Assembly: GCF_000402035.1 (NCBI RefSeq) | Contig: NC_021295.1 | Coordinates: forward strand, 186,001-250,000 | Direction: 5' to 3' | Origin: Caballeronia insecticola | GTDB lineage: Bacteria; Pseudomonadota; Gammaproteobacteria; Burkholderiales; Burkholderiaceae | Length of the DNA stretch: 64,000 bases | Shown: positions 1-64,000 of the stretch, piece after piece | How positions within the stretch are numbered: the first letter of the stretch is position 1 | Layout: each line of letters opens with the position of its first letter | Made by a program: the position numbers and the translations under genes | Notes under the pieces: generated by a model | What the model was told of the DNA's origin: nothing | Database searches by the model: none | The model's input: only the letters and a program-made list of their open reading frames with translations

Positions 1-658
1 GTCCGTGCGCGATCGGATTGATGAGCAGCCATCCCTGATACGGTTGAGGTACGGTCGAGAGCGAGACGAGCGTGCCCGAGATCAGATATAGCGGCATCAT
101 CATCATCTTCAGGATGTGCTCGGTTTCCGGAACCAACGCCATGAGAACCGACGTGACCAGTCCATAACCGACGCCGAACAACCACAACCCCAGAAGCGCG
201 GCGAGAACGATCAAAGGATCGTGCGGCAGTGCGTCGCGTCCGCACAGTGCAGCGACGCAAAGAAGAGCGACGGACACGATCATCATCAAGAAAGCCTCGA
301 GCGCGCCGCGCATGAGCGCCACGTCGAAGGGCTTGACTTGTCGATAAGCGAAGAGCGGCTGATTTGATTCAACGGCGTACATAACCTGAATACCCGTGCG
401 TCGATACATGAAGAACGCCAACATGCCGACGATGGTCCAGACAGCCGCATCGATGCCGGCAATGGTCCGCACGCGAATCACCGTATAGACGAAGGTGATG
501 AAGCCGATGTGCATGGCCGGTTCCATCAGCAGCCAGAACCACGCTGCCCGCATGTCGAACAATCGGTCCAGGGCTTCCCGCAAGAAAAGGGCGCGCCAGA
601 CGTCGAAGGTGACCGCGTACGGACTCCGCGACCTGGAACGTATTTCTAAAGACGTCAT
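1..658 (-). CDS. ABC-2 type polysaccharide export permease (KpsM/BexB/CtrC-like), C-terminus beyond window
   Basis: The minus frame opens with ATG at 658 (MTSLEIRSRSR) and runs without a stop to the window edge, about 219 residues. The protein has a cytoplasmic start, then hydrophobic segments typical of ABC-2 permeases (around residues 35-55, 63-80, 105-125, 140-160 and 175-195), with the motifs RTGIQVMYAVESNQPLFAYR and KPFDVALMRGALEAF in the first cytoplasmic part. This is the pattern of capsule export permeases, which form the inner-membrane channel for lipid-linked polysaccharide with a KpsT-like ATPase. The ATPase should lie to the left of the window. The Wza/KpsD-like gene just upstream (814-2001, same strand) supports this role. 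Family assignment is firm. The capsule type is inferred. Confidence 0.85.
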   Translation of the reverse strand, partial: MTSLEIRSRSRSPYAVTFDVWRALFLREALDRLFDMRAAWFWLLMEPAMHIGFITFVYTVIRVRTIAGIDAAVWTIVGMLAFFMYRRTGIQVMYAVESNQPLFAYRQVKPFDVALMRGALEAFLMMIVSVALLCVAALCGRDALPHDPLIVLAALLGLWLFGVGYGLVTSVLMALVPETEHILKMMMMPLYLISGTLVSLSTVPQPYQGWLLINPIAHG

Positions 659-813
659 CTGAACTTCAAAGTGTCTGAAAACGAATGAAGGAAACCCGCC
701 GAAGACGAGGGCCGCCGAGACAAGCCGGGCGATCGAACATGCGCGACTGGAGATGCCACCTCAGCCAGCGAGGCAGCCATGTATGCTCGACGACCCGAGA
801 ATCTTGTCGCTGG

Positions 814-2001
814 TTAGTCGAGCGCCTTGTTCAACGTTACGCTCGGTGCTGCAACCGAGATGACCAGTCTCAAGAACTTGTTGAACTCGGCCTCGGGCGA
901 ATTCGCGACGTAGATAACGTCGCGATCCTGAATCGCGAAATTTTGAGTAACGAAGAAAGAAGAAGGATCGCGCAGATCGACTTGATAGACGACCGGGACC
1001 GTGCCTTTCGCTACCTGGCCGTCAACCAGTCCGGCTTTCTCAAAGCGGAAGATGAACACGCCTCGCGCGTCGGCGCGATTGTCGATCAACCCTCCGGCGC
1101 GTGCTAATGCCTGCGCCAGCGAAATTCCCTGTGCTTCGAGCGGCATTTCGTCGTTCTTGCCCGTTGCCCCGAGCACGGAGAAACTCTCGGGCTGGAACAA
1201 GGCTGTCACAACATCGCCCGGTTCGAGTCGAACGTTCTGCCGCGGATCGCGAATGACCGAACCAAGCGCCATGGTCGACGTGACCTTTCCGCGCGTCAGT
1301 TGAACAGCAACGCGGCTGACCGCTTCTTTCACACCGCCTCCGGCCGCGATTGCATCGAGAAGGCGTTCGCCCTTCGGCGTCAACGGCAGTTGCAGACTAT
1401 TGGTCACTTCTCCAACCACGGTCACGCTGGCGCTGTTGTTCTTGACAACCTGGACCATAACCTGGGGATTATTGGCCTTGCCTTTCAGGCGCTGCGTGAT
1501 ATCCGCCTCGATCTCCTGAGTGTCGCGCCCTTCCACGGTTATGCGCCCCGCAAAAGGCATCGTGATCGTTCCGGCGGCGGAAACCATTTGCTGAGGAAAC
1601 GTGACAGCCGTGGAGACACCCGCCGTGGCAGGCTTGGTCGGGTCCAGCATGCCCGAGCCGAACAGCATGGCCGGCGGCGACTCCCAAACCGAAACATCGA
1701 GCACGTCGCCCGGACCGATTACATAGTGATTCGCCGCGTTGCCGGCAAATACATCCGAGAACCGGCCCAAGGTTTTTCCAGCGGCCAGTTTCCTGGTCAG
1801 CGTGTCATTGACGTCGATTAGCTGGATGCCCTGGATTCGGCTTTCCTTCGGCAATTCCATGACTTGCTCGCGGCTGGCGCCACTGGAAGAAATCCAGCCC
1901 GGCATGGTTCCGCAGCCAGTCAAAGCCAGGCACAACGCGGCAATCCTCGAATAGCCGCCCAGCTTCGACACATGCTTTTCCACTTTCATTTGAACTTGCA
2001 T
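814..2001 (-). CDS. Polysaccharide export outer-membrane lipoprotein (Wza/KpsD/CtrA family)
   Basis: This 395-residue protein would form or gate the outer-membrane and periplasmic channel for capsule export. A short N-terminus and hydrophobic stretch end in a lipobox (LALTGC, Cys30), so it is a predicted lipoprotein. A Poly_export domain starts near residue 85 (YVIGPGDVLDVSVWE). Two SLBB-type repeats follow, near residues 190-225 (VVGEVTNSLQLPL) and 275-305 (FSVLGATGKNDEMPLE). The C-terminal segment VISVAAPSVTL may be the outer-membrane anchor. A second in-frame ATG at 1989 (MKVEKH) would also leave a complete signal peptide, and neither start has a strong Shine-Dalgarno sequence. The gene is transcribed toward the ABC permease, 155 bases away. 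Confidence 0.9.
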   Translation of the reverse strand: MQVQMKVEKHVSKLGGYSRIAALCLALTGCGTMPGWISSSGASREQVMELPKESRIQGIQLIDVNDTLTRKLAAGKTLGRFSDVFAGNAANHYVIGPGDVLDVSVWESPPAMLFGSGMLDPTKPATAGVSTAVTFPQQMVSAAGTITMPFAGRITVEGRDTQEIEADITQRLKGKANNPQVMVQVVKNNSASVTVVGEVTNSLQLPLTPKGERLLDAIAAGGGVKEAVSRVAVQLTRGKVTSTMALGSVIRDPRQNVRLEPGDVVTALFQPESFSVLGATGKNDEMPLEAQGISLAQALARAGGLIDNRADARGVFIFRFEKAGLVDGQVAKGTVPVVYQVDLRDPSSFFVTQNFAIQDRDVIYVANSPEAEFNKFLRLVISVAAPSVTLNKALD

Positions 2002-2370
2002 CTGCTAACAAAGGCGTCGCTTGCGACTGCCTCTTTCGATCATCCACTGACATAACATGCTGCTATCGCCAGGCCCCAATACTCTTTCACCAAGCGTTCG
2101 TACTCGCCGCGCACACAATCGGCGCAGCGCGAATCGGTCGGTATTACCCACTTGATATCACACAAATTTAATCAAAAATTATCTCATGGAATGAGGCATT
2201 TTGACCTGTTCTATCTCCAATAGAGATCCTTATTACCCGTTGTTTTTACATCATCTAAAATGATGTTTCGACTCTTGACGGGTTCTGCCTATCCTCGATT
2301 GACGAAGGTCTCCGTGGATAACCTGAAAGGCCGTGGTTAGCCACACCAGAGTCTTATCCTGCTCATGCCT
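2002..2370. promoter_or_regulatory. Intergenic region upstream of the Wza-like gene, AT-rich, with a small inverted repeat
   Basis: No gene is seen here. The stretch is clearly richer in A+T than its neighbours, as expected for the promoter of the Wza-like gene. It contains a perfect inverted repeat, ACATCAT-CTAAA-ATGATGT, at 2248-2266, which could be an operator or a small hairpin. No JUMPstart/ops element (GGCGGTAG) was seen on either strand. Confidence 0.35.
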
Positions 2371-3696
2371 TTACGGCAGCCCAGCCACTTTCTTCAGTAC
2401 GGCGATGCTGCGGCTAACCTGCTCCGCCTCATGCGTCGAGCAAATAAAAAACCGCAACCGTGCCGCCTTCTCCTCCACCGCCGGATAAAAAATCGGCTGC
2501 ACGTTGATCTCTTCTTCGAACAAAGCATTTGCCCACTGCGCGGCCTTGAGCGAACTTCCCGTAATCACCGGCACCACGGCATAACCCGCACTGGTTCCGG
2601 TATCGAGCCCGGCCGCCCGCGCCTCGCTCAGGAATTGCTTCCCGCGTGCCTGCAATCGCGCCACCCGCGCCGGTTGCGCGATCAGACATTCGAGCGCCGC
2701 GAGCGAAGCCTCGGCAAGCGCCGGCGCAAGCCCCACGCTATACAAGAACCCGGGCGCAAGGTTTCTCAACATATCGGCAAGCGGCTGGCACCCGGCGATG
2801 AATCCGCCGCACCCCGCGAGCGTCTTGCTCAGCGTGCCCATCCACAGATCGACTCGTTCCGAGGCCACGCCGCAATGCTCGCGAATGCCTCTGCCCGTCG
2901 CGCCCAGCACGCCGAGCGAATGCGCCTCGTCGACTAGCAGGAACGCCCCGTGCCGTTCCTTCACTTCGCAGAAGCGCTGCAGATCGGGAAGATCTCCGTC
3001 CATGCTGTAGAGACCTTCGATCGCTACCAGCACGTTGCGATACTCGCGGCGAACGCGCGCAAGAAGCTCGTCGAGCGCCTGCCAGTCGTTATGCGCAAAG
3101 CTCAGGCGCTTCGCGCCGCTGAGCTGCGCGCCCTGCACGATGCTGTTGTGCGCGAGCGCGTCGTGCACGATCAGATCGCCCGGTCCGAACAGCGAGCCGA
3201 TCACAGTCACATTCGTCGCATGCCCGCTCACGAACGCCACGCAGTCATCGGTTTCATAGAACGAGGCGAGCGCTCGTTCGAGTTCGCGATGCACCGGCCG
3301 TTCGCCCGCGACAATGCGGCTCGCCGAAGCCGACGTGCCATAACGGTCGATCGCCGCTTTTGCGCGCGCGGCGATCGTCGGATCGCCAGCCAGTCCCAGA
3401 TAACTGTAGTTGGCGAAGTTCACATACTCGCGACCGCCAATCCGCGTCGTCGCACCCGCGACACCGTCATGCACGCGAAAGAACGGCGACTCGACCCGCA
3501 AGGTCTCGCCCATCTCGCGCATCAGCTTGACCTGCTGGAATTGCGGCATCGCTTCGAAGCGGCTGCGCGCTGACAAGGCCTGCACAGCCTGACCGTCGGG
3601 CACGCCCGGCGCCGCGGCCGCATCGGTTGCGCGCTCCAGTTGCCGCTTCAGTGCCTTGGCTGCCAGCTGCTGGCGTAGTGTTTCTCCGAGTCCCAT
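2371..3696 (-). CDS. wcbT: PLP-dependent alpha-oxoamine synthase (AONS/serine palmitoyltransferase/KBL family), WcbT-like
   Basis: Enzymes of this family condense an amino acid with an acyl thioester, losing CO2, to give a 2-amino-ketone. The 441-residue protein has the fold-type I signature: a glycine-rich start (NFANYSYLGLAGDP), VDEAHSLGVLG containing the PLP-ring Asp and the following His, and the Schiff-base lysine in GTLSKTLAGCGG (Lys291). About 45 extra N-terminal residues distinguish it from biotin-pathway BioF (usually near 390). It is last in a minus-strand operon, 38 bases after the LpxC-like gene, so the acyl donor is plausibly the ACP-bound product of the PKS two genes upstream. 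No biotin genes lie nearby, which argues against BioF. The wcbT name rests on remembered gene order in B. pseudomallei. The amino-acid substrate cannot be read from sequence. Confidence 0.88.
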   Translation of the reverse strand: MGLGETLRQQLAAKALKRQLERATDAAAAPGVPDGQAVQALSARSRFEAMPQFQQVKLMREMGETLRVESPFFRVHDGVAGATTRIGGREYVNFANYSYLGLAGDPTIAARAKAAIDRYGTSASASRIVAGERPVHRELERALASFYETDDCVAFVSGHATNVTVIGSLFGPGDLIVHDALAHNSIVQGAQLSGAKRLSFAHNDWQALDELLARVRREYRNVLVAIEGLYSMDGDLPDLQRFCEVKERHGAFLLVDEAHSLGVLGATGRGIREHCGVASERVDLWMGTLSKTLAGCGGFIAGCQPLADMLRNLAPGFLYSVGLAPALAEASLAALECLIAQPARVARLQARGKQFLSEARAAGLDTGTSAGYAVVPVITGSSLKAAQWANALFEEEINVQPIFYPAVEEKAARLRFFICSTHEAEQVSRSIAVLKKVAGLP

Positions 3697-3734
3697 GTAA
3701 TCCGATCTGACCTGTTAATTCGGCTCGTCGCGCG

Positions 3735-4688
3735 TCACGCGTCCGCTTCGACCCATTCGTATGCGCCTTGCGTGCCGAGCAGCGCCGCGAGCAGCCGGTA
3801 ATTCATTTCATGCGTCGGTCGCCGCGCCGTCACATGCGCGAGCAGCGGCGCGCCGGCGAGCGCGAGATCGCCGACCAGGTCGAGCACGCGATGACGCACG
3901 AACTCGTCCGGTTGACGCAAGCCACCAATGACCCGCTTGCCGACGATCGACGCGGTGCACGAGGTCCGTGCACCGCGCAGGATCGGCACGCCGCGCAGAT
4001 AACCCACGACGATCGCGGGCACGGCCCACTTGATCTGTCCATACGAGCGCGACGAGGCGATCTCTTCAGCGAAGCTGCGCGGCGTGAGCCGGCCATGCCA
4101 TTCCATGTCGCCGAAGCCCTTCAGATCGTTGTTATGTACGCTGAGTGCGTAGTCGTCCGCGGGTTCGACGCGCATTTCACGGCGCGCGGCACCCTCGCTG
4201 TCCGCGACGCTCACTGCCTGAAGCACGCGCAGGAAACGCTTTTTCTGCGGCAGTGCGGTACGTCCGCACGGCAGAATCGCATCGATCCAGGGTTGCGCAC
4301 TGCCATCGAGAATCGGCACTTCTTCGGCATCCAGTTCGACGACCGCATGATCGATTTCGCAAGCCAGCAGCGAGGCAAGCAGATGCTCGGTCGTGCGTAC
4401 GCCGACGCCCTCGTTCGCGTGCAGCATCGTGCACAGCGGCTGGCTCCGGCGCAGCGCCGGATCGGCCGGGACCGTACCGAGCACTTGTCCCTTGCGCGTG
4501 CGGCGAAACACGATGCCATGCCGTTCGCCCGAACTCGTCGTGGCGGCGGCCGGCAGAATACGCACGTTCACGTGCTGCCCCGTATGCAAGCCATGCCCCG
4601 ACAGTTCGAGCGGCCGCGCCAGCGTGCCTTCGCTCGCGTGCCACCCTGCCGGCAACTTCACTCCGCGAACGCCGGTGTCGACTGACAT
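3735..4688 (-). CDS. LpxC-like UDP-3-O-acyl-N-acetylglucosamine deacetylase paralogue in the capsule operon
   Basis: LpxC is a zinc deacetylase acting on acylated UDP-GlcNAc. This 317-residue protein (start ATG 4688, MSVDTGVRGV) keeps the family landmarks: SGHGLHTG, TTEHLLASL (Glu101, His102), HRVLDLVGD (His266, Asp270, zinc ligands) and a late His293 in THEMNYRLL, equivalent to the catalytic His265 of E. coli. The usual Lys of HKxxDxxGD is Arg here. The open frame extends much further upstream, but that part is antisense-frame noise inside the PKS gene. The chosen start overlaps the end of the PKS gene by 31 bases, implying translational coupling. A housekeeping lpxC would sit beside ftsZ, so this copy is probably specialised for a capsule or lipid intermediate. 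In B. pseudomallei the same slot is, from memory, wcbS. Confidence 0.85.
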   Translation of the reverse strand: MSVDTGVRGVKLPAGWHASEGTLARPLELSGHGLHTGQHVNVRILPAAATTSSGERHGIVFRRTRKGQVLGTVPADPALRRSQPLCTMLHANEGVGVRTTEHLLASLLACEIDHAVVELDAEEVPILDGSAQPWIDAILPCGRTALPQKKRFLRVLQAVSVADSEGAARREMRVEPADDYALSVHNNDLKGFGDMEWHGRLTPRSFAEEIASSRSYGQIKWAVPAIVVGYLRGVPILRGARTSCTASIVGKRVIGGLRQPDEFVRHRVLDLVGDLALAGAPLLAHVTARRPTHEMNYRLLAALLGTQGAYEWVEADA

Positions 4689-7600
4689 GGCTCGTCTCCC
4701 TGTTGATCCTGATCGTTGTTGCACGTGTTGCGATCTCGTTCGAGCAGCGCGCGCGCCTGGTTCTCGTCGAGCGCGTGCCGCGCGGCAAGCGCCGCCACTT
4801 CGTGGTTCGATTCCTGTAAGCCACCGCTGGTGTCGTCGCTCTCGCCATCGAGCATGTCGACGATACGGACAGCGAGCGTATGCACGGTGGCGCCTTCGGC
4901 AATCGCCATGATCGACAGCTTCACGCCGAACGATTCCTCGACCGCCATGCCGAGCTCCATGCCCATCAGCGAGTCCATGCCGAGCTCCAGCACCGAGCGG
5001 TCGAGCGCGACGCGCTCCGGCGACATGTGCAGGATGCGTGCGATGTGACCGCGCAGCGCGGTCTCGATCAGCGCAACCGCATCGTCCCGCGGTGCCGCGC
5101 GCAGTTGTTCGAGCAGCGCGCCATCCTCGCTGGTGGGCTCGGATGCGCCGCCGGCTTGCAGCGCCATATAGCGGCGCGCCTGCGCCGCGGGCATGCCGCG
5201 CGCGATTGCGCCCCAGTCCAGACGCACCACGGCCTCGCCGGCCGCCCCGTTGGCGAGCACGCGTTCGAGCGCGGTCATCGCTTCGTCGGAGGTGATCGAC
5301 GCGCCGCCGATGCGCGCTTGCAAGGCTTCGCGCGTCGCGCTGTTGCGCGCGAGGAAGCCGACATCCTCGATTGGCCCCCACGCCATGAAGGCAGCGGGCA
5401 GCCCGCTCGCGCGGCGATGTTCGACGAGCGCTTCGAGGAAGGTGTTGGCCGCCACGTACGCGCCCTGACCGGGATTGCCGAGAGAGGTCGTCGCCGACGA
5501 ATACAGCAGGAAGAAATCGAGCGCGCAGCGTTGCGTCGCGCGATGCAGATTCCACGCACCGGCCACTTTCGGTTCGAGCACGGCGAGCATGCGCGCGTCG
5601 TCGATATTGCGCAGCAGGCCATCGTCGATGTGCATCGCCGAGTGCAGCACGCCCTTGAGCGGCGTGCCGCGCGCCTCGATGGCGCGGATCAGGCGATCGA
5701 GCGCGACCGCATCGGTCACGTCGCACGACACCACCGTTACGGTGACGTCATGCTCGTCGCGCCAGCGTTCGAGCTCTTGTCGCCTGGCGGCGTCGAGCGC
5801 GCCGCCACGGCTCGCCAGCGTCAGATGCCGCGCACCGCGCGCGATCATCCAGCGCGCGCTCGCATAACCGAGGCCGCCGGTACCGCCGACGATCAGATAC
5901 GCTGCCTGCGGATCGAGACCGACGACCGGCTGAGCGACGCCGCGCGTCGGTGCGGGCGTACCCGATGCATAGGTGACGAGCACCTTGCCGATCTGGCGCG
6001 CCTGCTGCATGTAACGGAACGCCTCTTCCGCGCGCGCGGCGGGGAACGCGCGATACGGCAGCGGATGCAGCACGCCGTTCACGAAAAGCGTCATCACCTC
6101 TTCGAAGAGGCGCGTGGTGAGTTCCGGCAGCACGCCCATCAACTGGTCGGCGTCGATGCCGAAATAACTGATGTTGTTGCGGAACGGTCGCAGGCCGATA
6201 TGGCTGTTCTCGTAGAAGTCGCGCTTGCCGAGTTCGAGGAAACGGCCGAACGGACGCAGCGTGTCGATGCCGCGCACCATCGCTTCCCCCGCGAGCGAGT
6301 TGAGTACGATGTCGACGCCCGCGCCGTTCGTACAGGCACGCACATCGTCGGCGAAGGCCAGACTGCGCGAGTCGAACACGCGATCGGCGCCGAGCAGACG
6401 CACGAACTCGCGCTTCTCGTCCGCGCCCGCGGTAGCGAACACTTCCGCGCCGAGATGACGGGCGATCTGGATCGCCGCAATGCCAACGCCACCCGCGCCG
6501 CCGTGCACGAGCACACGCTCGCCGCGCCGCAGCCGGGCTAGTTCGCACAACGCGTAATACGCGGTGAAGAACGTAGTGGGGATCGTGGCGGCCGCCTCGA
6601 AGGACATGGCCTCGGGTTTGCGCGCGATCGCACCCGTACGGGTGACGACGCGCGTCGCGAAGGAAGCCGGCGCGAATCCGAGCACCGCATCGCCGGGTGC
6701 CCAGCCCTTGACGCCCGCGCCGACGCGCACGATACGCCCCGAGAGTTCCATGCCGATGGTCGCGCCGGCGAAGCCGGTCTCGACCGCTTCGTCGGAAAGC
6801 AGGCCCATCGCATACATGACGTCGCGGAAGTTCAGACCGGTCGCCATCGGCGCGATCTCGACTTCGTCGGCGTTCAGTTCGAGCGCGGGCAAGGCGAACC
6901 ATTCGAGGTTGCGCAATGAGCCGGGCATATCGAATGCCAGCACGGCAGGTACGCGATCCGCCGTCGATGCGTCGCGCGCCTGCCGCTCGGCGCTCTGCGC
7001 CGGCAACATGCGCGGCACATGGCGGCCTTGCGTGGTGAGCAGCACTTCTTCCTCGACGTCGGCCGACAAGAGCTCGCGCGCCAGTTGCACGATGGCTTCG
7101 TCTTCCGCGCATGCGACGTCGACGAGTTGCAGCGCAAGCGTGGGATATTCATTCGCCATGACGCGGCCGAGTCCCCACAGGCTCGCCTGATCGGGTTGCG
7201 TCACAGCGCCTGCGCCTCGACCGAACGGCGCTCCGCCGCGCGTCACCACACGCAGACGGGTCCGGGCCGATATACCGGCTGCATCGAGTGCCCGTACGAG
7301 TGCGGCGAGTGCTAGCGCGCCATCCTGTTGCGCACACATGACGTCGGCGCCGCTGGCGTCGTCGAGCGATACGCGCGGTGCGATGAACACGATCTGCGCT
7401 TCCGGCCTCGTTGCTTCGAGCCGTGCAGCCGCTTCGTTCATGCGCGTCTGTTCTACATTGCGGCCACGATGCGCGAGTTCCCCGGCGAGCGCGGAGCCGA
7501 ATGCATCATCGTCGGCCTGCACGATCAGCCAGGGCCGGGCATCGACCGAAGCGGATTGCGCTTGCTGTGTAGACATGGGCTTGCGTGCGACCAAGAAGGT

Positions 7601-10600
7601 CGGCGCGCCTTCGAGATCGAGGCCCTGCTCCGTATGACGCGTAATGTCCCGCAGGCCCGCGCGCTCGCAGAGCGAATGCAGCGCGGCCGGCGCGAGCGCA
7701 CCATAGGCTTGCGTGCCGAGTTCCTGCCCCGCCGCGCCGAATACAATGTCGGTGAAACGGCTGCGGCGCGCATCGGCGAGCACGAGCATGCCGCCCGGCG
7801 CGAGGTGCTCGACGATCGCGTGCAAGACTGTCAGCGGATCGGCCTGTTCGCCGATCATGCGGTTGACGACGATCACGTCGAACGGCACGGTGTCGCGGCA
7901 ATGGCCGAACAAGGCTTCGTTTTCGCCGAGCTGGAGCGTTTGCACGTGGTCGCGCGCTTCCGCATCGAGTGCGGCGAGTTGCTGATGCGTGCCCGCGAGC
8001 ACGTGCTCGCACTGCGGCTGCGGCACGCCGATATCGAGCGGCTGCAGCACTTCCCCAAGCGTCGCGCCGATTTCCAGCACACGCAGGCGGCGAGACTTCG
8101 GCCATGCCGCAAGCGCTTCTTTGGCACAGGCCGCGAGCATGGCGCGGGCATGCGACCACGTCGGCGAGGCATCGAAGAACTGCTCGGCCAGGCTGCGCCC
8201 CGTCGGAGAAAGCAAGGCGGGAGCCGCGCTGCCGGACGCTTCGCCGCGCAGCACGCGCGGCAACGCTGCACCGACGTGCGCCAGCAGCGTCAGCTCGGCC
8301 ACATGCGCCGGCGAATCCGCCAGCACATCGCGCCACAGCGCATCGAGTGCGGGCATCGCGGCACACGCCGCATCGTCGCGCACCAGACGCTTGCCCTCGA
8401 AACGGGCGAAGCCGTCTTCCACGACGATCTGCGCAAGACGGGCGAGCAAGCTCGCATTGGCCGATGCCGGCAGCGCGGGCTGCGCGAATACGCCGATCGC
8501 ATCCAGCGCGTTCAGCGCATACAGGCCCGCGAGTACATCGAGCAGCGGCAAGGTTTCGGTCAGATGCCGCGTGCGCTGGCCGTTGTCCCCCAACGAGGCG
8601 AGACGTCCGCTCGCGCGTTCCACGAGTGCAGGCGGCGCGGGCAATGCGGCAGCCGTGAAGTGATCGGGCAAGGGACGCGCTTCGAGCGCGTAGGCAAAGC
8701 GCGCGGGTGCGGCATGGCGTCGGCCCGTCAGGTCGACGCGGCGGAAACGGCACGCCGACAGACGCGCGACGATGGCGTTATCGGCGTCGAGGAAGTCGAA
8801 TGAAGCGACGATCGAATGCGGACTGCGGCGCTGCACGCGCACCAGCACGCGGCGCACCGAGTCGCCGCGCAGAAAATCGACACGGCCGATCTGCACCGGC
8901 ACGAATGCGGCGCGCGCGTCGCTCGCCTCGGCGCCGGCCTGGCCGAGTACGGCAAAGAGCGGATGAAAACCGCTGTCAATCAGCGCGGGATGCAGCAGCC
9001 AGCCGTTTAGCGCCTGCGATCCACCGAGCGCCTGCGGTGCTTCGAAGTCGCCGAGGGCATCGTCGCCTTGCACCCGAACCTGACGCACCCAGCGGAAGCT
9101 CGGGCCATAGTTCAAGCCGATGGCAGACGCGCTTGCGTAAAGCGCCTCGCCGCGCATCGCGGGACTCGCTTCGAGACGTGCAAGCACGGCCGGGTCGGCC
9201 ATGCCCTGCGCGCCGAGCGTGCTGCCGCTTTCGAGCAGGCGGCCTGTCACGTTCAGATTCCACGGCCCGTCGCTCATGCGCTCGCGGGTCTCGATCGTAA
9301 ACGATGCCGTGCGCGCATCGATCACGAAGCGGAACAACTTCGCGTGCTGCGGCTGGAACACGACCGGCAGGCGAATCTCGAGGTTTTCGAGCGAGACAGC
9401 CGAGGTGCCGAAAAACACCCGCGCCGCAGCCTGCGCCATTTCCACATAACCCGCGCCCGGGAATGCCACGCCGCCATCGACGACGTGATCGGCGAGCATC
9501 GGCACGCCTTGCGGATCGAGCTGGTTTTCCCACGCGAACGCGTGCTCGTGCAAACGATAGCCGAGCAACGGATGATCGATGCGGCGATTCACGAGGTCGT
9601 AGCCCTCGATGGTCGCCTTCTGCCAATGGCGCTCACGCTGCCACGGATAGGTCGGAAGCATCGTGCCGCAGCCCTTCTGCGGCACCGGCACAAATCGGTC
9701 GAGATCGACGCGCGCACCGTGCGCGACCGCCAGCAGCGTCGAATGCGCGAGCATCTGCGCGCTGTCGTGATGGCGCTTGAGCGTCGGCACGACTGCGCCG
9801 GCGATCTTCAGAGCGGCCAGCGTCTGCTTGACGTAGTGACGCAGGATCGAATGCGGCGCGATTTCGATGAAGGTCCGCACGCCCGCATCGGCGAGACTCT
9901 GGATCGCGGCGCCGAAACGCACCGGCTCGCGGATGTTGCGCCACCAGTAGTTCGCATCGAGCGCAACGCCGGCAAGCGTGTCGCCCGTGACCGTCGACAC
10001 GAAGGGCTTCGTGCCTTCGCGCGGCGTCAGGTCGGCGAGACCTTCTTGCACGACCGGTTCGATCGCGTCCATGTGTCCGCTATGGAACGCGTAGTCGAGG
10101 TCGAGCAGCTGGAAGAAGCTGCCGTTCGCATCGAGCGATGCACCGATCGCGACGAGCGCCTCGGGCGAGCCGGCGAGCGTGACGGCTTCGGGGCTGTTGA
10201 CGCCGGCCAGTTCGACGGACTCCGCCAGACCGAGGCGCTCGATCAACGCCCGCGCCTCGGGTTCGCCGATACCGGCCGCCGCCATCATGCCGGTGCCGCG
10301 CGTCAGACCCTGCGCGCTGCTGCGAATGCGGATCACGCGCACGGCTTCAGCCAGCGTCAGCGCGCCCGATGCCCATGCCGCCGCGATCTCGCCGACACTA
10401 TGACCGACGGTTGCATCGCAATCGATGCCGCGTGCTTCGAGCGCGCGCGTGATGCCAACCTGGATCGCGAAGAGCAGCGGTTGCGCGTTCTCCGTCGCCG
10501 CGAGCCAATCGGCGCTTGCACCGGCGCGCAGCAGGTCGACGAGCGAGTCGCTGCCGTCGGCACGCCACAGCGCATCGACTTCGTCAAGCGCCGCACGGAA

Positions 10601-12289
10601 CACCGGGTCTTCCTGATAGAGCTGCCGGCCCATGCCGGCCCACTGACAGCCGTTGCCCGAGTAGACGAACGCCACCTTCGCGCCCGACGCCACGGCTTCG
10701 CCTTGCGCGACGTAAGCCGGCAGCGCCTCGTCCGACGGGTTCGCGAGCATCAGCAATGCGGCGCGACCGGCTTCCAGATCCGGCGGTGCAATGATCACGC
10801 GCTGTTCGAGCCATTCGCGACGGCGTGCCGCACCGGCCGCGCATGTGTCCCAGTCGGTCTTCGAGTGCAGGCGCGCGTGATAGCGCGCCGCGAGCGCGGC
10901 CAGCGCGGCAGGCGAGCGCGCGGAGAGCACTAGCGGCGGCAACGCTGCATCCGCGCTTGCCGTGCCGGGTGCGACAGGCTTGGCCGTGCTCACCGCCTCG
11001 GCGAGCACGACGTGCGCATTGGTGCCGCCGAAGCCGAACGAATTCACGCCGATGGTCAGCGGCGAACCTTCGCGACGCGAGAGCGGCGTGAAGCGATCGA
11101 CGACGCGCAGCCGCCCGCCTTCGAAATCGATCGCGGGATTCGGCGTTTCGAAATGCAGCGAGCGCGGCACCGCGCCGTGCTTCAGGCAAAGGATCGCCTT
11201 GAACAGACCGGCCATGCCCGAGGCGGTTTCGAGGTGACCGACATTGGTCTTGACCGAGCCGATCAGCAACGGATCGTCGATCGGGCGGCCTTCCGCGACC
11301 GCCTCCATCAACGCGCGCGCCTCGATCGGATCGCCGACTGCGGTACCCGTGCCGTGCGCTTCCAGATAGGCGAGCGAACGCGGATCGACGCCTGCCCGGC
11401 GATAGACCGTACGCAGCAGTTCGGCCTGCATGGCCGTGGTCGGCACGCTGATACCGCCGTGCGAGTGGCCGTTGGAGTTGACACCCGAACCGGCAATGAC
11501 GGCGTGGATGGTATCGCCGTCCGCGAGCGCGCGTTCGAGCGGCTTGAGCAGCACAAACGCGCCGCCCTCGGAGCGCACATAGCCGTCGCCGCTTGCATCG
11601 AAGGCACGGCAGCGTCCGCGCGGCGACAACATCGAGGCCTTCGAGAAGCTTACGAAACCAAACGGATGGAGCAGCAGATTCACGCCGCCCGCGAGCGCCA
11701 TGTCGGTTTCGCCCGACTGCAAGGCCTGCACGGCCTGATGCAACGCGACGATCGACGACGAACAGGCCGTGTCCACCGACATGCTCGGGCCGCGCAGATC
11801 GAACAGATAGGAAACGCGATTGGACGCGATGCTGAGCGTATTGCCCGTGGCCGAGTACGGATCGATCCAGTTCAGATCGTCCATGCTGCGGTTGCCGTAG
11901 TCCATGCTCGCGGCGCCCACGTACACGCCGCAATCGCGGCCGCGCATCTCGCCCGGACGCACGCCGGCATCCTCGAACGCTTCCCACGCGAGTTCGAGCA
12001 GAAGGCGTTGCTGCGGATCCATCTGCGTCGCCTCGCGCGGCGAAACGCCGAAGAACGCGGCATCGAAGCCGGCGACGTCATCCAGCACGCCCGCGGAAAA
12101 GGTATAGCTCTTCCCCGCTTCCTTCTTCGACGGATGCTGGTAGAACGCCGTGCCGAATCGATCGGACGGCACGACCGTCACTGCGTCGCGCTCGTCGCAC
12201 AGCAGTTGCCAGAAGCCTTCGGGGCTTGTCACTCCGCCGGGAAAGCGACATGCCATCCCGATAATCGCGATTTTCCTTTCCATCATCAT
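4658..12289 (-). CDS. wcbR: Type I highly reducing polyketide/fatty-acid synthase, KS-AT-DH-(cMT)-ER-KR-ACP, WcbR-like
   Basis: This 2543-residue megasynthase contains one full reducing module. KS is at about 5-430 (DTACSSS with Cys176, EAHGTGT, KTNVGHLE). AT is at about 540-840 (GHSVGE, Ser631). DH is at about 905-1180 (His935 in HVVDGGVAFP). A methyltransferase-like segment at about 1350-1560 has a degenerate SAM motif, LEIGATLGE. ER is at about 1790-2090 (HGGAGGVGIAA near 1930). KR is at about 2115-2300 (VGGTGGLG near 2133, then YSSATTSLGNPGQGAYVAAN). ACP is at about 2400-2480 (LGMDSLM, Ser2440). There is no thioesterase, so the chain needs an external release step. ATG at 12289 overlaps the stop of the upstream gene as ATGA. 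Two more ATGs follow immediately, and the open frame to 12643 is read-through. The likely product is a saturated, possibly methyl-branched acyl-ACP made iteratively. Confidence 0.93.
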   Translation of the reverse strand: MMMERKIAIIGMACRFPGGVTSPEGFWQLLCDERDAVTVVPSDRFGTAFYQHPSKKEAGKSYTFSAGVLDDVAGFDAAFFGVSPREATQMDPQQRLLLELAWEAFEDAGVRPGEMRGRDCGVYVGAASMDYGNRSMDDLNWIDPYSATGNTLSIASNRVSYLFDLRGPSMSVDTACSSSIVALHQAVQALQSGETDMALAGGVNLLLHPFGFVSFSKASMLSPRGRCRAFDASGDGYVRSEGGAFVLLKPLERALADGDTIHAVIAGSGVNSNGHSHGGISVPTTAMQAELLRTVYRRAGVDPRSLAYLEAHGTGTAVGDPIEARALMEAVAEGRPIDDPLLIGSVKTNVGHLETASGMAGLFKAILCLKHGAVPRSLHFETPNPAIDFEGGRLRVVDRFTPLSRREGSPLTIGVNSFGFGGTNAHVVLAEAVSTAKPVAPGTASADAALPPLVLSARSPAALAALAARYHARLHSKTDWDTCAAGAARRREWLEQRVIIAPPDLEAGRAALLMLANPSDEALPAYVAQGEAVASGAKVAFVYSGNGCQWAGMGRQLYQEDPVFRAALDEVDALWRADGSDSLVDLLRAGASADWLAATENAQPLLFAIQVGITRALEARGIDCDATVGHSVGEIAAAWASGALTLAEAVRVIRIRSSAQGLTRGTGMMAAAGIGEPEARALIERLGLAESVELAGVNSPEAVTLAGSPEALVAIGASLDANGSFFQLLDLDYAFHSGHMDAIEPVVQEGLADLTPREGTKPFVSTVTGDTLAGVALDANYWWRNIREPVRFGAAIQSLADAGVRTFIEIAPHSILRHYVKQTLAALKIAGAVVPTLKRHHDSAQMLAHSTLLAVAHGARVDLDRFVPVPQKGCGTMLPTYPWQRERHWQKATIEGYDLVNRRIDHPLLGYRLHEHAFAWENQLDPQGVPMLADHVVDGGVAFPGAGYVEMAQAAARVFFGTSAVSLENLEIRLPVVFQPQHAKLFRFVIDARTASFTIETRERMSDGPWNLNVTGRLLESGSTLGAQGMADPAVLARLEASPAMRGEALYASASAIGLNYGPSFRWVRQVRVQGDDALGDFEAPQALGGSQALNGWLLHPALIDSGFHPLFAVLGQAGAEASDARAAFVPVQIGRVDFLRGDSVRRVLVRVQRRSPHSIVASFDFLDADNAIVARLSACRFRRVDLTGRRHAAPARFAYALEARPLPDHFTAAALPAPPALVERASGRLASLGDNGQRTRHLTETLPLLDVLAGLYALNALDAIGVFAQPALPASANASLLARLAQIVVEDGFARFEGKRLVRDDAACAAMPALDALWRDVLADSPAHVAELTLLAHVGAALPRVLRGEASGSAAPALLSPTGRSLAEQFFDASPTWSHARAMLAACAKEALAAWPKSRRLRVLEIGATLGEVLQPLDIGVPQPQCEHVLAGTHQQLAALDAEARDHVQTLQLGENEALFGHCRDTVPFDVIVVNRMIGEQADPLTVLHAIVEHLAPGGMLVLADARRSRFTDIVFGAAGQELGTQAYGALAPAALHSLCERAGLRDITRHTEQGLDLEGAPTFLVARKPMSTQQAQSASVDARPWLIVQADDDAFGSALAGELAHRGRNVEQTRMNEAAARLEATRPEAQIVFIAPRVSLDDASGADVMCAQQDGALALAALVRALDAAGISARTRLRVVTRGGAPFGRGAGAVTQPDQASLWGLGRVMANEYPTLALQLVDVACAEDEAIVQLARELLSADVEEEVLLTTQGRHVPRMLPAQSAERQARDASTADRVPAVLAFDMPGSLRNLEWFALPALELNADEVEIAPMATGLNFRDVMYAMGLLSDEAVETGFAGATIGMELSGRIVRVGAGVKGWAPGDAVLGFAPASFATRVVTRTGAIARKPEAMSFEAAATIPTTFFTAYYALCELARLRRGERVLVHGGAGGVGIAAIQIARHLGAEVFATAGADEKREFVRLLGADRVFDSRSLAFADDVRACTNGAGVDIVLNSLAGEAMVRGIDTLRPFGRFLELGKRDFYENSHIGLRPFRNNISYFGIDADQLMGVLPELTTRLFEEVMTLFVNGVLHPLPYRAFPAARAEEAFRYMQQARQIGKVLVTYASGTPAPTRGVAQPVVGLDPQAAYLIVGGTGGLGYASARWMIARGARHLTLASRGGALDAARRQELERWRDEHDVTVTVVSCDVTDAVALDRLIRAIEARGTPLKGVLHSAMHIDDGLLRNIDDARMLAVLEPKVAGAWNLHRATQRCALDFFLLYSSATTSLGNPGQGAYVAANTFLEALVEHRRASGLPAAFMAWGPIEDVGFLARNSATREALQARIGGASITSDEAMTALERVLANGAAGEAVVRLDWGAIARGMPAAQARRYMALQAGGASEPTSEDGALLEQLRAAPRDDAVALIETALRGHIARILHMSPERVALDRSVLELGMDSLMGMELGMAVEESFGVKLSIMAIAEGATVHTLAVRIVDMLDGESDDTSGGLQESNHEVAALAARHALDENQARALLERDRNTCNNDQDQQGDEPCQSTPAFAE

Positions 12290-13815
12290 GCCGGCATCTG
12301 CTGCAACTCGTTGCGCGAATCGGTGTCGACACAGTCCGCGTGCATCGCGCGCTGTACCGTGATACCAAGGGTTTCGACGCTCACATTCCGGCGCGTACCC
12401 AGGTCGCTGCCGAAATTGCGCCAGATAAAGTAGTCGCTGTGGGTCGGTTCCGTTTCGAGCGCATCGAACACGGATGACATCGCGGGAACGTGATCGCCGT
12501 AGAAGCACAGCACGGTCGGTCGGGTGCGCTTGCGCAGATAGCCGGTCAGTTTGCCGATCATCGCGTCTGCGTTCTCGACGTGCCGCAGATAGGCCGTCAA
12601 ATCGCGCCAGCGCGCGTCCTCTCCGAGCGTGTGCCGCGAACACGATTCACCGCGCGACACCGTCTCCAGATGCAAGGGACCGTGATTTTCCATCGTGATG
12701 GCGAACGCGAACAAAGGTTTGTCGTCGCTCGCTTCCAACAGGCCGATGAGCTTGTCCGCCACCGCAAGATCGCCGACATAGGGGCCGACGCGAGCCTCGC
12801 TGTCAAACGCTTCGATGTCGATAAAGCGCTCGAAGTGCATATGCCCGAATGCCCGCCGACGACCGAAGAAGCTCGTGTGGTAAGGGTGAACGGCGCACGT
12901 GCGATATCCGCCGCGGCTGAAATAGCCCGCCAGCGACGCGCACGCGCGGCGCACGAACATATACGGATAAAAGCGCGCGTAGCCGAGTTGCGCCGGATTC
13001 AGGCCCGTGAGCATCGCAAACTCACTGCGCATCGTATTGGCGCCCCAGGCGGGCACCGCCAGTTCGCCCTGCTCGAAGGACTCGCGCGTGGCCCGATCGA
13101 AATGCGCATAGGGCGCGCCGGACACGCATTGGCCGAGCCGGCGGGCGTCGAAGAACGACTCGCTCTGAATGACGATGACGTCCGGATGGACGTCCGGGCC
13201 ATCGGCCGCGAACGGGCTGTTATCGGTGGCGCGCGCGAATGCGTGCCGTTGCGCGCGGCTCAAGCCGTTGATCGCGTAGGCGACGAACGCGGCAAAGAAC
13301 CCGAAGCGACGCTGATCGGAAAACGGCTCCAGCGTAAGGGGCAGGCGGCGCGCGAGCGCGATGCAGGCCGGCAAAGCCAGCCATGCAACGACGGCGGCGA
13401 CGTAGCGCGACGCCTGTGTCACAGGACTTTCGGCGAAGAACGCTCCCGCCACGCCCGCGATCGACACCAGCACCACGGTGAGCTTGCCGATGCCGAGAAA
13501 CGGCAGATACAGGCGCGGATGCGAGAAGACCTGGCTGAAGAGACTCAGGTCGCTGAAGACCAGCGGTTCGCGCAGCGAGGCATGTTTGGCGTTGCCCACT
13601 ACCGCGAGCAGGCCGATCGCCCCAAGCGTGACGCCTGTCGAGAACAACGGCCGTCCTGTCAGCGCGAGGCAAGCAGCACTCACGACAACCAGCGCCGCCA
13701 CGTGCAGCATAAGCGCACGCGGCGGTCGACGGAGCGAGGATCGGGTGACGGCGATCGCCTCGACGGCGAACGAGCAGGCGGCGAGGACGGCCGCGAGTGT
13801 TGAGCCGAGGACCAC
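12286..13815 (-). CDS. LtaS/MdoB-like membrane sulfatase-superfamily phosphotransferase, WcbQ-like
   Basis: The protein has 509 residues. About five N-terminal membrane segments (roughly 1-25, 35-55, 57-75, 105-128 and 138-160) are followed by a large extracytoplasmic alkaline-phosphatase-fold domain. That domain keeps the metal and nucleophile signatures of lipoteichoic-acid synthase-like enzymes: VIVIQSESFFDAR, GANTMRSEFAMLTG with the nucleophilic Thr, ITMENHGPLH and FYGDHVP. Such enzymes transfer phosphoglycerol or phosphoethanolamine from phospholipids, or act as sulfatases. In a capsule operon a modification or anchor-transfer role is plausible. The gene starts with GTG one base after the SDR stop and overlaps the PKS start by four bases, so it is firmly inside the operon. 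The wcbQ slot is from remembered gene order. The substrate is unknown. Confidence 0.82.
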   Translation of the reverse strand: MVLGSTLAAVLAACSFAVEAIAVTRSSLRRPPRALMLHVAALVVVSAACLALTGRPLFSTGVTLGAIGLLAVVGNAKHASLREPLVFSDLSLFSQVFSHPRLYLPFLGIGKLTVVLVSIAGVAGAFFAESPVTQASRYVAAVVAWLALPACIALARRLPLTLEPFSDQRRFGFFAAFVAYAINGLSRAQRHAFARATDNSPFAADGPDVHPDVIVIQSESFFDARRLGQCVSGAPYAHFDRATRESFEQGELAVPAWGANTMRSEFAMLTGLNPAQLGYARFYPYMFVRRACASLAGYFSRGGYRTCAVHPYHTSFFGRRRAFGHMHFERFIDIEAFDSEARVGPYVGDLAVADKLIGLLEASDDKPLFAFAITMENHGPLHLETVSRGESCSRHTLGEDARWRDLTAYLRHVENADAMIGKLTGYLRKRTRPTVLCFYGDHVPAMSSVFDALETEPTHSDYFIWRNFGSDLGTRRNVSVETLGITVQRAMHADCVDTDSRNELQQMPA

Positions 13816-13816
13816 G

Positions 13817-14602
13817 TCACATATTCCGGCGAGGGATCTGAAACAGGCGCCCGAGGATCGCGTCGGCGAGCGTTGCTGGCAACAGGCGCAGCAACTTGAG
13901 GCCTAGCGTCAGGCTGAAGGGAAAAGCGATTTCCACGTGGCGGCGCGTCAGGCGCTTCTTGATGAACGAGGCGGCTTTTTCAGCGCTCCACATGAACGGC
14001 TTGTTACCGGGAAACACGTCGCTCATCGAGGTTCGCACGAATCCGGGCATCACGACTGAAATGCCGATACGGTCGCGCGCGAGAACTGGCCGAACGGAAT
14101 CGCAATACGCCACGAGCGCGGCCTTGCTTACGCAATACGCCGGCGAAATGGCCATTCCCCGCAATCCGGCAAGCGAACTGACGATCGCGATCTGGCCGCG
14201 CCGGCGATCGCGCATGCGTTCGATGGCGGGCAGCACGGCATGCAAGGCGCCGTAAAGATTGATATCGACTACTTCCGCAGTACGGCCGATGCCTTCCCAG
14301 TCGTCCGATGAGCGGAGCGTGCTGGCCACGCCGGCATTGGCGATCAGCAAGTCGATCGGGTGTTGCGCGTCGAAGTCGAAGATCCACGCCTGAAGTGCTG
14401 CTGCGTCACGAACGTCCAGACAGCCCGAGACGACCTCGGCGCCGCGCGCGCGACACTCCGCTGCAACGGTCTGCAGACGTTCGGCGTTTCTGCCAATCAA
14501 TCCCAGCGTGATACCGGGGGCGCTATAGCTCAAGGCCAGCGCGCGCCCGAGTCCGGCGCTCCCGCCAGTGATTACCACCGCGCGGGATTCATCGGCGCTC
14601 AC
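13817..14602 (-). CDS. Short-chain dehydrogenase/reductase, 3-ketosphinganine-reductase-like (WcbP-like)
   Basis: This is a classical SDR of 261 residues. It has the NADP-binding TGGSAGLGRALA at the start, NAGVAS near residue 90, a catalytic Ser in SSLAG and the YCVSKAAL catalytic Tyr-Lys pair. A basic and hydrophobic C-terminal tail (FSLTLGLKLLRLLPATLADAI) suggests membrane association. The GGSAGLG form and hydrophobic tail resemble 3-ketodihydrosphingosine reductases, which reduce the direct product of an alpha-oxoamine synthase. Such a synthase is encoded at the other end of this operon. The start is GTG at 14602, behind GAGGGG. The gene is first in the operon and the next start follows one base after its stop. 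The substrate assignment is an inference from context. Confidence 0.82.
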   Translation of the reverse strand: MSADESRAVVITGGSAGLGRALALSYSAPGITLGLIGRNAERLQTVAAECRARGAEVVSGCLDVRDAAALQAWIFDFDAQHPIDLLIANAGVASTLRSSDDWEGIGRTAEVVDINLYGALHAVLPAIERMRDRRRGQIAIVSSLAGLRGMAISPAYCVSKAALVAYCDSVRPVLARDRIGISVVMPGFVRTSMSDVFPGNKPFMWSAEKAASFIKKRLTRRHVEIAFPFSLTLGLKLLRLLPATLADAILGRLFQIPRRNM

Positions 14603-15402
14603 TCGCCCCTCGGTTTCAAGGAGTATTGCTTTTTTGACATGGCTCTAATTCTGAGTTATCACTTCTTTTTTTTGCGGAGGCTAGTCGCGTAATCACACAC
14701 GGACCGCTAGCGAAAAAATGCGCGGCCAAAGCATTCGCTGCTACATGGATTTGCGTAAGCAAAGCTACTGAATCGCAAAGTCCGCGCTTGCGGCGGAGAC
14801 CTTTTCGCGCTTTCCCATCGGCTAGGGAGACACTCGATGCCGCAAAGCGGCGAATGCCTGAAAGCGGAGGAAGTGAAAAATTTGCAAGCTTTTATCAATT
14901 CGAGAAATAATAACGCAGACAAAAGGCGTGCGCTATTACAATTTGCAATCTTTACTTAAAAGTTGTTCCTCCACCACAAGTCTGAGTCCTTAAATGGGTA
15001 GAAATTACCGATTCAAAAGTTTTTGTTCATATGAATAGATAAAATGATTAGACTTCGGAATGCCGACTGACAGGGTTTGTCGACGGTGTGGCTCGTAAGC
15101 GCCGCCCATCTCTCGGAACTCCGCTTGCTAAGCGTTTGGCATCGCCGCTGGCGTGCAATCAAAAAGACTCGAGCGCGGAACTTGACAAGCGGATGCAAGC
15201 GCCTTGGCGTGAGTGCCCGACTTCCCGCCTCAAATTGTCTCGAGCCCGCCCCTCTTGATTCAGCCAGCGAATGGACTTGCCCAGGATATGCGCAAACGTT
15301 TGCATAATTTCCCCGGTCCAGAACTTTTTTCTCCCGTTACAATCTCCGCCGCCCTCTTACATCCGCTCGACGTTACGTAAACGGTCCGCAAGGCTTCTCT
15401 GC
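14603..15402. promoter_or_regulatory. 800-base divergent intergenic region of the capsule operon, low GC in its middle
   Basis: I see no convincing gene here. The part from about 14640 to 15060 is much richer in A+T than the surroundings and should contain the promoters for the capsule operon (minus) and the asparagine-synthase-like gene (plus). A possible 13-codon leader frame (MSKKQYSLKPRGE) starts at 14640 on the minus strand, and its stop overlaps the GTG start of the SDR gene as GTGA. Confidence 0.4.
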
Positions 15403-16482
15403 ATGAAATACCTTTATCGCTCCCGCTTAGACACGAACCGTTTCTTTAATCGATGTGTTTTCCGGGATAGAAACGATCTCTTCTCTGATAGCTTTCATTC
15501 GCTAGCGACGGCACAGGAGACTTTGACGTTCGATGAGTCGTTCCTTGACAAGAGCTTCAAGAGTACGATCGAAACGCCGTTTAAGGAAATCTGGAGAGCG
15601 GCACCGGAAGAATATTGCGCCGACGTCCTGCCGACTCGGATTCCCACCTACTTCGGTTCATATGAGAGTTATCTGGATGAACTGGAAAGGACGCTCGAAC
15701 GAGTGCTCCTGCGAATGGACCCTGCAAAGAAGTATCTGATGGCGCATTCATCGGGATCGGATAGCCGCATCATTTCCGGGACCATGGCGCGCCTGAAGCG
15801 CCAGGGGAAAATGTCGTTTGATAACGTGCTGTTCCATTGCTGGTGTACTTTCGAGGCAGACTCCTTCCGCCAGATCATGGCCACGAATGGCTGGACGAAT
15901 TTATCGTTCGTGGACGACAGCCAGCCGGACGTCTACAACATCGGCCGACTTGATATCCCATGCGAAGGGTGGAACCCCTACACCTATCAGATGGATTTTT
16001 GGGGTGATCTCGATCCCCGCGAGTATGTGCTCGTGTCGGGTGCTCAGGAAACTTACTCCGTCCCATACGAAAGATGGGTTTACGCCAGCAGCTTTTTCAA
16101 TACCAGAGGGGAAAGCATTCACAGGATGGCGAATGTTTTCCAGGATGTGTTCTTCCCTTTTCTGACGCACGACATGCTGAACATCACAATGTCCATGCCG
16201 AGGGAGTGGAAGAACATCAAGGATTCGAGGATAGGTCGAGACAAGGTCCGAACCGATCTCGTAGAACGGTTGGGCTTAATTCACATTCCCGTGCAAGCAG
16301 CCTCGTGCCGATTCAATGTGTCGCCGGAACGGCGGCAGACGATGCTCGACGCGTACGAGCGAGGCAAGTTTAAGAAGAACTATGGAATTCAACTCGACGA
16401 GGATGACCTGTTCAAGGTGTGGGGCGGTTGGAACTCATGCCTCTGGAGCTTCGCGGTCACAGTCTACGAACCGCTGATGTAA
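15403..16482 (+). CDS. Asparagine-synthase-like (PP-loop) protein without glutaminase domain
   Basis: The protein has 359 residues from ATG 15403 (MKYLYRSRLD). It carries a PP-loop-like motif, AHSSGSDSRIISG, near residue 115, of the kind used by asparagine-synthase ATP-pyrophosphatase domains to adenylate a carboxylate. The remainder (EADSFRQIMATNGW and later aromatic-rich segments) fits a stand-alone synthetase-like domain. There is no N-terminal class II glutaminase Cys, so ammonia or another amine would be the nucleophile, or the protein has a different role. Such proteins are often found in polysaccharide loci, where amide decoration of sugar acids has been proposed. It is divergent from the capsule operon across an 800-base gap. 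The lower-GC codon choice at its start suggests transfer with the locus. Confidence 0.6.
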   Translation: MKYLYRSRLDTNRFFNRCVFRDRNDLFSDSFHSLATAQETLTFDESFLDKSFKSTIETPFKEIWRAAPEEYCADVLPTRIPTYFGSYESYLDELERTLERVLLRMDPAKKYLMAHSSGSDSRIISGTMARLKRQGKMSFDNVLFHCWCTFEADSFRQIMATNGWTNLSFVDDSQPDVYNIGRLDIPCEGWNPYTYQMDFWGDLDPREYVLVSGAQETYSVPYERWVYASSFFNTRGESIHRMANVFQDVFFPFLTHDMLNITMSMPREWKNIKDSRIGRDKVRTDLVERLGLIHIPVQAASCRFNVSPERRQTMLDAYERGKFKKNYGIQLDEDDLFKVWGGWNSCLWSFAVTVYEPLM

Positions 16483-16506
16483 GCCCCGGCTCAAGCAGTC
16501 GCGCCG

Positions 16507-16854
16507 CTAGATCGATAGCGGTCCTAGGTATCCATGCATAAGGAGGGCAATCAGCACCGCGGACGAGGCCGGCAGAACTACATCCAGCACCTTGTAGGCG
16601 TCCCATTGCCACGGCAGCCAGCCGATGGCCCATGTATAGGCATGCGACTCGAACGCGAGCGATTCCTCGACATCCAGGGTTTCGAGTTCGCATTCGAGTT
16701 TCTTGCGCGACCAGTACCAGACGATCACGGCGAGCGCGCCAATACGAAAATTGAAAAGCAGCCCGATCGGCGCCTGGATCAGCAAACCTTCAAGACAGTG
16801 AGACAGCGACATGCGCCACCGTGCCGCTGCGAACCAATCGAGTAGACCAGTCAT
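16507..16854 (-). CDS. Small hypothetical membrane protein
   Basis: I do not recognise the family. The 115-residue protein starts at ATG 16854 (MTGLLDWFAA), which has AGGATA about seven bases upstream. The longer open frame to 16926 has no better signal. One or two hydrophobic segments (about 23-48 and 92-110) flank a central acidic stretch, KKLECELETLDVEES, so it is probably a small inner-membrane protein. It converges on the asparagine-synthase-like gene, 24 bases away, and lies at the border where mobile-element remnants begin. Confidence 0.5.
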   Translation of the reverse strand: MTGLLDWFAAARWRMSLSHCLEGLLIQAPIGLLFNFRIGALAVIVWYWSRKKLECELETLDVEESLAFESHAYTWAIGWLPWQWDAYKVLDVVLPASSAVLIALLMHGYLGPLSI

Positions 16855-17007
16855 GGGGAATATCCTCGTTACGCCTTGCCGATGTTTCCAATTCATAGGC
16901 GACATCTTAGCGGTGATGTCATGCATCGTACCGAGGCTTTCCCAACGTTGTCGAAAATTCGCTTATAGTGTTCCGCCTATTTCCTTAAAAGCGGCGACAG
17001 CCGCCAA

Positions 17008-17265
17008 CCTCGCCTACCAGGCTGCGGCAACTCATTGCACGGGACTCAAGGGCCGAAGCATCTCACCGCACCTGGTTCGGCACGCGACTGCCAAGCGCAC
17101 CTGCTTCAGGCTGGCGTTGACCTCACGGTCATCGCGCTGTGGCTGGGTCACGAGAACCCAGCGACCACGCACATGTACATAGAGGCAGACCTGGAAATGA
17201 ACGAAAGGGCCCTCAGTACGCTTCAATTGCCCCACAGCAAGCAACACCGCTACGCAGTTACCTGA
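17008..17265 (+). pseudogene. C-terminal remnant of a tyrosine recombinase/integrase, frameshifted
   Basis: Two reading frames together give the end of an XerD-like integrase. One frame reads LKGRSISPHLVRHATAK with the HxxR motif. After a frameshift near 17090-17100 another frame reads HLLQAGVDLTVIALWLGHE, then the nucleophile region NPATTHMYIEADLEMNERA. The HxxR Arg, the LGH histidine and the nucleophilic Tyr are all visible but in different frames, and the N-terminal two thirds is absent. The remnant cannot encode an active enzyme and marks an old integration boundary. It is followed by a stop at 17263-17265. Confidence 0.72.
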
Positions 17266-17354
17266 GGGCTTGTGATTATGCTCGGCCACGTGAACTGACC
17301 GATCAATGAGTCCTGCAATGCTCAGGAACTCGAAAGCGCTCGCGGCGCGGTCCC

Positions 17355-17504
17355 ATACTTCGATTCACATCGGCACGAGCCATCCTCGCGGTACTCTCGG
17401 CGCTGTTCGTGCTGGGCACGGTCGATCCGGCGCAGGCGATCGGCCTCATCGACGCGTACGACGCCGCGCTCGGATACGACCCCGTCTATGCTGGCGGGAT
17501 AAAG
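17355..17504 (+). pseudogene. N-terminal fragment of a TolC-family outer-membrane efflux protein, cut by IS66
   Basis: The plus frame reads a signal-peptide-like stretch (RAILAVLSALFVLGTVDPAQA) followed by IGLIDAYDAALGYDPVYAGGIK. The latter matches the start of the first helix of TolC-type proteins (LxxAYxxALxxDPxYxxA). The homology stops exactly where GTAAGCG, the left end of the IS66 element, begins at 17505. No in-frame ATG was found close upstream, so the beginning may also be damaged. The rest of the TolC gene is not found on the far side of the insertion element. Confidence 0.6.
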
Positions 17505-17524
17505 GTAAGCGGTAGTTTTAGCAT
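17505..17524 (+). repeat. Left terminal inverted repeat of IS66-family element
   Basis: The sequence GTAAGCGGTAGTTTTAGCAT sits exactly at the point where the TolC-like reading frame ends. IS66-family elements typically begin with GTAAGC. The partner repeat on the right is not found. Confidence 0.65.
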
Positions 17525-17626
17525 ACCGAACATGGAATCAATAGCAAGCGAAGGGCAAGCATGGCCGCGTCTAGCGGTCCTGACGGGCGTGCGCGCCAAC
17601 GCGATGATCAAAGCGTGCTCGCTGCC

Positions 17627-19234
17627 TCAGCTGACGCTTGCCTCGGCCTGCCGCTTGGCGTAGTTGAATGGCAGCAGGTCGCGGATGTCAGCGTCCGGGG
17701 CCCGCTGCGGCAACTCGGTTAGCACGTGCAGCAGCCAGGCATGTGGTTCGACGCCGCAAGCTCGGCACGTGAGCATCAGACTGTAGACGACCGCGCTTGC
17801 TTTCGCACCGGCTTCCGTGTCGCTGAACAGCCACGATTTTCTCGCTGTGGCAAACGGCCTGATGTCGCGCTCGATGACATTGTTATCAACGGGGGATCGC
17901 CCGTCGTCTACGTAGCGGATCAGGTACTGCCATTGCCTGAGGCAGTAGCCGACCGCCTCGCCGAACAGACTCTTCGGCAAGACCTTCGGCGCCAGTTCGT
18001 CAAGCCATGCCTTGAAGGCGCTCAGCAATGGCACGCTGTGGTGTTGCCGCCGGCGGTAACGGTAATTTGCCAGCGCCTCGCCCTCCGGTAAGGTTTGTTT
18101 GGCGAGCGCCTCAACTTGGTACAGCGCCTGGACGAATTCGAGCGCCCAGGTGATACGGGGACTGGGCTTGTTCTTCTGTCCTTTCAGCGCATCCATAAAC
18201 ATTCTGCGCCCGTGGGCAAGGCATCCGAGGTGCGTCGCCGATTTAACCGTCCGCCATGCTGACCACCCGTCCGTCATCAACGTGCCCGCGTAATTTCCAA
18301 GGAAGGCCTTGGGGTATTCCTGGCCACGCCCCGGCTGGTACTCGAACAACACGACCGGCCGCTCGCTGTCCTCGGCGCTTCGATAGACCCACATATACGA
18401 CGCGTCCTGCGCTTTTCGATCCTTTTCCTTGAGGACCTGGACCGTAGTCTCGTCGCCGTGAATCAGCCACTGACCCAGCAGAACCGTCTTGAGCGCGTCG
18501 TAGATCCGCTTGTAGTGCAACTCGGCGGGGCGGATGATCCAGTTGGCCAGCGTGCCGCGGCTGATCGCGATGTTCGCGCGCGCGAGCACATCCTCCATCC
18601 GGTACAGCGGCGTGCCATCGACATACTTCCCGGCCGTGACAGCGGCGATCATCGACGGACTTGCATGGCTGCCAGGCAAGGGCTGCGCCGGCATCGGGGC
18701 GACCACGATCGGCGTTTGCGTGCCGTGACGCTCACAGTGACGGCACGCGTACTTGAAGCGCGCATGCTGCAGCACCGACACCTTGACCGCCATGTGCAAC
18801 TGCTCGCTGACTTCCTCGCCCATCCGGTGCATCGCTTTGCCACAGCACGGGCAGATCTTCTGGTCATCGGACAGATCGTATTCGATACGCTCGCGCGGAA
18901 GATCCGCAGGCAGCGGTTTGCGGCCACGCTTGCGGGATTCTGGCTTACCGAGCTCCGGCAACCCGGTGTTCGGCAAAGCGGGCGCGTCGAAGTCGCCCTC
19001 GTCAACCGCATCCCCTTCAGCGACTTCTTCAGCCTCATTGAACACGCGGTCCTTGCGCTTCTCGCTCTTCGGCGCGTACTGTCGGGCCAACGCAAGGCGA
19101 TATTGCTCTTCGAGCGCATCGAGGCGCTTGGCCAGTTCGTCGATCTTGGCGTCGCGTTCTGCGAGACCGGCTTCGAGTTCGTGGATGTAGGCCTTGGCGG
19201 CCCGCGGCAATCGCGAGAGTTCAGGGGCTTTCAT
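17627..19234 (-). CDS. tnpC: IS66-family transposase TnpC (DDE)
   Basis: This is the 535-residue catalytic transposase, starting at ATG 19234 (MKAPELSRLPR). It has an N-terminal leucine-rich coiled coil (about 15-60), then a zinc-finger segment (KICPCCGKAMHRMGEE, with a second pair CRHCERH). The DDE core follows, with the first Asp in IHGDETTVQV, the second in LMTDGWSAW and a terminal Glu in NNVIERDIRPF. The C-terminus has the usual IS66 tail (CGVEPHAWLLHVL). Length and motifs look intact. With the right end of the element missing, it could act only in trans. Confidence 0.93.
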   Translation of the reverse strand: MKAPELSRLPRAAKAYIHELEAGLAERDAKIDELAKRLDALEEQYRLALARQYAPKSEKRKDRVFNEAEEVAEGDAVDEGDFDAPALPNTGLPELGKPESRKRGRKPLPADLPRERIEYDLSDDQKICPCCGKAMHRMGEEVSEQLHMAVKVSVLQHARFKYACRHCERHGTQTPIVVAPMPAQPLPGSHASPSMIAAVTAGKYVDGTPLYRMEDVLARANIAISRGTLANWIIRPAELHYKRIYDALKTVLLGQWLIHGDETTVQVLKEKDRKAQDASYMWVYRSAEDSERPVVLFEYQPGRGQEYPKAFLGNYAGTLMTDGWSAWRTVKSATHLGCLAHGRRMFMDALKGQKNKPSPRITWALEFVQALYQVEALAKQTLPEGEALANYRYRRRQHHSVPLLSAFKAWLDELAPKVLPKSLFGEAVGYCLRQWQYLIRYVDDGRSPVDNNVIERDIRPFATARKSWLFSDTEAGAKASAVVYSLMLTCRACGVEPHAWLLHVLTELPQRAPDADIRDLLPFNYAKRQAEASVS

Positions 19235-19333
19235 GCACTTCACGATAGCGAAGCGCAACACCGCGCAGGTTTACGGAGATTTGTAACAGCCGGCCCAGCC
19301 GTTGTTTACCGGCAACGGCGGCGACACCGGAAT

Positions 19334-19687
19334 TTAGCCCGTGTGGGTGTACTGCCGCGTGGGATGACGGCGCACCGCGTCGACATCGACGCCATCTAGC
19401 AGCAGGTGAAGCTGTTCGGTGGTGAACTCGATCACTGCCTGCTGACGGCGGGGCCATATCAAATGGTCCGCCTCGAGTCGCTTCATCAGGAGCCAGAAGC
19501 CAGCCCGGTCATAGAGCACAAGCTTCACGCGATCACGCTTACGATTGTGGAATGCAAAGACGGCTCGCGCGAACGGATCAAGTTGCATCGATTGCTCGAC
19601 CACTGTCACCAGTGTATTCAGTCCGCAGCGGAAGTCGATTGGTTCGCGATGCAGGTAGATCCGCAGATCATCGTCAAAGCGGAACAT
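19334..19687 (-). CDS. tnpB: IS66 family accessory protein TnpB
   Basis: The 117-residue protein carries the IS66 Orf2 pattern: YLHREPIDFRCGLNTL, then DPFARAVFAFHNRKRDRVK, LVLYDRAGFWLLMKRLE and a C-terminal DGVDV. TnpB is required for IS66 transposition but its biochemical role is unclear. Its ATG at 19687 shares one base with the TGA stop of tnpA (TGATG), the usual translational coupling in this family. A gap of about 100 bases separates it from tnpC. Confidence 0.92.
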   Translation of the reverse strand: MFRFDDDLRIYLHREPIDFRCGLNTLVTVVEQSMQLDPFARAVFAFHNRKRDRVKLVLYDRAGFWLLMKRLEADHLIWPRRQQAVIEFTTEQLHLLLDGVDVDAVRRHPTRQYTHTG

Positions 19688-20160
19688 CAACCCGCTCCCA
19701 ACGCCACGATCATCGCCTTGACCAGTGACATGTCCTGCACTGAGCATTCCATATCGATCGCGACGCCATTGGGCAGTCTTACGGACAGGCGCGCTTGCGG
19801 CGGCGCCAACGTCGGCGCTGAGGGAGAATCGCGACGTATCGCCAACGTCGCCGTCGGCTCTGCCGCCTTCAGTGTCGCGTTCCCGATCGTAACCACGGGA
19901 ACAAACGCAGAAGGTTCGGGCTCGCTCGTCCTCGGTGGATCGGCAACGACGCCTGCCTTGCGGTACATGTCGACCCACTTGCGCAGTTGGTTGGCATTCA
20001 CTCCTGCCTTCAGCGCCAAACCGGCAAGCGACGCGCCAGGCCGCAGGCATGCCTCGACCAAGCGACGTTTCCCATCAGGATCGAATGATCGTTTGCCCTT
20101 TGCCGAAACGTGCGTCACCTTCAGCGGCAGAAACTCGAGGTCAATCGTGTCAGGCGTCAT
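19687..20160 (-). CDS. tnpA: IS66 family accessory protein TnpA
   Basis: The 157-residue protein has a helix-turn-helix N-terminus (RRLVEACLRPGASLAGLAL, then AGVNANQLRKWV). A variable linker follows, then a C-terminal segment, SVRLPNGVAIDMECSV, typical of IS66 Orf1. It probably binds the element ends. The start at 20160 (MTPDTIDLEF) looks complete. The upstream DNA that should carry the promoter and the right inverted repeat is replaced by tniB sequence. Confidence 0.9.
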   Translation of the reverse strand: MTPDTIDLEFLPLKVTHVSAKGKRSFDPDGKRRLVEACLRPGASLAGLALKAGVNANQLRKWVDMYRKAGVVADPPRTSEPEPSAFVPVVTIGNATLKAAEPTATLAIRRDSPSAPTLAPPQARLSVRLPNGVAIDMECSVQDMSLVKAMIVALGAG

Positions 20161-20174
20161 CGTCGTTGCGTCCG

Positions 20175-20540
20175 CAAGTCAAGTTTCTCGCCAACGACCT
20201 CCGTGCCAGCATCGTTCTCGTGGGTACCGACGACGCGGTAGTCGCCCTGCAGAGCGATACGCAAATGGTGAGCCGATTTACACCGTTCGAGATTCCGCGC
20301 TGGCACGAAAGCGATGCGTTTCGTCGGCTGCTGTCGGCGTTCGAACGCACATTACCGCTACGTCGTCCGTCTGATCTCGCGCTACGCGAGATCGTGCAAT
20401 ACGTCCTGGCTGCCAGCGAGGGACTCACCGGCGAAGTGTCGCGGATCTTGAACGCCGCTGCAGAACTGGCGATTCGTGACGGCAATGAATCGATCAATCT
20501 GCATCATCTCGAGCAGGTAACTTACCTTGCCGTCCATTAG
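20175..20540 (+). pseudogene. tniB: C-terminal fragment of TniB-like transposon ATPase
   Basis: The plus frame reads VKFLANDLRASIVLVGTDDA, then SDTQMVSRFTPFEIPRW, SDLALREIVQYVL and SEGLTGEVSRILNAAA. This is the C-terminal half of TniB/TnsC-type AAA+ proteins that regulate target choice in Tn402/Tn7-like transposons, with the sensor region GTDDA retained. The N-terminal half with the Walker A motif is missing because the fragment abuts the truncated IS66 element. The stop at 20538-20540 overlaps the TTG start of the tniQ frame. Confidence 0.75.
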
Positions 20541-21045
20541 TCTGCGTCCATGGCCAGTAGCGCCTCGCCCGTTCGACGATGAGGCCTTCGGGAGTTGGTT
20601 CGGGCGTGTCGCCAGCCGCTACCAGTTGAGCGTCATTCAGGCGTGGGCGATCAATCACCTTGGACCATTCCCGCCGTTGACGAACGCCGGATGGATCTTA
20701 TTCCCTCCCCTACCTGCCAGCACGCTCAACGTCCTTGCCACGCTCGCTCGTTTGGACGTTGATAGTCTCATGCAGATTCAAACGCGACCTGACTGGCTGA
20801 AGGCCCGCTCGAAACTCCCGTACTGTTTTGTTTGCTTGACAGTTAATCCAGCCGATGTCTTCGCGCCACGCTGGAAAAGCCGGTGGCTCGATCCAGAAAC
20901 CGTAGTGTGCGAGGAACACGGGACGGTGTTGGACCGAATTCCGATAGGACTTCCGAAACAAGCTCGAAACATGACGAGTCTGCTATCGCTCGTCAGCAAG
21001 TATCGACGTGTCATCGCTAGATCGAGGCTCGCTTGGCGGTATTAG
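20527..21045 (+). pseudogene. tniQ: TniQ-like target-selection protein, C-terminally truncated
   Basis: The frame begins at TTG 20527, overlapping tniB. The N-terminal TniQ domain is clear: RPWPVAPRPFDDEAFGSWFG, then RVASRYQLSVI. A zinc-binding pair follows (YCFVCL near residue 99, VVCEEHG near 126). TniQ proteins normally continue for several hundred residues. Here the frame ends at 172 residues, shortly after LPKQARNMTSL, where family-like sequence fades. It therefore looks truncated. It pairs with the tniB fragment as the relic of a Tn402/Tn7-type element. Confidence 0.7.
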
Positions 21046-21082
21046 CGGAATTAGCGTACCTATTAGCAAAATTAACGTACCT
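21041..21082 (+). repeat. Two 21-base tandem direct repeats after the tniQ fragment
   Basis: Unit one, 21041-21061, begins ATTAGCGGAATTAGCG and ends TACCT. Unit two, 21062-21082, begins ATTAGCAAAATTAACG and ends TACCT. They match at 18 of 21 positions. Short tandem sites of this size are what transposases of the TnsB/TniA type bind near element ends. The rest of 21083-21350 holds no gene that I can see apart from the second repeat pair. Confidence 0.6.
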
Positions 21083-21210
21083 CAACAATTACTGAACAGC
21101 GCGGGCGTAGGTGCGCATATGAGATTGTGCAAGGGGCGTAGGACGAAGCACTTACATTCTTGCCACAACGCCCAGGAGCAAGCAAACCATCGACGATACG
21201 GCGACGGCTA

Positions 21211-21249
21211 TTAACAACTTTAGTTGAAGTCCATTAACAACTTTAGTTG
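21211..21249 (+). repeat. 16-base direct repeat pair, period 23
   Basis: TTAACAACTTTAGTTG occurs identically at 21211-21226 and 21234-21249. Each copy contains the small inverted repeat CAAC-TTTA-GTTG. The pair lies between the tniQ fragment and the start of the large integrase gene, so it may be a transposase or recombinase binding site, or part of the integrase promoter. Confidence 0.6.
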
Positions 21250-21350
21250 TGTGAGCGGCAACGTGCGACCATCAGTTTGGCTCGAATAGACGTCTGTTTA
21301 GATAACTCTTATTATCTTAATAGCCTAATTTTGAGGTTAAACTGGCGTGC

Positions 21351-23084
21351 ATGAAAACGCGTCTGCCCTCCCCCGCGCCGGATGCCTCCCTGCCCGATCT
21401 TCCCGCTCAGCCCGAGTTGGCCGGGTTTCCGAGCGCCGATGAGCTGGCCGCGCTGCGCGCGTGGACCGCTGGCCTGTCCTCGCGTGAAGCGGTGCGACGC
21501 TTCTTGCCACATGAGCCGACGACGTCGGCCCGCGGCGCGATCGGTCGCATTCGCCGCCAGCTGATCAACCGGGCGCAGCAGGTCAAGCGCGCCGACCTCG
21601 CGGAGGTGCTTCGCCACCCTGCAGTGGAGCGTGAGCAGCACGCCCAAGCCGCGGCGCAGGCGATCGAAGCGCTTCGCCACGCGCGCCCTCCCGTGCCTGA
21701 CATCGTCGACCCCGTCGAGCACTGGTTCTCGCCTCGCACGGTGCGCGCGCTGCACGCGTACGGCATCGTCACACTGGCCGATTTGACTGTGCGCATTCCG
21801 CGGCGGCGCCAATGGTGGACCGTCATTCCCGACCTGGGGGCCGCCAGCGCGAAAGCGATCGAAGCGTTCTTTGCGGCGTATCCTTCCCTCACCGAGCGGG
21901 CGCGTGCGTTGATCCTGTCTGAACCGCGCGGGATCGTCGTGCCGTGGGAGTCACTCAGCCTGCCGCATGAGGTCGATGGGTCGGCGGGCACTTTCCGGGC
22001 ACCGACCGCCACCTGCACCCTCGATGCCGACAACGACTACCAAGCGGTCCAGTCGTGGCTCTCCTTGCAGGAGTCGTCCGCGACCCAGCGCACCTATCGA
22101 AAAGAAGCCGAGCGCCTGATCCTGTGGGCGATCGTTGAACGCGGCCGGGCGTTGTCGTCGCTGACCACCGAAGATGCAGTGGCGTACCGGACGTTCTTGC
22201 GCCGGCCGACCCCGCACGCGCGGTGGGTGGGGCCGTTGCGCCCGCGCAGCTCGCCCAATTGGCGCCCGTTCGCCGGCGCCCTGTCGGTGCGCTCCACGGC
22301 GCACGCGCTCTCCATTCTGAATGCGTTGTTTCGTTGGCTGATCGAGCAGCGCTACGTGTTGGCGAACCCGTTTTCGGGGGTCAAGGTGCGCGGCGCGGCG
22401 CGTGCGACGGCGATCGATGCCACGCGCGCTTTCACGGAAAGCGAGTGGCAGCTCATCCGGGTGATCGCTGACGGCCTCGAATACTCCTACGGCTGGTCGG
22501 CACCGGCCGCGCAACGGCTGCGGTTTCTGCTCGACTTCGGCGTGGCAACCGGACTCCGGGCGGGCGAACTGATAGGCACGACGCTGCGACAGATCGAGAC
22601 CGATCCCAGCGGACTGCACTGGTTGCGGGTCACCGGCAAAGGGGCAAAAGTTGGCAAAGTCGCCCTGCCGCCCCTGGCCTGGAATGCGCTGACGACCTAT
22701 CTAGTCGCCCGGCAATTGCCGGTCTCGTCGGGACGCTGGAATTTGAATACACCACTCATCAGCCATCTGGACTCGGACTCGAATCAGGCGATTAGCGGCG
22801 TTCGCCTCTGGGCAGTATTGAAACGGTTCTTTCGGCAAGTCGCTCAGGTGCTTGAAACGGATCACCCCCCTCTTGCCGATAAGTTGCGCGCGGCGACCCC
22901 GCACTGGATGCGACATTCGCACGCTTCGTTGGCGCTCTCCAAGGGCGCGGAACTCACGTCGGTTCGCGACAATCTGCGGCATGCGTCGGTGGCGACGACG
23001 TCAATCTACTTGCATTCGGATGACGTAAAACGCGCGCGTCAATTGACGGACGTATTCGGCGCGAAATCGTCAATCGAGAAGTAG
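21351..23084 (+). CDS. Large tyrosine recombinase (phage-integrase family) with N-terminal DUF3701/helix-hairpin-helix-like region
   Basis: The protein has 577 residues. The N-terminal third (LRAWTAGLSSREAVRRFLP, later FSPRTVRALHAYGIVTLADL and IPDLGAASAKAIEAFF) resembles the DUF3701 region of Burkholderia phage-integrase-family proteins, with a helix-hairpin-helix-like DNA-binding motif. A core-binding SAM-like domain spans about 225-340. The catalytic domain shows the first Arg in GVATGLRAGEL, HWMRHSHAS (HxxR), then LRHASVATTSIYLHSDD with the late His and nucleophilic Tyr. All catalytic residues are visible, so it is probably active. It lies next to transposon relics and is followed by an H-NS-like gene. 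Confidence 0.88.
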   Translation: MKTRLPSPAPDASLPDLPAQPELAGFPSADELAALRAWTAGLSSREAVRRFLPHEPTTSARGAIGRIRRQLINRAQQVKRADLAEVLRHPAVEREQHAQAAAQAIEALRHARPPVPDIVDPVEHWFSPRTVRALHAYGIVTLADLTVRIPRRRQWWTVIPDLGAASAKAIEAFFAAYPSLTERARALILSEPRGIVVPWESLSLPHEVDGSAGTFRAPTATCTLDADNDYQAVQSWLSLQESSATQRTYRKEAERLILWAIVERGRALSSLTTEDAVAYRTFLRRPTPHARWVGPLRPRSSPNWRPFAGALSVRSTAHALSILNALFRWLIEQRYVLANPFSGVKVRGAARATAIDATRAFTESEWQLIRVIADGLEYSYGWSAPAAQRLRFLLDFGVATGLRAGELIGTTLRQIETDPSGLHWLRVTGKGAKVGKVALPPLAWNALTTYLVARQLPVSSGRWNLNTPLISHLDSDSNQAISGVRLWAVLKRFFRQVAQVLETDHPPLADKLRAATPHWMRHSHASLALSKGAELTSVRDNLRHASVATTSIYLHSDDVKRARQLTDVFGAKSSIEK

Positions 23085-23302
23085 TCACGAGTTCGAGAGC
23101 ACATGAAAGCAGAAGCTGGCAAATGGACAGCGTAATCGCTTCGCTTCCGCAACTAAGCATTCGCCGTGCATCGACTTTAACGAGCGCGTTCGTGTTGTGG
23201 CTGACAAACTCATTCGGCACCGGCGCCGGGACTAGGCGTCGCAACATGTCTTTTATAAGGTGGGTGTGGCATAGTGCGACGATGGCCAATAAGGGGAAAT
23301 CG

Positions 23303-24118
23303 ATGGCTACGCTCAAAGCACTGCAAGACAAGATCGCCAAGCTCCAGGCGCAAGCCGAAGCGATCGCGAAGAAAGAGTCGTCGGCCGTCTTCGGAAAGAT
23401 TCGTGATTTGATGGAGAAGCACGGTCTGACGCCGGACGATATCGCTGCCCATTTCCGTAAGCCGGCGGCGGGTCGCCAATCCACAGCCGCGACAAAAGCA
23501 GCAACGCCGCGCGTGGCCAAGTACGTCGATCCGAAGACCGGGGCGACGTGGACGGGGCACGGACGCGCGCCCGCCTGGATCGTCAATGCCAAGAATCGCG
23601 ACACGTTTCTCGCCAGCACAAACGGTCGGCCGGCGTCAGTTGCTAAAACGAAGCCGAAAGCAGGCAACTACGTGCGCGGTCCGCAAACGCCGAAGTATCG
23701 AGATCCGATGAGCGGCGAGACATGGAGCGGTCGCGGTCGTGCGCCGGCCTGGTTGGCAGCGGCCAAGGATCGAACGCAATATCTGATCGAAAAGACGGTT
23801 GCGGCGGCAAAATCGGAGTCGGCGCCTGCCAAGAAAGCAACGAAGAAAGTTGCTGTGAAGAAGGCAGCGGCGAAAAAGACCGCATCCAAGACAGCGGCAG
23901 TGAAGAAAGCGTCGACCGCCAAGCAAGCGACGAAGGCAGCGACCAAACCAGCCTCGACTGCAAAGAAGTCCGCGCCGGCGACGAAAAAGACGACTGCTAA
24001 AAAAGCCCCCGTGAGACGTGTGCCGGCGAAGCAGATTGCGGCGACGAAATCGTCGGTAGTTGAAGCACCCACGCCCGTGGTCGAACCGAATGTATCGACC
24101 GAAGAAACTTCCGCGTAA
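23303..24118 (+). CDS. H-NS/MvaT-type nucleoid protein with two DNA-binding motifs and a lysine/alanine-rich histone-H1-like tail
   Basis: The 271-residue protein starts at ATG 23303 (MATLKALQDKI), preceded by AAGGGG. A short coiled-coil oligomerisation segment (about 1-50) has the Burkholderia H-NS form. The C-terminal H-NS DNA-binding signature occurs twice: YVDPKTGATWTGHGRAPAW near 74 and YRDPMSGETWSGRGRAPAW near 126. From about 160 onward comes a long tail of AKK/AAKK/PAKK repeats ending in an acidic segment. Typical Burkholderia H-NS proteins are about 90-110 residues with one motif. The protein probably silences AT-rich acquired DNA such as the surrounding mosaic. An upstream in-frame ATG at 23282 adds seven residues and cannot be excluded. 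Confidence 0.88.
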   Translation: MATLKALQDKIAKLQAQAEAIAKKESSAVFGKIRDLMEKHGLTPDDIAAHFRKPAAGRQSTAATKAATPRVAKYVDPKTGATWTGHGRAPAWIVNAKNRDTFLASTNGRPASVAKTKPKAGNYVRGPQTPKYRDPMSGETWSGRGRAPAWLAAAKDRTQYLIEKTVAAAKSESAPAKKATKKVAVKKAAAKKTASKTAAVKKASTAKQATKAATKPASTAKKSAPATKKTTAKKAPVRRVPAKQIAATKSSVVEAPTPVVEPNVSTEETSA

Positions 24119-24151
24119 GAGGCCGCTGCAATCAGCGTAATCACAACAAGC

Positions 24152-24171
24152 GCGGGCTCAACTGAGCCCGC
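24152..24171 (+). terminator. Hairpin after the H-NS-like gene
   Basis: GCGGGCTC-AACT-GAGCCCGC forms a perfect 8-bp stem with a 4-base loop, 33 bases after the stop codon. The following bases (TCTACTCGG) are not a clean T-run, so this may be a weak intrinsic terminator. Confidence 0.5.
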
Positions 24172-24739
24172 TCTACTCGGATATTGACGATCGCAAAGGG
24201 CTTACTTGCTAGTCGGCAATCTGGGGCGGCGCACTGAACCCTTCGAAGATCCAGTGCGAAGCAAGCGTAGCGGACGAGCCATCCGCTCCAGCAAAACACG
24301 CTAGCGAACAGATCGAGACGTCGGATTAGCTGGTGCCCCTACCCTGCCGTGATGCTGACGTTCGGCGTCCCTCCCTGCGAAGCAGATCCCGTTCACGTCT
24401 TCTGCCGTTGAATGTTTCGCCTCCGTGAGTACGGGGCCTATGTTCAGCGAATGGGTCTTGCCGACCCACTGCCGCCGGTCCCGCAGTCATGAGTTCAACG
24501 ACAGGTAAGGGAGTGGTCCGGTCATGCAAGTCTCCTTCTCAAGCAGGCCGTTGGTCCTCAACAAACGCTCAGGCGTTGCCTTTTTTTCCTGCCCTTCGAA
24601 GCATGGAAATGCATTCTTAATGCTTCGAAGGGTTGATCCTAATAGAAAAGAGTCCGCTTACACGGGCAAAAGCCACGCACCCGAAAGAGTCGCGACGTGG
24701 GAATAGCAGGAGATCGCCAGCGGCGTTCTCGTGTTGGAC
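24172..24739. other. Gene-free stretch between the H-NS-like gene and the SDR
   Basis: Reading frames here are short and lack the codon bias of the neighbours, so I call no gene. A terminator-like structure at 24564-24587 (AACGC-TCAG-GCGTT followed by GCC and seven T) points along the plus strand. The larger inverted repeat at 24592-24632 is listed separately. Confidence 0.4.
24592..24632. repeat. Perfect 13-bp inverted repeat
   Basis: CCCTTCGAAGCAT at 24592-24604 is repeated exactly in inverted form as ATGCTTCGAAGGG at 24620-24632, with a 15-base loop. Each arm contains the palindrome TTCGAA. It has no T-run on either side in the orientation needed for an intrinsic terminator, so it may be a protein-binding or recombination site. 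It lies at the boundary between the mobile mosaic and the catabolic cassette. Confidence 0.6.
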
Positions 24740-25516
24740 TTATTTTGCATCTGTCGGGTAGGTGGCTATCGGTGCAAGCTGAGCGCCGCCCGCGACATAG
24801 AGCGTCTCGCCCGTGACAAACCCGGATTCTTCCAACGCAAAATAGGCTACAGCGCTAGCTACGTCTTCTCGCGTCGCGAGACGCTGAATCGGGGTGCGGG
24901 CGATGGAATGCCGTGCGGCATGAAGCTGTTCCTCAGGGGTGCGCTTAAGAAGGCCCAGCCCAGGCGTGACGGCAATGGAACCAGGGGCAACAGCGTTGGC
25001 CGTGATGCCGTATGCGCCGAGCTCACGCGCCCAGGACACTGTCAATGCCTGCAAGCCTGCCTTGCTGGCGCCATAGGCAGGCATGCCACCGGCAAGGTAG
25101 TTACGCGAGGTGATTGCGACGAGCCGCCCATATTTTTGCGACTTCATGTGCGGGATGATCGCACGGGTAATCAGGAAAGGTCCCTTGAGGTTCACGTTGA
25201 CGATGCGGTCGAACACGTCTTCTTCCATCTCGCAGTTGTCTTCGCGAACGAGAACGCCTGCGTTGTTGACGAGAATGTCGATGCGACCGAGGCGTTCGAT
25301 GACTTCCGCCACGGCTTTGCGAACAGAGACGTCGTCAGTAATGTCCACCTCAACGCCGATTGCGCCGCCTCCCATTTCGTTGGCCAGAGCGGCACAGACT
25401 CGGCCGTCTAAATCGGCGAACACGATTTGATTTCCATTGTTCGCCAGCCGTTGCGCAATGGCCCGGCCCACTGCGCCCGCAGCGCCGGTAATGAAGGCGA
25501 CTCGCTTGGATTCCAT
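24740..25516 (-). CDS. SDR-family oxidoreductase
   Basis: The protein is a classical SDR of 258 residues starting at ATG 25516 (MESKRVAFITG), with AGGAGA at the proper distance. The longer frame to 25597 is not needed. It shows TGAAGAVGRA for cofactor binding, an Asp after the second strand (FADLDG, suggesting NAD preference), LVNNAGVL, a catalytic Ser in ITSRNY, YGASKAGLQAL and the typical ending GFVTGETLYVAGGAQL. It is divergent from the LysR gene at 25639, a common arrangement in which the regulator controls the dehydrogenase. With the adjacent porin, MFS and Gfo/Idh genes it suggests oxidation of a hydroxy-acid or sugar-like substrate. The substrate is unknown. Confidence 0.85.
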   Translation of the reverse strand: MESKRVAFITGAAGAVGRAIAQRLANNGNQIVFADLDGRVCAALANEMGGGAIGVEVDITDDVSVRKAVAEVIERLGRIDILVNNAGVLVREDNCEMEEDVFDRIVNVNLKGPFLITRAIIPHMKSQKYGRLVAITSRNYLAGGMPAYGASKAGLQALTVSWARELGAYGITANAVAPGSIAVTPGLGLLKRTPEEQLHAARHSIARTPIQRLATREDVASAVAYFALEESGFVTGETLYVAGGAQLAPIATYPTDAK

Positions 25517-25638
25517 TGATTGTCTCCTGTTGGAACGTCGAAAAAGTAGCGCAATCATGCCGGGATGGAAGCCACCGAAAAAGGCTTGTACACTCACACT
25601 AGCTATGAACTAGCGGCACAAGTGGGGGATTGAAGGCA

Positions 25639-26604
25639 ATGACCGCCGATCGTTTTCGGGAATTTGAGACATTCGTTTGCGTGGTTGAATCCGGCAGTTT
25701 CTCTGCTGCTTCACGCAAGCTGGACTGCACACCTTCGGCTGTGAGCAAACTCATCGATCGTATGGAGAATCGGCTTGGTGTCCGGCTTTTGCACCGCACT
25801 TCGCGATCGTTGGCTCTGACGCAGGACGGTAAAAACTTTCATCAGGCGGCAATTCGCGCGCTTGAAGCGATCAACGATGCCGAAGGTTCACTGATGCATG
25901 CCGATGCGCCGGTGAGTGGGCTTCTTCGTGTTCACACAACCCTCAACTTCGCGCAACAGCAACTTGCGTTGCTCCTGCCGGAATTTCTCGAAAAGAATCC
26001 CGCACTGCGCCTCGAATTCATACTTCATAGCGACGCGGTCGACCTAATTGCGGCCGACATTGACCTGTCCCTGCAGGTTGGACCCGTGACTAATCCCTCA
26101 TTGGTCGCCAAACGTATCGCCACGACGCGCTGGCTCTTGTGCGCATCGCCGGGATATCTTCGAAGGGCCGGAGTGCCGAAGTCACCCGCTGATCTGGTAA
26201 ACCATAACTGTCTTAACTTCCTGCCCCAGACCTACCGAAGCGTTTGGCCGATGGGAGCGCAGGATGATGCGGGAATCCGGACTTCAGGTATCACACGTTA
26301 CGAGCTGACCGGCAACGTCGCGAGCAACTCCGACAATTTCCTGAAGGTGCTTGCTTGCCAAGGCATGGGCGTAGCACGTTTGGCAGCGTTTCACGTTGCG
26401 CCCGACCTACGCGCTGGAACGTTGCGCACGATCCTCGCAGACTGGCTACCGGAAGATCGCGAACCGGTGTTCGCAGTGTTTCAAAGCCGTCGCAATCTGA
26501 ACTTGCGGGTCAAAGTCTTCGTGAAGTTTCTTGAAGAGCGTCTCGCAGAGGCCGCGGACTGGGGGCTTACGGAGTCGAGCGCTGACCGACTAAGCATTCG
26601 ATAA
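25639..26604 (+). CDS. LysR-family transcriptional regulator
   Basis: The 321-residue protein has an N-terminal winged helix (FETFVCVVESGSFSAASRKL, then CTPSAVSKLIDRME) and a substrate-binding C-terminal domain, of the DmlR/PtxR-like LysR subgroup. I chose ATG 25639, about ten bases after GGGGG. A TTG at 25630 is an alternative. It is divergent from the SDR gene and heads the plus-strand series porin, MFS and Gfo/Idh, so it probably controls this cassette in response to the substrate or an intermediate. Confidence 0.88.
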   Translation: MTADRFREFETFVCVVESGSFSAASRKLDCTPSAVSKLIDRMENRLGVRLLHRTSRSLALTQDGKNFHQAAIRALEAINDAEGSLMHADAPVSGLLRVHTTLNFAQQQLALLLPEFLEKNPALRLEFILHSDAVDLIAADIDLSLQVGPVTNPSLVAKRIATTRWLLCASPGYLRRAGVPKSPADLVNHNCLNFLPQTYRSVWPMGAQDDAGIRTSGITRYELTGNVASNSDNFLKVLACQGMGVARLAAFHVAPDLRAGTLRTILADWLPEDREPVFAVFQSRRNLNLRVKVFVKFLEERLAEAADWGLTESSADRLSIR

Positions 26605-26893
26605 GCCCATCGGTGCCACCCGGGCATGCGCGATAGGCCCGAGTTAGATTCTGACGTCACTGTTATTCCGCCCATTCCCGTTTCAGCACGGCTCGACGGG
26701 TGCCACCGGCGACCGTTAAAGCGAGTTTTTGCTTGCAAAAACGACATGAACTGTGCCGAGAGTTCACAGCTGCTATGAGCTTCGATGGCTGTTTCACTGA
26801 CTCCAAGATCTGCATCATGCAATCACGACGCCACATATCGGCGCTCAAACAGATGCGACCAAGCATCGGATTACAAGATCAACGGAGACAGAC

Positions 26894-28051
26894 ATGCATC
26901 GAATCGGCCGCATGGCCGCCGCCACTGCATTTGCGGCAGGAATACTCGTCGGAGAACACGCTAACGCCACCTCTTCCGTAACGCTTTACGGAGTGCTCGA
27001 CGATAGCTTGTTGTATGTGTCCAATGCTGGAGGCCATTCCAATTTTCAAATGTCCAGCGGCGGGCGCGGTAGCTCGAAGTGGGGCATGCTCGGCAGTGAG
27101 GATCTGGGCGGCGGAACGCAGGCCATCTTCAGGCTCGAGAACGGATTCGATACCAACACCGGCAAAGCCGGCCAGAACGGTGCGCTCTTTGGTCGATACG
27201 CAACGGTTGGCTTGACGAACGATCGGCTCGGCTCGATACAGTTGGGACGGTCCTACGAACTTCTTCCGCTATACCTCAATCCGCAAGCAGCGAGCATCAC
27301 CTTCGGTGGCGGCCTTGCGACGCATGCGGGGGACGTCGACAACGTCTACGGAACCTATCAGCTAAACAACGTAATCCGGTACGAGTCCCCCAAGATTTTT
27401 GGCACGACGTTTGGCGCGATCTTTTCGCCAGGCGGAAGGCCGGGCAATTTTGCGAAGGGACGCGCCTACGAAGTCGGCTTCAAGGGTGACCAGGGCGGGT
27501 TTTCATATGCAGCTTTATACGCGAATATTAATAATCCAGCGACCACGCTCTGGTATGCCTCTGCAGATCCGGTTTCAGGAAGCGCGTTCACCAATCCACT
27601 AAGCAACACGGTCTACGCCGGCTACGCCTCGGCTGGCAACTATCAGGTCTACGGGACCACTCTAGCCTACACGTTCGGAAACTCGATGATTGCCACTGTG
27701 CTGACCAACACACGCTTTGGCGATGTGATCCGGACAGCCTCGACGCCTTTTGCCGGTACGCACTTCTTTCGCAACGCCGAACTGAGCTACACCTATCAGT
27801 TCACGCCCGCGTTTAATGTTGGCGTCGGTGCCGACTACACGAAGGGCGACGATGCCCACTACTGGCAAGGTAACCTTGGTGCGTCCTACCTTCTTTCCAA
27901 ACGGACCTACGTGTACGCGGTGGTGGTTGCAGCGCGCGCGAATGGTATCGACTCAACAGGCAAACCAGCTGGTCCGGACCTTCTCGGCCAACCAGGTTCC
28001 ACGTCACCAAATGAGTTCGCAACGCGCATCGGGCTTCGCCACACGTTCTGA
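26894..28051 (+). CDS. Gram-negative general porin (Burkholderia OmpC-like)
   Basis: The 385-residue protein starts with a signal peptide (AAATAFAAGILVGEHANA), followed by the porin opening SSVTLYGVLDDSLLYVSN. The motif SRFGMLGSEDLGGG appears here as SKWGMLGSEDLGGGTQAIF, then the L3/eyelet region GRYATVGLTNDRLGSIQLGR. It ends in GLRHTF with the terminal Phe needed for outer-membrane assembly. A GGAGAC ribosome site precedes the ATG. As part of the LysR-porin-MFS-oxidoreductase series, it probably supplies outer-membrane entry for the substrate of this cassette. Confidence 0.93.
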   Translation: MHRIGRMAAATAFAAGILVGEHANATSSVTLYGVLDDSLLYVSNAGGHSNFQMSSGGRGSSKWGMLGSEDLGGGTQAIFRLENGFDTNTGKAGQNGALFGRYATVGLTNDRLGSIQLGRSYELLPLYLNPQAASITFGGGLATHAGDVDNVYGTYQLNNVIRYESPKIFGTTFGAIFSPGGRPGNFAKGRAYEVGFKGDQGGFSYAALYANINNPATTLWYASADPVSGSAFTNPLSNTVYAGYASAGNYQVYGTTLAYTFGNSMIATVLTNTRFGDVIRTASTPFAGTHFFRNAELSYTYQFTPAFNVGVGADYTKGDDAHYWQGNLGASYLLSKRTYVYAVVVAARANGIDSTGKPAGPDLLGQPGSTSPNEFATRIGLRHTF

Positions 28052-28185
28052 TCGGTTGCAGTTGAAACCGCCGGCAATCGACCCTTCGAAATGCTGGCCG
28101 ACCAATCTCGTTCAATAATCGCAGGACTGGGTTCCAGCTGAGCCAACAGCGGAATCGCAACAGGTCAACTGGTAGGAGATTTTTC

Positions 28186-29559
28186 ATGGATCGACCACTA
28201 CGATCAATACGACTCGGTTCCGTCGACGTAACGGATGTCATCGACCGTGGGTCGATGAGCGCTGTCGCATGGCGTGTGCTCGCACTTTGCCTAATCGCGA
28301 TGCTCGTGGACGGCTTCGACATCCAGGTCATTACCTACGTCGCGCCGGTCCTGACCCGCGACTTGGGCATTGAGCGATCACTGCTTGGTCCAGTGTTCTC
28401 GAGCGGTCTGGTTGAAACCACGCTCGGCGCATTCATATTCGGCTCTCTCGGAGACCGGCTAGGGCGAAAAAACGTACTCTGTGCGTGCATGCTGGTTTTC
28501 GCACTCTGTTCGCTCGGGACAATCACTGCGACGGGAATCAAAAGCCTGATGATCTGGCGATTCGTGTCCGGTCTAGGTCTGGGCGGCTTGACTCCGTTGA
28601 CCGTGGCCTATGTTGCTGAATTTTGCCCAGGGCGCTACAAAGTGTCGGCGGCCATGATCACGACGTCCGGTTACGCGATCGGCGCTGCGGGTGGAGGACT
28701 TTTAGCCTCGTTCATGATTCCCATGTTCGGCTGGCAATCCGTGTTCATACTCGGCGGCGTCGCACCGGTCCTTATCCTCGTCGCGATTGCCGTCATGTTG
28801 CCTCAGTCCATCGTCGATCTCGCCCGTCGAGGCCGCTCGAATCTGGTTGCAAAGGCGATGACTCGGATCGCACCGACGATCTTAGTCGATCCGGCCGCTC
28901 CAATCAGTCTGGCTGAAAAGGCATCTGGCTTCCCAGTGCGACGACTCTTTGCTGAAGGCCGGACGCCACGCACGATCGTCCTCTGGAGCATGTTCTTCGC
29001 CAATATTCTGTCGCTCTACTTCATGGTGTCGTGGCTTCCAACCATCGCACACGGCTCGGGCATAGATTTGCCGGATGCCGTTCGCGCAGCGGCGGTCATG
29101 CAGGTGGGAAGCGTCTTGGGAACATTCTCGCTTGCTGCGCTCGTCCGCAAGTTTGACACCTTTGGGATGGTCGGGTTTGGTTTCGGTGCGGGTGCTCTTG
29201 CGCTGGTGCTTTTGGCGTTCGCCGGCAGTTCCATCACCTACTTCACGACAGTTGCGTTCTTCGCTGGCTTCTTCGTGATCGGAACACAGACGGGGGCGAA
29301 TGCCGTGAGCGCGTTCGCCTACCCTCCGAGCCTTCGGTCGACCGGAGTTGGCTGGGCCTTGGGAATTGGCCGCACTGGCGCGATCATTGGACCGTCGCTC
29401 GGTGGCGCCTTGATGGCATTAGGCTGGCCAACTCGCGATCTCCTGCTTATAGCCGCCGGTCCTGCCCTGCTTGCCGCACTCTGTGCCTTTGCGATCTCAC
29501 GCATGGTCGCGCGGGAAGCCGAAGTCCAAGGCACGGCCACCGCACAGAGCGCTGTTTAA
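28186..29559 (+). CDS. MFS transporter, aromatic acid:H+ symporter (AAHS) type
   Basis: The 457-residue carrier has about twelve membrane segments. Family signatures are LVDGFDIQVITYVAP in helix 1, the loop 2-3 motif GSLGDRLGRKNVL and a second-half loop. The D-G-F-D element of helix 1 is typical of AAHS carriers such as PcaK and BenK, which take up aromatic or related carboxylates with protons. The ribosome site TAGGAGA is eleven bases before the ATG. It lies 134 bases after the porin gene and 90 before the oxidoreductase, in the same direction. The substrate is probably an organic acid, not identified. Confidence 0.88.
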   Translation: MDRPLRSIRLGSVDVTDVIDRGSMSAVAWRVLALCLIAMLVDGFDIQVITYVAPVLTRDLGIERSLLGPVFSSGLVETTLGAFIFGSLGDRLGRKNVLCACMLVFALCSLGTITATGIKSLMIWRFVSGLGLGGLTPLTVAYVAEFCPGRYKVSAAMITTSGYAIGAAGGGLLASFMIPMFGWQSVFILGGVAPVLILVAIAVMLPQSIVDLARRGRSNLVAKAMTRIAPTILVDPAAPISLAEKASGFPVRRLFAEGRTPRTIVLWSMFFANILSLYFMVSWLPTIAHGSGIDLPDAVRAAAVMQVGSVLGTFSLAALVRKFDTFGMVGFGFGAGALALVLLAFAGSSITYFTTVAFFAGFFVIGTQTGANAVSAFAYPPSLRSTGVGWALGIGRTGAIIGPSLGGALMALGWPTRDLLLIAAGPALLAALCAFAISRMVAREAEVQGTATAQSAV

Positions 29560-29649
29560 TCACATCGATCTAAAAGCAAAACCAAGAAATGCCGTACCGC
29601 ACTATCAATGTGCGGTAGGCGGGAAACTTACGTTCTGGAGAAATCGACT

Positions 29650-30714
29650 ATGCAATCCAAAGAGATACGAATTGGCATCATCGGCGCAGTACACGATCAC
29701 TTTTGGCCCGTTTGGGGGAAAGGAGTCTTCTTTGAATTTCGAGACCATCCCGGAGTCAAGTTGATCGCAGCGACAGAAGAACATGTCGAGCTTCAGAATC
29801 GGTTGCGCGACGAACTTGGTGTCGAGCGAATCTACACCGACTACAACGAAATGCTGGAAGTCGAGCAACTCGACGCAGTGCTGATCGGATTGCCGAGCAA
29901 CGCTAAAGTCGGGCCTGTTCGGGCCGCCGCAAAGAAAGGGCTGCATATTCTGATGGACAAGCCTTTGTGCACGACTATGGCCGATGCATGGGAGATGAAG
30001 AAAATCGTTGATGAAACGGGCGTCAAACTCGTTGTCAACTCACTGTCAATCTGGAAAGCCCCGCTTCGCAAAGGCTTTGACCTGATCACCGAGGGCGCGA
30101 TCGGAAAGCCGTTTTGGGCGAAATGGCGTAATGCCAATGCTGGAACGGAAAAGGCCGGCGCGTCGAAATTTTTCACCGACTGGCTCTGGAATATGGAGAA
30201 AAACGGCGGCGGTATCCTGATCAACTACTGCTATTACGGCATCAGCTATCTGTGTCATGTTTTCGGGCGGCCCTCGAGCGTCTCTGCGATGGCAGGGCAC
30301 TTCGTCAAAGAGCACATTCCGGTCGAAATGGAAGACAACGCGGTGGTCACGATGAAATGGCCGGGAGCGCTGGGTCAGGCCGAGGGAAGCTGGACCCAGA
30401 CCGACGAAGGCCCCGACGAGGAAGTGGACCCGACCAACCGTGGGCTGATTGTCTATGGAACCGATGGAGTGCTCCGCACAAGCAGTAAAGGATACGTCGT
30501 TCTGGTGAACGCCTCGAACCCTAAAGGAAAGCGGATCGACTGCAGTTCGATTCCGGTCAAATTCAAGGACGGGGCGCAGCATTTCGTGAGTGTTATCCGA
30601 GGTGAATGCGAAGTGGATCCGTTGTGTAGTCTCGAACTCAATATCTTGGTTCAGGAGGTCTCTACCGCGGGATATCAATCGATACGCGAGAAACGAGAGA
30701 TCGAACTGTCCTGA
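29650..30714 (+). CDS. Gfo/Idh/MocA-family oxidoreductase
   Basis: The 354-residue protein starts at ATG 29650 (MQSKEIRIGII), preceded by GGAG. The N-terminal Rossmann domain shows IRIGIIGAVHDHFWPVW, where the usual GxGxxG is altered, followed by LDAVLIGLPSN. The EKP motif appears as LMDKPLCTT with the conserved Lys. The C-terminal alpha/beta domain includes NMEKNGGGILINYCYYGI, with the region where the catalytic His normally lies. Members oxidise sugars, inositols or related polyols with NAD(P). It ends the plus-strand cassette and is followed by a hairpin. Confidence 0.85.
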   Translation: MQSKEIRIGIIGAVHDHFWPVWGKGVFFEFRDHPGVKLIAATEEHVELQNRLRDELGVERIYTDYNEMLEVEQLDAVLIGLPSNAKVGPVRAAAKKGLHILMDKPLCTTMADAWEMKKIVDETGVKLVVNSLSIWKAPLRKGFDLITEGAIGKPFWAKWRNANAGTEKAGASKFFTDWLWNMEKNGGGILINYCYYGISYLCHVFGRPSSVSAMAGHFVKEHIPVEMEDNAVVTMKWPGALGQAEGSWTQTDEGPDEEVDPTNRGLIVYGTDGVLRTSSKGYVVLVNASNPKGKRIDCSSIPVKFKDGAQHFVSVIRGECEVDPLCSLELNILVQEVSTAGYQSIREKREIELS

Positions 30715-30740
30715 ATCAAGCCAAAGCCTGGGTCCAGCCG

Positions 30741-30760
30741 GCCTATTGTTTGCAATAGGC
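30741..30760 (+). terminator. Hairpin after the Gfo/Idh/MocA gene
   Basis: GCCTATTG-TTTG-CAATAGGC is a perfect 8-bp stem 27 bases after the stop codon. No clear T-run follows, so its terminator role is tentative. Confidence 0.45.
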
Positions 30761-30878
30761 GCGATTGTGCGTATCGCGACGGTCAGTTAGCGGAGTAATG
30801 CGGTCGTTCCAACGGGGGGTTCGCCCCTTCGCTGAACGGCTGGTCGTGGCCGACAAGCGCACGCTCGCCGGCCGCCGG

Positions 30879-31730
30879 CTAGCAAACCACCGTCTGTTCA
30901 GCCATCTCTAGCGCGTCGTCCACCTCGATCCCGAGGTATAGCACGGTGCTCTCAATTTTTGTGTGGCCTAGCAGCAGTTGGACAACGCGCAGATTACTGG
31001 TGCGTCGATAGATCAACGACGCTTTCGTGCGCCGCATGGTGTGCGTACCATACGCACTGTCATCGAGGCCGATCAGCGCGACCCAACGATGAACGATGCG
31101 TGCATACCGGCGCGTCGAGACGTGTGCCGAAGCGTGCAGCCGACTCGGAAACAAATAATCGGCGGGCTTCAATCCCCGCGCCGAAATCCAGGCAGAGACA
31201 CTTTGACGAGTCTGCTCCGTGATTTCAAACTGCACCGGTCTATGCGTCTTCTGCTGCATGAAAGTCGTCCGAGCTACGACGTGACCTCCCAAGTAGACGG
31301 GCGGCAAGTCCGTTGCCCTGGCTTTTGGGCCCAGCCTTGGGGCTCCCGCCTCTGGGTCCAGCGCTGCTGCGCGCTTCAGTTCAGAGCGAAGGCGGCGATT
31401 CTCACGGCGATTCGCGGCCTTCACCTGGTGCTTGACACCGTGCCAGTTCACCATGCGCGCGCCGCGCAACCACCGGTGGTATCGGGCACCGCGGAACCCT
31501 TCGTCGCCGTGCTCGTGCAACAGATATGCGGTGGTTGCCGCAAGGCCTTGACCCAGCACGACACCACTTGCAATGAGCGGGTTATGCGGCATCATATGGA
31601 GCGCAACGGTGAGCGCTTCCGGTAGCGGGCGCAGTGTCACGTCCGCGGCATAGGTTCCAGCCAGCCACCCAGCAATGGGTGAGCTGACGCCAAAGAGCAA
31701 CGTCGCCCTTTCCGCTTCGTGATTCCGCAT
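30879..31730 (-). CDS. Chimeric ORF: N-terminus of a conjugative coupling protein (TrwB/TraD-like) fused to a tyrosine-recombinase catalytic domain
   Basis: The frame starts at ATG 31730 (MRNHEAERAT) behind GGGAG and gives 283 residues. Residues 10-30 and 50-72 are hydrophobic, followed by FRGARYHRWLRGARMVNWHG and a basic helix. This is the layout of the membrane anchor of type IV coupling proteins, but no Walker A follows. From about residue 135 the sequence is a recombinase catalytic domain: RATDLPP (possible first Arg), VMQ/MQQKTHRPVQFEI, THTMRR (His230, Arg233), LGHTKIES (His256) and Tyr265. The two parts are joined in frame near residues 122-137. It follows two mobilisation genes in the operon order expected for a coupling protein. 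Whether the fusion is expressed or active is unknown. Confidence 0.65.
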   Translation of the reverse strand: MRNHEAERATLLFGVSSPIAGWLAGTYAADVTLRPLPEALTVALHMMPHNPLIASGVVLGQGLAATTAYLLHEHGDEGFRGARYHRWLRGARMVNWHGVKHQVKAANRRENRRLRSELKRAAALDPEAGAPRLGPKARATDLPPVYLGGHVVARTTFMQQKTHRPVQFEITEQTRQSVSAWISARGLKPADYLFPSRLHASAHVSTRRYARIVHRWVALIGLDDSAYGTHTMRRTKASLIYRRTSNLRVVQLLLGHTKIESTVLYLGIEVDDALEMAEQTVVC

Positions 31731-31734
31731 CGGC

Positions 31735-31947
31735 CTAACTCCCGCTGCGCCTGAGGACTGCATCACATCGCCTGTCGAGCCACGTGGCCAAGATCTGTGC
31801 GTCGCGAGCCGCATCGACGCAATCGCGCTGCAACGCGCTGAGCAGCGCGTCGCGCGGCCAGTAGCTCATGCTTGGTGAGTTGAGAGCCGCCTGAATATCG
31901 GCGTCGACCCGCTCGATGGACTCAATCGGGTCGGTCAGGTCTGACAT
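31735..31947 (-). CDS. Small hypothetical protein of the mobilisation operon
   Basis: I do not recognise the family. The 70-residue protein begins at ATG 31947 (MSDLTDPIES), which overlaps the stop of the upstream RHH-like gene as TGATG. It is mostly helical and charged (ERVDADIQAALNS, then DAARDAQILATWLDRRC). The coupling-protein-like frame starts five bases after its stop. The overlap and spacing indicate an operon transcribed away from the candidate oriT, so a relaxosome-accessory role is possible. Confidence 0.5.
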   Translation of the reverse strand: MSDLTDPIESIERVDADIQAALNSPSMSYWPRDALLSALQRDCVDAARDAQILATWLDRRCDAVLRRSGS

Positions 31948-32355
31948 CACGAATCCTCCGTCAAGCGAGCGATCAGCGAAACGAGTTCGGGAGATGAGGC
32001 CGCGAGCAATTCCGCCGGCATAGCAGTACTTATTTCGGCGTCTTGGCATGCAAGGACGAGATCATTGAACTCGCCGGTCGTCGCCTGCTTCCGCATCAGG
32101 AAGAGCAGTGCGGCCAGCGGTGTGTGTGAAGTCGTCTGGCTGCGCTCAATCTCCGCGAGCCGACCGTTTAGTTCTTGCTGCTCAGCCCATGTTTCCATGC
32201 TGTCGCGAGCGGAGTCGCGCTGGCTATCGCGACTCATCGCCTTATCGCGAATGTATTTCGACAAATGCTTATAGCCCGCCAATGCTGCGGCCTCTTCGAC
32301 CCTGCGGCGATCCTCCTCTGAAAAACCAGACTGGGATCGATTTGCCTGTGCTCAT
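31947..32355 (-). pseudogene. RHH-type mobilisation/relaxosome accessory protein (MobC/TrwA-like), N-terminus apparently frameshifted
   Basis: The continuous frame from 32351 reads SGFSEEDRRRVEEAAALAGY followed by KHLSKYIRDKAMS. This is the pattern of ribbon-helix-helix relaxosome proteins, ending at 111 residues from TTG 32282. The RHH beta-strand segment lies upstream of that TTG and has no start codon in frame. An ATG at 32355 (MSTGKSIPV) lies in a different frame, one base out. The simplest reading is a gene starting at 32355 with a one-base frameshift near 32325. If so it is inactive. Alternatively, translation from TTG 32282 gives a shortened protein. Its place, first gene leftward of the candidate oriT, matches trwA of R388. 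Confidence 0.5.
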
Positions 32356-32400
32356 GCGTGGTTATGCCTGTTGTTGAAAATAGAGTAACTCATTCTTCTT

Positions 32401-32626
32401 ACCTATAGTATTGTCTATAGGTATCAAGTGCGCAAACACATAGCTTTCCTGTGAATTCCTATAGCAACGCTATAGAGCCAAAGTAGTGTTACTTTTGATT
32501 TGAGGCCGATAAAACCAAGGGTTTGCATCCCCGAAGGGGGTGCGTGATGTGTATTGAGATTTCTGGCCTGTTAAGGACAGGGATCTCTAGGGGTTAAGGG
32601 CGTGATAGTCGACTAGCCCGAAGGGC
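32401..32626. other. Candidate origin of transfer (oriT) and stb control region with four inverted repeats
   Basis: This gene-free stretch (32356-32746) separates the leftward mobilisation genes from the rightward stbABC genes, the place of oriT in R388-type plasmids. It contains TATTGTCTATAG at 32409-32420, which as I recall is identical to the core around the TrwC nick of R388. The core is flanked by the repeat ACCTATAG (32401) and CTATAGGT (32415). Further hairpins are CTATAGC-AAC-GCTATAG (32459-32475), a GCATCCCC-GAA-GGGGGTGC hairpin with one mismatch (32525-32543), and GCCC-GAA-GGGC (32616-32626). No intact relaxase gene is in the window, so transfer would need one in trans. Confidence 0.5.
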
Positions 32627-32746
32627 GTAGGCGGCAAACATGCGAGGCAGCAGCAGAAAGGTTGCAAAACAGATGCAACTTGATAGTATGACAAATGCGT
32701 GTGAGATGCAGTAGGACTGCGTATCAATAGCTCGGAGGACGCGTGA

Positions 32747-33211
32747 ATGCCGCAACGTGACGTGATGCAGGCTTTGACGGCACTGGAGCCAAAGACCAAA
32801 GCGGCAAAAGTACGCGAAGTGATGCCGTTGATCGAACAGAGGATCTCAGCGGGCGTGCGGATCGCGGATATTCTGAAAGCTCTGAGAGAGAGTGGGATCG
32901 ATTTGACCGAAGCCACAATGAAAAACTACTTGTACCGATACCGGCAGAAGCAGCAGGTCGAGCGAGAGACTACAGGGCAGAAAATTCAATCTAATGCAAA
33001 GCATGCTAGCGCCACCGATCCGGTGTCACAACGACACTACTCTGACTCCTCTTCGATAACTGATTCAGATTCATCGGCACAAGTAGCCTCACACAGACCG
33101 ATCTCGATGCAGGAGCTAGACCGCTTGATGAAACCCGACCCGGCAGAACAAGCCGAGAAACTGGCACGTTATGAACGCCTGGCCAAACAGCAACGAAGGA
33201 GTCGCACATGA
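32747..33211 (+). CDS. StbA-like plasmid stability/regulatory protein
   Basis: The 154-residue protein has an N-terminal helix-turn-helix-like region (VREVMPLIEQRISAGVRIAD, later TEATMKNYLYRYRQKQQ) of the type seen in StbA-like regulators. A low-complexity polar linker and a helical C-terminus (SMQELDRLMKPDPAEQAEKL) follow. In R388, StbA binds repeats beside oriT and controls plasmid positioning and conjugation. The stop codon overlaps the ATG of the stbB frame as ATGA, which supports the stbABC reading. GGAGG precedes the chosen ATG (ATGCCGCAACG) by about eight bases. Confidence 0.6.
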   Translation: MPQRDVMQALTALEPKTKAAKVREVMPLIEQRISAGVRIADILKALRESGIDLTEATMKNYLYRYRQKQQVERETTGQKIQSNAKHASATDPVSQRHYSDSSSITDSDSSAQVASHRPISMQELDRLMKPDPAEQAEKLARYERLAKQQRRSRT

Positions 33212-33910
33212 AAGTCGCCGTCATCAACTTCAGTGGCAATCCGGGAAAAACACGCTGGTCGATAATCTGCTCGCGCCGCGCATGAACCCGCAGAAGTTCG
33301 AGATCGAAACAATCAATGCGGGATCATCCGGCTCCAACGCCGAACGGCTCAAGGGCGAGGACTACGGCGGACTTCAGGTGGATTTGATGACGCTCGATTC
33401 GCCCATCGTGGATGTGGGCGCGTCGAACGTCTAGGAATTCATCAAACGGATGAGCCAGTTCGACGGCTCTCACGAGGAGTTCGATTATTTTGTCGTGCCT
33501 GCGGTGAGCGAGAAGAAACAGCAGATCGACACGGTCAACACCATCGAGACACTGGCCGCGCTTGGCGTTCCCCGAAGAAAATCCGTGTGGTGTTCAACAA
33601 GGTCGAACTCGAAGATGCGAGCGATGTGCCGCGCTTGTTCAGTACGGTCTTTGGCCTTCACGCGGAGCGAAAGTGCTTCACGTTGAAACCGTAATCGGTG
33701 GTTCTCAGAAACGAGATTTTCGAGCGGCTGCGTGCGCTCAAAAAGAATGTCTCGGAGATCATCGCGGATGAGACCGACTACCGGGCCATGCTCCGCGAAG
33801 CGACTGACGAGGACACGAAAGCGCGTGCAGTCAGCATGATTTCGGCGCAGCGGCTCGCGAAGTCTGCGCACAAGAACCTGGATGACGTGTACAAGGTTCT
33901 GTTCAAGTAA
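33208..33910 (+). pseudogene. stbB: StbB-like ParA/MRP-type ATPase, broken by frameshifts and stops
   Basis: The start is clear: AAGGAG, then ATG 33208, MKVAVINFSGNPGKT with a deviant Walker A. A one-base loss near 33252 shifts the frame to LVDNLLAPRMNPQKFEIETI. A TAG at 33432-33434 follows VDVGASNV. EEFDYFVVPAVSEKKQQIDT and TIETLAALGVP follow. Another shift near 33575 leads to KKIRVVFNKVELED. A further stop lies at about 33692, and the end is LKKNVSEIIADETDYRAML. With at least two frameshifts and two stops, no ATPase can be made. Intact StbB would act in plasmid maintenance and transfer. Confidence 0.75.
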
Positions 33911-33957
33911 CGGGGGACGTCACGGGCGGCAACGTATCCACCGCACGCGAAGCGCTG

Positions 33958-34314
33958 ATGGCCGAGCTATTGCAAGATGCCGACGCGCTTGTGCGCCGCT
34001 TCGAACAGGCCGATGAAGGGCTGTCCGGAAAGATCGAGCGAGCAACCAGCGACGCGGCAGGCAAAGCGTTTCTCGCAGCGAAGCTCAATTTCGAGTCAGT
34101 GATCGACCAGAATAGCGACAGGCTCATGGAGGCAGGCCGCGTTGCGGCCGCACAGATTGGAAATCAGCTCAATAATGGCGCCCTCCAGCTTGTTTCCAAA
34201 AATGCCGCATTTGAACGTAAGGCGCGACGGCTCGTGGTGATGCTGGCCGTGTTCGCGCTAACCGCTGGCGTCGTCGGCGGCTTCATCGGGAGCAAACTGG
34301 CCATCGGCATGTGA
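33958..34314 (+). CDS. StbC-like small membrane protein
   Basis: The 118-residue protein has a long amphipathic helical N-terminus (LVRRFEQADEGLSGKIERA) and one C-terminal membrane segment (VVMLAVFALTAGVVGGFIG). It directly follows the stbB remnant and corresponds in position and design to stbC of stbABC operons. Its function is unknown even in R388. The frame is open further upstream, to just after the stbB stop, so an earlier non-ATG start is possible. Confidence 0.5.
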   Translation: MAELLQDADALVRRFEQADEGLSGKIERATSDAAGKAFLAAKLNFESVIDQNSDRLMEAGRVAAAQIGNQLNNGALQLVSKNAAFERKARRLVVMLAVFALTAGVVGGFIGSKLAIGM

Positions 34315-34585
34315 TCTGAGCGCGCTTCGTCATGCGCGTTCAACCATTAAGAAGTCGAAGGAAAAGCCTTCGAGTCCGATGAAATCCGCTTGGGCGAAAG
34401 CACTCGCCACGCCGCGACAAACACCACGCAGGAACGGCGCGCATTTTTGCCGCCGCCCCCGTGTAAACAACAACGCTCTTCTCTGATGCCATCCTTCGGT
34501 GGGAGCGAATAGGCGGTCGCGTCGCCGGAAGATAGTTAGTCGCGTAACTTTCGATAACGTCGCGCGCGACGAATCTACCGCGTCC

Positions 34586-34894
34586 CTAGCTGATTCGACC
34601 TCTTTCCTCTTCTGCCATCCGGCGGACTTTCGCGGCAAGCTCAGGCGGGAGCCACACGTCCACATGTTCCCAATCCGGCGGTATCTCACGTCCCGCTGCC
34701 TGAACGGCTTTGATTACCGCGCCGACGCGCTGCTTGCTAAGCCCGCTTTCCGTCGCGGCGTCAACCTGCGAAATTCCGTCAACCAGCACGCGCCGCGCGA
34801 TTTCAACGTTGCCGACCGTCATTCGCTTCAGACGGCATGAGTGCCTTAACAATCTTTCGCCGTCATCCGTTCTGCTGCCATGTTTGCCTCGCAT
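34586..34894 (-). CDS. KorA/TrfB-like plasmid repressor
   Basis: The protein has 102 residues from ATG 34894 (MRGKHGSRTDDG). The central segment VEIARRVLVDGISQVDAATE followed by SGLSKQRVGAVIKAVQ matches the TrfB/KorA DNA-binding domain (EIARxVLVDGxxQxxxAxxxGL, xxxVxxxV). It is followed by the typical linker and WEHVDVWLPPELAAKVRRM. KorA-type proteins repress plasmid replication and transfer operons. I saw no obvious KorA operator (GTTTAGCTAAAC) nearby. The gene is isolated between stbC and a broken transposase, so its targets may have been lost. Confidence 0.65.
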   Translation of the reverse strand: MRGKHGSRTDDGERLLRHSCRLKRMTVGNVEIARRVLVDGISQVDAATESGLSKQRVGAVIKAVQAAGREIPPDWEHVDVWLPPELAAKVRRMAEEERGRIS

Positions 34895-35003
34895 CGACAG
34901 AATCTTGGAATGGCTGAATTCCGCCGCACCCCTTTCCGCCAAATAGAAACGTCGCATTTTGACGTAGGTTCGTTGCCAGACAAGCGTTTCAGGAGCGCGG
35001 GCG

Positions 35004-35330
35004 ATGAACACGACCGGGACCGTCACCATGTCGATGCACGAACTGGACCGACTCGGACTGATTCAGGCAGTCGCCGAACGCCGCCAACTCAAGCCAGGCC
35101 CTGCCGCCGAGCGGCAAGGTCTGAGCACCCGCCAGATTCGGCGTCCGGTGGCGCGCTATCCTGACGACGGGCCAACCGGGCTGGTGTCACGTCGACGGGC
35201 GAAGCCCACCAACAATCGGCAGGATGCGGCAACGGCCAATCGGGCGCTCACGATCATTCGCGAGCGCTACGCGGATTTTGGTCCGAGCTCGGCCTGCGAG
35301 GAACTGCCGTCTCAGCCATGCCTACCGCTA
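35004..35330 (+). pseudogene. N-terminal fragment of an ISNCY-family transposase
   Basis: The frame starts at ATG 35004 and reads TVTMSMHELDRLGLIQAVAE, then GLSTRQIRRPVARYPDDGP, GLVSRRRAKPTNN and IIRERYADFGPSSACEEL. This is the standard start of ISNCY transposases, whose helix-turn-helix is followed by the ERYxDFGPTLAxEKL region. Family resemblance ends near 35330, so the catalytic core is missing. The remnant lies at the right edge of the mobile mosaic, just before the porin gene. Confidence 0.72.
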
Positions 35331-35455
35331 TCAAGATACTGCCAAAACGACGCCGATATTATTCATGTCAAGCTCGAAGGTACCGCGCCGCATTCATGAA
35401 TAACGGCGGTCCCTAGGCGTTCTCCTGACGGCACGACATGGCACGCTTCAAGCGA

Positions 35456-36586
35456 TCAGAACGAATGCCGCAGTCCGATGATCGCGCCGAGTTGCCCTAC
35501 GCCCACCGCAGGCGTCGTACCGCCGCCGCCCGCGCTCACCGAAAATCGCGCGCGAGCGCTGTTCCACAGATAGGCGACGTTACCGTACACTGCGGTTCGC
35601 TTCGACAGAAAATACGTCGCGCGCAGGCTCGCCATGGTCGCGCGTGTATCGTGTTGCTGAACGATCACCCGATACGCTTCTCCATCAAGCGCCAGCGCGG
35701 GCGTGACGTAGTACTGCGCGCCGAGATAGAAGAGATTGGAGCGCACGCTCCCGGCCGTGTCATCCGACGTCACGCGGCGACCTATCCAGCCACCGCCCAG
35801 CTTGACGCCCATCACGTTGACGTAACCGTTCGTCTGAATGCGGGCATCTTTGTCCCCGCTCGATGTGATGTGAGTCGGTGTGACGCCATCGAAGAAGTTC
35901 GCGGCCGCGTTCGTGCCGCCGCGTTGCTCGTCGTAGGACGTCGCAAGGCCGAAATAGGTGCCGTCGTACTTCAGCATCGCACTCCATTCGCGGCATTGAC
36001 TCACGTCGCCGGGTACCGGTCCGAAGCAGGTGCCCTGTCCCGGCGAATTGCCCGTGCCGGCGCTGTCGCGGCCAGCCGAGTATGAGCCGCCGACGCTCAC
36101 GCCATAAAACTTGCCTTTGTAGGCGATCGTGTTGTCGCTTCGAGCGTTCGGCAGGTAGGCATCCAGTGCGCCGATGCCGTAGATGTCGGGGCCGAGGATA
36201 TCGGCGTCTCCCATGGCCCAATAGGTCATCGTGTATTGGCGCCCCAAGGACAATGTTCCCCACGGCCCTTCCAGGCCGACGAACGCCTGCCGTCCGAAGA
36301 GTCGCCCGCCTTGTCCCGAGTCGCCCGCCCGCACGTTGAAGCCGCTTTCGAGTACGAATACGGCCTTCATCGCTCCGCCCAGATCCTCGACGCCTCGCAT
36401 GCCCCAGCGTGAGGGAAACTCGCCCGTGATGCCGGGCATACGCACGACGGCATCGCCCGCTGCATTGGCGTGCGACACGTATTCGACGCCCGTGTCGATC
36501 ACGCCGTACAAGGTGACGCTGCTTTGCGCATGGGCGGAAGCATTGAACAACCCGGCGACAAAGATCGCGATGCGGCCATATCTCAT
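35456..36586 (-). CDS. Gram-negative general porin (Burkholderia OmpC-like)
   Basis: The 376-residue porin starts at ATG 36586 (MRYGRIAIFV), with AGGAG upstream. The signal peptide ends in SAHA, followed by QSSVTLYGVIDTGVEYVSHA. Family landmarks follow: SRWGMRGVEDLGGAMKAVF, GRQAFVGLEGPWGTLSLGRQ and a terminal LRHSF. It is divergent from the DUF4863 gene and lies beside an aromatic-compound locus, so it may admit that substrate. The direction does not fix which operon it serves. Confidence 0.92.
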   Translation of the reverse strand: MRYGRIAIFVAGLFNASAHAQSSVTLYGVIDTGVEYVSHANAAGDAVVRMPGITGEFPSRWGMRGVEDLGGAMKAVFVLESGFNVRAGDSGQGGRLFGRQAFVGLEGPWGTLSLGRQYTMTYWAMGDADILGPDIYGIGALDAYLPNARSDNTIAYKGKFYGVSVGGSYSAGRDSAGTGNSPGQGTCFGPVPGDVSQCREWSAMLKYDGTYFGLATSYDEQRGGTNAAANFFDGVTPTHITSSGDKDARIQTNGYVNVMGVKLGGGWIGRRVTSDDTAGSVRSNLFYLGAQYYVTPALALDGEAYRVIVQQHDTRATMASLRATYFLSKRTAVYGNVAYLWNSARARFSVSAGGGGTTPAVGVGQLGAIIGLRHSF

Positions 36587-37060
36587 GAACTCTCCTGTGA
36601 GCGACATACCGATTTAATTCGGATACCGCATGTCTCATCATTGTTTTGGAAACTACCGCGGCGAGCTTGGGGATAGAGCGTCGAGCCGACAACGGGGAAA
36701 CCCCGGTGTCGAATACATTGCAGAACGCGATCAGGAACCGCATGCGAGACGATGTTGCTTTGTTCACGCAATCGTGAGACATCGCATTTTCTCTCCCACG
36801 CCGTTCGAGGAGAAATCATCTATGGGTAGGAGCAAACGACCCTTCACTCGATGCCCGAAAGACGAATTGAAATGTGTTCAACCTGCTCTTGAACGGCTTT
36901 GATGGATAGCTGCGTGGGTGCGAACGCCATCGTTCACTACGCCGCTTTTCAACTTGCACGACATTCAAGCTTGCCTTGCAACAACTTCGCTTCCAGCGCG
37001 CGAAGCTACATGGCATCGTGGCTCGGGCCAGCCGTCATTCAAACTCAAGGAGAGAATGCA
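36587..37060. promoter_or_regulatory. Divergent intergenic region between the porin and the DUF4863 gene
   Basis: I see no gene in this 474-base stretch. It should hold the two divergent promoters. The only clear signals are the ribosome sites at its ends: AGGAG before the porin and AAGGAGAG before the DUF4863 gene. No convincing operator palindrome was noticed. Confidence 0.4.
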
Positions 37061-37615
37061 ATGTCCCCGCTTCAAACTGCCGAAACCCGCAAAGACGAAC
37101 TCGTCGCGCGCTGCCTGCCCTTCCTTCAGGAGGTCAGGGATATGACGACGGACTCCGACGTCGAACAATGGCTCAACACAAAATACGGCCTCGATAGCAC
37201 GTTGTATAAGGATCTGGCCCGTCTCATCAGGCTTGGCGTGCAAGAAGGCTGGGCGGCCGATGTCGAGATTTCCGGCCCGCGCTATCGGCGCGCAAGGCTA
37301 GTCGAGCCGTGTCCGGAAACGTTCTACTTCAGCATCACGGCGGTTCTGATGGACAGCACCGGGAATGATCAAACCAATCCTGAAGGCAGTCTCCGCGGCG
37401 ACTACCACGCGCATCCGTATGGCGAGTTCAATATGGTGGTGCCGCTTGACGAAGGCGCAGCGCTCAACGGACCGAATGGATGGTGCTATGGGGGATGGAC
37501 TGCGCCCGCACCGGGAAGTCATCACTATCCGGAGGCGAAGGGCGGCGCCGTGATTGCCTTGTTTTTCCTGCCTGCCGGACGAATTGCGTACGACATCGAG
37601 CCGCCCAGGCAATAA
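37061..37615 (+). CDS. DUF4863 family protein, 4-hydroxylaminobenzoate-lyase-like (PnbB-like)
   Basis: The 184-residue protein starts at ATG 37061, behind AAGGAGAG. An N-terminal helical part (LQEVRDMTTDSDVEQWLNTK) precedes a cupin-like beta domain with DYHAHPYGEFNMVVPLDEGA, GWCYGGWTAPAPGSHHYPEA and GGAVIALFFLPAGRIAY. The His/Glu pattern HAHPYGE and later SHHYP fits a cupin metal or substrate site. As I recall, this family (DUF4863) includes PnbB, which converts 4-hydroxylaminobenzoate to protocatechuate and ammonia. A PcaK-like carrier lies convergently next door and a broken nitroreductase is 9 kb away, which agrees with nitro- or aminobenzoate metabolism. The exact substrate is unproven. 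Confidence 0.6.
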   Translation: MSPLQTAETRKDELVARCLPFLQEVRDMTTDSDVEQWLNTKYGLDSTLYKDLARLIRLGVQEGWAADVEISGPRYRRARLVEPCPETFYFSITAVLMDSTGNDQTNPEGSLRGDYHAHPYGEFNMVVPLDEGAALNGPNGWCYGGWTAPAPGSHHYPEAKGGAVIALFFLPAGRIAYDIEPPRQ

Positions 37616-37686
37616 GAGCCGAAGGGTTTTGGCGAATCCTCTGCAATGTCACGCGGCTTGCAGAGGATTTTCATTTCTTAGCGCTG

Positions 37687-39048
37687 TTAATGAACCGCCG
37701 GCTGGCGGGCTTGCGCATCGGACCTGGCGGCCTGGCGGCTTGTCAACTGCTTGAACAACAATGCCACGCACGACACCGCACCAGCCGCCGCGACCACGCT
37801 GAAGATGCCTGGCAAACTCATCTGCTGCCGCGAGAGCTCCGCGACGAGAAAGGAACCCGCGATCCCACCGAAGCGGCCAACGCCGAGCATCCACGCAACG
37901 CCGGTGCCGCGCCCCGCCGTGGGATAGAACGCCGCCGCGAGCGACGGCATCGATGCCTGTGCCGTGTTCACGAGCACGCCCGCGATGAACACGGCGCATA
38001 CCAGCAAGCCGACATTGCCGACAGTCTGGCCGATCGCATACACGCAGATCGCGCCGAGCGCATACGCCGCGGCCACGACACCGTTCGGATTGAAGCGATC
38101 CATCAACATGCCGCACAACACAGTTCCCACGCCACCGAGCGGAAAGAGTGCGGAGACCATCGCGGCGCGTTGCGGACTGAGGCCCGCATCCCTGAGCAGC
38201 ACCGGCATCCAGTTGATGAGGCCATAGAAGATGACGAGGCCCATGAAATAGCATAGCCACAGCATCGACGAGCCCAAGATGTACGAGCGAGACAACACGA
38301 CGCGCGCCCCGCCGCTGCCTGCCGCGTGCATCACGCTCTCGTGCATCGTGAACGCTTCAGCCGGCGGAACTTCGGGCGTCATGCGCGCGAGGACCCGCCG
38401 GATGCGCTCGACGGGCTTTCGCTTCGACACCATGTATTGAATGGATTCCGGCAGCACCAGCACAAGCATGGCCGTCAGGATCAATGGCACGGCGCCCCCG
38501 AAGTACAGCACGCCGCGCCAGCCGAATTGCGGAATCATCCATGCGGCAAGAAACCCGCCGAATGCGGCACCTAGCGGAAAGCCGCAAAACATCATGTTGA
38601 CGATGGTCGCACGACGGCTCTGCGGACAGAACTCGCTCATCAGCGTGACGGCATTGGGCATCGCGGCACCCAAACCGATGCCGGTCACGAAGCGCAATAC
38701 GATGAGTCCGGTCAGGTCATTCGCATAGCCCGAACTCAGGCACGCGAGTCCGAATACCAGCACCGACACGATCAGCACCAGACGCCTTCCATAACGATCG
38801 GCAAGCGGCCCAGACGAAATCGCACCGCAGGCGAGCCCGAAGAGCGCCGCGCTCAATACCGGTGCAAGCGCGGCACGGCTTAAATTCCATTCGGTCACGA
38901 GCGAAGGCGCGATGAAGCCAATCGCGGCCGTGTCGAAACCATCCATCAGCACGATTACGAAACACATCGCGAACACGAGCCACTGGTAGCGTGAAAACGG
39001 GCGCGTGTTGATGAGCGCCAGAACATCGACGGTCTTTGTATCTTCCAT
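37687..39048 (-). CDS. MFS transporter, AAHS family, PcaK/4-hydroxybenzoate-transporter-like
   Basis: The 453-residue carrier has about twelve membrane segments. Helix 1 carries IVLMDGFDTAAIGFIAPSL, and the loop 2-3 motif is GPLADRYGRRLVL. IGLGAAMPNAVTLMSEFCP in helix 4 is characteristic of PcaK/BenK-like aromatic acid:proton symporters. A GAGGAAG ribosome site precedes the ATG. The gene lies downstream of, and in the same direction as, the LysR gene and the oxygenase gene set (238-base gap), so it probably imports the aromatic acid that this locus degrades. Confidence 0.9.
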   Translation of the reverse strand: MEDTKTVDVLALINTRPFSRYQWLVFAMCFVIVLMDGFDTAAIGFIAPSLVTEWNLSRAALAPVLSAALFGLACGAISSGPLADRYGRRLVLIVSVLVFGLACLSSGYANDLTGLIVLRFVTGIGLGAAMPNAVTLMSEFCPQSRRATIVNMMFCGFPLGAAFGGFLAAWMIPQFGWRGVLYFGGAVPLILTAMLVLVLPESIQYMVSKRKPVERIRRVLARMTPEVPPAEAFTMHESVMHAAGSGGARVVLSRSYILGSSMLWLCYFMGLVIFYGLINWMPVLLRDAGLSPQRAAMVSALFPLGGVGTVLCGMLMDRFNPNGVVAAAYALGAICVYAIGQTVGNVGLLVCAVFIAGVLVNTAQASMPSLAAAFYPTAGRGTGVAWMLGVGRFGGIAGSFLVAELSRQQMSLPGIFSVVAAAGAVSCVALLFKQLTSRQAARSDAQARQPAVH

Positions 39049-39286
39049 TGCTTCCTCTCTCTATCCACGGGGCGCCCAGATTAAGAGCGCGCATACGCGC
39101 GAACAACCCGGCAAATTACGAAGGCGCGGCGCGAATCGCGAGGAAGTGTCATGTGACGCCTCCCGCGATCACGCCGTTTCGATCAGAAAAGCCCATTTTT
39201 ACGGGCATTTCAACGACGTTCAGGCGATCGCACGCAGCAGCGCAATCGTGGGGAATTCCCTGCATGAGGATCTTGAATGCCGCGCA

Positions 39287-40261
39287 TCAGCGGCAGCGCA
39301 CCTGGCGCGAAACGTCGATGAGTTGCTGTCTGAGCCATTGCAGCGCGGGGTCCGCATCGTTGCGCTCGTGCCAGACAGCGCGCACGGCGACGTCGGGGCA
39401 TTCGTAGGGCGCCGCGCGCATCTTCAGTTCGCCATGACGCTCCAGTTCACGAGCGAGCGACGAAGGCACCAGCGCGAGCATGTCGCTGTGGCGCAAGAGC
39501 GCGGGAATCGCGAGCGAGTGTGCAACGGCCATGCGCACGCGAGGTATCGCCGCGCTATCGGCATAAGCACGGTTAAGCGCTTCACGATCGAACATCTCCG
39601 ACTGCCGCGCCAGTCCGCGTTCGACGATAAAGCCGCTCACCGCGCCTTCCTCCTCGCCGCCCTGCGAGACCGCGAGTAAGGGATACGCCAGCAAGTCGGC
39701 AGGCGCGAGCGCGCGGTCCGCGATCGGGTGTTCGCGATGCAGCAGCACGACGTCGGTCTGCTCCCAGACCTGAAGAGAACGAAAGCGGCGCGGCACATCG
39801 GCGAAAATGCCGACCGCCAGATCGATGCGCCCGACATCGATCTGGCCCGCGAGGTCGAGCCGCGTCGAAGGCCGCACGACGAGATCGACCAACGGCGCTT
39901 CCGCGCGCAGGCGTTGACTGAGCCTGCCCAGCAAGAGCGCGGTAATGTAGTCGTTCGCGGCGATCACGAACGTCCGCTGCGCAACGCCTGGATCGAACGC
40001 ATCGACGCCGAGTGCCGCCTTGATCTGCGCGAGCGCACCGCGCACCTGCGTCGCCATTGCGAGCGCGCGCACGGTGGGCTCCATGCCACGTCCGGTGCGG
40101 ATGAACAAATCGTCGCCGAGCACATCGCGCATGCGGCCGAGCGCATGACTGATGGCGGACTGGCTCAGATTGAGGCGTTTGCCCGCCAGCGCGAGATTGC
40201 GGTCCTCGTAAATCGCGTCGAAGACGCGCAGCAGGTTGAGGTCGATGCGGTCCGTGGACAT
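39287..40261 (-). CDS. LysR-family regulator (NodD/NahR-like subgroup)
   Basis: The 324-residue protein starts at ATG 40261 (MSTDRIDLNLLRVFD). The winged helix reads LLRVFDAIYEDRNLALAGKR, then LNLSQSAISHALGRMRD and DDLFIRTGRGMEPT, the form typical of NodD/NahR/LinR-type regulators of aromatic catabolism. It begins four bases after the stop of the amidotransferase gene and is co-directional with it, so it appears to be part of the oxygenase operon and may regulate both this and the MFS gene. Confidence 0.88.
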   Translation of the reverse strand: MSTDRIDLNLLRVFDAIYEDRNLALAGKRLNLSQSAISHALGRMRDVLGDDLFIRTGRGMEPTVRALAMATQVRGALAQIKAALGVDAFDPGVAQRTFVIAANDYITALLLGRLSQRLRAEAPLVDLVVRPSTRLDLAGQIDVGRIDLAVGIFADVPRRFRSLQVWEQTDVVLLHREHPIADRALAPADLLAYPLLAVSQGGEEEGAVSGFIVERGLARQSEMFDREALNRAYADSAAIPRVRMAVAHSLAIPALLRHSDMLALVPSSLARELERHGELKMRAAPYECPDVAVRAVWHERNDADPALQWLRQQLIDVSRQVRCR

Positions 40262-40265
40262 GGCA

Positions 40266-41015
40266 TCACTCCGCGCGCGACATCGCATAGTGCCGGCAAC
40301 GCTCGCCGAACGCTTCGAACAGCGCGCGCGACAGCGCATCGCTCGCTGTCATCGCTTCGGGATGCCATTGAACGCCCAGTGCGAAAGGATGTCCGTCGAG
40401 ACGAACGGCCTCGATCAGGCCGTCGGGCGCACGCGCTTCCACGACGAGGCCGGGAGCAAGCGCGGCGACGCCCTGACGATGCAGGGAATTCACCCGCACG
40501 CTCCGCGCGCCACCCGCGAGCATCGACAATGTGCTGTCATCGACGAGTTCGATGTCGTGCCGATAGCGGTAGCGCACGAGCAACGCTTCGCTCATGTCTT
40601 CGAGATGATCTTCGGAATGCCCGGACACATGGATGTCGGAGTGCAAGGTGCCGCCGAACGCGACGTTCATCTCCTGAAATCCACGGCAAATGCCGAGGAC
40701 CGGCATGCCGCGATCGGCGGCGCCTCGCATCAGTTCGAGCGCGACATGATCGCGGTCCACATCGACGAGCATGGCGTCATCTGTTTCGCCGCCGTATCGG
40801 CGGGCTTCGACATTCGATGCGCCGCCCGGAAACAGCAGGCCGCTGACGACCTCGAGATAGTCCGCAACGGACTCGATGTCGCGCGACGCCGGAATCAGCA
40901 CCGGATTCACGCGCGAGCAGGCGGTCAACGCACGGACATAGCTATGTTTCGCGCCATGCGAATCATGCTCGCCGACAAAAAAGCGATCGCACACCACGCC
41001 GACGATCGGCTTCAT
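40266..41015 (-). CDS. Class I glutamine amidotransferase-like protein (peptidase C26, PuuD/AtdA2-like gamma-glutamyl hydrolase)
   Basis: The 249-residue protein has the C26 architecture: PGGASNVEARRYG, the nucleophile elbow PVLGICRGFQEMNVAFGG (Cys110) and the catalytic pair in GVQWHPEAM. Such enzymes hydrolyse gamma-glutamyl amides (PuuD) or assist amine transformation in aniline dioxygenase systems (AtdA2/TadT type). Its ATG overlaps the end of the ferredoxin-reductase gene by four bases, and a glutamine-synthetase-like gene lies three genes upstream. The pair could attach and remove glutamate on an amine substrate or product of the Rieske oxygenase. The amine is not identified. Confidence 0.85.
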   Translation of the reverse strand: MKPIVGVVCDRFFVGEHDSHGAKHSYVRALTACSRVNPVLIPASRDIESVADYLEVVSGLLFPGGASNVEARRYGGETDDAMLVDVDRDHVALELMRGAADRGMPVLGICRGFQEMNVAFGGTLHSDIHVSGHSEDHLEDMSEALLVRYRYRHDIELVDDSTLSMLAGGARSVRVNSLHRQGVAALAPGLVVEARAPDGLIEAVRLDGHPFALGVQWHPEAMTASDALSRALFEAFGERCRHYAMSRAE

Positions 41016-42238
41016 TGCGCGGCTCCCTTAAGGTCGAATGCAGAATCCTGAACCTGATACAGCGTGAGCCTCGTGCTTTTAGCGAGCAGCTTGCGCGCCA
41101 ACATGTGCTCTTGCGGGCGATTGACGCTGTCTACGGCAATCAGCACATCGCCGCGGAAATAGAAAACGGAGAACTTTTTTTCTTCGACGGAACCGCGCAA
41201 TCCATGATGCGTGAAGCCCGTGTTGACGCCGGCCATCTGCAGCTTCAGGTCGTATTGATCGGACCAGAACCAAGGCACCGCACGATAGGGTTCGGGCTTT
41301 CCGGTTACCGTGGCGGCCGCGCTCCTCGCCATGTCGTTCGCGTTCTGCACCGACTCCACGCGACACGCCCGCGACCCCGCTGATGCCCAATGCGGCACGA
41401 ACGAAGCGCAGTCACCCGCCGCGACGATTGCAGGGTCGCTCGTGCGGCCGCATTCATCGACGGCGATGCCGCCCGCCACGGTCAGTCCGCACTCCGCCGC
41501 GATCTCCGTATTCGGCACGACGCCGATGCCCACCACGACGACCTCGCATGGCAAGTGCGTGTCGTCGTCGAGGACGACAGATACTGCGCCGTCGGCAGGC
41601 CGCACCGCGACGACCTTGCGCCCGCATCTGAACGCGACATCATGCAGTTCGTGCGCGCGCTGCATGAAGTCCGACATCCAGGGCGACGCGACGCGCGCGA
41701 GCACGCGTGCCTCGGTCTCGACGACCGTTACGTCGACGCCCATCTGACGCAGCGACGCCGCAGCTTCCAGACCGATATAACCGCCACCGATCACCACCGC
41801 CCGCCGCGCCGAGCGCGCTGCTCGCGCGAGCCGCCGCGCATCGCGCAAATCGCGCAGGTAATGAACCGCGTCGAGTTGCGCTCCGGGACAATCGAGCTTG
41901 CGTACGCGCGCGCCTGTCGTCAGCGCGAGATGGGTATAGCCGATGCGCGTGCCCTCGTGCAGTTCCACTTCGCGACGCTCGCGATCAATATACGTCGCGC
42001 GCATCGAAGGCATCCACTCGATCTTCTCTTCATCGAAAAAGGCCGGCGAACGCAGTGGCAGACGCCCCTCGCTGAAGGCGCCCGACAGAAACGCCTTCGA
42101 CAGGGGCGGACGTTGATAAGGGGCATCGGGCTCGTCGCCGAGCAGCACGATGCGGCCATCGAAGCCATGTTCCCGCGCGGACGCCGCGAGCTGCACGCCC
42201 GCATACGACGCGCCGACGATCACGAGCGTGCGATTCAT
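41012..42238 (-). CDS. FAD-dependent ferredoxin reductase of the oxygenase system
   Basis: The 408-residue flavoprotein has two dinucleotide sites, IVGASYAGVQLAASARE at the N-terminus (FAD) and AVVIGGGYIGLEAAASL near 145 (NADH). A second FAD motif follows in GRTSDPAIVAAGDCASF. It belongs to the rhodocoxin/putidaredoxin-reductase group that passes electrons from NAD(P)H to a 2Fe-2S ferredoxin. The ferredoxin gene lies four bases upstream and the Rieske oxygenase gene further upstream, so it is the reductase of a three-component oxygenase. Confidence 0.92.
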   Translation of the reverse strand: MNRTLVIVGASYAGVQLAASAREHGFDGRIVLLGDEPDAPYQRPPLSKAFLSGAFSEGRLPLRSPAFFDEEKIEWMPSMRATYIDRERREVELHEGTRIGYTHLALTTGARVRKLDCPGAQLDAVHYLRDLRDARRLARAARSARRAVVIGGGYIGLEAAASLRQMGVDVTVVETEARVLARVASPWMSDFMQRAHELHDVAFRCGRKVVAVRPADGAVSVVLDDDTHLPCEVVVVGIGVVPNTEIAAECGLTVAGGIAVDECGRTSDPAIVAAGDCASFVPHWASAGSRACRVESVQNANDMARSAAATVTGKPEPYRAVPWFWSDQYDLKLQMAGVNTGFTHHGLRGSVEEKKFSVFYFRGDVLIAVDSVNRPQEHMLARKLLAKSTRLTLYQVQDSAFDLKGAAQ

Positions 42239-42242
42239 GATC

Positions 42243-42566
42243 TCACCCTTGCCTTTGTGGAATCTGCACGACGAGTCCGTTCATCGCGGCGCTCGCGACG
42301 AGCTGGCAACTCAGACGGCTCTCGGGACGGCGCTCGGCCGCGACACCGTCGAGCAGTTCGATTTCCGACTCATCGGGCGATGGCAACTGCGCCGTGGACG
42401 ACTCGTCGATATAAACGTGGCAGGTTGCGCAGGACAGGCATCCGCCGCATTCCGCATCGATGCCGCGCACGTTGTTGTGAATCGCGGCTTCCATTACGCT
42501 CGTGCCGTCGGGTACGTCGATCTCGCGACGCTCGCCGTCGCGCAGAATATAGGTTACAACAGGCAT
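42243..42566 (-). CDS. Adrenodoxin-type 2Fe-2S ferredoxin
   Basis: The 107-residue protein starts at ATG 42566 (MPVVTYILRDG), behind AAGGAGA. The iron-sulfur ligands are visible: Cys40, Cys46 and Cys49 in AECGGCLSCATCHVYI, and Cys87 in SRLSCQLV. Conserved elements GTSVMEAAIHNNVRGI and PSPDESEIELLD identify the putidaredoxin/terpredoxin type. It should shuttle electrons from the adjacent reductase to the Rieske oxygenase. The pairing of an adrenodoxin-type ferredoxin with a phthalate-dioxygenase-like alpha subunit is less usual than a built-in reductase. Confidence 0.93.
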   Translation of the reverse strand: MPVVTYILRDGERREIDVPDGTSVMEAAIHNNVRGIDAECGGCLSCATCHVYIDESSTAQLPSPDESEIELLDGVAAERRPESRLSCQLVASAAMNGLVVQIPQRQG

Positions 42567-42606
42567 GACAATTCTCCTTGCTATGGGCGCATGAAAAGGC
42601 GCAGCG

Positions 42607-44043
42607 TCAGAACGCCTCGAAATACTCGCGATGCTCCCACTCGGTGACTTCCAGATTGAAGCGATCGATCTCCGCCTGCTTGAGCTTGCAGAAGTAGTCG
42701 ACGAAGGCACTGCCGAGCCCTTCGCGCAAACATTCGTCGGCCCGAAGCGCATCGAGCGCATCGTTCAGACTGCGTGGCAACGCTTCGGCTTGCGTTTCAT
42801 AGGGCGTATCCGCCGAGGCTGGCAACTCGAGCTTGCGCTGCATGCCGTCAAGACCCGAAATCACTTGCGAGGCAAAATACAGATATGGATTTGCAGTCGG
42901 TTCGCCCACACGATTCTCGATGCGGCTCGCTGCATCGTTCGCGCCGCCGAGTACGCGCAGCATCACGCCGCGATTGTCGCGGCCCCAGTTCGCCCGATCC
43001 GGCGCGTTCGAATACGGCCGATAACGCCGATAGCCGTTGATCGTCGGCGTGGACAATGATGTCGCGCCCCGCGCATGCGCAAGCAGACCGGCGAGATAAC
43101 GTCGACCCGTGATAGACAACGGTTCGGTTGCATCGCCGGGCATGAACGCGTTCGTGCCGTCGCCCGCATGCAGCAACGACTGATGCAGATGCCAGCCACT
43201 CGACACGACATTCGGAATGCGCGGGCGGCACATGAACGTCGCGTGATAGCCGTTGCGCTGGCAGATCTGCTTCACCGCACTGCGAAACAGCACCATGTCG
43301 TCGGCGCTCTTGATGCCCTTGGTCGGCGCAAAGGTGAATTCGAACTGGCTCGGTCCATACTCCACTTCGAGCGAGCGCACCGGCAGGCCGAGTCCGTCGA
43401 TATTGCGGCGAAGCAACTCCATCACATCGTCGACGGCGTCATAGCGCAACTCGGTCAGATACTGAAAACCGTGCGACAGCAGTTCGACATCGGGCGGCAA
43501 GCCGGGCTGCCCCGAATGCTCGGGCTTCATGTGCGGGTCAGTGACCTTGAACACGTGAAACTCCACTTCGAGTCCCGAGACGAATTCGAAGCCATGTTTC
43601 GACAACCGATCCAGCGCGCGGCGAAACAGATGCCGTGTGCCGAACGGTACGGGCATGCCGTTGGCGAAATGCACATCGCACAGCACCCATCCGGTATGCG
43701 GCGCCCACGGCAGCACACGGAAAGTTTCGGGATCGGCGACCATTAGCGTGTCGCACGCGCCCTGCATCTCGGGCATGTCGAAGCCGCCGCCCGCCGTGAA
43801 CACAGGAAACACCGTGCGATGCGACGTGTCCTTGGCGAACAGCGTGGTCGTGAGCGTAACGCCGCTTCTCATCGCCCTGATAGCCTCGTCGACGACGAGC
43901 GTCTTGCCGCGCAACAGGCCGTGCTGATCGGGAAACGAAAAGCGCACCACTTTCACATCGCTTTTCTTCAGGCGCTCAACAAGCCCGGCATAGGCGGTGT
44001 GCTGGGCATCCGTCCACAAACCGTGGGTTTCTACGAAAGACAT
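42607..44043 (-). CDS. Glutamine-synthetase-like gamma-glutamyl-amine ligase
   Basis: The 478-residue protein starts at ATG 44043 (MSFVETHGLW). It has the GS beta-grasp N-terminus (VVRFSFPDQHGLLRGKTL) and the ATP and metal motifs of the catalytic domain: FVSGLEVEFHVF, SLEVEYGPSQFEFTFAP, SGWHLHQSL and NGYRRYRPYSNAPDRANWGR followed by DNRG. These features match GS-III/GlnA-like ligases such as PuuA, IpuC and AtdA1, which couple glutamate to an amine, not the housekeeping enzyme beside ntrBC. Its place between the Rieske gene (60 bases) and the ferredoxin gene (40 bases) suggests that the oxygenase substrate or product is a gamma-glutamylated amine. Confidence 0.88.
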   Translation of the reverse strand: MSFVETHGLWTDAQHTAYAGLVERLKKSDVKVVRFSFPDQHGLLRGKTLVVDEAIRAMRSGVTLTTTLFAKDTSHRTVFPVFTAGGGFDMPEMQGACDTLMVADPETFRVLPWAPHTGWVLCDVHFANGMPVPFGTRHLFRRALDRLSKHGFEFVSGLEVEFHVFKVTDPHMKPEHSGQPGLPPDVELLSHGFQYLTELRYDAVDDVMELLRRNIDGLGLPVRSLEVEYGPSQFEFTFAPTKGIKSADDMVLFRSAVKQICQRNGYHATFMCRPRIPNVVSSGWHLHQSLLHAGDGTNAFMPGDATEPLSITGRRYLAGLLAHARGATSLSTPTINGYRRYRPYSNAPDRANWGRDNRGVMLRVLGGANDAASRIENRVGEPTANPYLYFASQVISGLDGMQRKLELPASADTPYETQAEALPRSLNDALDALRADECLREGLGSAFVDYFCKLKQAEIDRFNLEVTEWEHREYFEAF

Positions 44044-44103
44044 GTTCGATCCGCGCGGCAATCATATGCCGCGCGCTCCATTCAGGTGGCAGGACGGTTG
44101 CGT

Positions 44104-45420
44104 TCAGGCCTTCGGCGCGGACCACGGCGACTGTGCGCGCCGACTCGCATCGGACTCTTTCCAGTAGTCATCCCAACGATCCGTCGGCGCGATGCCATCG
44201 ATCGAAGCAGGTCCCGTCAGATGCGCGGCTTGCTCTTCGTCGATCAGCATCAGCGTCTTTTCACCCGTCTGTGTCTTCTCAATTGCATCGACGAGCAAGC
44301 GGCGATAAGCGATGATGCCCTTGTCCGTCGTACCTAAATGCTCGCGCGTGCGGTCCTGAATCGCGCCCTGCGATTCGACGGCCCATTGATCGTGCACGTT
44401 GATATCGAAGCCCATGCCCGTATAGGTTTCGTTGAGCTGCTCCTGCGCGTTGAAGCCGTAGTTGTTGCGCTTGTTCTTGCGCGAGGTGTAGTCGGGCAAC
44501 TCATACAGCTCGAGCCGTTGCTCGCGCATCTGTGCGCGGTCGGTGGGCGCGCCGAAACTCGTGAAGATCGCGTACCAGTAGCAGTTCTCGTCATCGACGG
44601 GCACGTGCCATTGCGTGATCGTCATCTCGGTGCTCATGGGAATCACGAAGGCTTGCGGAAACACGACGTTCGTCACGCGCACGTGCGTATGCGCGTCGTC
44701 GAGCACACGCTTCGCAATGAGCCGCAAACCGTAATCTGCCGGGCTCACGAGAATCTCAGGCGATTCGTATTCGCGCAGGACCTGGGTGATCGGCATGCTC
44801 GAATTCGCCGATGCGCCGCGAAACTGTTTGCCATAGCTCTCGCTGACATCCTCGTCCTCGAAAAAGCGATGCAGAAACGACGCGTGCGCCGGATCGATGC
44901 CCACTTCAAGCGCCTGCAGCCAGTTGCATTCAAACAATCCCTTGAACGCGAAGGTGTAGGCCTCGGGCGCGGCGAAGCAATCGAAATTCGGAAACGCGGG
45001 CGGCTCGCCGTGGCCGATATAGCCAAAAAGAATTCCGCTCTTCTCGATGACCGGATACGCGGTCTGACGCACCTTGTTGCAGAGCGTGCTGCCGACGGGT
45101 TCGCCGGGCGTCGAAAGGCAGCGGCCGTTGACATCGAAAAGCCAGCCATGAAATGCGCACCGCAGACCGCCGCCTTCAAGACGTCCGGCCGCGAGATCCG
45201 CGCCTCGGTGCGGACAGTCGCGATCGAGCATGCCATAGCGGCCCTGTTCGTCCTTGAACACGACGAAATCCTGACCCATCAGACGCACGGCCTTCACGGG
45301 ACGCTCGTCGGGCAACTCCTCGACAAGCGCGACGGGCTGCCAGTATCGGCGCAGCAACTGGCCGCCGGGCGTGCCTTGCCCGACACGGGTGATCGTCTCG
45401 TTTTGCTGCGAGCTCATCAT
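44104..45420 (-). CDS. Rieske non-heme iron oxygenase, alpha subunit (phthalate-dioxygenase-like)
   Basis: The 438-residue protein starts at ATG 45420, with GGAG eight bases upstream. The longer frame to 45675 has no such signal. The Rieske centre is CPHRG (Cys69, His71) and CAFHGW (Cys88, His91). The mononuclear iron site is in EVGIDPAHASFLH (Asp176, His179, His184). The overall form resembles the homo-oligomeric phthalate 4,5-dioxygenase/O-demethylase group, with no beta subunit gene beside it. It heads an operon with the GS-like ligase, ferredoxin, reductase and amidotransferase-like genes, and faces a GntR regulator. The reaction may be hydroxylation or N-dealkylation/deamination of an aromatic amine, which is an inference. 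Confidence 0.92.
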   Translation of the reverse strand: MMSSQQNETITRVGQGTPGGQLLRRYWQPVALVEELPDERPVKAVRLMGQDFVVFKDEQGRYGMLDRDCPHRGADLAAGRLEGGGLRCAFHGWLFDVNGRCLSTPGEPVGSTLCNKVRQTAYPVIEKSGILFGYIGHGEPPAFPNFDCFAAPEAYTFAFKGLFECNWLQALEVGIDPAHASFLHRFFEDEDVSESYGKQFRGASANSSMPITQVLREYESPEILVSPADYGLRLIAKRVLDDAHTHVRVTNVVFPQAFVIPMSTEMTITQWHVPVDDENCYWYAIFTSFGAPTDRAQMREQRLELYELPDYTSRKNKRNNYGFNAQEQLNETYTGMGFDINVHDQWAVESQGAIQDRTREHLGTTDKGIIAYRRLLVDAIEKTQTGEKTLMLIDEEQAAHLTGPASIDGIAPTDRWDDYWKESDASRRAQSPWSAPKA

Positions 45421-45509
45421 GGTGCTATCTCCGTTCATTGAATTCAGATGTCGATCGGTTGCATGCAACGTCACGGGTTGTTGAGAGTGAGAATAGCCAT
45501 TTCTGGCTT

Positions 45510-45676
45510 TTTGTACAAACGATGTATGCAGCACACGCGTGCCGAAAAGTCGCTGCCAACGCCTCCTATCATGCTTATATTGCTGATTATTAACTATTTT
45601 TTCGAGATATCCGGACTTACCCTGTTCTGATTCGTAATACATGAAAATGACGCTCATCGGGCATATTGCATACATC
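45510..45676. promoter_or_regulatory. Candidate GntR operator sites between the Rieske operon and the GntR gene
   Basis: The 337-base divergent region 45421-45757 has no gene. It contains a 10-bp palindrome, TTTGTACAAA, at 45510-45519, next to GATGTATGCA at 45521-45530. The same decamer appears inverted, as TGCATACATC, at 45667-45676. FCD-type GntR proteins typically bind short TGTA/TACA-rich palindromes, so these are plausible sites for the adjacent regulator. Confidence 0.4.
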
Positions 45677-45757
45677 TAAAAACATTCACGACCACAAGTG
45701 AACACAGACAAGCAACCTTCGCCTAGAATCATCGAAGGCGGCAAAGGAGAAAAAACC

Positions 45758-46489
45758 ATGGAATCCCAGCAGGAACGCGTGCTGATCTATCTGCGCGATC
45801 TGATACTCAAGGGCGAATTCGCGCCCGGCGAACGTCTAGGCGAAGTCGCGCTCGCCGAGCGCCTGAAGGCGTCGCGCACGCCGGTTCGGCTCGCGCTCGC
45901 GACGCTGGAGCAGGAAGGTCTGGTCGAGCCGTCGCCCGCCGGCGGGTACGTCATGCGGCGCATCACCGCCGCCGAAATCGCCGATGCCATCGCGGTACGC
46001 GGACATCTGGAAGGCATGGCCGCGCGGCTCGTCGCGGAACACGGCGTGCCGCGCCAGTTGTCGAACGCGCTCGCCGAATGTCTGCGTGCGGGCGACCGCC
46101 TGCTCGCCAAGTCCGAACTGGATCTCGACGACTACGCCGCCTACACCGACATGAACAATCGCTTCCACAAGCTGATCGTCGAAGGCTCGGGCAATGCGGC
46201 GCTGATGCGCGCCATCGACATGAACAATCGACTACCGTTTGCCGCCGCGAGCGCGATGCTGCCGATGCAGTCCGCCATCGAGGAAGGACGACAATGGTTA
46301 TTCATGGCGCATCAGCAGCATCACAGTCTGGTCGACGCAATGGAGCGCGGTGAAGGTGCGCGCGCGCAGGCGCTGGCGACCGAGCATGTGCAGATCGCGC
46401 AGAAGAATCTGGCGTACGCGCTGGAGCGTCCGGATGTGTGCATGAAACTGGCGCCGGCGTTGCACCTCGTGGCAGAAGCCGTTTTATAG
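45758..46489 (+). CDS. GntR-family regulator with FCD ligand-binding domain
   Basis: The 243-residue protein starts at ATG 45758, behind AAGGAGA. The N-terminal winged helix reads LKGEFAPGERLGEVALAERL, then ASRTPVRLALATLEQEGL. The C-terminal FCD domain shows YTDMNNRFHKLIVEGSGNAA with Asp and His metal ligands, and later AHQQHHSLVDAMERG. VanR-like FCD proteins usually respond to aromatic acids or sugar acids. It is divergent from the Rieske operon and is its likely repressor. Confidence 0.9.
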   Translation: MESQQERVLIYLRDLILKGEFAPGERLGEVALAERLKASRTPVRLALATLEQEGLVEPSPAGGYVMRRITAAEIADAIAVRGHLEGMAARLVAEHGVPRQLSNALAECLRAGDRLLAKSELDLDDYAAYTDMNNRFHKLIVEGSGNAALMRAIDMNNRLPFAAASAMLPMQSAIEEGRQWLFMAHQQHHSLVDAMERGEGARAQALATEHVQIAQKNLAYALERPDVCMKLAPALHLVAEAVL

Positions 46490-46689
46490 CTGGATTTTTA
46501 TTGTCGCTGTCCGGGCGAGGCATGCGTTGCGCTCGCTCGCGACAGGTTGGCGAGCGGCAAATCGTTCAGGTCCTGCCCGGGCCAGTCGTCGCGCGACTTC
46601 GACCAGAGCGGCTCCGACCGATCGGACCTCGCCTTCTGCCTTTTCGTCGGCGAGTCTGCCGTCCTTGGCGAACCATGCAGTCGTGCGGA

Positions 46690-47378
46690 TCAGGCGTATT
46701 CCTCGAACCCGGCGAATGATGCAAACCCATCGACGGACTCGCGCGGAATTTCAAGCCGGTTGATCACAGCGCTTTCATCCGCGTAGCCGAGAGACATCCC
46801 ACACACAACATCGTGCCCCGCCGCCAAATCGAGGTGATCGGCAATGATGCCCGGGTAACGCGCGAACGAGACTTGCGCGCACGTGTCGAGACCGCGTGCG
46901 CGTGCCGCGATCATGACGGTCTGCAAGAACAGGCCGTAGTCGAGCCAGCTATATTTCTTCAAGCGGGCATCGATCGTGAAAATCATGCCAACGGGTGCAC
47001 CGAAAAATCGAAATTTCTACCGGAAGCCCGCGAGCGCGCGGCGGCGTCCTCCTTGTTGATGCCCAGCGCGCCGTAATATCGCGCACCAAAGTCCTCCTGC
47101 CTCGGTTGACATGCGCCGAGCAATGGACTGGGAAAATGTTGCAACGGCGGGTGACGATCCTCCACGTGCGCACGCGCGAGCGCCGCGCTCAATTGCCCTT
47201 TGATGCTGCCGCCCAGCACATGAACATGCCACGGTTGAGTGTTCGAGTTACTGGGCGCGCTGCGTGCGACATCCAGAATATCGACGATTTCCTCTCGCGC
47301 GACTGCGTCCGGAAGAAAGAGCCGAACGGCTTTGCGGGAACGAATGACCGCGTCGACGACAGGTGTTTGCGAATGCAT
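46690..47378 (-). pseudogene. Nitroreductase-family protein broken by one frameshift
   Basis: The first frame starts at ATG 47378 (MHSQTPVVDAVIRSRKAVR) and includes SAPSNSNTQPWHVHVLGG and GINKEDAAARSRASGRNFDF. The frame then goes wrong. The next frame continues with GMIFTIDARLKKYSWLDYGL, then FLQTVMIAARARGLDTCAQV, to the stop at 46690. Adding one T to the T-tract after GRNFD (near 47010) restores GRNFDFFGAPVGMIFTID, the normal family sequence. Hence there is a one-base loss in a homopolymer, or a sequencing error. Nitroreductases of this type use FMN and NAD(P)H. Some, such as PnbA, reduce 4-nitrobenzoate to the hydroxylamine that PnbB uses. Confidence 0.85.
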
Positions 47379-47934
47379 GATTGCCGGCCTCCGAGACTGC
47401 GAACGTCCTATACAAGTCGCTGCGATGATGGCATAGAAGCTTCGCAGCCAATAGTGAAGAAGCTGCAAGTCAGAGTTGAACGCGATGCCGGCGAACTCCT
47501 TTACGGATTCCTGGAATTATCGACTGCACCGTAGTTAGCTAGCCATCCGTTCATACGGCTGAAGGATTGTCGTTGCAACGTCTTCGCGCAACAGGCGATC
47601 CTGCGCATCGTGGAAGGACGTATTTTTCTGGCTATCCCGGCATCGCGACGCTCCGGTCTTCTGAACTCGGCATACCGATAAGCGTTCTGCCAGCGAGTTT
47701 CGTTACGCACGGTCAGTCATCTGCGAAACATTGCCGCGGACCAACGCCGATTGTAGAGTCGCTCGCTCGCCGACAATTCCACGCTGCCGGGACATAATGA
47801 AGAGGAACTTCTATGGCATTTCGCTGGGCCGCGGACGCCCGTTCCAGGGATCGAATATCTGGTGCGCCGGCTGCGATTCCATCGGAAAACCAGGTCGCGA
47901 CTCTTCTCGATCAACCCGCTTTCCCAGTCTTTAA
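47379..47934. other. 556-base stretch without a convincing gene
   Basis: Reading frames on both strands are short or lack the GC3 bias of neighbouring genes. The minus-strand frame that runs through it into 48568 is a shadow of the epoxide hydrolase gene. It may contain decayed coding sequence, but I recognise nothing. It should contain the promoter of the nitroreductase gene. Confidence 0.4.
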
Positions 47935-49119
47935 TCAATCTACGCTTCCAGCGCCGTAACCACCGGCGTGACGAAGGGGACGAAAGAAAGCGCGAATGTC
48001 CTCCACGAGCAGTTCCGGTTGCTCCAGCGCCGCAAAGTGGCCGCCACGTGGCATCGAACTCCATCGCCGTACCTCGAAAACCCGTTCGAGCCAGGAACGG
48101 GGAGGCATCGGCAACTCGCGGGGAAATACCGCCACACCCAACGGCGTCGCCACGCGTTCCGACAGGCTGAAAACCAGCGGGCGGAGGCGGTTTTCCTTGT
48201 AGATTCGAAAAGACGCGTCGAGCGCGTGGCCGAACCAGTAGATCGAAATATCGGTCAGTAACTGATCCATCGTGAAGACGCTTTCGATGTCGCCATTGCA
48301 ATCGCTCCAGGTCCGGAACTTCTCTGCGATCCAGGCAGCAAGACCAACAGGAGAATCGGTCATCGCATACGACAGGGTTTGGGGCTTGGTACTCTGGACC
48401 GACGCATACGCACCTTCCGTACTCGCCCAGGCTGCGACGGCGTCGAGATAGGCGCGCTCCTCTTCGGTCACCGGACACAGGCTGTCGCTCACGGGCGGCC
48501 GAAAGCTCGCAGGGATGTAGTTGACATGCGCGCCGATCATCTGTGCAGGGAAACGTCGCGCAAGCCACATCGAAACCCCGGCGCCAATGTCTCCTCCCTG
48601 AGCACCGAACCGGTCGTAGCCGAGCTTAGTCATGAGTTCGAGCCACATCCCGGCGATGCCGTGGGCGCCGCTTCCAGAGGTCTGCAATGCTGTAGAAAAG
48701 CCGAAGCCGGGTAATGAAGGAACGACCACATGAAACGCGTCAGCCGGATCGCCGCCGAATGCTGCGGGATCTGTCAGAAGCGGGATAACGCGCTCCATCT
48801 CGACGAACGAGCCCGGCCAGCCGTGAGTCAGCACGAGCGGCATCGGCGCAGGACCTTTGCCTTTCTGATGAACAAAATGAATCTCGCATCCGTCGATACT
48901 CGCCTGAAAATTCGGCAATTCATTGAGCCGCGCTTCCTGCGCACGCCAGTCGAACTGAGTTTGCCAGTAATCCGTCAAGCGCCGAATGAACGCCAGGCCC
49001 GCGCCATCATCCCACTGCTGCGCGTCGAGACCCGCGGGAAAGCGAGTGTTGCGCAGTCGCTGCATGAGATCGTCGATCTGGCTGTCATGCACATTGATGT
49101 TCAGAGACCGTGCGTACAT
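47935..49119 (-). CDS. Epoxide hydrolase (EHN-type alpha/beta hydrolase)
   Basis: The 394-residue protein opens with the EHN domain (INVHDSQIDDLMQRLRNTRF, later YWQTQFDWRAQEARLN). The hydrolase core follows, with the oxyanion-hole motif THGWPGSFVEMERVIP and the nucleophile elbow GAQGGDIGAGV (Asp). DAS and FPREL lie in the cap, and the catalytic His is in MPRGGHFAALEQPE. This is the juvenile-hormone-epoxide-hydrolase-like bacterial family that opens epoxides to diols. There is no signal peptide. It stands alone between non-coding stretches, so its pathway is not evident. Confidence 0.92.
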   Translation of the reverse strand: MYARSLNINVHDSQIDDLMQRLRNTRFPAGLDAQQWDDGAGLAFIRRLTDYWQTQFDWRAQEARLNELPNFQASIDGCEIHFVHQKGKGPAPMPLVLTHGWPGSFVEMERVIPLLTDPAAFGGDPADAFHVVVPSLPGFGFSTALQTSGSGAHGIAGMWLELMTKLGYDRFGAQGGDIGAGVSMWLARRFPAQMIGAHVNYIPASFRPPVSDSLCPVTEEERAYLDAVAAWASTEGAYASVQSTKPQTLSYAMTDSPVGLAAWIAEKFRTWSDCNGDIESVFTMDQLLTDISIYWFGHALDASFRIYKENRLRPLVFSLSERVATPLGVAVFPRELPMPPRSWLERVFEVRRWSSMPRGGHFAALEQPELLVEDIRAFFRPLRHAGGYGAGSVD

Positions 49120-49534
49120 TCTCGTGCTCCATTCGACGAGAAAGGCGACCAGTCGACCGGCCCCCGTCGAGTGCGGCCGCGGGCTTGCTGCTTAGATTCG
49201 ACCGCACGACGAAAATGCTGAAGGAGCCGGGAAAAGCGTTGATCGGATGGCACCCGATGCGGGTGGGCGCTGAGCGGCGTCTTCCCCTGGCAGATTCTCG
49301 CAGAACCGTAGCGGACCTGAATACGAGCATCACATACCAGTCTCTTCGTTCGCACAAGTCATTCCTGAGTTTGCTGAACAGGGAAGTCCGACAGGATGCG
49401 CACCATTCACGACACTTGCCCCCAACTGACCTTAAAGGCACGCGCTCGAACCGGAGAAAATCGCAGCGGACCACGTGCGCCATCGTCACCCCTCTTACGA
49501 GCAAAATCGACGCACCCCCTCGCGGACACGTTCA
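49120..49534. promoter_or_regulatory. Intergenic stretch upstream of the epoxide hydrolase gene
   Basis: No gene is supported in these 415 bases. The frames found have poor codon bias. It should contain the promoter of the epoxide hydrolase gene and the end of the hutH transcript. I noticed no strong hairpin or repeat. Confidence 0.35.
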
Positions 49535-51064
49535 TCATTCGAAGCGTGGTACGACAGCCAATCCAGCGAGCCTCGCGAGTTCACCGCTTTTCACAAGCGA
49601 CTGCGCATGGTCCAGCGCGCCGGAGAACTCCCAGTCCGTGGCCATCGAAGGCACGCGCTCGCGCACGGCGGAGCGCAGCATTTCGAGCGTCGCGCACGAG
49701 CGCAATGTACCGTGACACTCCATCGCTTCCGTCGCGGCGAGAAGTTCGATTGCCACGATCGCATCCGCGTTGCGCGCCATATCCAGAAGACGGCGCGCAC
49801 CGTGCGTCGCCATCGACACGTGATCTTCCTGATTGCCCACCGTCGGAACACTCTCGACCGATGCCGGATGCGAACGTTGACGGTTTTCGGCTACAAGCGC
49901 AGCCGCCGTGATCTGCAGGCTCATGAAACCCGACGTCAGTCCGCTGGTGCCCGTCAGAAATGGCGGCAACCCGCTCATCGATCCATCGAGCAGGAATGCG
50001 ATGCGCCGCTCGGCCATGCCGCCCGTCTCTGCCGCTACGTTCGCAAGCGCATCGGCGACGAACGCGACGGGTTCCGCATGAAAGTTGCCGCCCGAGATGA
50101 CGTCACCGTTATCGACAAGGATCAGCGGGTTGTCCGACGCGCTGCGCGCCTCGGTCTCAAGCATTGAGCAGGCGAAGCGAAACACTTCGAGGCATGCGCC
50201 CATCACCTGAGGAATGCAGCGCAAGCTGTAGGGATCCTGCAATCTCCCCTTGGTGCGCTGCAACTCGCGGAAATCACTTTCCTTAAGCAAATCGCGCAAC
50301 GCGGAGGCGACCTCGACCTGCCCGCGATGCGGCTTGAGCGCGTGGATGCGGGGATCGAGCGGCGCGGTCGACCCAAGCGCGCCTTCAAAGGTCAACGCGG
50401 CAACGGCCAGCGACGATTGCACAACGCGCCAGATTTCGAACAGTCCAGCGAGGCACAAGGCCGTGGATACCTGCGTGCCATTCAGCATCGCGAGTCCTTC
50501 CTTCGGGCCGAACCGGATGGCACTCAGTCCAGCGCGCGACAATGCGTCCGCGCCGCTGAGCAACTCGCCGTTGAACGTCGCGCGACCTCGGCCGATCATC
50601 ACCGACGAGAGATGGGCAAGCGGCGCAAGATCTCCGGAAGCGCCGACCGAACCCTGCCCCGGTATCACCGGCAACACACCTCGCATCAGCATCTGTTCGA
50701 GCAATTCGACGACTTCGCCGCGCACACCGGATGCACCCAGCGACAGCGCCGCCAACTTGAGCGCGATCACAAGGCGCACGACGCCCTCCGGCAGCGGATC
50801 GCCCACGCCGACCGTATGCGAGAGCACGAGATTCTCCTGCAACGTATGCAGGTCGGCTGCATCGATCCGTCTGTTCGACAGCTTGCCGAAGCCGGTATTC
50901 ACCCCATACACGGCGTCGCCCTTCGCAATCATTTCGTCAACCATCGCCGCCGAGCGCGTGACGTTGACGCGGCCCGCATCACCCAGTAACGCGGTTGCGC
51001 CATGAGCGTATACGGCGTACCAGTCCGCAAGCGTGTTCGCGCCCGGCACGATATCGATGTTCAT
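49535..51064 (-). CDS. hutH: Histidine ammonia-lyase
   Basis: The 509-residue enzyme starts at ATG 51064 (MNIDIVPGAN), behind AGGAG. The MIO prosthetic group forms from Ala142-Ser143-Gly144 in GSVGASGDLAPLAH. Tyr53 (AVYGVNTGFGK) and His83 (NLVLSH) occupy the same positions as in the Pseudomonas putida enzyme, and the His83 context favours histidine over tyrosine or phenylalanine. It deaminates L-histidine to urocanate. No hutU, hutI or hutG lies in the window, so this is an orphan copy, transcribed after two LysR genes on the same strand. An aryl-alanine substrate cannot be fully excluded. Confidence 0.88.
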   Translation of the reverse strand: MNIDIVPGANTLADWYAVYAHGATALLGDAGRVNVTRSAAMVDEMIAKGDAVYGVNTGFGKLSNRRIDAADLHTLQENLVLSHTVGVGDPLPEGVVRLVIALKLAALSLGASGVRGEVVELLEQMLMRGVLPVIPGQGSVGASGDLAPLAHLSSVMIGRGRATFNGELLSGADALSRAGLSAIRFGPKEGLAMLNGTQVSTALCLAGLFEIWRVVQSSLAVAALTFEGALGSTAPLDPRIHALKPHRGQVEVASALRDLLKESDFRELQRTKGRLQDPYSLRCIPQVMGACLEVFRFACSMLETEARSASDNPLILVDNGDVISGGNFHAEPVAFVADALANVAAETGGMAERRIAFLLDGSMSGLPPFLTGTSGLTSGFMSLQITAAALVAENRQRSHPASVESVPTVGNQEDHVSMATHGARRLLDMARNADAIVAIELLAATEAMECHGTLRSCATLEMLRSAVRERVPSMATDWEFSGALDHAQSLVKSGELARLAGLAVVPRFE

Positions 51065-51218
51065 TGGAACTCCTGTTCTTGAGCGGCAAGGATCACATCG
51101 ACTTCGGTAAGCCGATGTGCGCAACATGGCGCTGTGGGCACCCTCGTCATGAAGAAGGCATCGGCCTGTTAGCGAAATCTTCGAGATGGTGAATGTTTTG
51201 GCACTACTGTGCCAATTA

Positions 51219-52169
51219 TTATTTCGTCGCCTTTGATAACGAACGCTTATTAACGACGCGCGTCGGACGCGGCCCTGACGCACCCTTTCGCGCTCTCATC
51301 GCTCGCACAAATTGCTCGACGGCGACTTCGCCACGGTCACGTCGATAAACCAGATAGGCCTGAAGCGTCGACAATGACGCATCACTGACCGGCACGACGT
51401 TCACGCCGGGTGTCGCGATGCCCGCGTAAGCGCGAGGCACGAGCGCCACGCCGTCGCCAAGCGCTACCCGCGCGAGCAGATTGGTGAAGGAAATCTCATG
51501 GCCCACGATGCGAGCCGGCCTGCCGCGCCGCCTGATGATGGCGGTAAGACTGTCGTACACCTCGGGATGACGCTCGCGCGGCACCGTGTAGAAAGGTTCA
51601 TCGGCCAGATCGCCGATCGACAGCATCGGCGCTTTCGCGAGCGGATGGTCGCTCGGCAATGCGACGCCCATCTCGATGCGCGCCTGGAGTTTTACGGTGT
51701 GGAATGCATCGTCGCGTTTGGGTAGCGTGGTGACCAGAATGTCGACGAGCGACGCATCGAGCAGCTCATACAAACGATCCGCACGCTCGACGGTCGGCGT
51801 TATTCGAATCAGCGGATGAGCGTGACGAAAGGCCCTGATACACGCAGGCACGGTGCTGTGAATGATCGCCGATGAAAGTCCGATCAGCAGGTGGCCGCCT
51901 AATCCATCGCCCATCGCGCGCGCATCGGCATGCATGCGATCCGCCAGCGCGAGCATCTGCGATGCCTGTCGAAGGAGGGTCGTTCCCGCTTCGGTGAGCG
52001 ACACGGCGCGCTTACTCCGCCGAAGCAACTGGACGCCCAGTTGCGCTTCGAGCCGGGCAATGTGTTGCGTCACTCCGGGCTGCGTGGAGTGAAGCGCCTC
52101 GGCGGCACGGCCAAAATGCAGCAGGTCACCCACTGCCACGAATGTCTTCAATAACTTCAAGTCGAGCAT
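51219..52169 (-). CDS. LysR-family regulator upstream of hutH
   Basis: The 316-residue protein has the LysR winged helix (LKLLKTFVAVGDLLHFGRAA, then LHSTQPGVTQHIARLEAQLG) and a C-terminal effector domain (HPLAKAPMLSIGDLADEPFY). It lies 154 bases upstream of, and in the same direction as, the orphan histidine ammonia-lyase gene, so it may regulate it. It resembles the BenM/CatM/CbbR-like half of the family. Confidence 0.88.
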   Translation of the reverse strand: MLDLKLLKTFVAVGDLLHFGRAAEALHSTQPGVTQHIARLEAQLGVQLLRRSKRAVSLTEAGTTLLRQASQMLALADRMHADARAMGDGLGGHLLIGLSSAIIHSTVPACIRAFRHAHPLIRITPTVERADRLYELLDASLVDILVTTLPKRDDAFHTVKLQARIEMGVALPSDHPLAKAPMLSIGDLADEPFYTVPRERHPEVYDSLTAIIRRRGRPARIVGHEISFTNLLARVALGDGVALVPRAYAGIATPGVNVVPVSDASLSTLQAYLVYRRDRGEVAVEQFVRAMRARKGASGPRPTRVVNKRSLSKATK

Positions 52170-52205
52170 CCTGCCTCCCTGTCCCTTGCTCCCGATCGAG
52201 CACGT

Positions 52206-53162
52206 TCAAACCTTCTTGCCTTTGCGTGAGACGGAGCGCCGGCTTGCATCCTTCGGCAAGCGCTGACGATTGCCGAGGAGCGCGACCAGTTGCGTCTCGC
52301 ATACGGAAAACGAGTACCCGCGCCGCTGCGAGATCATGAACGTGAGTGGGCGCATGTGCCAGGCGCGCCGTTGCAGTTCAACGAGCATGCCCTGCACGAG
52401 GTCCTCCGCGACCAGATGATGGGGCATGTGCCCCCAGCACAAGCCTCCCCGAAGCAGATCGTGCTTCGCGCCGAGGTCATTCACCAGCCACTGGCGTTCG
52501 CTGGCGACCCCCTGTTGCGTCTTTTCTGCGTCGGGCTGATTGTCGGTTACGACAAGCTGGATGTGCCGGCCGAATTCCTCGCGCGGAATCGGCCCCGCGA
52601 TCGCGGCCAGCGGATGCGATGGCGCACAGACGGTCACCATCCGCGCTTCGCATAGATGCAGCCTCTCTATCGCACCGGGGTCGAGTTCCGGCACGTCCGC
52701 GATCGTCACGGCCAAAGCGCAGGTGCCATCGAGAATCAAACGCTCGCCGCCCTGCATCGTCGTCATGCGCAGATTGATTGCAACGGTCGGACGGTCCGTC
52801 TGTAGCGTGCGCAGGCATTCGATCAGGTGCGCACGCGGAAAATAGGTATCCACGGCAATCGAGACCTGCGGCGCACCCGTTTCAGCGATCGAAGCTGCGC
52901 GCATCTTCATTTCCTCGGTGCGTGCAATCACACCACGAGCATCGGGCAGGAGACTACGGCCCGCTGCCGTCAGCGTCGCTCGGCGAGTGTTGCGCTCGAA
53001 CAGCGCGATATCGAAGGCACTTTCGAGCGCGGCGATCGCATGACTGATCGCCGACTGTGCACGCCTGAGCTCGCGCGCCGCCCCGGAAAAGCTGCCTGCG
53101 TCACACACGGCAACGAAGGCCCGAAGCTGATTGATGGTCACGTTATCGAGCATATGCATCAA
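52206..53162 (-). CDS. LysR-family regulator divergent from the SDR gene
   Basis: The 318-residue protein has NQLRAFVAVCDAGSFSGAAR, then RAQSAISHAIAALESAFDIA, as the winged helix. Three nearby Met codons (53162, 53159 and 53150) could serve as start. It is divergent from the SDR gene at 53260 across a 97-base gap, the classic LysR arrangement, so it probably controls the SDR and the F420-reductase-like gene. It is a separate lineage from the LysR directly behind it. Confidence 0.87.
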   Translation of the reverse strand: MMHMLDNVTINQLRAFVAVCDAGSFSGAARELRRAQSAISHAIAALESAFDIALFERNTRRATLTAAGRSLLPDARGVIARTEEMKMRAASIAETGAPQVSIAVDTYFPRAHLIECLRTLQTDRPTVAINLRMTTMQGGERLILDGTCALAVTIADVPELDPGAIERLHLCEARMVTVCAPSHPLAAIAGPIPREEFGRHIQLVVTDNQPDAEKTQQGVASERQWLVNDLGAKHDLLRGGLCWGHMPHHLVAEDLVQGMLVELQRRAWHMRPLTFMISQRRGYSFSVCETQLVALLGNRQRLPKDASRRSVSRKGKKV

Positions 53163-53259
53163 GAAAGTAGATGGTATTCATAGATATTTAGTCAATTGGC
53201 CTGATGACGCAAGGGGTCCAGAATCGTGATTCCCAATTTAGTTTTGAAGGATGCGTGTC

Positions 53260-53994
53260 ATGAACAGACTGAATGGAAAGACCGCTGTCATCACCGGCGG
53301 CGCTACCGGCATCGGCCGCGCCGCGGCGAAGCGCTTTATCGAAGAAGGCGCCTTCGTGTTCATCTTCGGCCGCCGGCAGGAAGCGCTCGATGCCGCTCTG
53401 GCCGATCTCGGGAACAACGCCCGCGCGGTGAAGGGCTCGGTCTCCGATCAGGCCGATCTCGACCGACTCTACGCGGCGGTGAAGGCCGAACGGCGAACCC
53501 TCGACATCGTATTCGCCAATGCCGGGGCAGGAAGCCCGCTTCCGCTCGGCGAGATTACCGCCGAGCACATCGACGAAACCTTCGACACCAATGTGAAGGG
53601 CACGATCTTCACGGTCCAGAAGGCATTACCGCTGATGAGCGAGGGCGGCTCGATCATCCTGACCGGATCGAGCGCCGGCACCACGGGCGCCCCGGCGATG
53701 AGCGCCTACAGCGCGAGCAAGGCGGCGGTACGCAACCTCGCGCGAACCTGGGCGGAGGATTTGAAAGGCACCGGCATCCGGGTGAACGTGCTGTCGCCGG
53801 GAGCAACGGCGACCGAACTGGCCAAGGAAGCGCTGGGCGAGGAAGGCCAAAAGCACTTCGCCTCGATAACTCCGCTCCGGCGCATGGCCGATCCGGCGGA
53901 AATCGGGGCGGTAGCCGCCTTTCTCGCGTCGCCGGACAGCAGTTTCATGACGGCCAGCGAGGTCGCCGTTGACGGCGGTCTTGCGCAACTCTGA
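53260..53994 (+). CDS. SDR-family oxidoreductase
   Basis: This 244-residue classical SDR starts at ATG 53260 (MNRLNGKTAVITGG), nine bases after AAGG. An ATG at 53251 is less well placed. It shows TGGATGIGRAAA, FGRRQE (Arg residues favour NADP), FANAGAGSPL, TGSSAGTTG, YSASKAAVRNL and the ending FMTASEVAVDGG. It is similar to the SDRs often paired with small NADP-binding reductases in LysR-controlled modules of Burkholderia. Its substrate is unknown. Confidence 0.87.
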   Translation: MNRLNGKTAVITGGATGIGRAAAKRFIEEGAFVFIFGRRQEALDAALADLGNNARAVKGSVSDQADLDRLYAAVKAERRTLDIVFANAGAGSPLPLGEITAEHIDETFDTNVKGTIFTVQKALPLMSEGGSIILTGSSAGTTGAPAMSAYSASKAAVRNLARTWAEDLKGTGIRVNVLSPGATATELAKEALGEEGQKHFASITPLRRMADPAEIGAVAAFLASPDSSFMTASEVAVDGGLAQL

Positions 53995-54097
53995 CACGCG
54001 ATGTGGACGGCGCTCCGCTCGTTTATCCGGAGCGCCACATGGGCGGCGAGCCGACCAACAACCATCAACAACACTCAGACTGATGAGGAAACTTGCC

Positions 54098-54718
54098 ATG
54101 AGCACTATCAGTATCATCGGGTCAGGAAGCATGGCCGCGGCGATAGCCGGCCGTGCCGACAGGGCGGGATACCACGTCGAGGTGGTCAGTCGCGACCCTG
54201 CCAAGGCGCGGGCGCTGGCCGATAAGCTCACAGACAAAGCGACCGCCGGGACGTACGGCGCCCCGCCGGCGGGCGACATCGTCATTCTCGCCGTGCCCTA
54301 TTCCAGTGTGGCGGCGGTGGTCGCCGACTTTGGAAACACACTCGATGGCAAGGTGATAGTCGACATCACCAACCCTGTTGCTCCCGACCTCTCGGGCCTC
54401 GTCACCCCTCACGGAAGTTCCGGTGCGCAGGAGACCGCGAAAGGTCTTCCCGCCGGCGCGCATGCCGTGAAGGCGTTCAACACCATCTTTGGCCACGTCC
54501 TTGCTCGGGGCGACCGCCTCGACGCGTTCATCGCTGCAGACGATGCGCAAGCCAAGGCTCGCGTTTCGGCCTTCGTCGAGCGTCTTGGACTGCGTCCGTT
54601 CGATGTCGGCGGCCTGCAAATGGCCCATGCGCTCGAGGCGCTCGGCCTGATGGTGATCGGCCTGGCCAGGAACGGCGCGGGCACCTGGGACCTGGCCATG
54701 CACGTGAAGGTCGGCTGA
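54098..54718 (+). CDS. NADP-binding F420-reductase-like (FNO-type) oxidoreductase
   Basis: The 206-residue protein has MSTISIIGSGSMAAAIAGRA as its dinucleotide site, then VEVVSRDPAKA and DIVILAVPYSSVAAVVAD. KAFNTIFGHVLARGD and LEALGLMVIGLARNG follow, as in F420-dependent NADP reductase-like (YdhG-like) proteins. In bacteria without F420, such proteins may be general NADP-dependent reductases. The gene lies 103 bases after the SDR gene on the same strand, with GAGGA before its ATG. Confidence 0.82.
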   Translation: MSTISIIGSGSMAAAIAGRADRAGYHVEVVSRDPAKARALADKLTDKATAGTYGAPPAGDIVILAVPYSSVAAVVADFGNTLDGKVIVDITNPVAPDLSGLVTPHGSSGAQETAKGLPAGAHAVKAFNTIFGHVLARGDRLDAFIAADDAQAKARVSAFVERLGLRPFDVGGLQMAHALEALGLMVIGLARNGAGTWDLAMHVKVG

Positions 54719-54780
54719 AGCACCGACACCGTGGCTTTGCCGGCAGTTCCGCGGTGGGCGGACCCGCATCGTTGACGCCC

Positions 54781-55610
54781 TTAAAAGAGGTAGTTCACGC
54801 GCAGGATGCCTTCGTTCGAACTGTAGCCACTGCCGAACTGGCCGCCATACTCGAGCTTGAGCTCGGTGCTCTTCGAGACACTGAGGTTCATATCGACCTT
54901 CACCTTCGCCAGCGACGAAGGCGCCGATGCCACTGCCGAAAACGGCGCCGCGCCCGGCGCACTGCCGACGAACTGCGCGCTCGCATCCCAATGGTTGCGG
55001 TTGTGAAAGATCGCGCCCAGCGCGAGATCCGGCCGCAGCGTCATGCCGTTGGCAAAGGTCCAGCGTCCGCCCACTTCGAGCATCGGCGATACCGACAGCG
55101 TCGTCGCGTTCGCGCTGTTCACCGCGAGGTCGAGCGCGCCCGCACCCTGCTCCGTGTAGTGGACGAGATGCAAGTCGACATAGCGCTTCACGTACCAGTC
55201 GTTCATCGGAACAATGTAGGCCACGCGTGTGTGCAGTCCGGCTTCGTACGCATTGAACGCACCCTTGGCCTGTGCGGCATAGCCGGGGAGCGTCACGTTG
55301 CGGGTCGAGTCGTACCAGTTGTAGCCACCGTCGACGCCGCCCGAGAACGTCCAGTTGCCGATTTGTGCTCGCGCTCAGCTGCGACGCATCGAGCTTGCCG
55401 CTCACATCGATCGCATCGATCGTGCTGTTGCCGAGGCGCGCCGGGCGCATCACGAGCTGGCCCGCGAGCGTCCCGTCGCCGGGCACCGTCAGGCGGTCGC
55501 TGGTGCCCGCGACATGATCCGTATCGACCACGATGCCGCCCGTGCTTCCTTGCACGAGATTGCCCGTGACGAGGGTGGCGGCGCCCGGCGCACTCGCAGA
55601 AATGTGAAAT
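54781..55610 (-). pseudogene. Decayed autotransporter: beta-barrel and part of the passenger, N-terminally truncated and frameshifted
   Basis: The end is a classical autotransporter barrel: RVAYIVPMNDWYVKRYVDLH, VGGRWTFANGMTLRPDLALG, STELKLEYGGQFGSGYSSNE and terminal RVNYLF. Upstream, the frame reads IGNWTFSGGVDGGYNWYDST until about 55360. There a frameshift separates it from passenger sequence in another frame (GSTGGIVVDTDHVAGTSDRL, STIDAIDVSGKLDASQLSAS). The passenger stops abruptly near 55605, where sequence on the plus strand of different character begins. No signal peptide remains, so the protein cannot be exported. Confidence 0.78.
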
Positions 55611-55930
55611 GTTCATCGGACTCTTCCGCGCGAATCCACTGCTCACCAAGATGGCGATGCAGTTGCGTGACGACATGCGTCTGTATGGCATCGACTCGCG
55701 GGAAGGATTGAACCGCCAGCGGGCGTCCGTGCAGGAGCATGCCCAGATGGTCGGGCTCGCGGAGAAAATGGAGGTGGACAAGATCGGCGCTCGAACGGCG
55801 CGCCTGGTGCATCCGGTTTGTCACATTGCAGGAATGGGCGAACGTCGCCCGGCCAAGGACGGCATGGGCTTGTCCGATGGACTGCTTGGCGGCGACGTCA
55901 ACCGGGTCGACCGCGCCGGCTCCCCGGATG
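55609..55930 (+). pseudogene. Unrecognised coding-like fragment
   Basis: The plus frame from ATG 55609 (MFIGLFRANPLLTKMAMQLR, then DDMRLYGIDSREGLNRQRA) has strong GC3 bias for about 105 codons, to roughly 55930. It then runs on as an antisense shadow of the ABC permease gene. I do not recognise the family. The abrupt start directly at the end of the autotransporter remnant suggests that it is one side of a rearrangement junction and not an intact gene. Confidence 0.25.
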
Positions 55931-55989
55931 GATGGCGACCGGCGGATCGACCAGCCTTCCGCGGCAGCTGGCACTGTCGCGAATTGCTT

Positions 55990-56880
55990 TCACGCGCGCT
56001 TCGAATCCCCGGACGGGATGACGGCGCCGCCTTCCTGACCGGATTCTCGTCTCTTCGGCTCTTCCTCGGCAGCGACGCGCCCATGCTTCGGAACGCGGCT
56101 GATCCTGCGCTTCAGGTACAGAAGCGCTGCGCTCACGCCGCCATACATGACCGTCACGATGAATGCCGCCTGCAATAACGACTCGGGCGCAAAACTCGAA
56201 ATATCCTGCGAGCGGTGGAGCAGTTCGTCATAGGGGATGACGTAACCTAGCGAGGTATCCTGCACGATCGCCAGCAGCGAGCTGATCAAGGCCGGCAGCA
56301 TGTTGCGCAGCGCCTGCGGCAGGACGACGTGCAGCATCGCCTGCCAGGGACGCATGCCGAGCGCCAGCGCCGCCTCCTGTTGTCCGCGCGGCAGCGACAG
56401 TATGCCGGCGCGCATGACTTCGGCCGTCAGCGCCGAGTGATGCAGCGCCATCGCGACGACGAGAAAGCCCAGCGCCGGCCAATCGAAACCGAGCGCGGGC
56501 AACTCGATCACCATGAACAGAATCAACAGCAACAGCGGCACCGCGCGAAACAACTCGACGTAGGTTCCCGCGACCATACGCACCCATTTGCGCGGCGAAA
56601 GCCTGCCGAGCGCGAGTGGCAGCGCCAGCACGAAAGCGGCAAGCGCCGAGCATAGCGCCGCCTGAATCGTCGAGACCAGACCGTCGAACAGGAATTTTGC
56701 CGTGCCCCAGTGCCAGAAGATCGCCCACTTCTGCGCTTCGAACTGTCCGCTCGAGCCGAGGCGCAGGGCGATCGTGGCGAGCACGCCCAGCACGGCGATC
56801 GCGCTCAATGCCGAGAAAATGCGCTGCCGCCTTCGCGCGACGGGACCCGGTGCTTCATAGAGCGCCGTGGTGCGGTTCAT
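55990..56880 (-). CDS. Polar amino-acid ABC transporter permease (GltK/HisM-like)
   Basis: The 296-residue protein starts at ATG 56880 (MNRTTALYEA). It has five or so membrane segments and the EAA loop of the HisMQ family, GQQEAALALGMRPWQAMLHV followed by VLPQALRNMLPALISS. An N-terminal extension and a charged, GC-rich C-terminal tail (about 260-296) make it longer than usual (about 220-250). Its start overlaps the stop of the other permease gene as ATGA, so the two form a heterodimeric channel. Confidence 0.9.
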   Translation of the reverse strand: MNRTTALYEAPGPVARRRQRIFSALSAIAVLGVLATIALRLGSSGQFEAQKWAIFWHWGTAKFLFDGLVSTIQAALCSALAAFVLALPLALGRLSPRKWVRMVAGTYVELFRAVPLLLLILFMVIELPALGFDWPALGFLVVAMALHHSALTAEVMRAGILSLPRGQQEAALALGMRPWQAMLHVVLPQALRNMLPALISSLLAIVQDTSLGYVIPYDELLHRSQDISSFAPESLLQAAFIVTVMYGGVSAALLYLKRRISRVPKHGRVAAEEEPKRRESGQEGGAVIPSGDSKRA

Positions 56881-57521
56881 CGCGTCACCGCCATGTTGTG
56901 TTCGATTCGACGCATGAGAAGTCCCAGCGGCACCGTGAGCGCCATGTAGGCCAGCAAGGCCGCCGCAAACGTCGGCACCGCCTGCGCGGTTTCGAAGTTG
57001 ATGCGCTGCGCCGTATAGGTGATGTCGAACACGCCCACCGCCGCGGCGATCGACGAAGCCTTGATCTGGTTGACGAACAGATTGCCGAGCGGCGGTATCA
57101 CCGTGCGCACCGCCTGCGGAATCACGACGTTGCCGACCACCTGCATGAAGCGCATGCCGATGCTGCGCGCGGCCTCGATCTGCCCCGACGGAACGGCATT
57201 CACCCCGGCGCGCAATACCTCGGCGATCCATGCGGCCGTGTAGAACCCGAGCACCAGCACCGAAGAGGTCGTAAGCGAGTACATGAAGCCCAGCTTCGGC
57301 AGGCCGAACACGAACAGCAGCAGGAGCGCGAGCAGCGGCGTCATGCGCATGATTTCGATATACGTCGCGGCGAACCATCGCAGCGGCGCCAGCGGACCGA
57401 TGGCCATCACGGTCAGCGCGACACCCAGCGCGAACGCCATCGCGAACGAAAGCAGCGATAGTTCGACCGTGACGCCCATCGCCTCGACAAAGCGCCACGC
57501 AAACGAATAAAGCGGGTCCAT
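56877..57521 (-). CDS. Polar amino-acid ABC transporter permease (GltJ/HisQ-like)
   Basis: The 214-residue permease shows the N-terminal VEAMGVTVELSLLSFAMAFA and the EAA loop SGQIEAARSIGMRFMQVVGN followed by VVIPQAVRTVIPP. It belongs to the HisMQ family that imports glutamate, aspartate, glutamine or asparagine with a periplasmic binding protein. It lies 13 bases after the binding-protein gene and overlaps the next permease gene by four bases. Confidence 0.92.
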   Translation of the reverse strand: MDPLYSFAWRFVEAMGVTVELSLLSFAMAFALGVALTVMAIGPLAPLRWFAATYIEIMRMTPLLALLLLFVFGLPKLGFMYSLTTSSVLVLGFYTAAWIAEVLRAGVNAVPSGQIEAARSIGMRFMQVVGNVVIPQAVRTVIPPLGNLFVNQIKASSIAAAVGVFDITYTAQRINFETAQAVPTFAAALLAYMALTVPLGLLMRRIEHNMAVTR

Positions 57522-57534
57522 GGATGCGCGAGAC

Positions 57535-58371
57535 TCAGCGTTCGATCGTCGGCACTTGCGGCTTGCCGAGCGTGCCTTCCAGATTCTTTGCGTAGAGCTT
57601 GTCCCAGGTGCCGTCCTTGATCGACTGCTGGAGCTGCGCGCTGATCCACTCGCGGAACTGCTCGTCCTGCTTCGCTACACCGATGCCCCACGGCTCCTGC
57701 GTGAACGGCTTGCCGACGACGCGGAACTTGTCAGGCTGGCGCAGCGCTTCGCCCGCGAGCGTCGCACCGTCGTCCACGTAGGCATCGAAGCGCTTGTCGG
57801 CGACGCCTTCGACGCACGCGGCGGTATCGTTGAAGGTGACGAACCTGGTCTGCGGCGCGATCTTTTTGACGTTGTCTTCCACCGTCGTGCCGTTCAGCAC
57901 GCAGGCGGTCTTGCCGTTCAGGTCGAGCGGGCCCTTGATCGACGTATCCGCGCGGCGCGTGAGGATGTCCTGACCGGCCACGTAATACGGGCCGGCGAAA
58001 CCGATCACCTTTCTGCGCTGGTCGTTGATGGTGAGCGTGGCGATCACCACGTCGACCCGGCCGTTCTGCACGAACGGCAAGCGGTTCTCGGTGGTCGTCT
58101 TGATCCATTCCACGTTGTCGGCCGAGCCCGTGAGCTTGCGGGCAAGCAGGCGCGCGAGATCGGCCTCGAAGCCTTCGGTGTTGCCCGACATCGGATTGCG
58201 CACCGAGAACATCAGCGTATTGAGGGACGTGCCGACAACCAGCTTGCCGCGCTTCTGGATCTTCGCCATCGTCGAGTCGGCGGGAAAGGTATCGGCGTAT
58301 GCGGGCAAGGTCGCCGAAAACAACGCGCCTGCAACGCACGCCGCCATGACGGCAATCGACTTCAGTTTCAT
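57535..58371 (-). CDS. Amino-acid ABC transporter periplasmic substrate-binding protein (GltI-like)
   Basis: The 278-residue protein has a signal peptide ending near SATLPAYA-DTF. Family 3 solute-binding motifs follow: IQKRGKLVVGTSLNTLMFSV, GFEADLARLLARKL, VEWIKTTTENRLPFVQNGRV, VVIATLTINDQRRKVIGFAG and WGIGVAKQDEQFREWI. It should capture acidic or amide amino acids. Its place after asparaginase and the ATPase gene suggests asparagine, glutamine or the corresponding acids. Confidence 0.92.
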   Translation of the reverse strand: MKLKSIAVMAACVAGALFSATLPAYADTFPADSTMAKIQKRGKLVVGTSLNTLMFSVRNPMSGNTEGFEADLARLLARKLTGSADNVEWIKTTTENRLPFVQNGRVDVVIATLTINDQRRKVIGFAGPYYVAGQDILTRRADTSIKGPLDLNGKTACVLNGTTVEDNVKKIAPQTRFVTFNDTAACVEGVADKRFDAYVDDGATLAGEALRQPDKFRVVGKPFTQEPWGIGVAKQDEQFREWISAQLQQSIKDGTWDKLYAKNLEGTLGKPQVPTIER

Positions 58372-58429
58372 TCGGGTGTCTCCGTTCTGTTATGTGAAGC
58401 GGCCTCGTGGACGCTTGCGAATCCAGGGA

Positions 58430-59188
58430 TCAATGCTCCAGTATGCGCGACAGGAAATCGCGGCCGCGCTCCGAACGCGGCCCCGCGAAGAAGGTATCCG
58501 GCTGCGCAATCTCGACGATGCGCCCGCCATCCATGAACACGATGCGATCGGCGGCCTGGCGGGCAAAGCCCATCTCGTGCGTGACCACGATCATCGTCAT
58601 GCCGCTTTGCGCGAGTTCGAGCATCACCTGCAAGACCTCGCTGACCATCTCGGGGTCGAGCGCGGACGTGGGCTCGTCGAACAACATGAGCTTCGGGCTC
58701 ATCGCCAGCGCGCGGGCCAGCGCGACGCGCTGCTGCTGGCCGCCCGACAACTCCGCCGGGACCGCATCCGCCTTGTGTGCGAGGCCGACCCGCGCGAGCA
58801 GACGCCGCGCCTCGGCCTCGGCTACCACGCGAGTGTGGCCGAGCACCTTGCGCGGTCCCATCGACACGTTCTCCAGCACCGTGCGATGCGAAAACAGGTT
58901 GAACGACTGGAACACCATGCCGATCTGCGCGCGCATCGACGCGAGCGCGCGGCCTTCTTCCGGGAGGCTTTCGCCATCGATCAGAATCTCGCCCGCGTCG
59001 ATGGTCTCCAGCCGATTGATGCAGCGGCACAGGGTGGACTTGCCCGAACCCGACGGTCCGATCACGACCACGACCTCGCCGCGTTCGACATCGAGATCGA
59101 CGTCGAACAACACCTGCTGTTCGCCGAACGATTTGTTCAGCCCGCGCAGCGCAACGAGCGGGCCGTCAGCATGCGCGCTCACACCCAT
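58430..59188 (-). CDS. Amino-acid ABC transporter ATP-binding protein (GltL/GlnQ-like)
   Basis: The 252-residue ATPase starts at ATG 59188 ([10 protein letters not shown]), inside the end of the asparaginase gene, an overlap of 10 bases. It has Walker [13 protein letters not shown], the Q-loop MVFQSFNLF, the signature [15 protein letters not shown], Walker [13 protein letters not shown] and the H-loop [10 protein letters not shown]. It is 58 bases upstream of the binding-protein gene. All parts of an importer are present in this operon. Confidence 0.95.
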
Positions 59189-60198
59189 GTCAGCTTCACC
59201 GTCGACTGGAGCTGGCCCACCGGCGTGCCCCGGACGTTGCGCAGCACGGGGTCGGCCCATTTCTCGAGCAGCGCGCCTTCGCGCTCGAGCGGCAGGTCGA
59301 GTTGCCTGAGCACGGCGATCGTGGTCGCATAGACAGCGGCGAAATCGCCGTCGGCAATTTTCACGGCCACGCCGATACCCCGGCTGCGTATGCCGATTGC
59401 ATGCACGCCATCGGCGCCGACCTTCGTGACCCAGTCGCCACGCGCTGCCTGCGCGAGCGCGAGATCGCAGCGGCCGGTGCCCGACACCATCAACGGATGC
59501 GCGGCCATCGCCGCGAAAATGCGCGAGAGCGCTGCGTCCGTGTCCGCGCCGCAATGCGAAGCGCCGGCGGCGAGCCGCGCCCACATGCCCGCGAGCCGCT
59601 CGAGCGGCATGCCGTAGTTGGGCGCGCTGCAGCCGTCGATGCCGCACCACATGTCCTGTTCCCGCATATCCGCGAGCGATGCGACATCGTGCGCGATACG
59701 CCGCTGCAATTCATGATCGCGATCCAGATACTGCCCGCGCGCGTATCCGTGCATGGCGCAACAGCCGAGGAAACCCGCATGTTTGCCGGAGCAGTTGTGA
59801 TGACGCTGATCGAACGTGGCGCCGCGCGGCGGCAGGTTGTGCTCGCCGTAGCAATCGGGCATGTGCACCCCGCAGCGCAGGTCGGATTCCGTCGCGCCGA
59901 CCTTTTCGAGCATGCTCGTGACGGCATCGACGTGCACCGCTTCGCCGCCGTGGCTCGCACAGGTCAGCGCGAGTTCGGCAGCGGTGAATCCGAAGTGATC
60001 CGGGCCGCCATCGCGGACGAAGGCGAGCGCCTGAAAGGGTTTGAGCGTGGAGCGCGAAAAGACGCTGGCGTAGGGATCGCCGGCATGGGCGAGCAGCGAA
60101 CCCGCTGCGTCGACGACGGCCACCGAACCCCAGTGGACGCGTTCGACATGCTTGTTGCGGCTGGCAACGGCGAGCGGAACATGGGCGGGAAGCGTCAT
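59179..60198 (-). CDS. L-asparaginase II (Rhizobium etli type)
   Basis: The 339-residue enzyme belongs to the asparaginase II family unrelated to E. coli AnsA/AnsB. Its motifs are [18 protein letters not shown] (Ser-Lys of the active site), [15 protein letters not shown] (Cys-Ser-Gly-Lys) and [20 protein letters not shown], with ASHGGE between them. It hydrolyses L-asparagine to aspartate and ammonia. It is the first gene of the operon, divergent from a LysR gene, and is translationally coupled to the transporter ATPase, so uptake and hydrolysis of asparagine appear linked. Confidence 0.9.
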
Positions 60199-60298
60199 TG
60201 GATTGAAAAAGTGAACTGGACAGAGCGAGTTTAATTATTGCAAAAAACTATGTTCCGGCGTAATTTGGAAAACCGTTTTGCACTGAGCGCAATACCAA

Positions 60299-61327
60299 AT
60301 GGCTCCGAAAAAGGTGGCGGATACCGGTCTGGATCATCTGGGCGCGATGCGTGCGCTGGTTCGCGTCGTCGAGCTGGGAAGCCTGTCGGCGGCTGCGCGC
60401 GAACTCAAGCTCGCGACCTCGACCGTCGCGCGCAAGATCACGGCGCTGGAGGAAATGCTGGGTGTGCCGCTTCTGCATCGGTCGACGCATCATGTGGCGC
60501 TGACCGAAGCCGGCAGTCTCTATCATTCGCGCGCGGTCTCGATGATCGCGGATCTGGACGACACCTTGCGCGTCGTCGCCGAACTCGATGCCGCGCCCAG
60601 TGGGCCACTCAAGCTGACGGCGCCGGTGGCGTTCGGCCGCCGCTATCTGGCGCCGCTGGTGGCGCCGTTTCTCGAACGCTATCCCGGCATTCAGCTCGAT
60701 CTGCGCCTGACGGATAACCACAACGACATGGTCGCGGGCGGCTTCGACCTCGACATTCACGAAGGTGAGAACTACCTCGACAATCTGATCGTGCAGCCGA
60801 TCTCCCGCAACGACAGCATCCTGTGCGCGACACCGGCTTACTTCGCGCGGCGCGGCCGGCCCGCGACGCCTGCCGATCTCGCTCAACACAACTGCCTGCG
60901 CTATCTGCATCCCGAAGGCGATCCGCGCTGGCATCTGTCCAACGGAAAGGTCACGCAATCCGTCATGCCGCAGGGCAACCTGCAGTCGGACCATTCGGAA
61001 CTGCTGCTCGAAGCGACCTGCGCCGGGCTCGGCATCGCCGAATTCGAAATCTGGCTGGTTCGCGATCTGCTGGTCGACGGCAAGCTCGAATTAGCGCTGC
61101 CCGCTTACCGGCTGGAGAATGCGCTGACCGGCAAGATGATCTATATGGCCTATCTTCCCAATCGCCGGCTTTCGACCAAGGTGCGTGTGCTGCGTGAGTT
61201 TCTCGCGGAACGTCTTCAGGGCATTGGCGAATTGCCGGGCGACCGGGCTATCGCGGTTAACCGTGCGGCGATAAAGACTTCGAATGCGATCGGAGGAAAA
61301 GCGCATTTATCGCGCAGATCAGCATAG
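60299..61327 (+). CDS. LysR-family regulator divergent from the asparaginase operon
   Basis: The 342-residue protein has the winged helix MRALVRVVELGSLSAAAREL, then ATSTVARKITALEEMLGVPL and LLHRSTHHVALTEAG, and an effector domain of the DmlR/AaeR type. It starts 100 bases from the asparaginase start on the opposite strand, so it most likely controls uptake and hydrolysis of asparagine. The C-terminal tail after GELPGDRA is longer than usual. Confidence 0.9.
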   Translation: MAPKKVADTGLDHLGAMRALVRVVELGSLSAAARELKLATSTVARKITALEEMLGVPLLHRSTHHVALTEAGSLYHSRAVSMIADLDDTLRVVAELDAAPSGPLKLTAPVAFGRRYLAPLVAPFLERYPGIQLDLRLTDNHNDMVAGGFDLDIHEGENYLDNLIVQPISRNDSILCATPAYFARRGRPATPADLAQHNCLRYLHPEGDPRWHLSNGKVTQSVMPQGNLQSDHSELLLEATCAGLGIAEFEIWLVRDLLVDGKLELALPAYRLENALTGKMIYMAYLPNRRLSTKVRVLREFLAERLQGIGELPGDRAIAVNRAAIKTSNAIGGKAHLSRRSA

Positions 61328-61557
61328 CGTGTCGTCGGTGAAGGGATGCCTGCGTGGAACCGTGGACAGTGCGAGTGCATTTCATGCATAAAGACCTCAC
61401 AAGAGGATGAAGCGAATCCAGCCTGGATGTCTTCGCTGGCCGCTCCGCGGCATTTGCCACCACCGGTCACCTGATGCCTGAGGTCTGTTTCCGTGCCACC
61501 TGTGACGCAACAGTCAGCAGGTAGCGTGACCCTGTGGCATCGCGCAGACGCGCCGGC

Positions 61558-63021
61558 TCACTGCGAGATCTGCTCCAGACTCAGGCCGCGCACGCGCGGG
61601 CCGAATGCGACGATCGTGATGAACACGACCAGCATCGATCCGGCAATCAGCGCGAACACGCCTGGCACGCCGAGATGCCGCAGAAAGAACGCGATCAGGA
61701 AGCCCGACAACATCGCGCTGACGCGGCTGGCCGAGTAGACCATGCCGATGGCGCGTGCGCGGATGTGAGTCGGAAACAGCTCGGCCTGATAGGTCCGGTA
61801 GGAGAACGTCATGCAGTTCGCGGCCAGCGTCATCAACAGTCCCATCGCGACCACGATCACCGGATCGTGCTGCTGCGCGAAGACGATGCCGAGCACCGCC
61901 ATGCTGGTCGCCGATCCGGCGATCAGCCATTTGCGCTCGATGCGATCGGCGACCAGCATGGCAAGCAGCGGACCGAGGGGACTCGCGATCGCGATGATGA
62001 ACGAGTACATCAGGCTGTGCGTCAACGCGACGCCTTTTTCGGCGAGCAAGGTCGGGACCCAGCTCGCAAAGCCGTAGTATCCGATCGACTGAAAAAAGTT
62101 GGAGACGATCAACATGAGGGTGCGCTTGCGATACCGGGCATGCCACGGGCCGACTTCCTCGGGCGCGGTCTCGGGCCGGGCCGGCACGGCCGACGCAACC
62201 ACCGCGGGCAACGGCTTCCCGGTGACCCTCTCGATCTTCGCCTCGATCCGCGCCACGATGTGTTCGGCCTCCTGCCCGCGACCTTGCTGAATCAGCCAGC
62301 GAGGACTCTCCGGCAATCCCAGCCGGACGATCCAGACGAGCACCGCGCCCGCGCAACCGATCCACACGACCCATCGCCAGCCGTCGAAGCCGAACGGCGC
62401 AATCGGCACCAGTTGCCATGATAGGAACGCGATCGTCGGAATAGAGGTGTACTGGATGGACTGCAGGAACGCGAAGGCTCGCCCGCGCATGCGCGCCGGG
62501 ACGAATTCGGAGACGTAGGTATCGATCGTGACGAGTTCGGCGCCCACGCCGATGCCCGCGATCACGCGCCAGAACACGATCCACACCGCATCGGTCTGCA
62601 CCGACATGATGGCCGCGGCGAACGTGTAGCAGAGCAGCGCGCCCACGAAGACTTTGCGCCGGCCTAGCCTGTCGGCGATGAACGCGACCCCGATCGTGCC
62701 GATGAACAAGCCGAGAAAGAGCGCCGCGACGAACGCGCCGAGACCGTGCAGGTCGAAGATCGTCGCGGTCGTTTTGGCGAAGATGCCGGCTTTGACCAGC
62801 CCCGGACCGATATACGCGGTCAGGAACATGTCGTAGATCTCGAACCAGCCGCCGAGCGCCAGCATGCTGATGAGGAACCAGACCGGCCGGCTGGCCGGCA
62901 AGCGGTCGAGACGGTCGGATATCCCGCGGCCGACGGTGCGGCGCGTATCCGCGAGCGCCTCCTCGACATCGGTGGATGGGCTCATGCCGCGCGCGAGAGA
63001 AACGTCGATGGGTCCGTGCAT
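61558..63021 (-). CDS. MFS transporter, sugar/metabolite:H+ symporter type
   Basis: The 487-residue carrier has twelve predicted membrane segments. Helix 1 is GGWFEIYDMFLTAYIGPGL, the loop 2-3 motif is AFIADRLGRRKVF, RVIAGIGVGAELVTIDTYVS is in helix 4-5, and PESPRWLIQQGR precedes the central loop, as in the sugar porter-like NiaP/YdjE group. The signature RxGRGxxF is present in the N-terminal half. It is transcribed 30 bases after the partial MFS gene on its right, so two unrelated carriers may share an operon. Confidence 0.88.
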   Translation of the reverse strand: MHGPIDVSLARGMSPSTDVEEALADTRRTVGRGISDRLDRLPASRPVWFLISMLALGGWFEIYDMFLTAYIGPGLVKAGIFAKTTATIFDLHGLGAFVAALFLGLFIGTIGVAFIADRLGRRKVFVGALLCYTFAAAIMSVQTDAVWIVFWRVIAGIGVGAELVTIDTYVSEFVPARMRGRAFAFLQSIQYTSIPTIAFLSWQLVPIAPFGFDGWRWVVWIGCAGAVLVWIVRLGLPESPRWLIQQGRGQEAEHIVARIEAKIERVTGKPLPAVVASAVPARPETAPEEVGPWHARYRKRTLMLIVSNFFQSIGYYGFASWVPTLLAEKGVALTHSLMYSFIIAIASPLGPLLAMLVADRIERKWLIAGSATSMAVLGIVFAQQHDPVIVVAMGLLMTLAANCMTFSYRTYQAELFPTHIRARAIGMVYSASRVSAMLSGFLIAFFLRHLGVPGVFALIAGSMLVVFITIVAFGPRVRGLSLEQISQ

Positions 63022-63051
63022 GGGTTTGTCTCCGAATTGATTCTGCCGTGG

Positions 63052-64000
63052 CTAAGCGGGCTGCGCCCTTTTCCGCGCGACTCGACCGAGCGCGATGGCA
63101 AGACCCGCCGTCATGGCGAGTGCGATGGCCAGCGTGACCAGCCCGGCGGTGAACGACCCGGTCATTTCCTTGACGACGCCGACCATCGCGGGACCCGCGA
63201 AGCCCGCGCAGTTGGCCACCGCGTTGATGAAGGCGATGCCGCCCGCCGCCGCCGCGCCCGAAAGGAACGTTGGCGGAATCGCCCAGAGCGCCGTGCGCGC
63301 GATGTTCACGCCGATCATCGCAATGGTGATCCCCACGAGCGCCACGCTGACCGACTCCGATACGGCCGACACCATGAAGCCCGCCGCGGCGACCGCCGAA
63401 CTCATGGTCAGGCTCGCCGCATAGTTGCGGCCCTTGTCCATCCGGCGCGCCGCGACCACCATCGCGAGGCCGGCGCACGCATAAGGAATGGTCGACAGCA
63501 TGCCCGTCTGGAACATGCCGAGCCCTTCGCGGCGAATGATCTGCGGGAGCCACATGCCGATGCCCGTAATACCGATCGACAAGGTGAACAGCGCCACCGT
63601 CAGCAAGAGCACGCGCGGATCGGTCACGGCCGCGCGGAAGCTGCGCGTGCCGCCTGCCGTGACTTCGCTTTCCAGTTGACGGGCCAGCGCGCCGCGCTCC
63701 TCGCTGCTGAGCCACGTGGCATCCCGGGGTGAATCGGAGAGCGCCGCCCATGCCCAGATACCCAGCACGGCAGCCGGCAAGCCCTGAGCGATGAAGAGCC
63801 ATTGCCAGCCCGACAGACCCATGAAGGCGTCGATGCTCAGCAAGCCCCCCGAGAGCGGCCCGCCGATGACCGACGCGAGCGGAATGCCGAGCGTGAACCA
63901 CGCGAGCACCCGTACGCGGTACGCGCGGGGAAACCACGAGGTCAGATAGAACGCGACACCGGGAAAGAAGCCTGCTTCAGCGACCCCGAGCACCAGACGC
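63052..64000 (-). CDS. MFS transporter, anion:cation symporter (ACS)/phthalate permease type, N-terminus beyond window
   Basis: The frame has no start before the right edge. The visible 316 residues begin within RLVLGVAEAGFFPGVAFYL, the helix 4 signature of ACS carriers such as phthalate, glucarate or tartrate permeases. YRVRVLAWFTLGIPLASVIG, the central loop (SDSPRDATWLSSEERGAL) and eight or so further membrane segments follow. Such carriers take up organic anions with a cation. The first about 125 residues lie to the right of the window. Confidence 0.85.
   Translation of the reverse strand, partial: RLVLGVAEAGFFPGVAFYLTSWFPRAYRVRVLAWFTLGIPLASVIGGPLSGGLLSIDAFMGLSGWQWLFIAQGLPAAVLGIWAWAALSDSPRDATWLSSEERGALARQLESEVTAGGTRSFRAAVTDPRVLLLTVALFTLSIGITGIGMWLPQIIRREGLGMFQTGMLSTIPYACAGLAMVVAARRMDKGRNYAASLTMSSAVAAAGFMVSAVSESVSVALVGITIAMIGVNIARTALWAIPPTFLSGAAAAGGIAFINAVANCAGFAGPAMVGVVKEMTGSFTAGLVTLAIALAMTAGLAIALGRVARKRAQPA

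What the first reader, a model, noticed from the sequence alone, without database searches (positions are those of the whole stretch)
2371..14602. A five-gene operon that could make a sphingoid-like lipid inside a capsule locus
SDR, LtaS-like enzyme, full reducing PKS without thioesterase, LpxC-like deacetylase and alpha-oxoamine synthase are tightly coupled (overlaps of 4 and 31 bases, gaps of 1 and 38 bases). An alpha-oxoamine synthase next to an ACP-ending synthase is a known way to offload an acyl chain as a 2-amino-ketone, and a ketosphinganine-reductase-like SDR is the next logical step. This suggests a dedicated amino-alcohol lipid, perhaps a capsule anchor distinct from the lyso-phosphatidylglycerol/Kdo anchor of E. 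coli. The gene order matches remembered wcbP-T of B. pseudomallei, where the chemistry of these genes is, to my knowledge, not resolved.
Basis: partly seen in the sequence, partly recalled or inferred. Interest (0 to 1): 0.8.

Follow-up and report, generated by a model that had tools for sequence, protein, structure and literature searches.

The report
Capsule lipid operon with PKS–oxoamine pair
A soil-type bacterium carries, beside its capsule export genes, a conserved five-gene set that probably builds a sphingosine-like lipid to hold the capsule; such gene sets are known, but their lipid chemistry seems unsolved, and this copy sits in a capsule locus without the usual sugar-linker genes.

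Summary
Five minus-strand genes (SDR, GacH/LtaS-like transferase, KS-AT-DH-(decayed MT)-ER-KR-ACP synthase, LpxC-like deacetylase, alpha-oxoamine synthase) meet at junctions of +1, -4, -31 and +38 bases and run into Wza, KpsM, KpsT, KpsE. They are the known wcb/rkp-1 kind of capsule lipid genes; all five, in this order, occur in 59 of 80 named relatives.

The hand-off from PKS to oxoamine synthase is well supported: the PKS lies directly upstream in 92 of 93 informative loci, and one genome fuses both into one protein. The synthase fails the NCBIfam cut-offs for BioF, KBL and SPT, and the genome has separate BioF and KBL. A 2-amino-ketone is likely; serine, hence a true sphingoid, is not shown.

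KpsS, which starts the Kdo linker, is encoded directly before the SDR in 64 of 85 loci. Yet the window's subgroup (13 genomes searched) shows no full-length KpsC/KpsS match, so one lipid operon seems to serve capsules with and without that linker. None of ten paper searches turned up the lipid's structure. New variant of a known kind; it makes an old question testable.

The parts
13817..14602 (-). SDR reductase (261 aa), WcbP/RkpH-like (names recalled); proposed to reduce the 3-ketone of the amino-ketone lipid
12286..13815 (-). LtaS/GacH-like phosphoglycerol transferase (509 aa, 5 hydrophobic segments)
   Evidence: Pfam Sulfatase 138 bits; best solved relative GacH, E 1.8e-15; E219, T261, D441, H442 invariant in 29 sequences; segments
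4658..12289 (-). Iterative type I PKS, KS-AT-DH-(decayed MT)-ER-KR-ACP, no thioesterase found (WcbR/RkpA-like)
   Evidence: Pfam domains, sequence read, motifs in 87 sequences
3735..4688 (-). LpxC-like deacetylase, second LpxC-family gene of the genome
   Evidence: NCBIfam PRK13187 497 bits, cut-off 423; zinc and catalytic positions line up with E. coli LpxC (their roles recalled); housekeeping copy elsewhere
2371..3696 (-). Alpha-oxoamine synthase (441 aa, WcbT/RkpG-like), proposed off-loader of the PKS chain
   Evidence: Pfam Aminotran_1_2; below the BioF, KBL and SPT cut-offs; H183, D256, H259, K291, R415 invariant in 99 sequences; model pLDDT 90.9, SPT and KBL nearly level in fold
814..2001 (-). 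Wza-type outer-membrane export protein; first gene of the export module that continues beyond the window (KpsM, KpsT, KpsE)
   Evidence: Pfam Poly_export and SLBB; following genes in L005

Best explanation
The operon makes a dedicated amino-alcohol lipid for an ABC-transporter capsule. Step 1 (inferred from domains and motifs): the PKS works like a fatty-acid synthase and builds a saturated, unmethylated chain from malonyl units on its own ACP. Step 2 (strongly supported): with no thioesterase, the chain is taken off the ACP by the alpha-oxoamine synthase, which condenses it with an amino acid, with loss of CO2, to a 2-amino-3-ketone; serine is my first guess (about 50%), glycine or alanine next. 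Step 3 (inferred): the SDR reduces the ketone to a sphinganine-like amino alcohol. Step 4 (inferred): this lipid is the acceptor on which the capsule is started. In wcb-type relatives KpsS, encoded directly before the SDR, would add the first Kdo; in the window's subgroup another, unidentified glycosyltransferase must do so. The GacH-like enzyme probably adds a phosphoglycerol head group, and the LpxC-like enzyme, present only in some lineages, removes an acetyl group from an aminosugar or amide near the lipid. KpsMTE-Wza exports the product.
For: PKS ER-KR directly upstream of the synthase on the same strand in 92 of 103 loci; 10 of the other 11 are stretches cut at the synthase. Natural fusion KS-AT-DH-ER-KR-ACP-oxoamine synthase of 2611 aa. 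PKS motifs kept: AT GHSVGE and KS HGTGT in 87 of 87, KS DTACSSS in 84 of 87; MT motif I canonical in 1 of 86. BioF and KBL lie elsewhere in the genome; S122, E132 and C296 in 99 of 99 family members, unlike both paralogues. Co-occurrence: 12 of 12 genomes with a full-length GacH-like hit have the synthase, 5 of the other 386 do; 16 of 17 synthase genomes have full-length KpsE against 59 of 381. KpsS directly upstream of the SDR-transferase pair in 64 of 85 loci. Two papers describe the rhizobial homologues as a lipid carrier or anchor pathway (PMC3557214, PMC4881576; passages).
Against: No product or mutant was examined. The synthase is as close to KBL as to SPT: KBL ranks first by sequence profile, and by fold SPT leads by only 1.0 in Z (52.0 against 51.0), so serine is not established. 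LtaS-type enzymes act outside the membrane and KpsS inside (recalled), so a phosphoglycerol head on the KpsS acceptor needs the opposite topology; charges favour that, homology does not. 5 of 17 synthase genomes of the phylum draw show no full-length GacH-like hit. One synthase locus (L118, 49% identity) has no PKS beside it. No ketosphinganine reductase is named among the best fold matches shown for the SDR. The genomes are related, so the counts are not independent.
Confidence: 0.6

Rival explanations
1. The operon makes an amino-alcohol or amino-ketone lipid, but as a free membrane lipid or export helper, not as the covalent anchor of the capsule.
For: In some genomes SDR-transferase and PKS-synthase lie far apart (for example 84 kb in G107, over 600 kb in G207), so the lipid need not be made at one locus. 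One review words the rkp-1 lipid as involved in secretion (PMC4881576, passage).
Against: KpsS adjacency in 64 of 85 loci and the tie to KpsE point to capsule initiation.
Confidence: 0.2
2. The synthase uses glycine or alanine, so the product is a 1-amino-2-alkanol or 1-deoxysphinganine type lipid, without the C1 hydroxyl of a sphingoid.
For: By phmmer and by profile the closest solved enzymes are 2-amino-3-ketobutyrate CoA ligases.
Confidence: 0.3
3. Ordinary lipid supply: the PKS makes an acyl chain for an acylated sugar anchor (as in Vi antigen) and the LpxC-like enzyme prepares the aminosugar; the synthase has another role.
For: LpxC-family deacetylase in the operon; Vi capsule also lacks KpsC/KpsS and uses a diacyl-HexNAc anchor (PMC12220298, passages).
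Against: The LpxC-like gene is missing from many cassettes with an intact PKS-synthase pair, and the pair is fused in one genome.
Confidence: 0.12
4. The oxoamine synthase is a biotin (BioF) or threonine-catabolism (KBL) enzyme that merely sits there.
For: BioF is the best NCBIfam model by score (335 bits).
Against: Below both cut-offs; bona fide BioF and KBL elsewhere in the genome; family-specific residues; PKS fusion.
Confidence: 0.02

Closest known systems
Burkholderia wcb (CPS I) lipid genes, wcbP-wcbT
   Same: Same kinds of genes and, as far as I recall, the same order; a synthase labelled B. pseudomallei is 83% identical. [quoted passage not shown]
   Different: wcb-type relatives carry KpsS directly before the SDR and KpsC nearby; the window's genome has no full-length match to either. 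The B. pseudomallei locus itself was not fetched.
Rhizobial rkp-1 region (rkpA, rkpGHIJ)
   Same: PKS plus modification genes with a capsule role; described as a lipid carrier or anchor pathway (PMC3557214, PMC4881576, passages). WcbR and RkpA are treated as one PKS group (PMC3908369, passages).
   Different: The kinds of rkpG-J enzymes are recalled. Loci here from other classes of the phylum (for example L129-L133) show no LpxC-like hit in the stretch; which of them are rhizobial is not known.
Serine palmitoyltransferase with a dedicated ACP (Caulobacter type)
   Same: Oxoamine synthase that takes its chain from an ACP (PMC9386255, start of abstract and passages); same fold.
   Different: There the ACP is a separate small protein loaded by a synthetase; here it is the last domain of a PKS. 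SPT cut-offs are not met.
Fungal sphinganine-analogue pathways (highly reducing PKS + oxoamine synthase + ketoreductase)
   Same: Same three-step logic with a PKS lacking a thioesterase (recalled, not tested here).
   Different: Bacterial, MT decayed, tied to capsule export.
Vi-antigen type anchor (VexE, diacyl-HexNAc)
   Same: ABC-transporter capsule without KpsC/KpsS (PMC12220298, passages).
   Different: No PKS or oxoamine synthase is mentioned for it in the passages read; VexE was not searched for here.

Membership tests
wcb/rkp-1 type capsule lipid cassette | WcbR/RkpA-like PKS next to a WcbT/RkpG-like oxoamine synthase | tested here: met
   (the LpxC-like gene lies between the two in the window)
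wcb/rkp-1 type capsule lipid cassette | SDR and LtaS/GacH-like transferase pair | tested here: met
wcb/rkp-1 type capsule lipid cassette | located with ABC-transporter capsule export genes | tested here: met
   Wza in the window, KpsM/KpsT/KpsE next to it
Group 2 (beta-Kdo linker) capsule system | KpsC and KpsS (PF05159) present | tested here: not met
   Own genome: only a 44-position, 30-bit PF05159 match on another contig
Serine palmitoyltransferase | NCBIfam SPT models above cut-off | tested here: not met
   279 of 500, 278 of 640 and 224 of 670 bits
Serine palmitoyltransferase | uses L-serine and a long acyl thioester | not testable with these tools
   Needs an assay
BioF (8-amino-7-oxononanoate synthase) | TIGR00858 above cut-off | tested here: not met
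   335 of 426 bits; a true BioF, 461 bits, is elsewhere
KBL (glycine C-acetyltransferase) | NCBIfam KBL models above cut-off | tested here: not met
   310 of 460 and 262 of 493 bits; a true KBL is elsewhere
LTA synthase / phosphoglycerol transferase | Glu, Thr, Asp-His active-site residues | tested here: met
   E219, T261, D441, H442 invariant in 29 sequences; their role is recalled from LtaS
LTA synthase / phosphoglycerol transferase | NCBIfam LtaS equivalog cut-off | tested here: not met
   21 of 970 bits
LpxC-family deacetylase | PRK13187 cut-off and zinc/catalytic residues | tested here: met
Ketosphinganine reductase | sequence or fold match to a known KDSR | tested here: inconclusive
   Sequence profile: 60 best of 613 hits shown; fold: 50 rows each; none is named KDSR, the best are 17-beta-HSD13 and 11-beta-HSD1
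Vi-type (VexE) anchor | VexE homologue in the locus | not tested
   Not searched for

The most novel reading that the evidence does not exclude
A KpsC/KpsS-free capsule built directly on a polyketide-synthase-made sphingoid base that carries a phosphoglycerol head, that is, on a sphingoid mimic of lyso-phosphatidylglycerol; in the wcb-type relatives the same mimic would be the KpsS acceptor. This would be a further kind of Gram-negative capsule anchor besides Kdo-linked lyso-phosphatidylglycerol and the diacyl-HexNAc of Vi, and I know of no other bacterial sphingoid made by a PKS for a surface polymer (recalled).
Probability: 0.2. Interest if true: 0.82.

Novelty: new variant of a known kind. 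Interest (0 to 1): 0.58.

Why it matters
[quoted passage not shown] A defined chemical class (2-amino-ketone, then amino alcohol), a natural PKS-synthase fusion, and two capsule types that share the lipid operon but differ in the Kdo-linker genes turn this into a question that lipid mass spectrometry in a harmless strain can settle. If right, it adds a capsule anchor and a bacterial parallel to fungal sphinganine-analogue chemistry.

Tried and rejected
KpsS replacement: among 13 class A loci no gene family upstream of the SDR is shared by more than 6. In those 6 the genes are homologues of L027's cytochrome-oxidase genes; in 4 others, of L008's glycosyltransferases; 3 loci (L030, L032, L037) fall in neither (only L027 and L008 proteins were run through Pfam). 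So the starter glycosyltransferase of class A is not identified. KDSR: the profile search gave general SDRs and 17-beta-HSD11/13, the fold searches 17-beta-HSD13, 11-beta-HSD1 and ketoacyl reductases. Active PKS methyltransferase: rejected, motif not canonical in 85 of 86. Cytoplasmic phosphoglycerol transfer: left open, since charges (basic loops 1-2 and 3-4 and after segment 5) and homology to LtaS disagree. Thresholds: of 33 GacH-like genomes I kept the 12 with full-length hits of 235 bits or more; of 167 KpsE genomes the 75 with E below 1e-48, only 1 of 398 passing the model's own cut-off; of 24 synthase genomes the 17 with 413 bits or more; the 7 weaker synthase rows (272-338 bits) were dropped. 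G209, a weak GacH-like hit (33% identity) without a WcbT-type synthase, is counted as the one miss. The pair rule missed L094 (KpsS-SDR-transferase, match split) and L104 (KpsS-transferase-SDR), seen; the count of 64 of 85 was left as computed. Papers: searches were made; PMC4264864 and PMC13171606 were searched for terms and gave nothing useful; the primary rkp papers PMC178947 and PMC2772494 are not held, and the primary wcb papers were not seen.
Full report
WHAT IS THERE. The window is G000:C5:186001-250000 of a 6.96-Mb genome in 5 contigs. The best named homologues of the transferase and the synthase are mostly from Paraburkholderia, Burkholderia and Caballeronia. Five minus-strand genes follow each other without room: SDR 14602-13817, LtaS/GacH-like 13815-12286, PKS 12289-4658, LpxC-like 4688-3735, oxoamine synthase 3696-2371. 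Wza follows at 2001-814; beyond the window edge come KpsM, KpsT, KpsE (276 bits to TIGR01010, below that model's cut-off of 437.5), an 827-aa coiled-coil protein, WecB, WecC and glycosyltransferases. So this is an ABC-transporter capsule locus, probably with an N-acetyl-hexosaminuronic acid in the polymer (inference from WecB/WecC).

THE PKS. Pfam finds KS, AT, DH, a methyltransferase-like region, ER, KR and ACP, and nothing after it. Among 87 sequences aligned, AT GHSVGE and KS HGTGT occur in 87 and KS DTACSSS in 84. The variants shown of the second AT motif carry xAFH or xPFH, which by general knowledge means malonyl-CoA. Methyltransferase motif I is canonical in 1 of 86, L102, so this domain is most likely dead, as in animal FAS (recalled). 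Expected product: a saturated straight chain left on the ACP.

THE HAND-OFF. Of 103 loci with a strong synthase hit, 92 have the PKS ER-KR within 2 kb upstream on the same strand; 10 of the 11 others are stretches that end at the synthase, and one (L118, 49% identity) lacks the PKS. In G511 (L140) PKS and synthase are one 2611-aa protein, KS-AT-DH-ER-KR-ACP-Aminotran_1_2; it keeps the SASASR and GTLSK motifs. A second, more distant fusion joins AMP ligase, ACP, KS, DH, ACP and synthase (L145). This is direct evidence that the ACP-bound chain meets the synthase.

DISTRIBUTION. A named-genome scan found 410 relatives of the transferase and kept the best 80; all five genes in order are present in 59 of the 80, and 4 others are cut by contig ends. 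In other families and in Gammaproteobacteria such as Thiotrichaceae the SDR-transferase pair and the PKS-synthase pair are often convergent or further apart. Yet the synthase was found, at 52% identity or more, in 26 of 27 genomes chosen for a transferase hit, the own genome included; the miss is G209, whose transferase hit was weak. In a draw of 300 genomes of the order, 10 of 11 transferase genomes have the synthase against 9 of 289. In a draw of 398 genomes of the phylum, 12 of 12 against 5 of 386, and 16 of 17 synthase genomes have full-length KpsE against 59 of 381 (thresholds under Tried and rejected). The genomes are related, so the p-values (7e-13, 2e-19, 9e-12) overstate the case.

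TWO CAPSULE TYPES, ONE LIPID OPERON. KpsS lies directly upstream of the SDR in 64 of the 85 loci that passed my rule for an SDR-transferase pair; 2 have it near; 4 of the other 19 end at the SDR; the remaining 15 are 14 window-like loci plus L011 (G061). Of 57 genomes searched for PF05159, 42 have a match. Of the 13 window-like (class A) genomes among them, 11 have none, G000 a 30-bit fragment and G285 a 66-bit partial match, both on other contigs; L027's and L034's genomes were not in that search. Outside class A, G061, G107, G209 and G339 also have none, so the lack is not confined to it. Class A loci carry Wza, KpsM, KpsT, KpsE, WecC and the coiled-coil protein beside the synthase in the window's genome and in 8 of 9 further genomes whose downstream side I fetched (L106-L113; not in 18 kb of G310, L114), and in G285 at the far end of the locus. 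For G306 only WecB, WecC and the coiled-coil protein were reached; G307 was not fetched. Completeness is known only for G000 (99.99%) and G285 (100%).

MECHANISM. KpsS starts the Kdo linker on the lipid in E. coli (recalled). Its place beside the SDR suggests that the SDR product is the lipid acceptor of the capsule. In class A the linker genes are missing but the lipid operon stays, so the lipid is the constant part and the linker the variable one. If the GacH-like enzyme adds phosphoglycerol to the lipid, the result mimics lyso-phosphatidylglycerol, the E. coli anchor. That last step depends on membrane topology, which I could not settle.

LITERATURE. [quoted passage not shown] diacyl-HexNAc anchor), PMC9386255 (SPT fed by a dedicated ACP; RkpF among ACPs). 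None of the listings of the ten searches pointed to a structure of this lipid or to the sphingoid route; most subscription papers are not held, so this is not proof of absence.

VERDICT. A real, conserved and known kind of operon. What I add is the natural fusion, the KpsS-SDR link, and the capsule type without full-length KpsC/KpsS to which this copy belongs.

Noticed in passing
L005 13546-16029 (-), just beyond the window's left edge; homologues in L106-L113, L125, L146: Coiled-coil protein with a conserved N-terminal part, a coil of variable length (frames printed: 612-1051 aa) and, in several, C-terminal methyltransferase-like parts that differ between loci (by eye); recalls WbdD-type chain-length rulers..
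   Followed up: partly
Genomes G107 and G015 (one genus, order of the window): G107 has no LpxC match and neither genome has an LpxB match over the cut-off (LpxC was not searched in G015), so this may be a lipid A-less lineage; G107 still has the oxoamine synthase and the GacH-like gene..
   Followed up: partly
window 37687-45675: MFS, LysR, C26 peptidase, ferredoxin-reductase-like, glutamine-synthetase-like and Rieske oxygenase genes: looks like a gamma-glutamylation plus oxygenase route for an amine (aniline-type, recalled)..
   Followed up: no
window 17627-31814: IS66 transposase, two integrases and an H-NS-like gene between the capsule operon and the catabolic genes: a mobile region..
   Followed up: no
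L145 2198-8014 (+): One 1937-aa protein with AMP-binding, ACP, KS, DH, ACP and an oxoamine synthase, another PKS-synthase fusion, distant from the operon's family..
   Followed up: partly
window 15271-16482 (+): 403-aa frame without any Pfam match, divergent from the operon across a 668-base gap..
   Followed up: no
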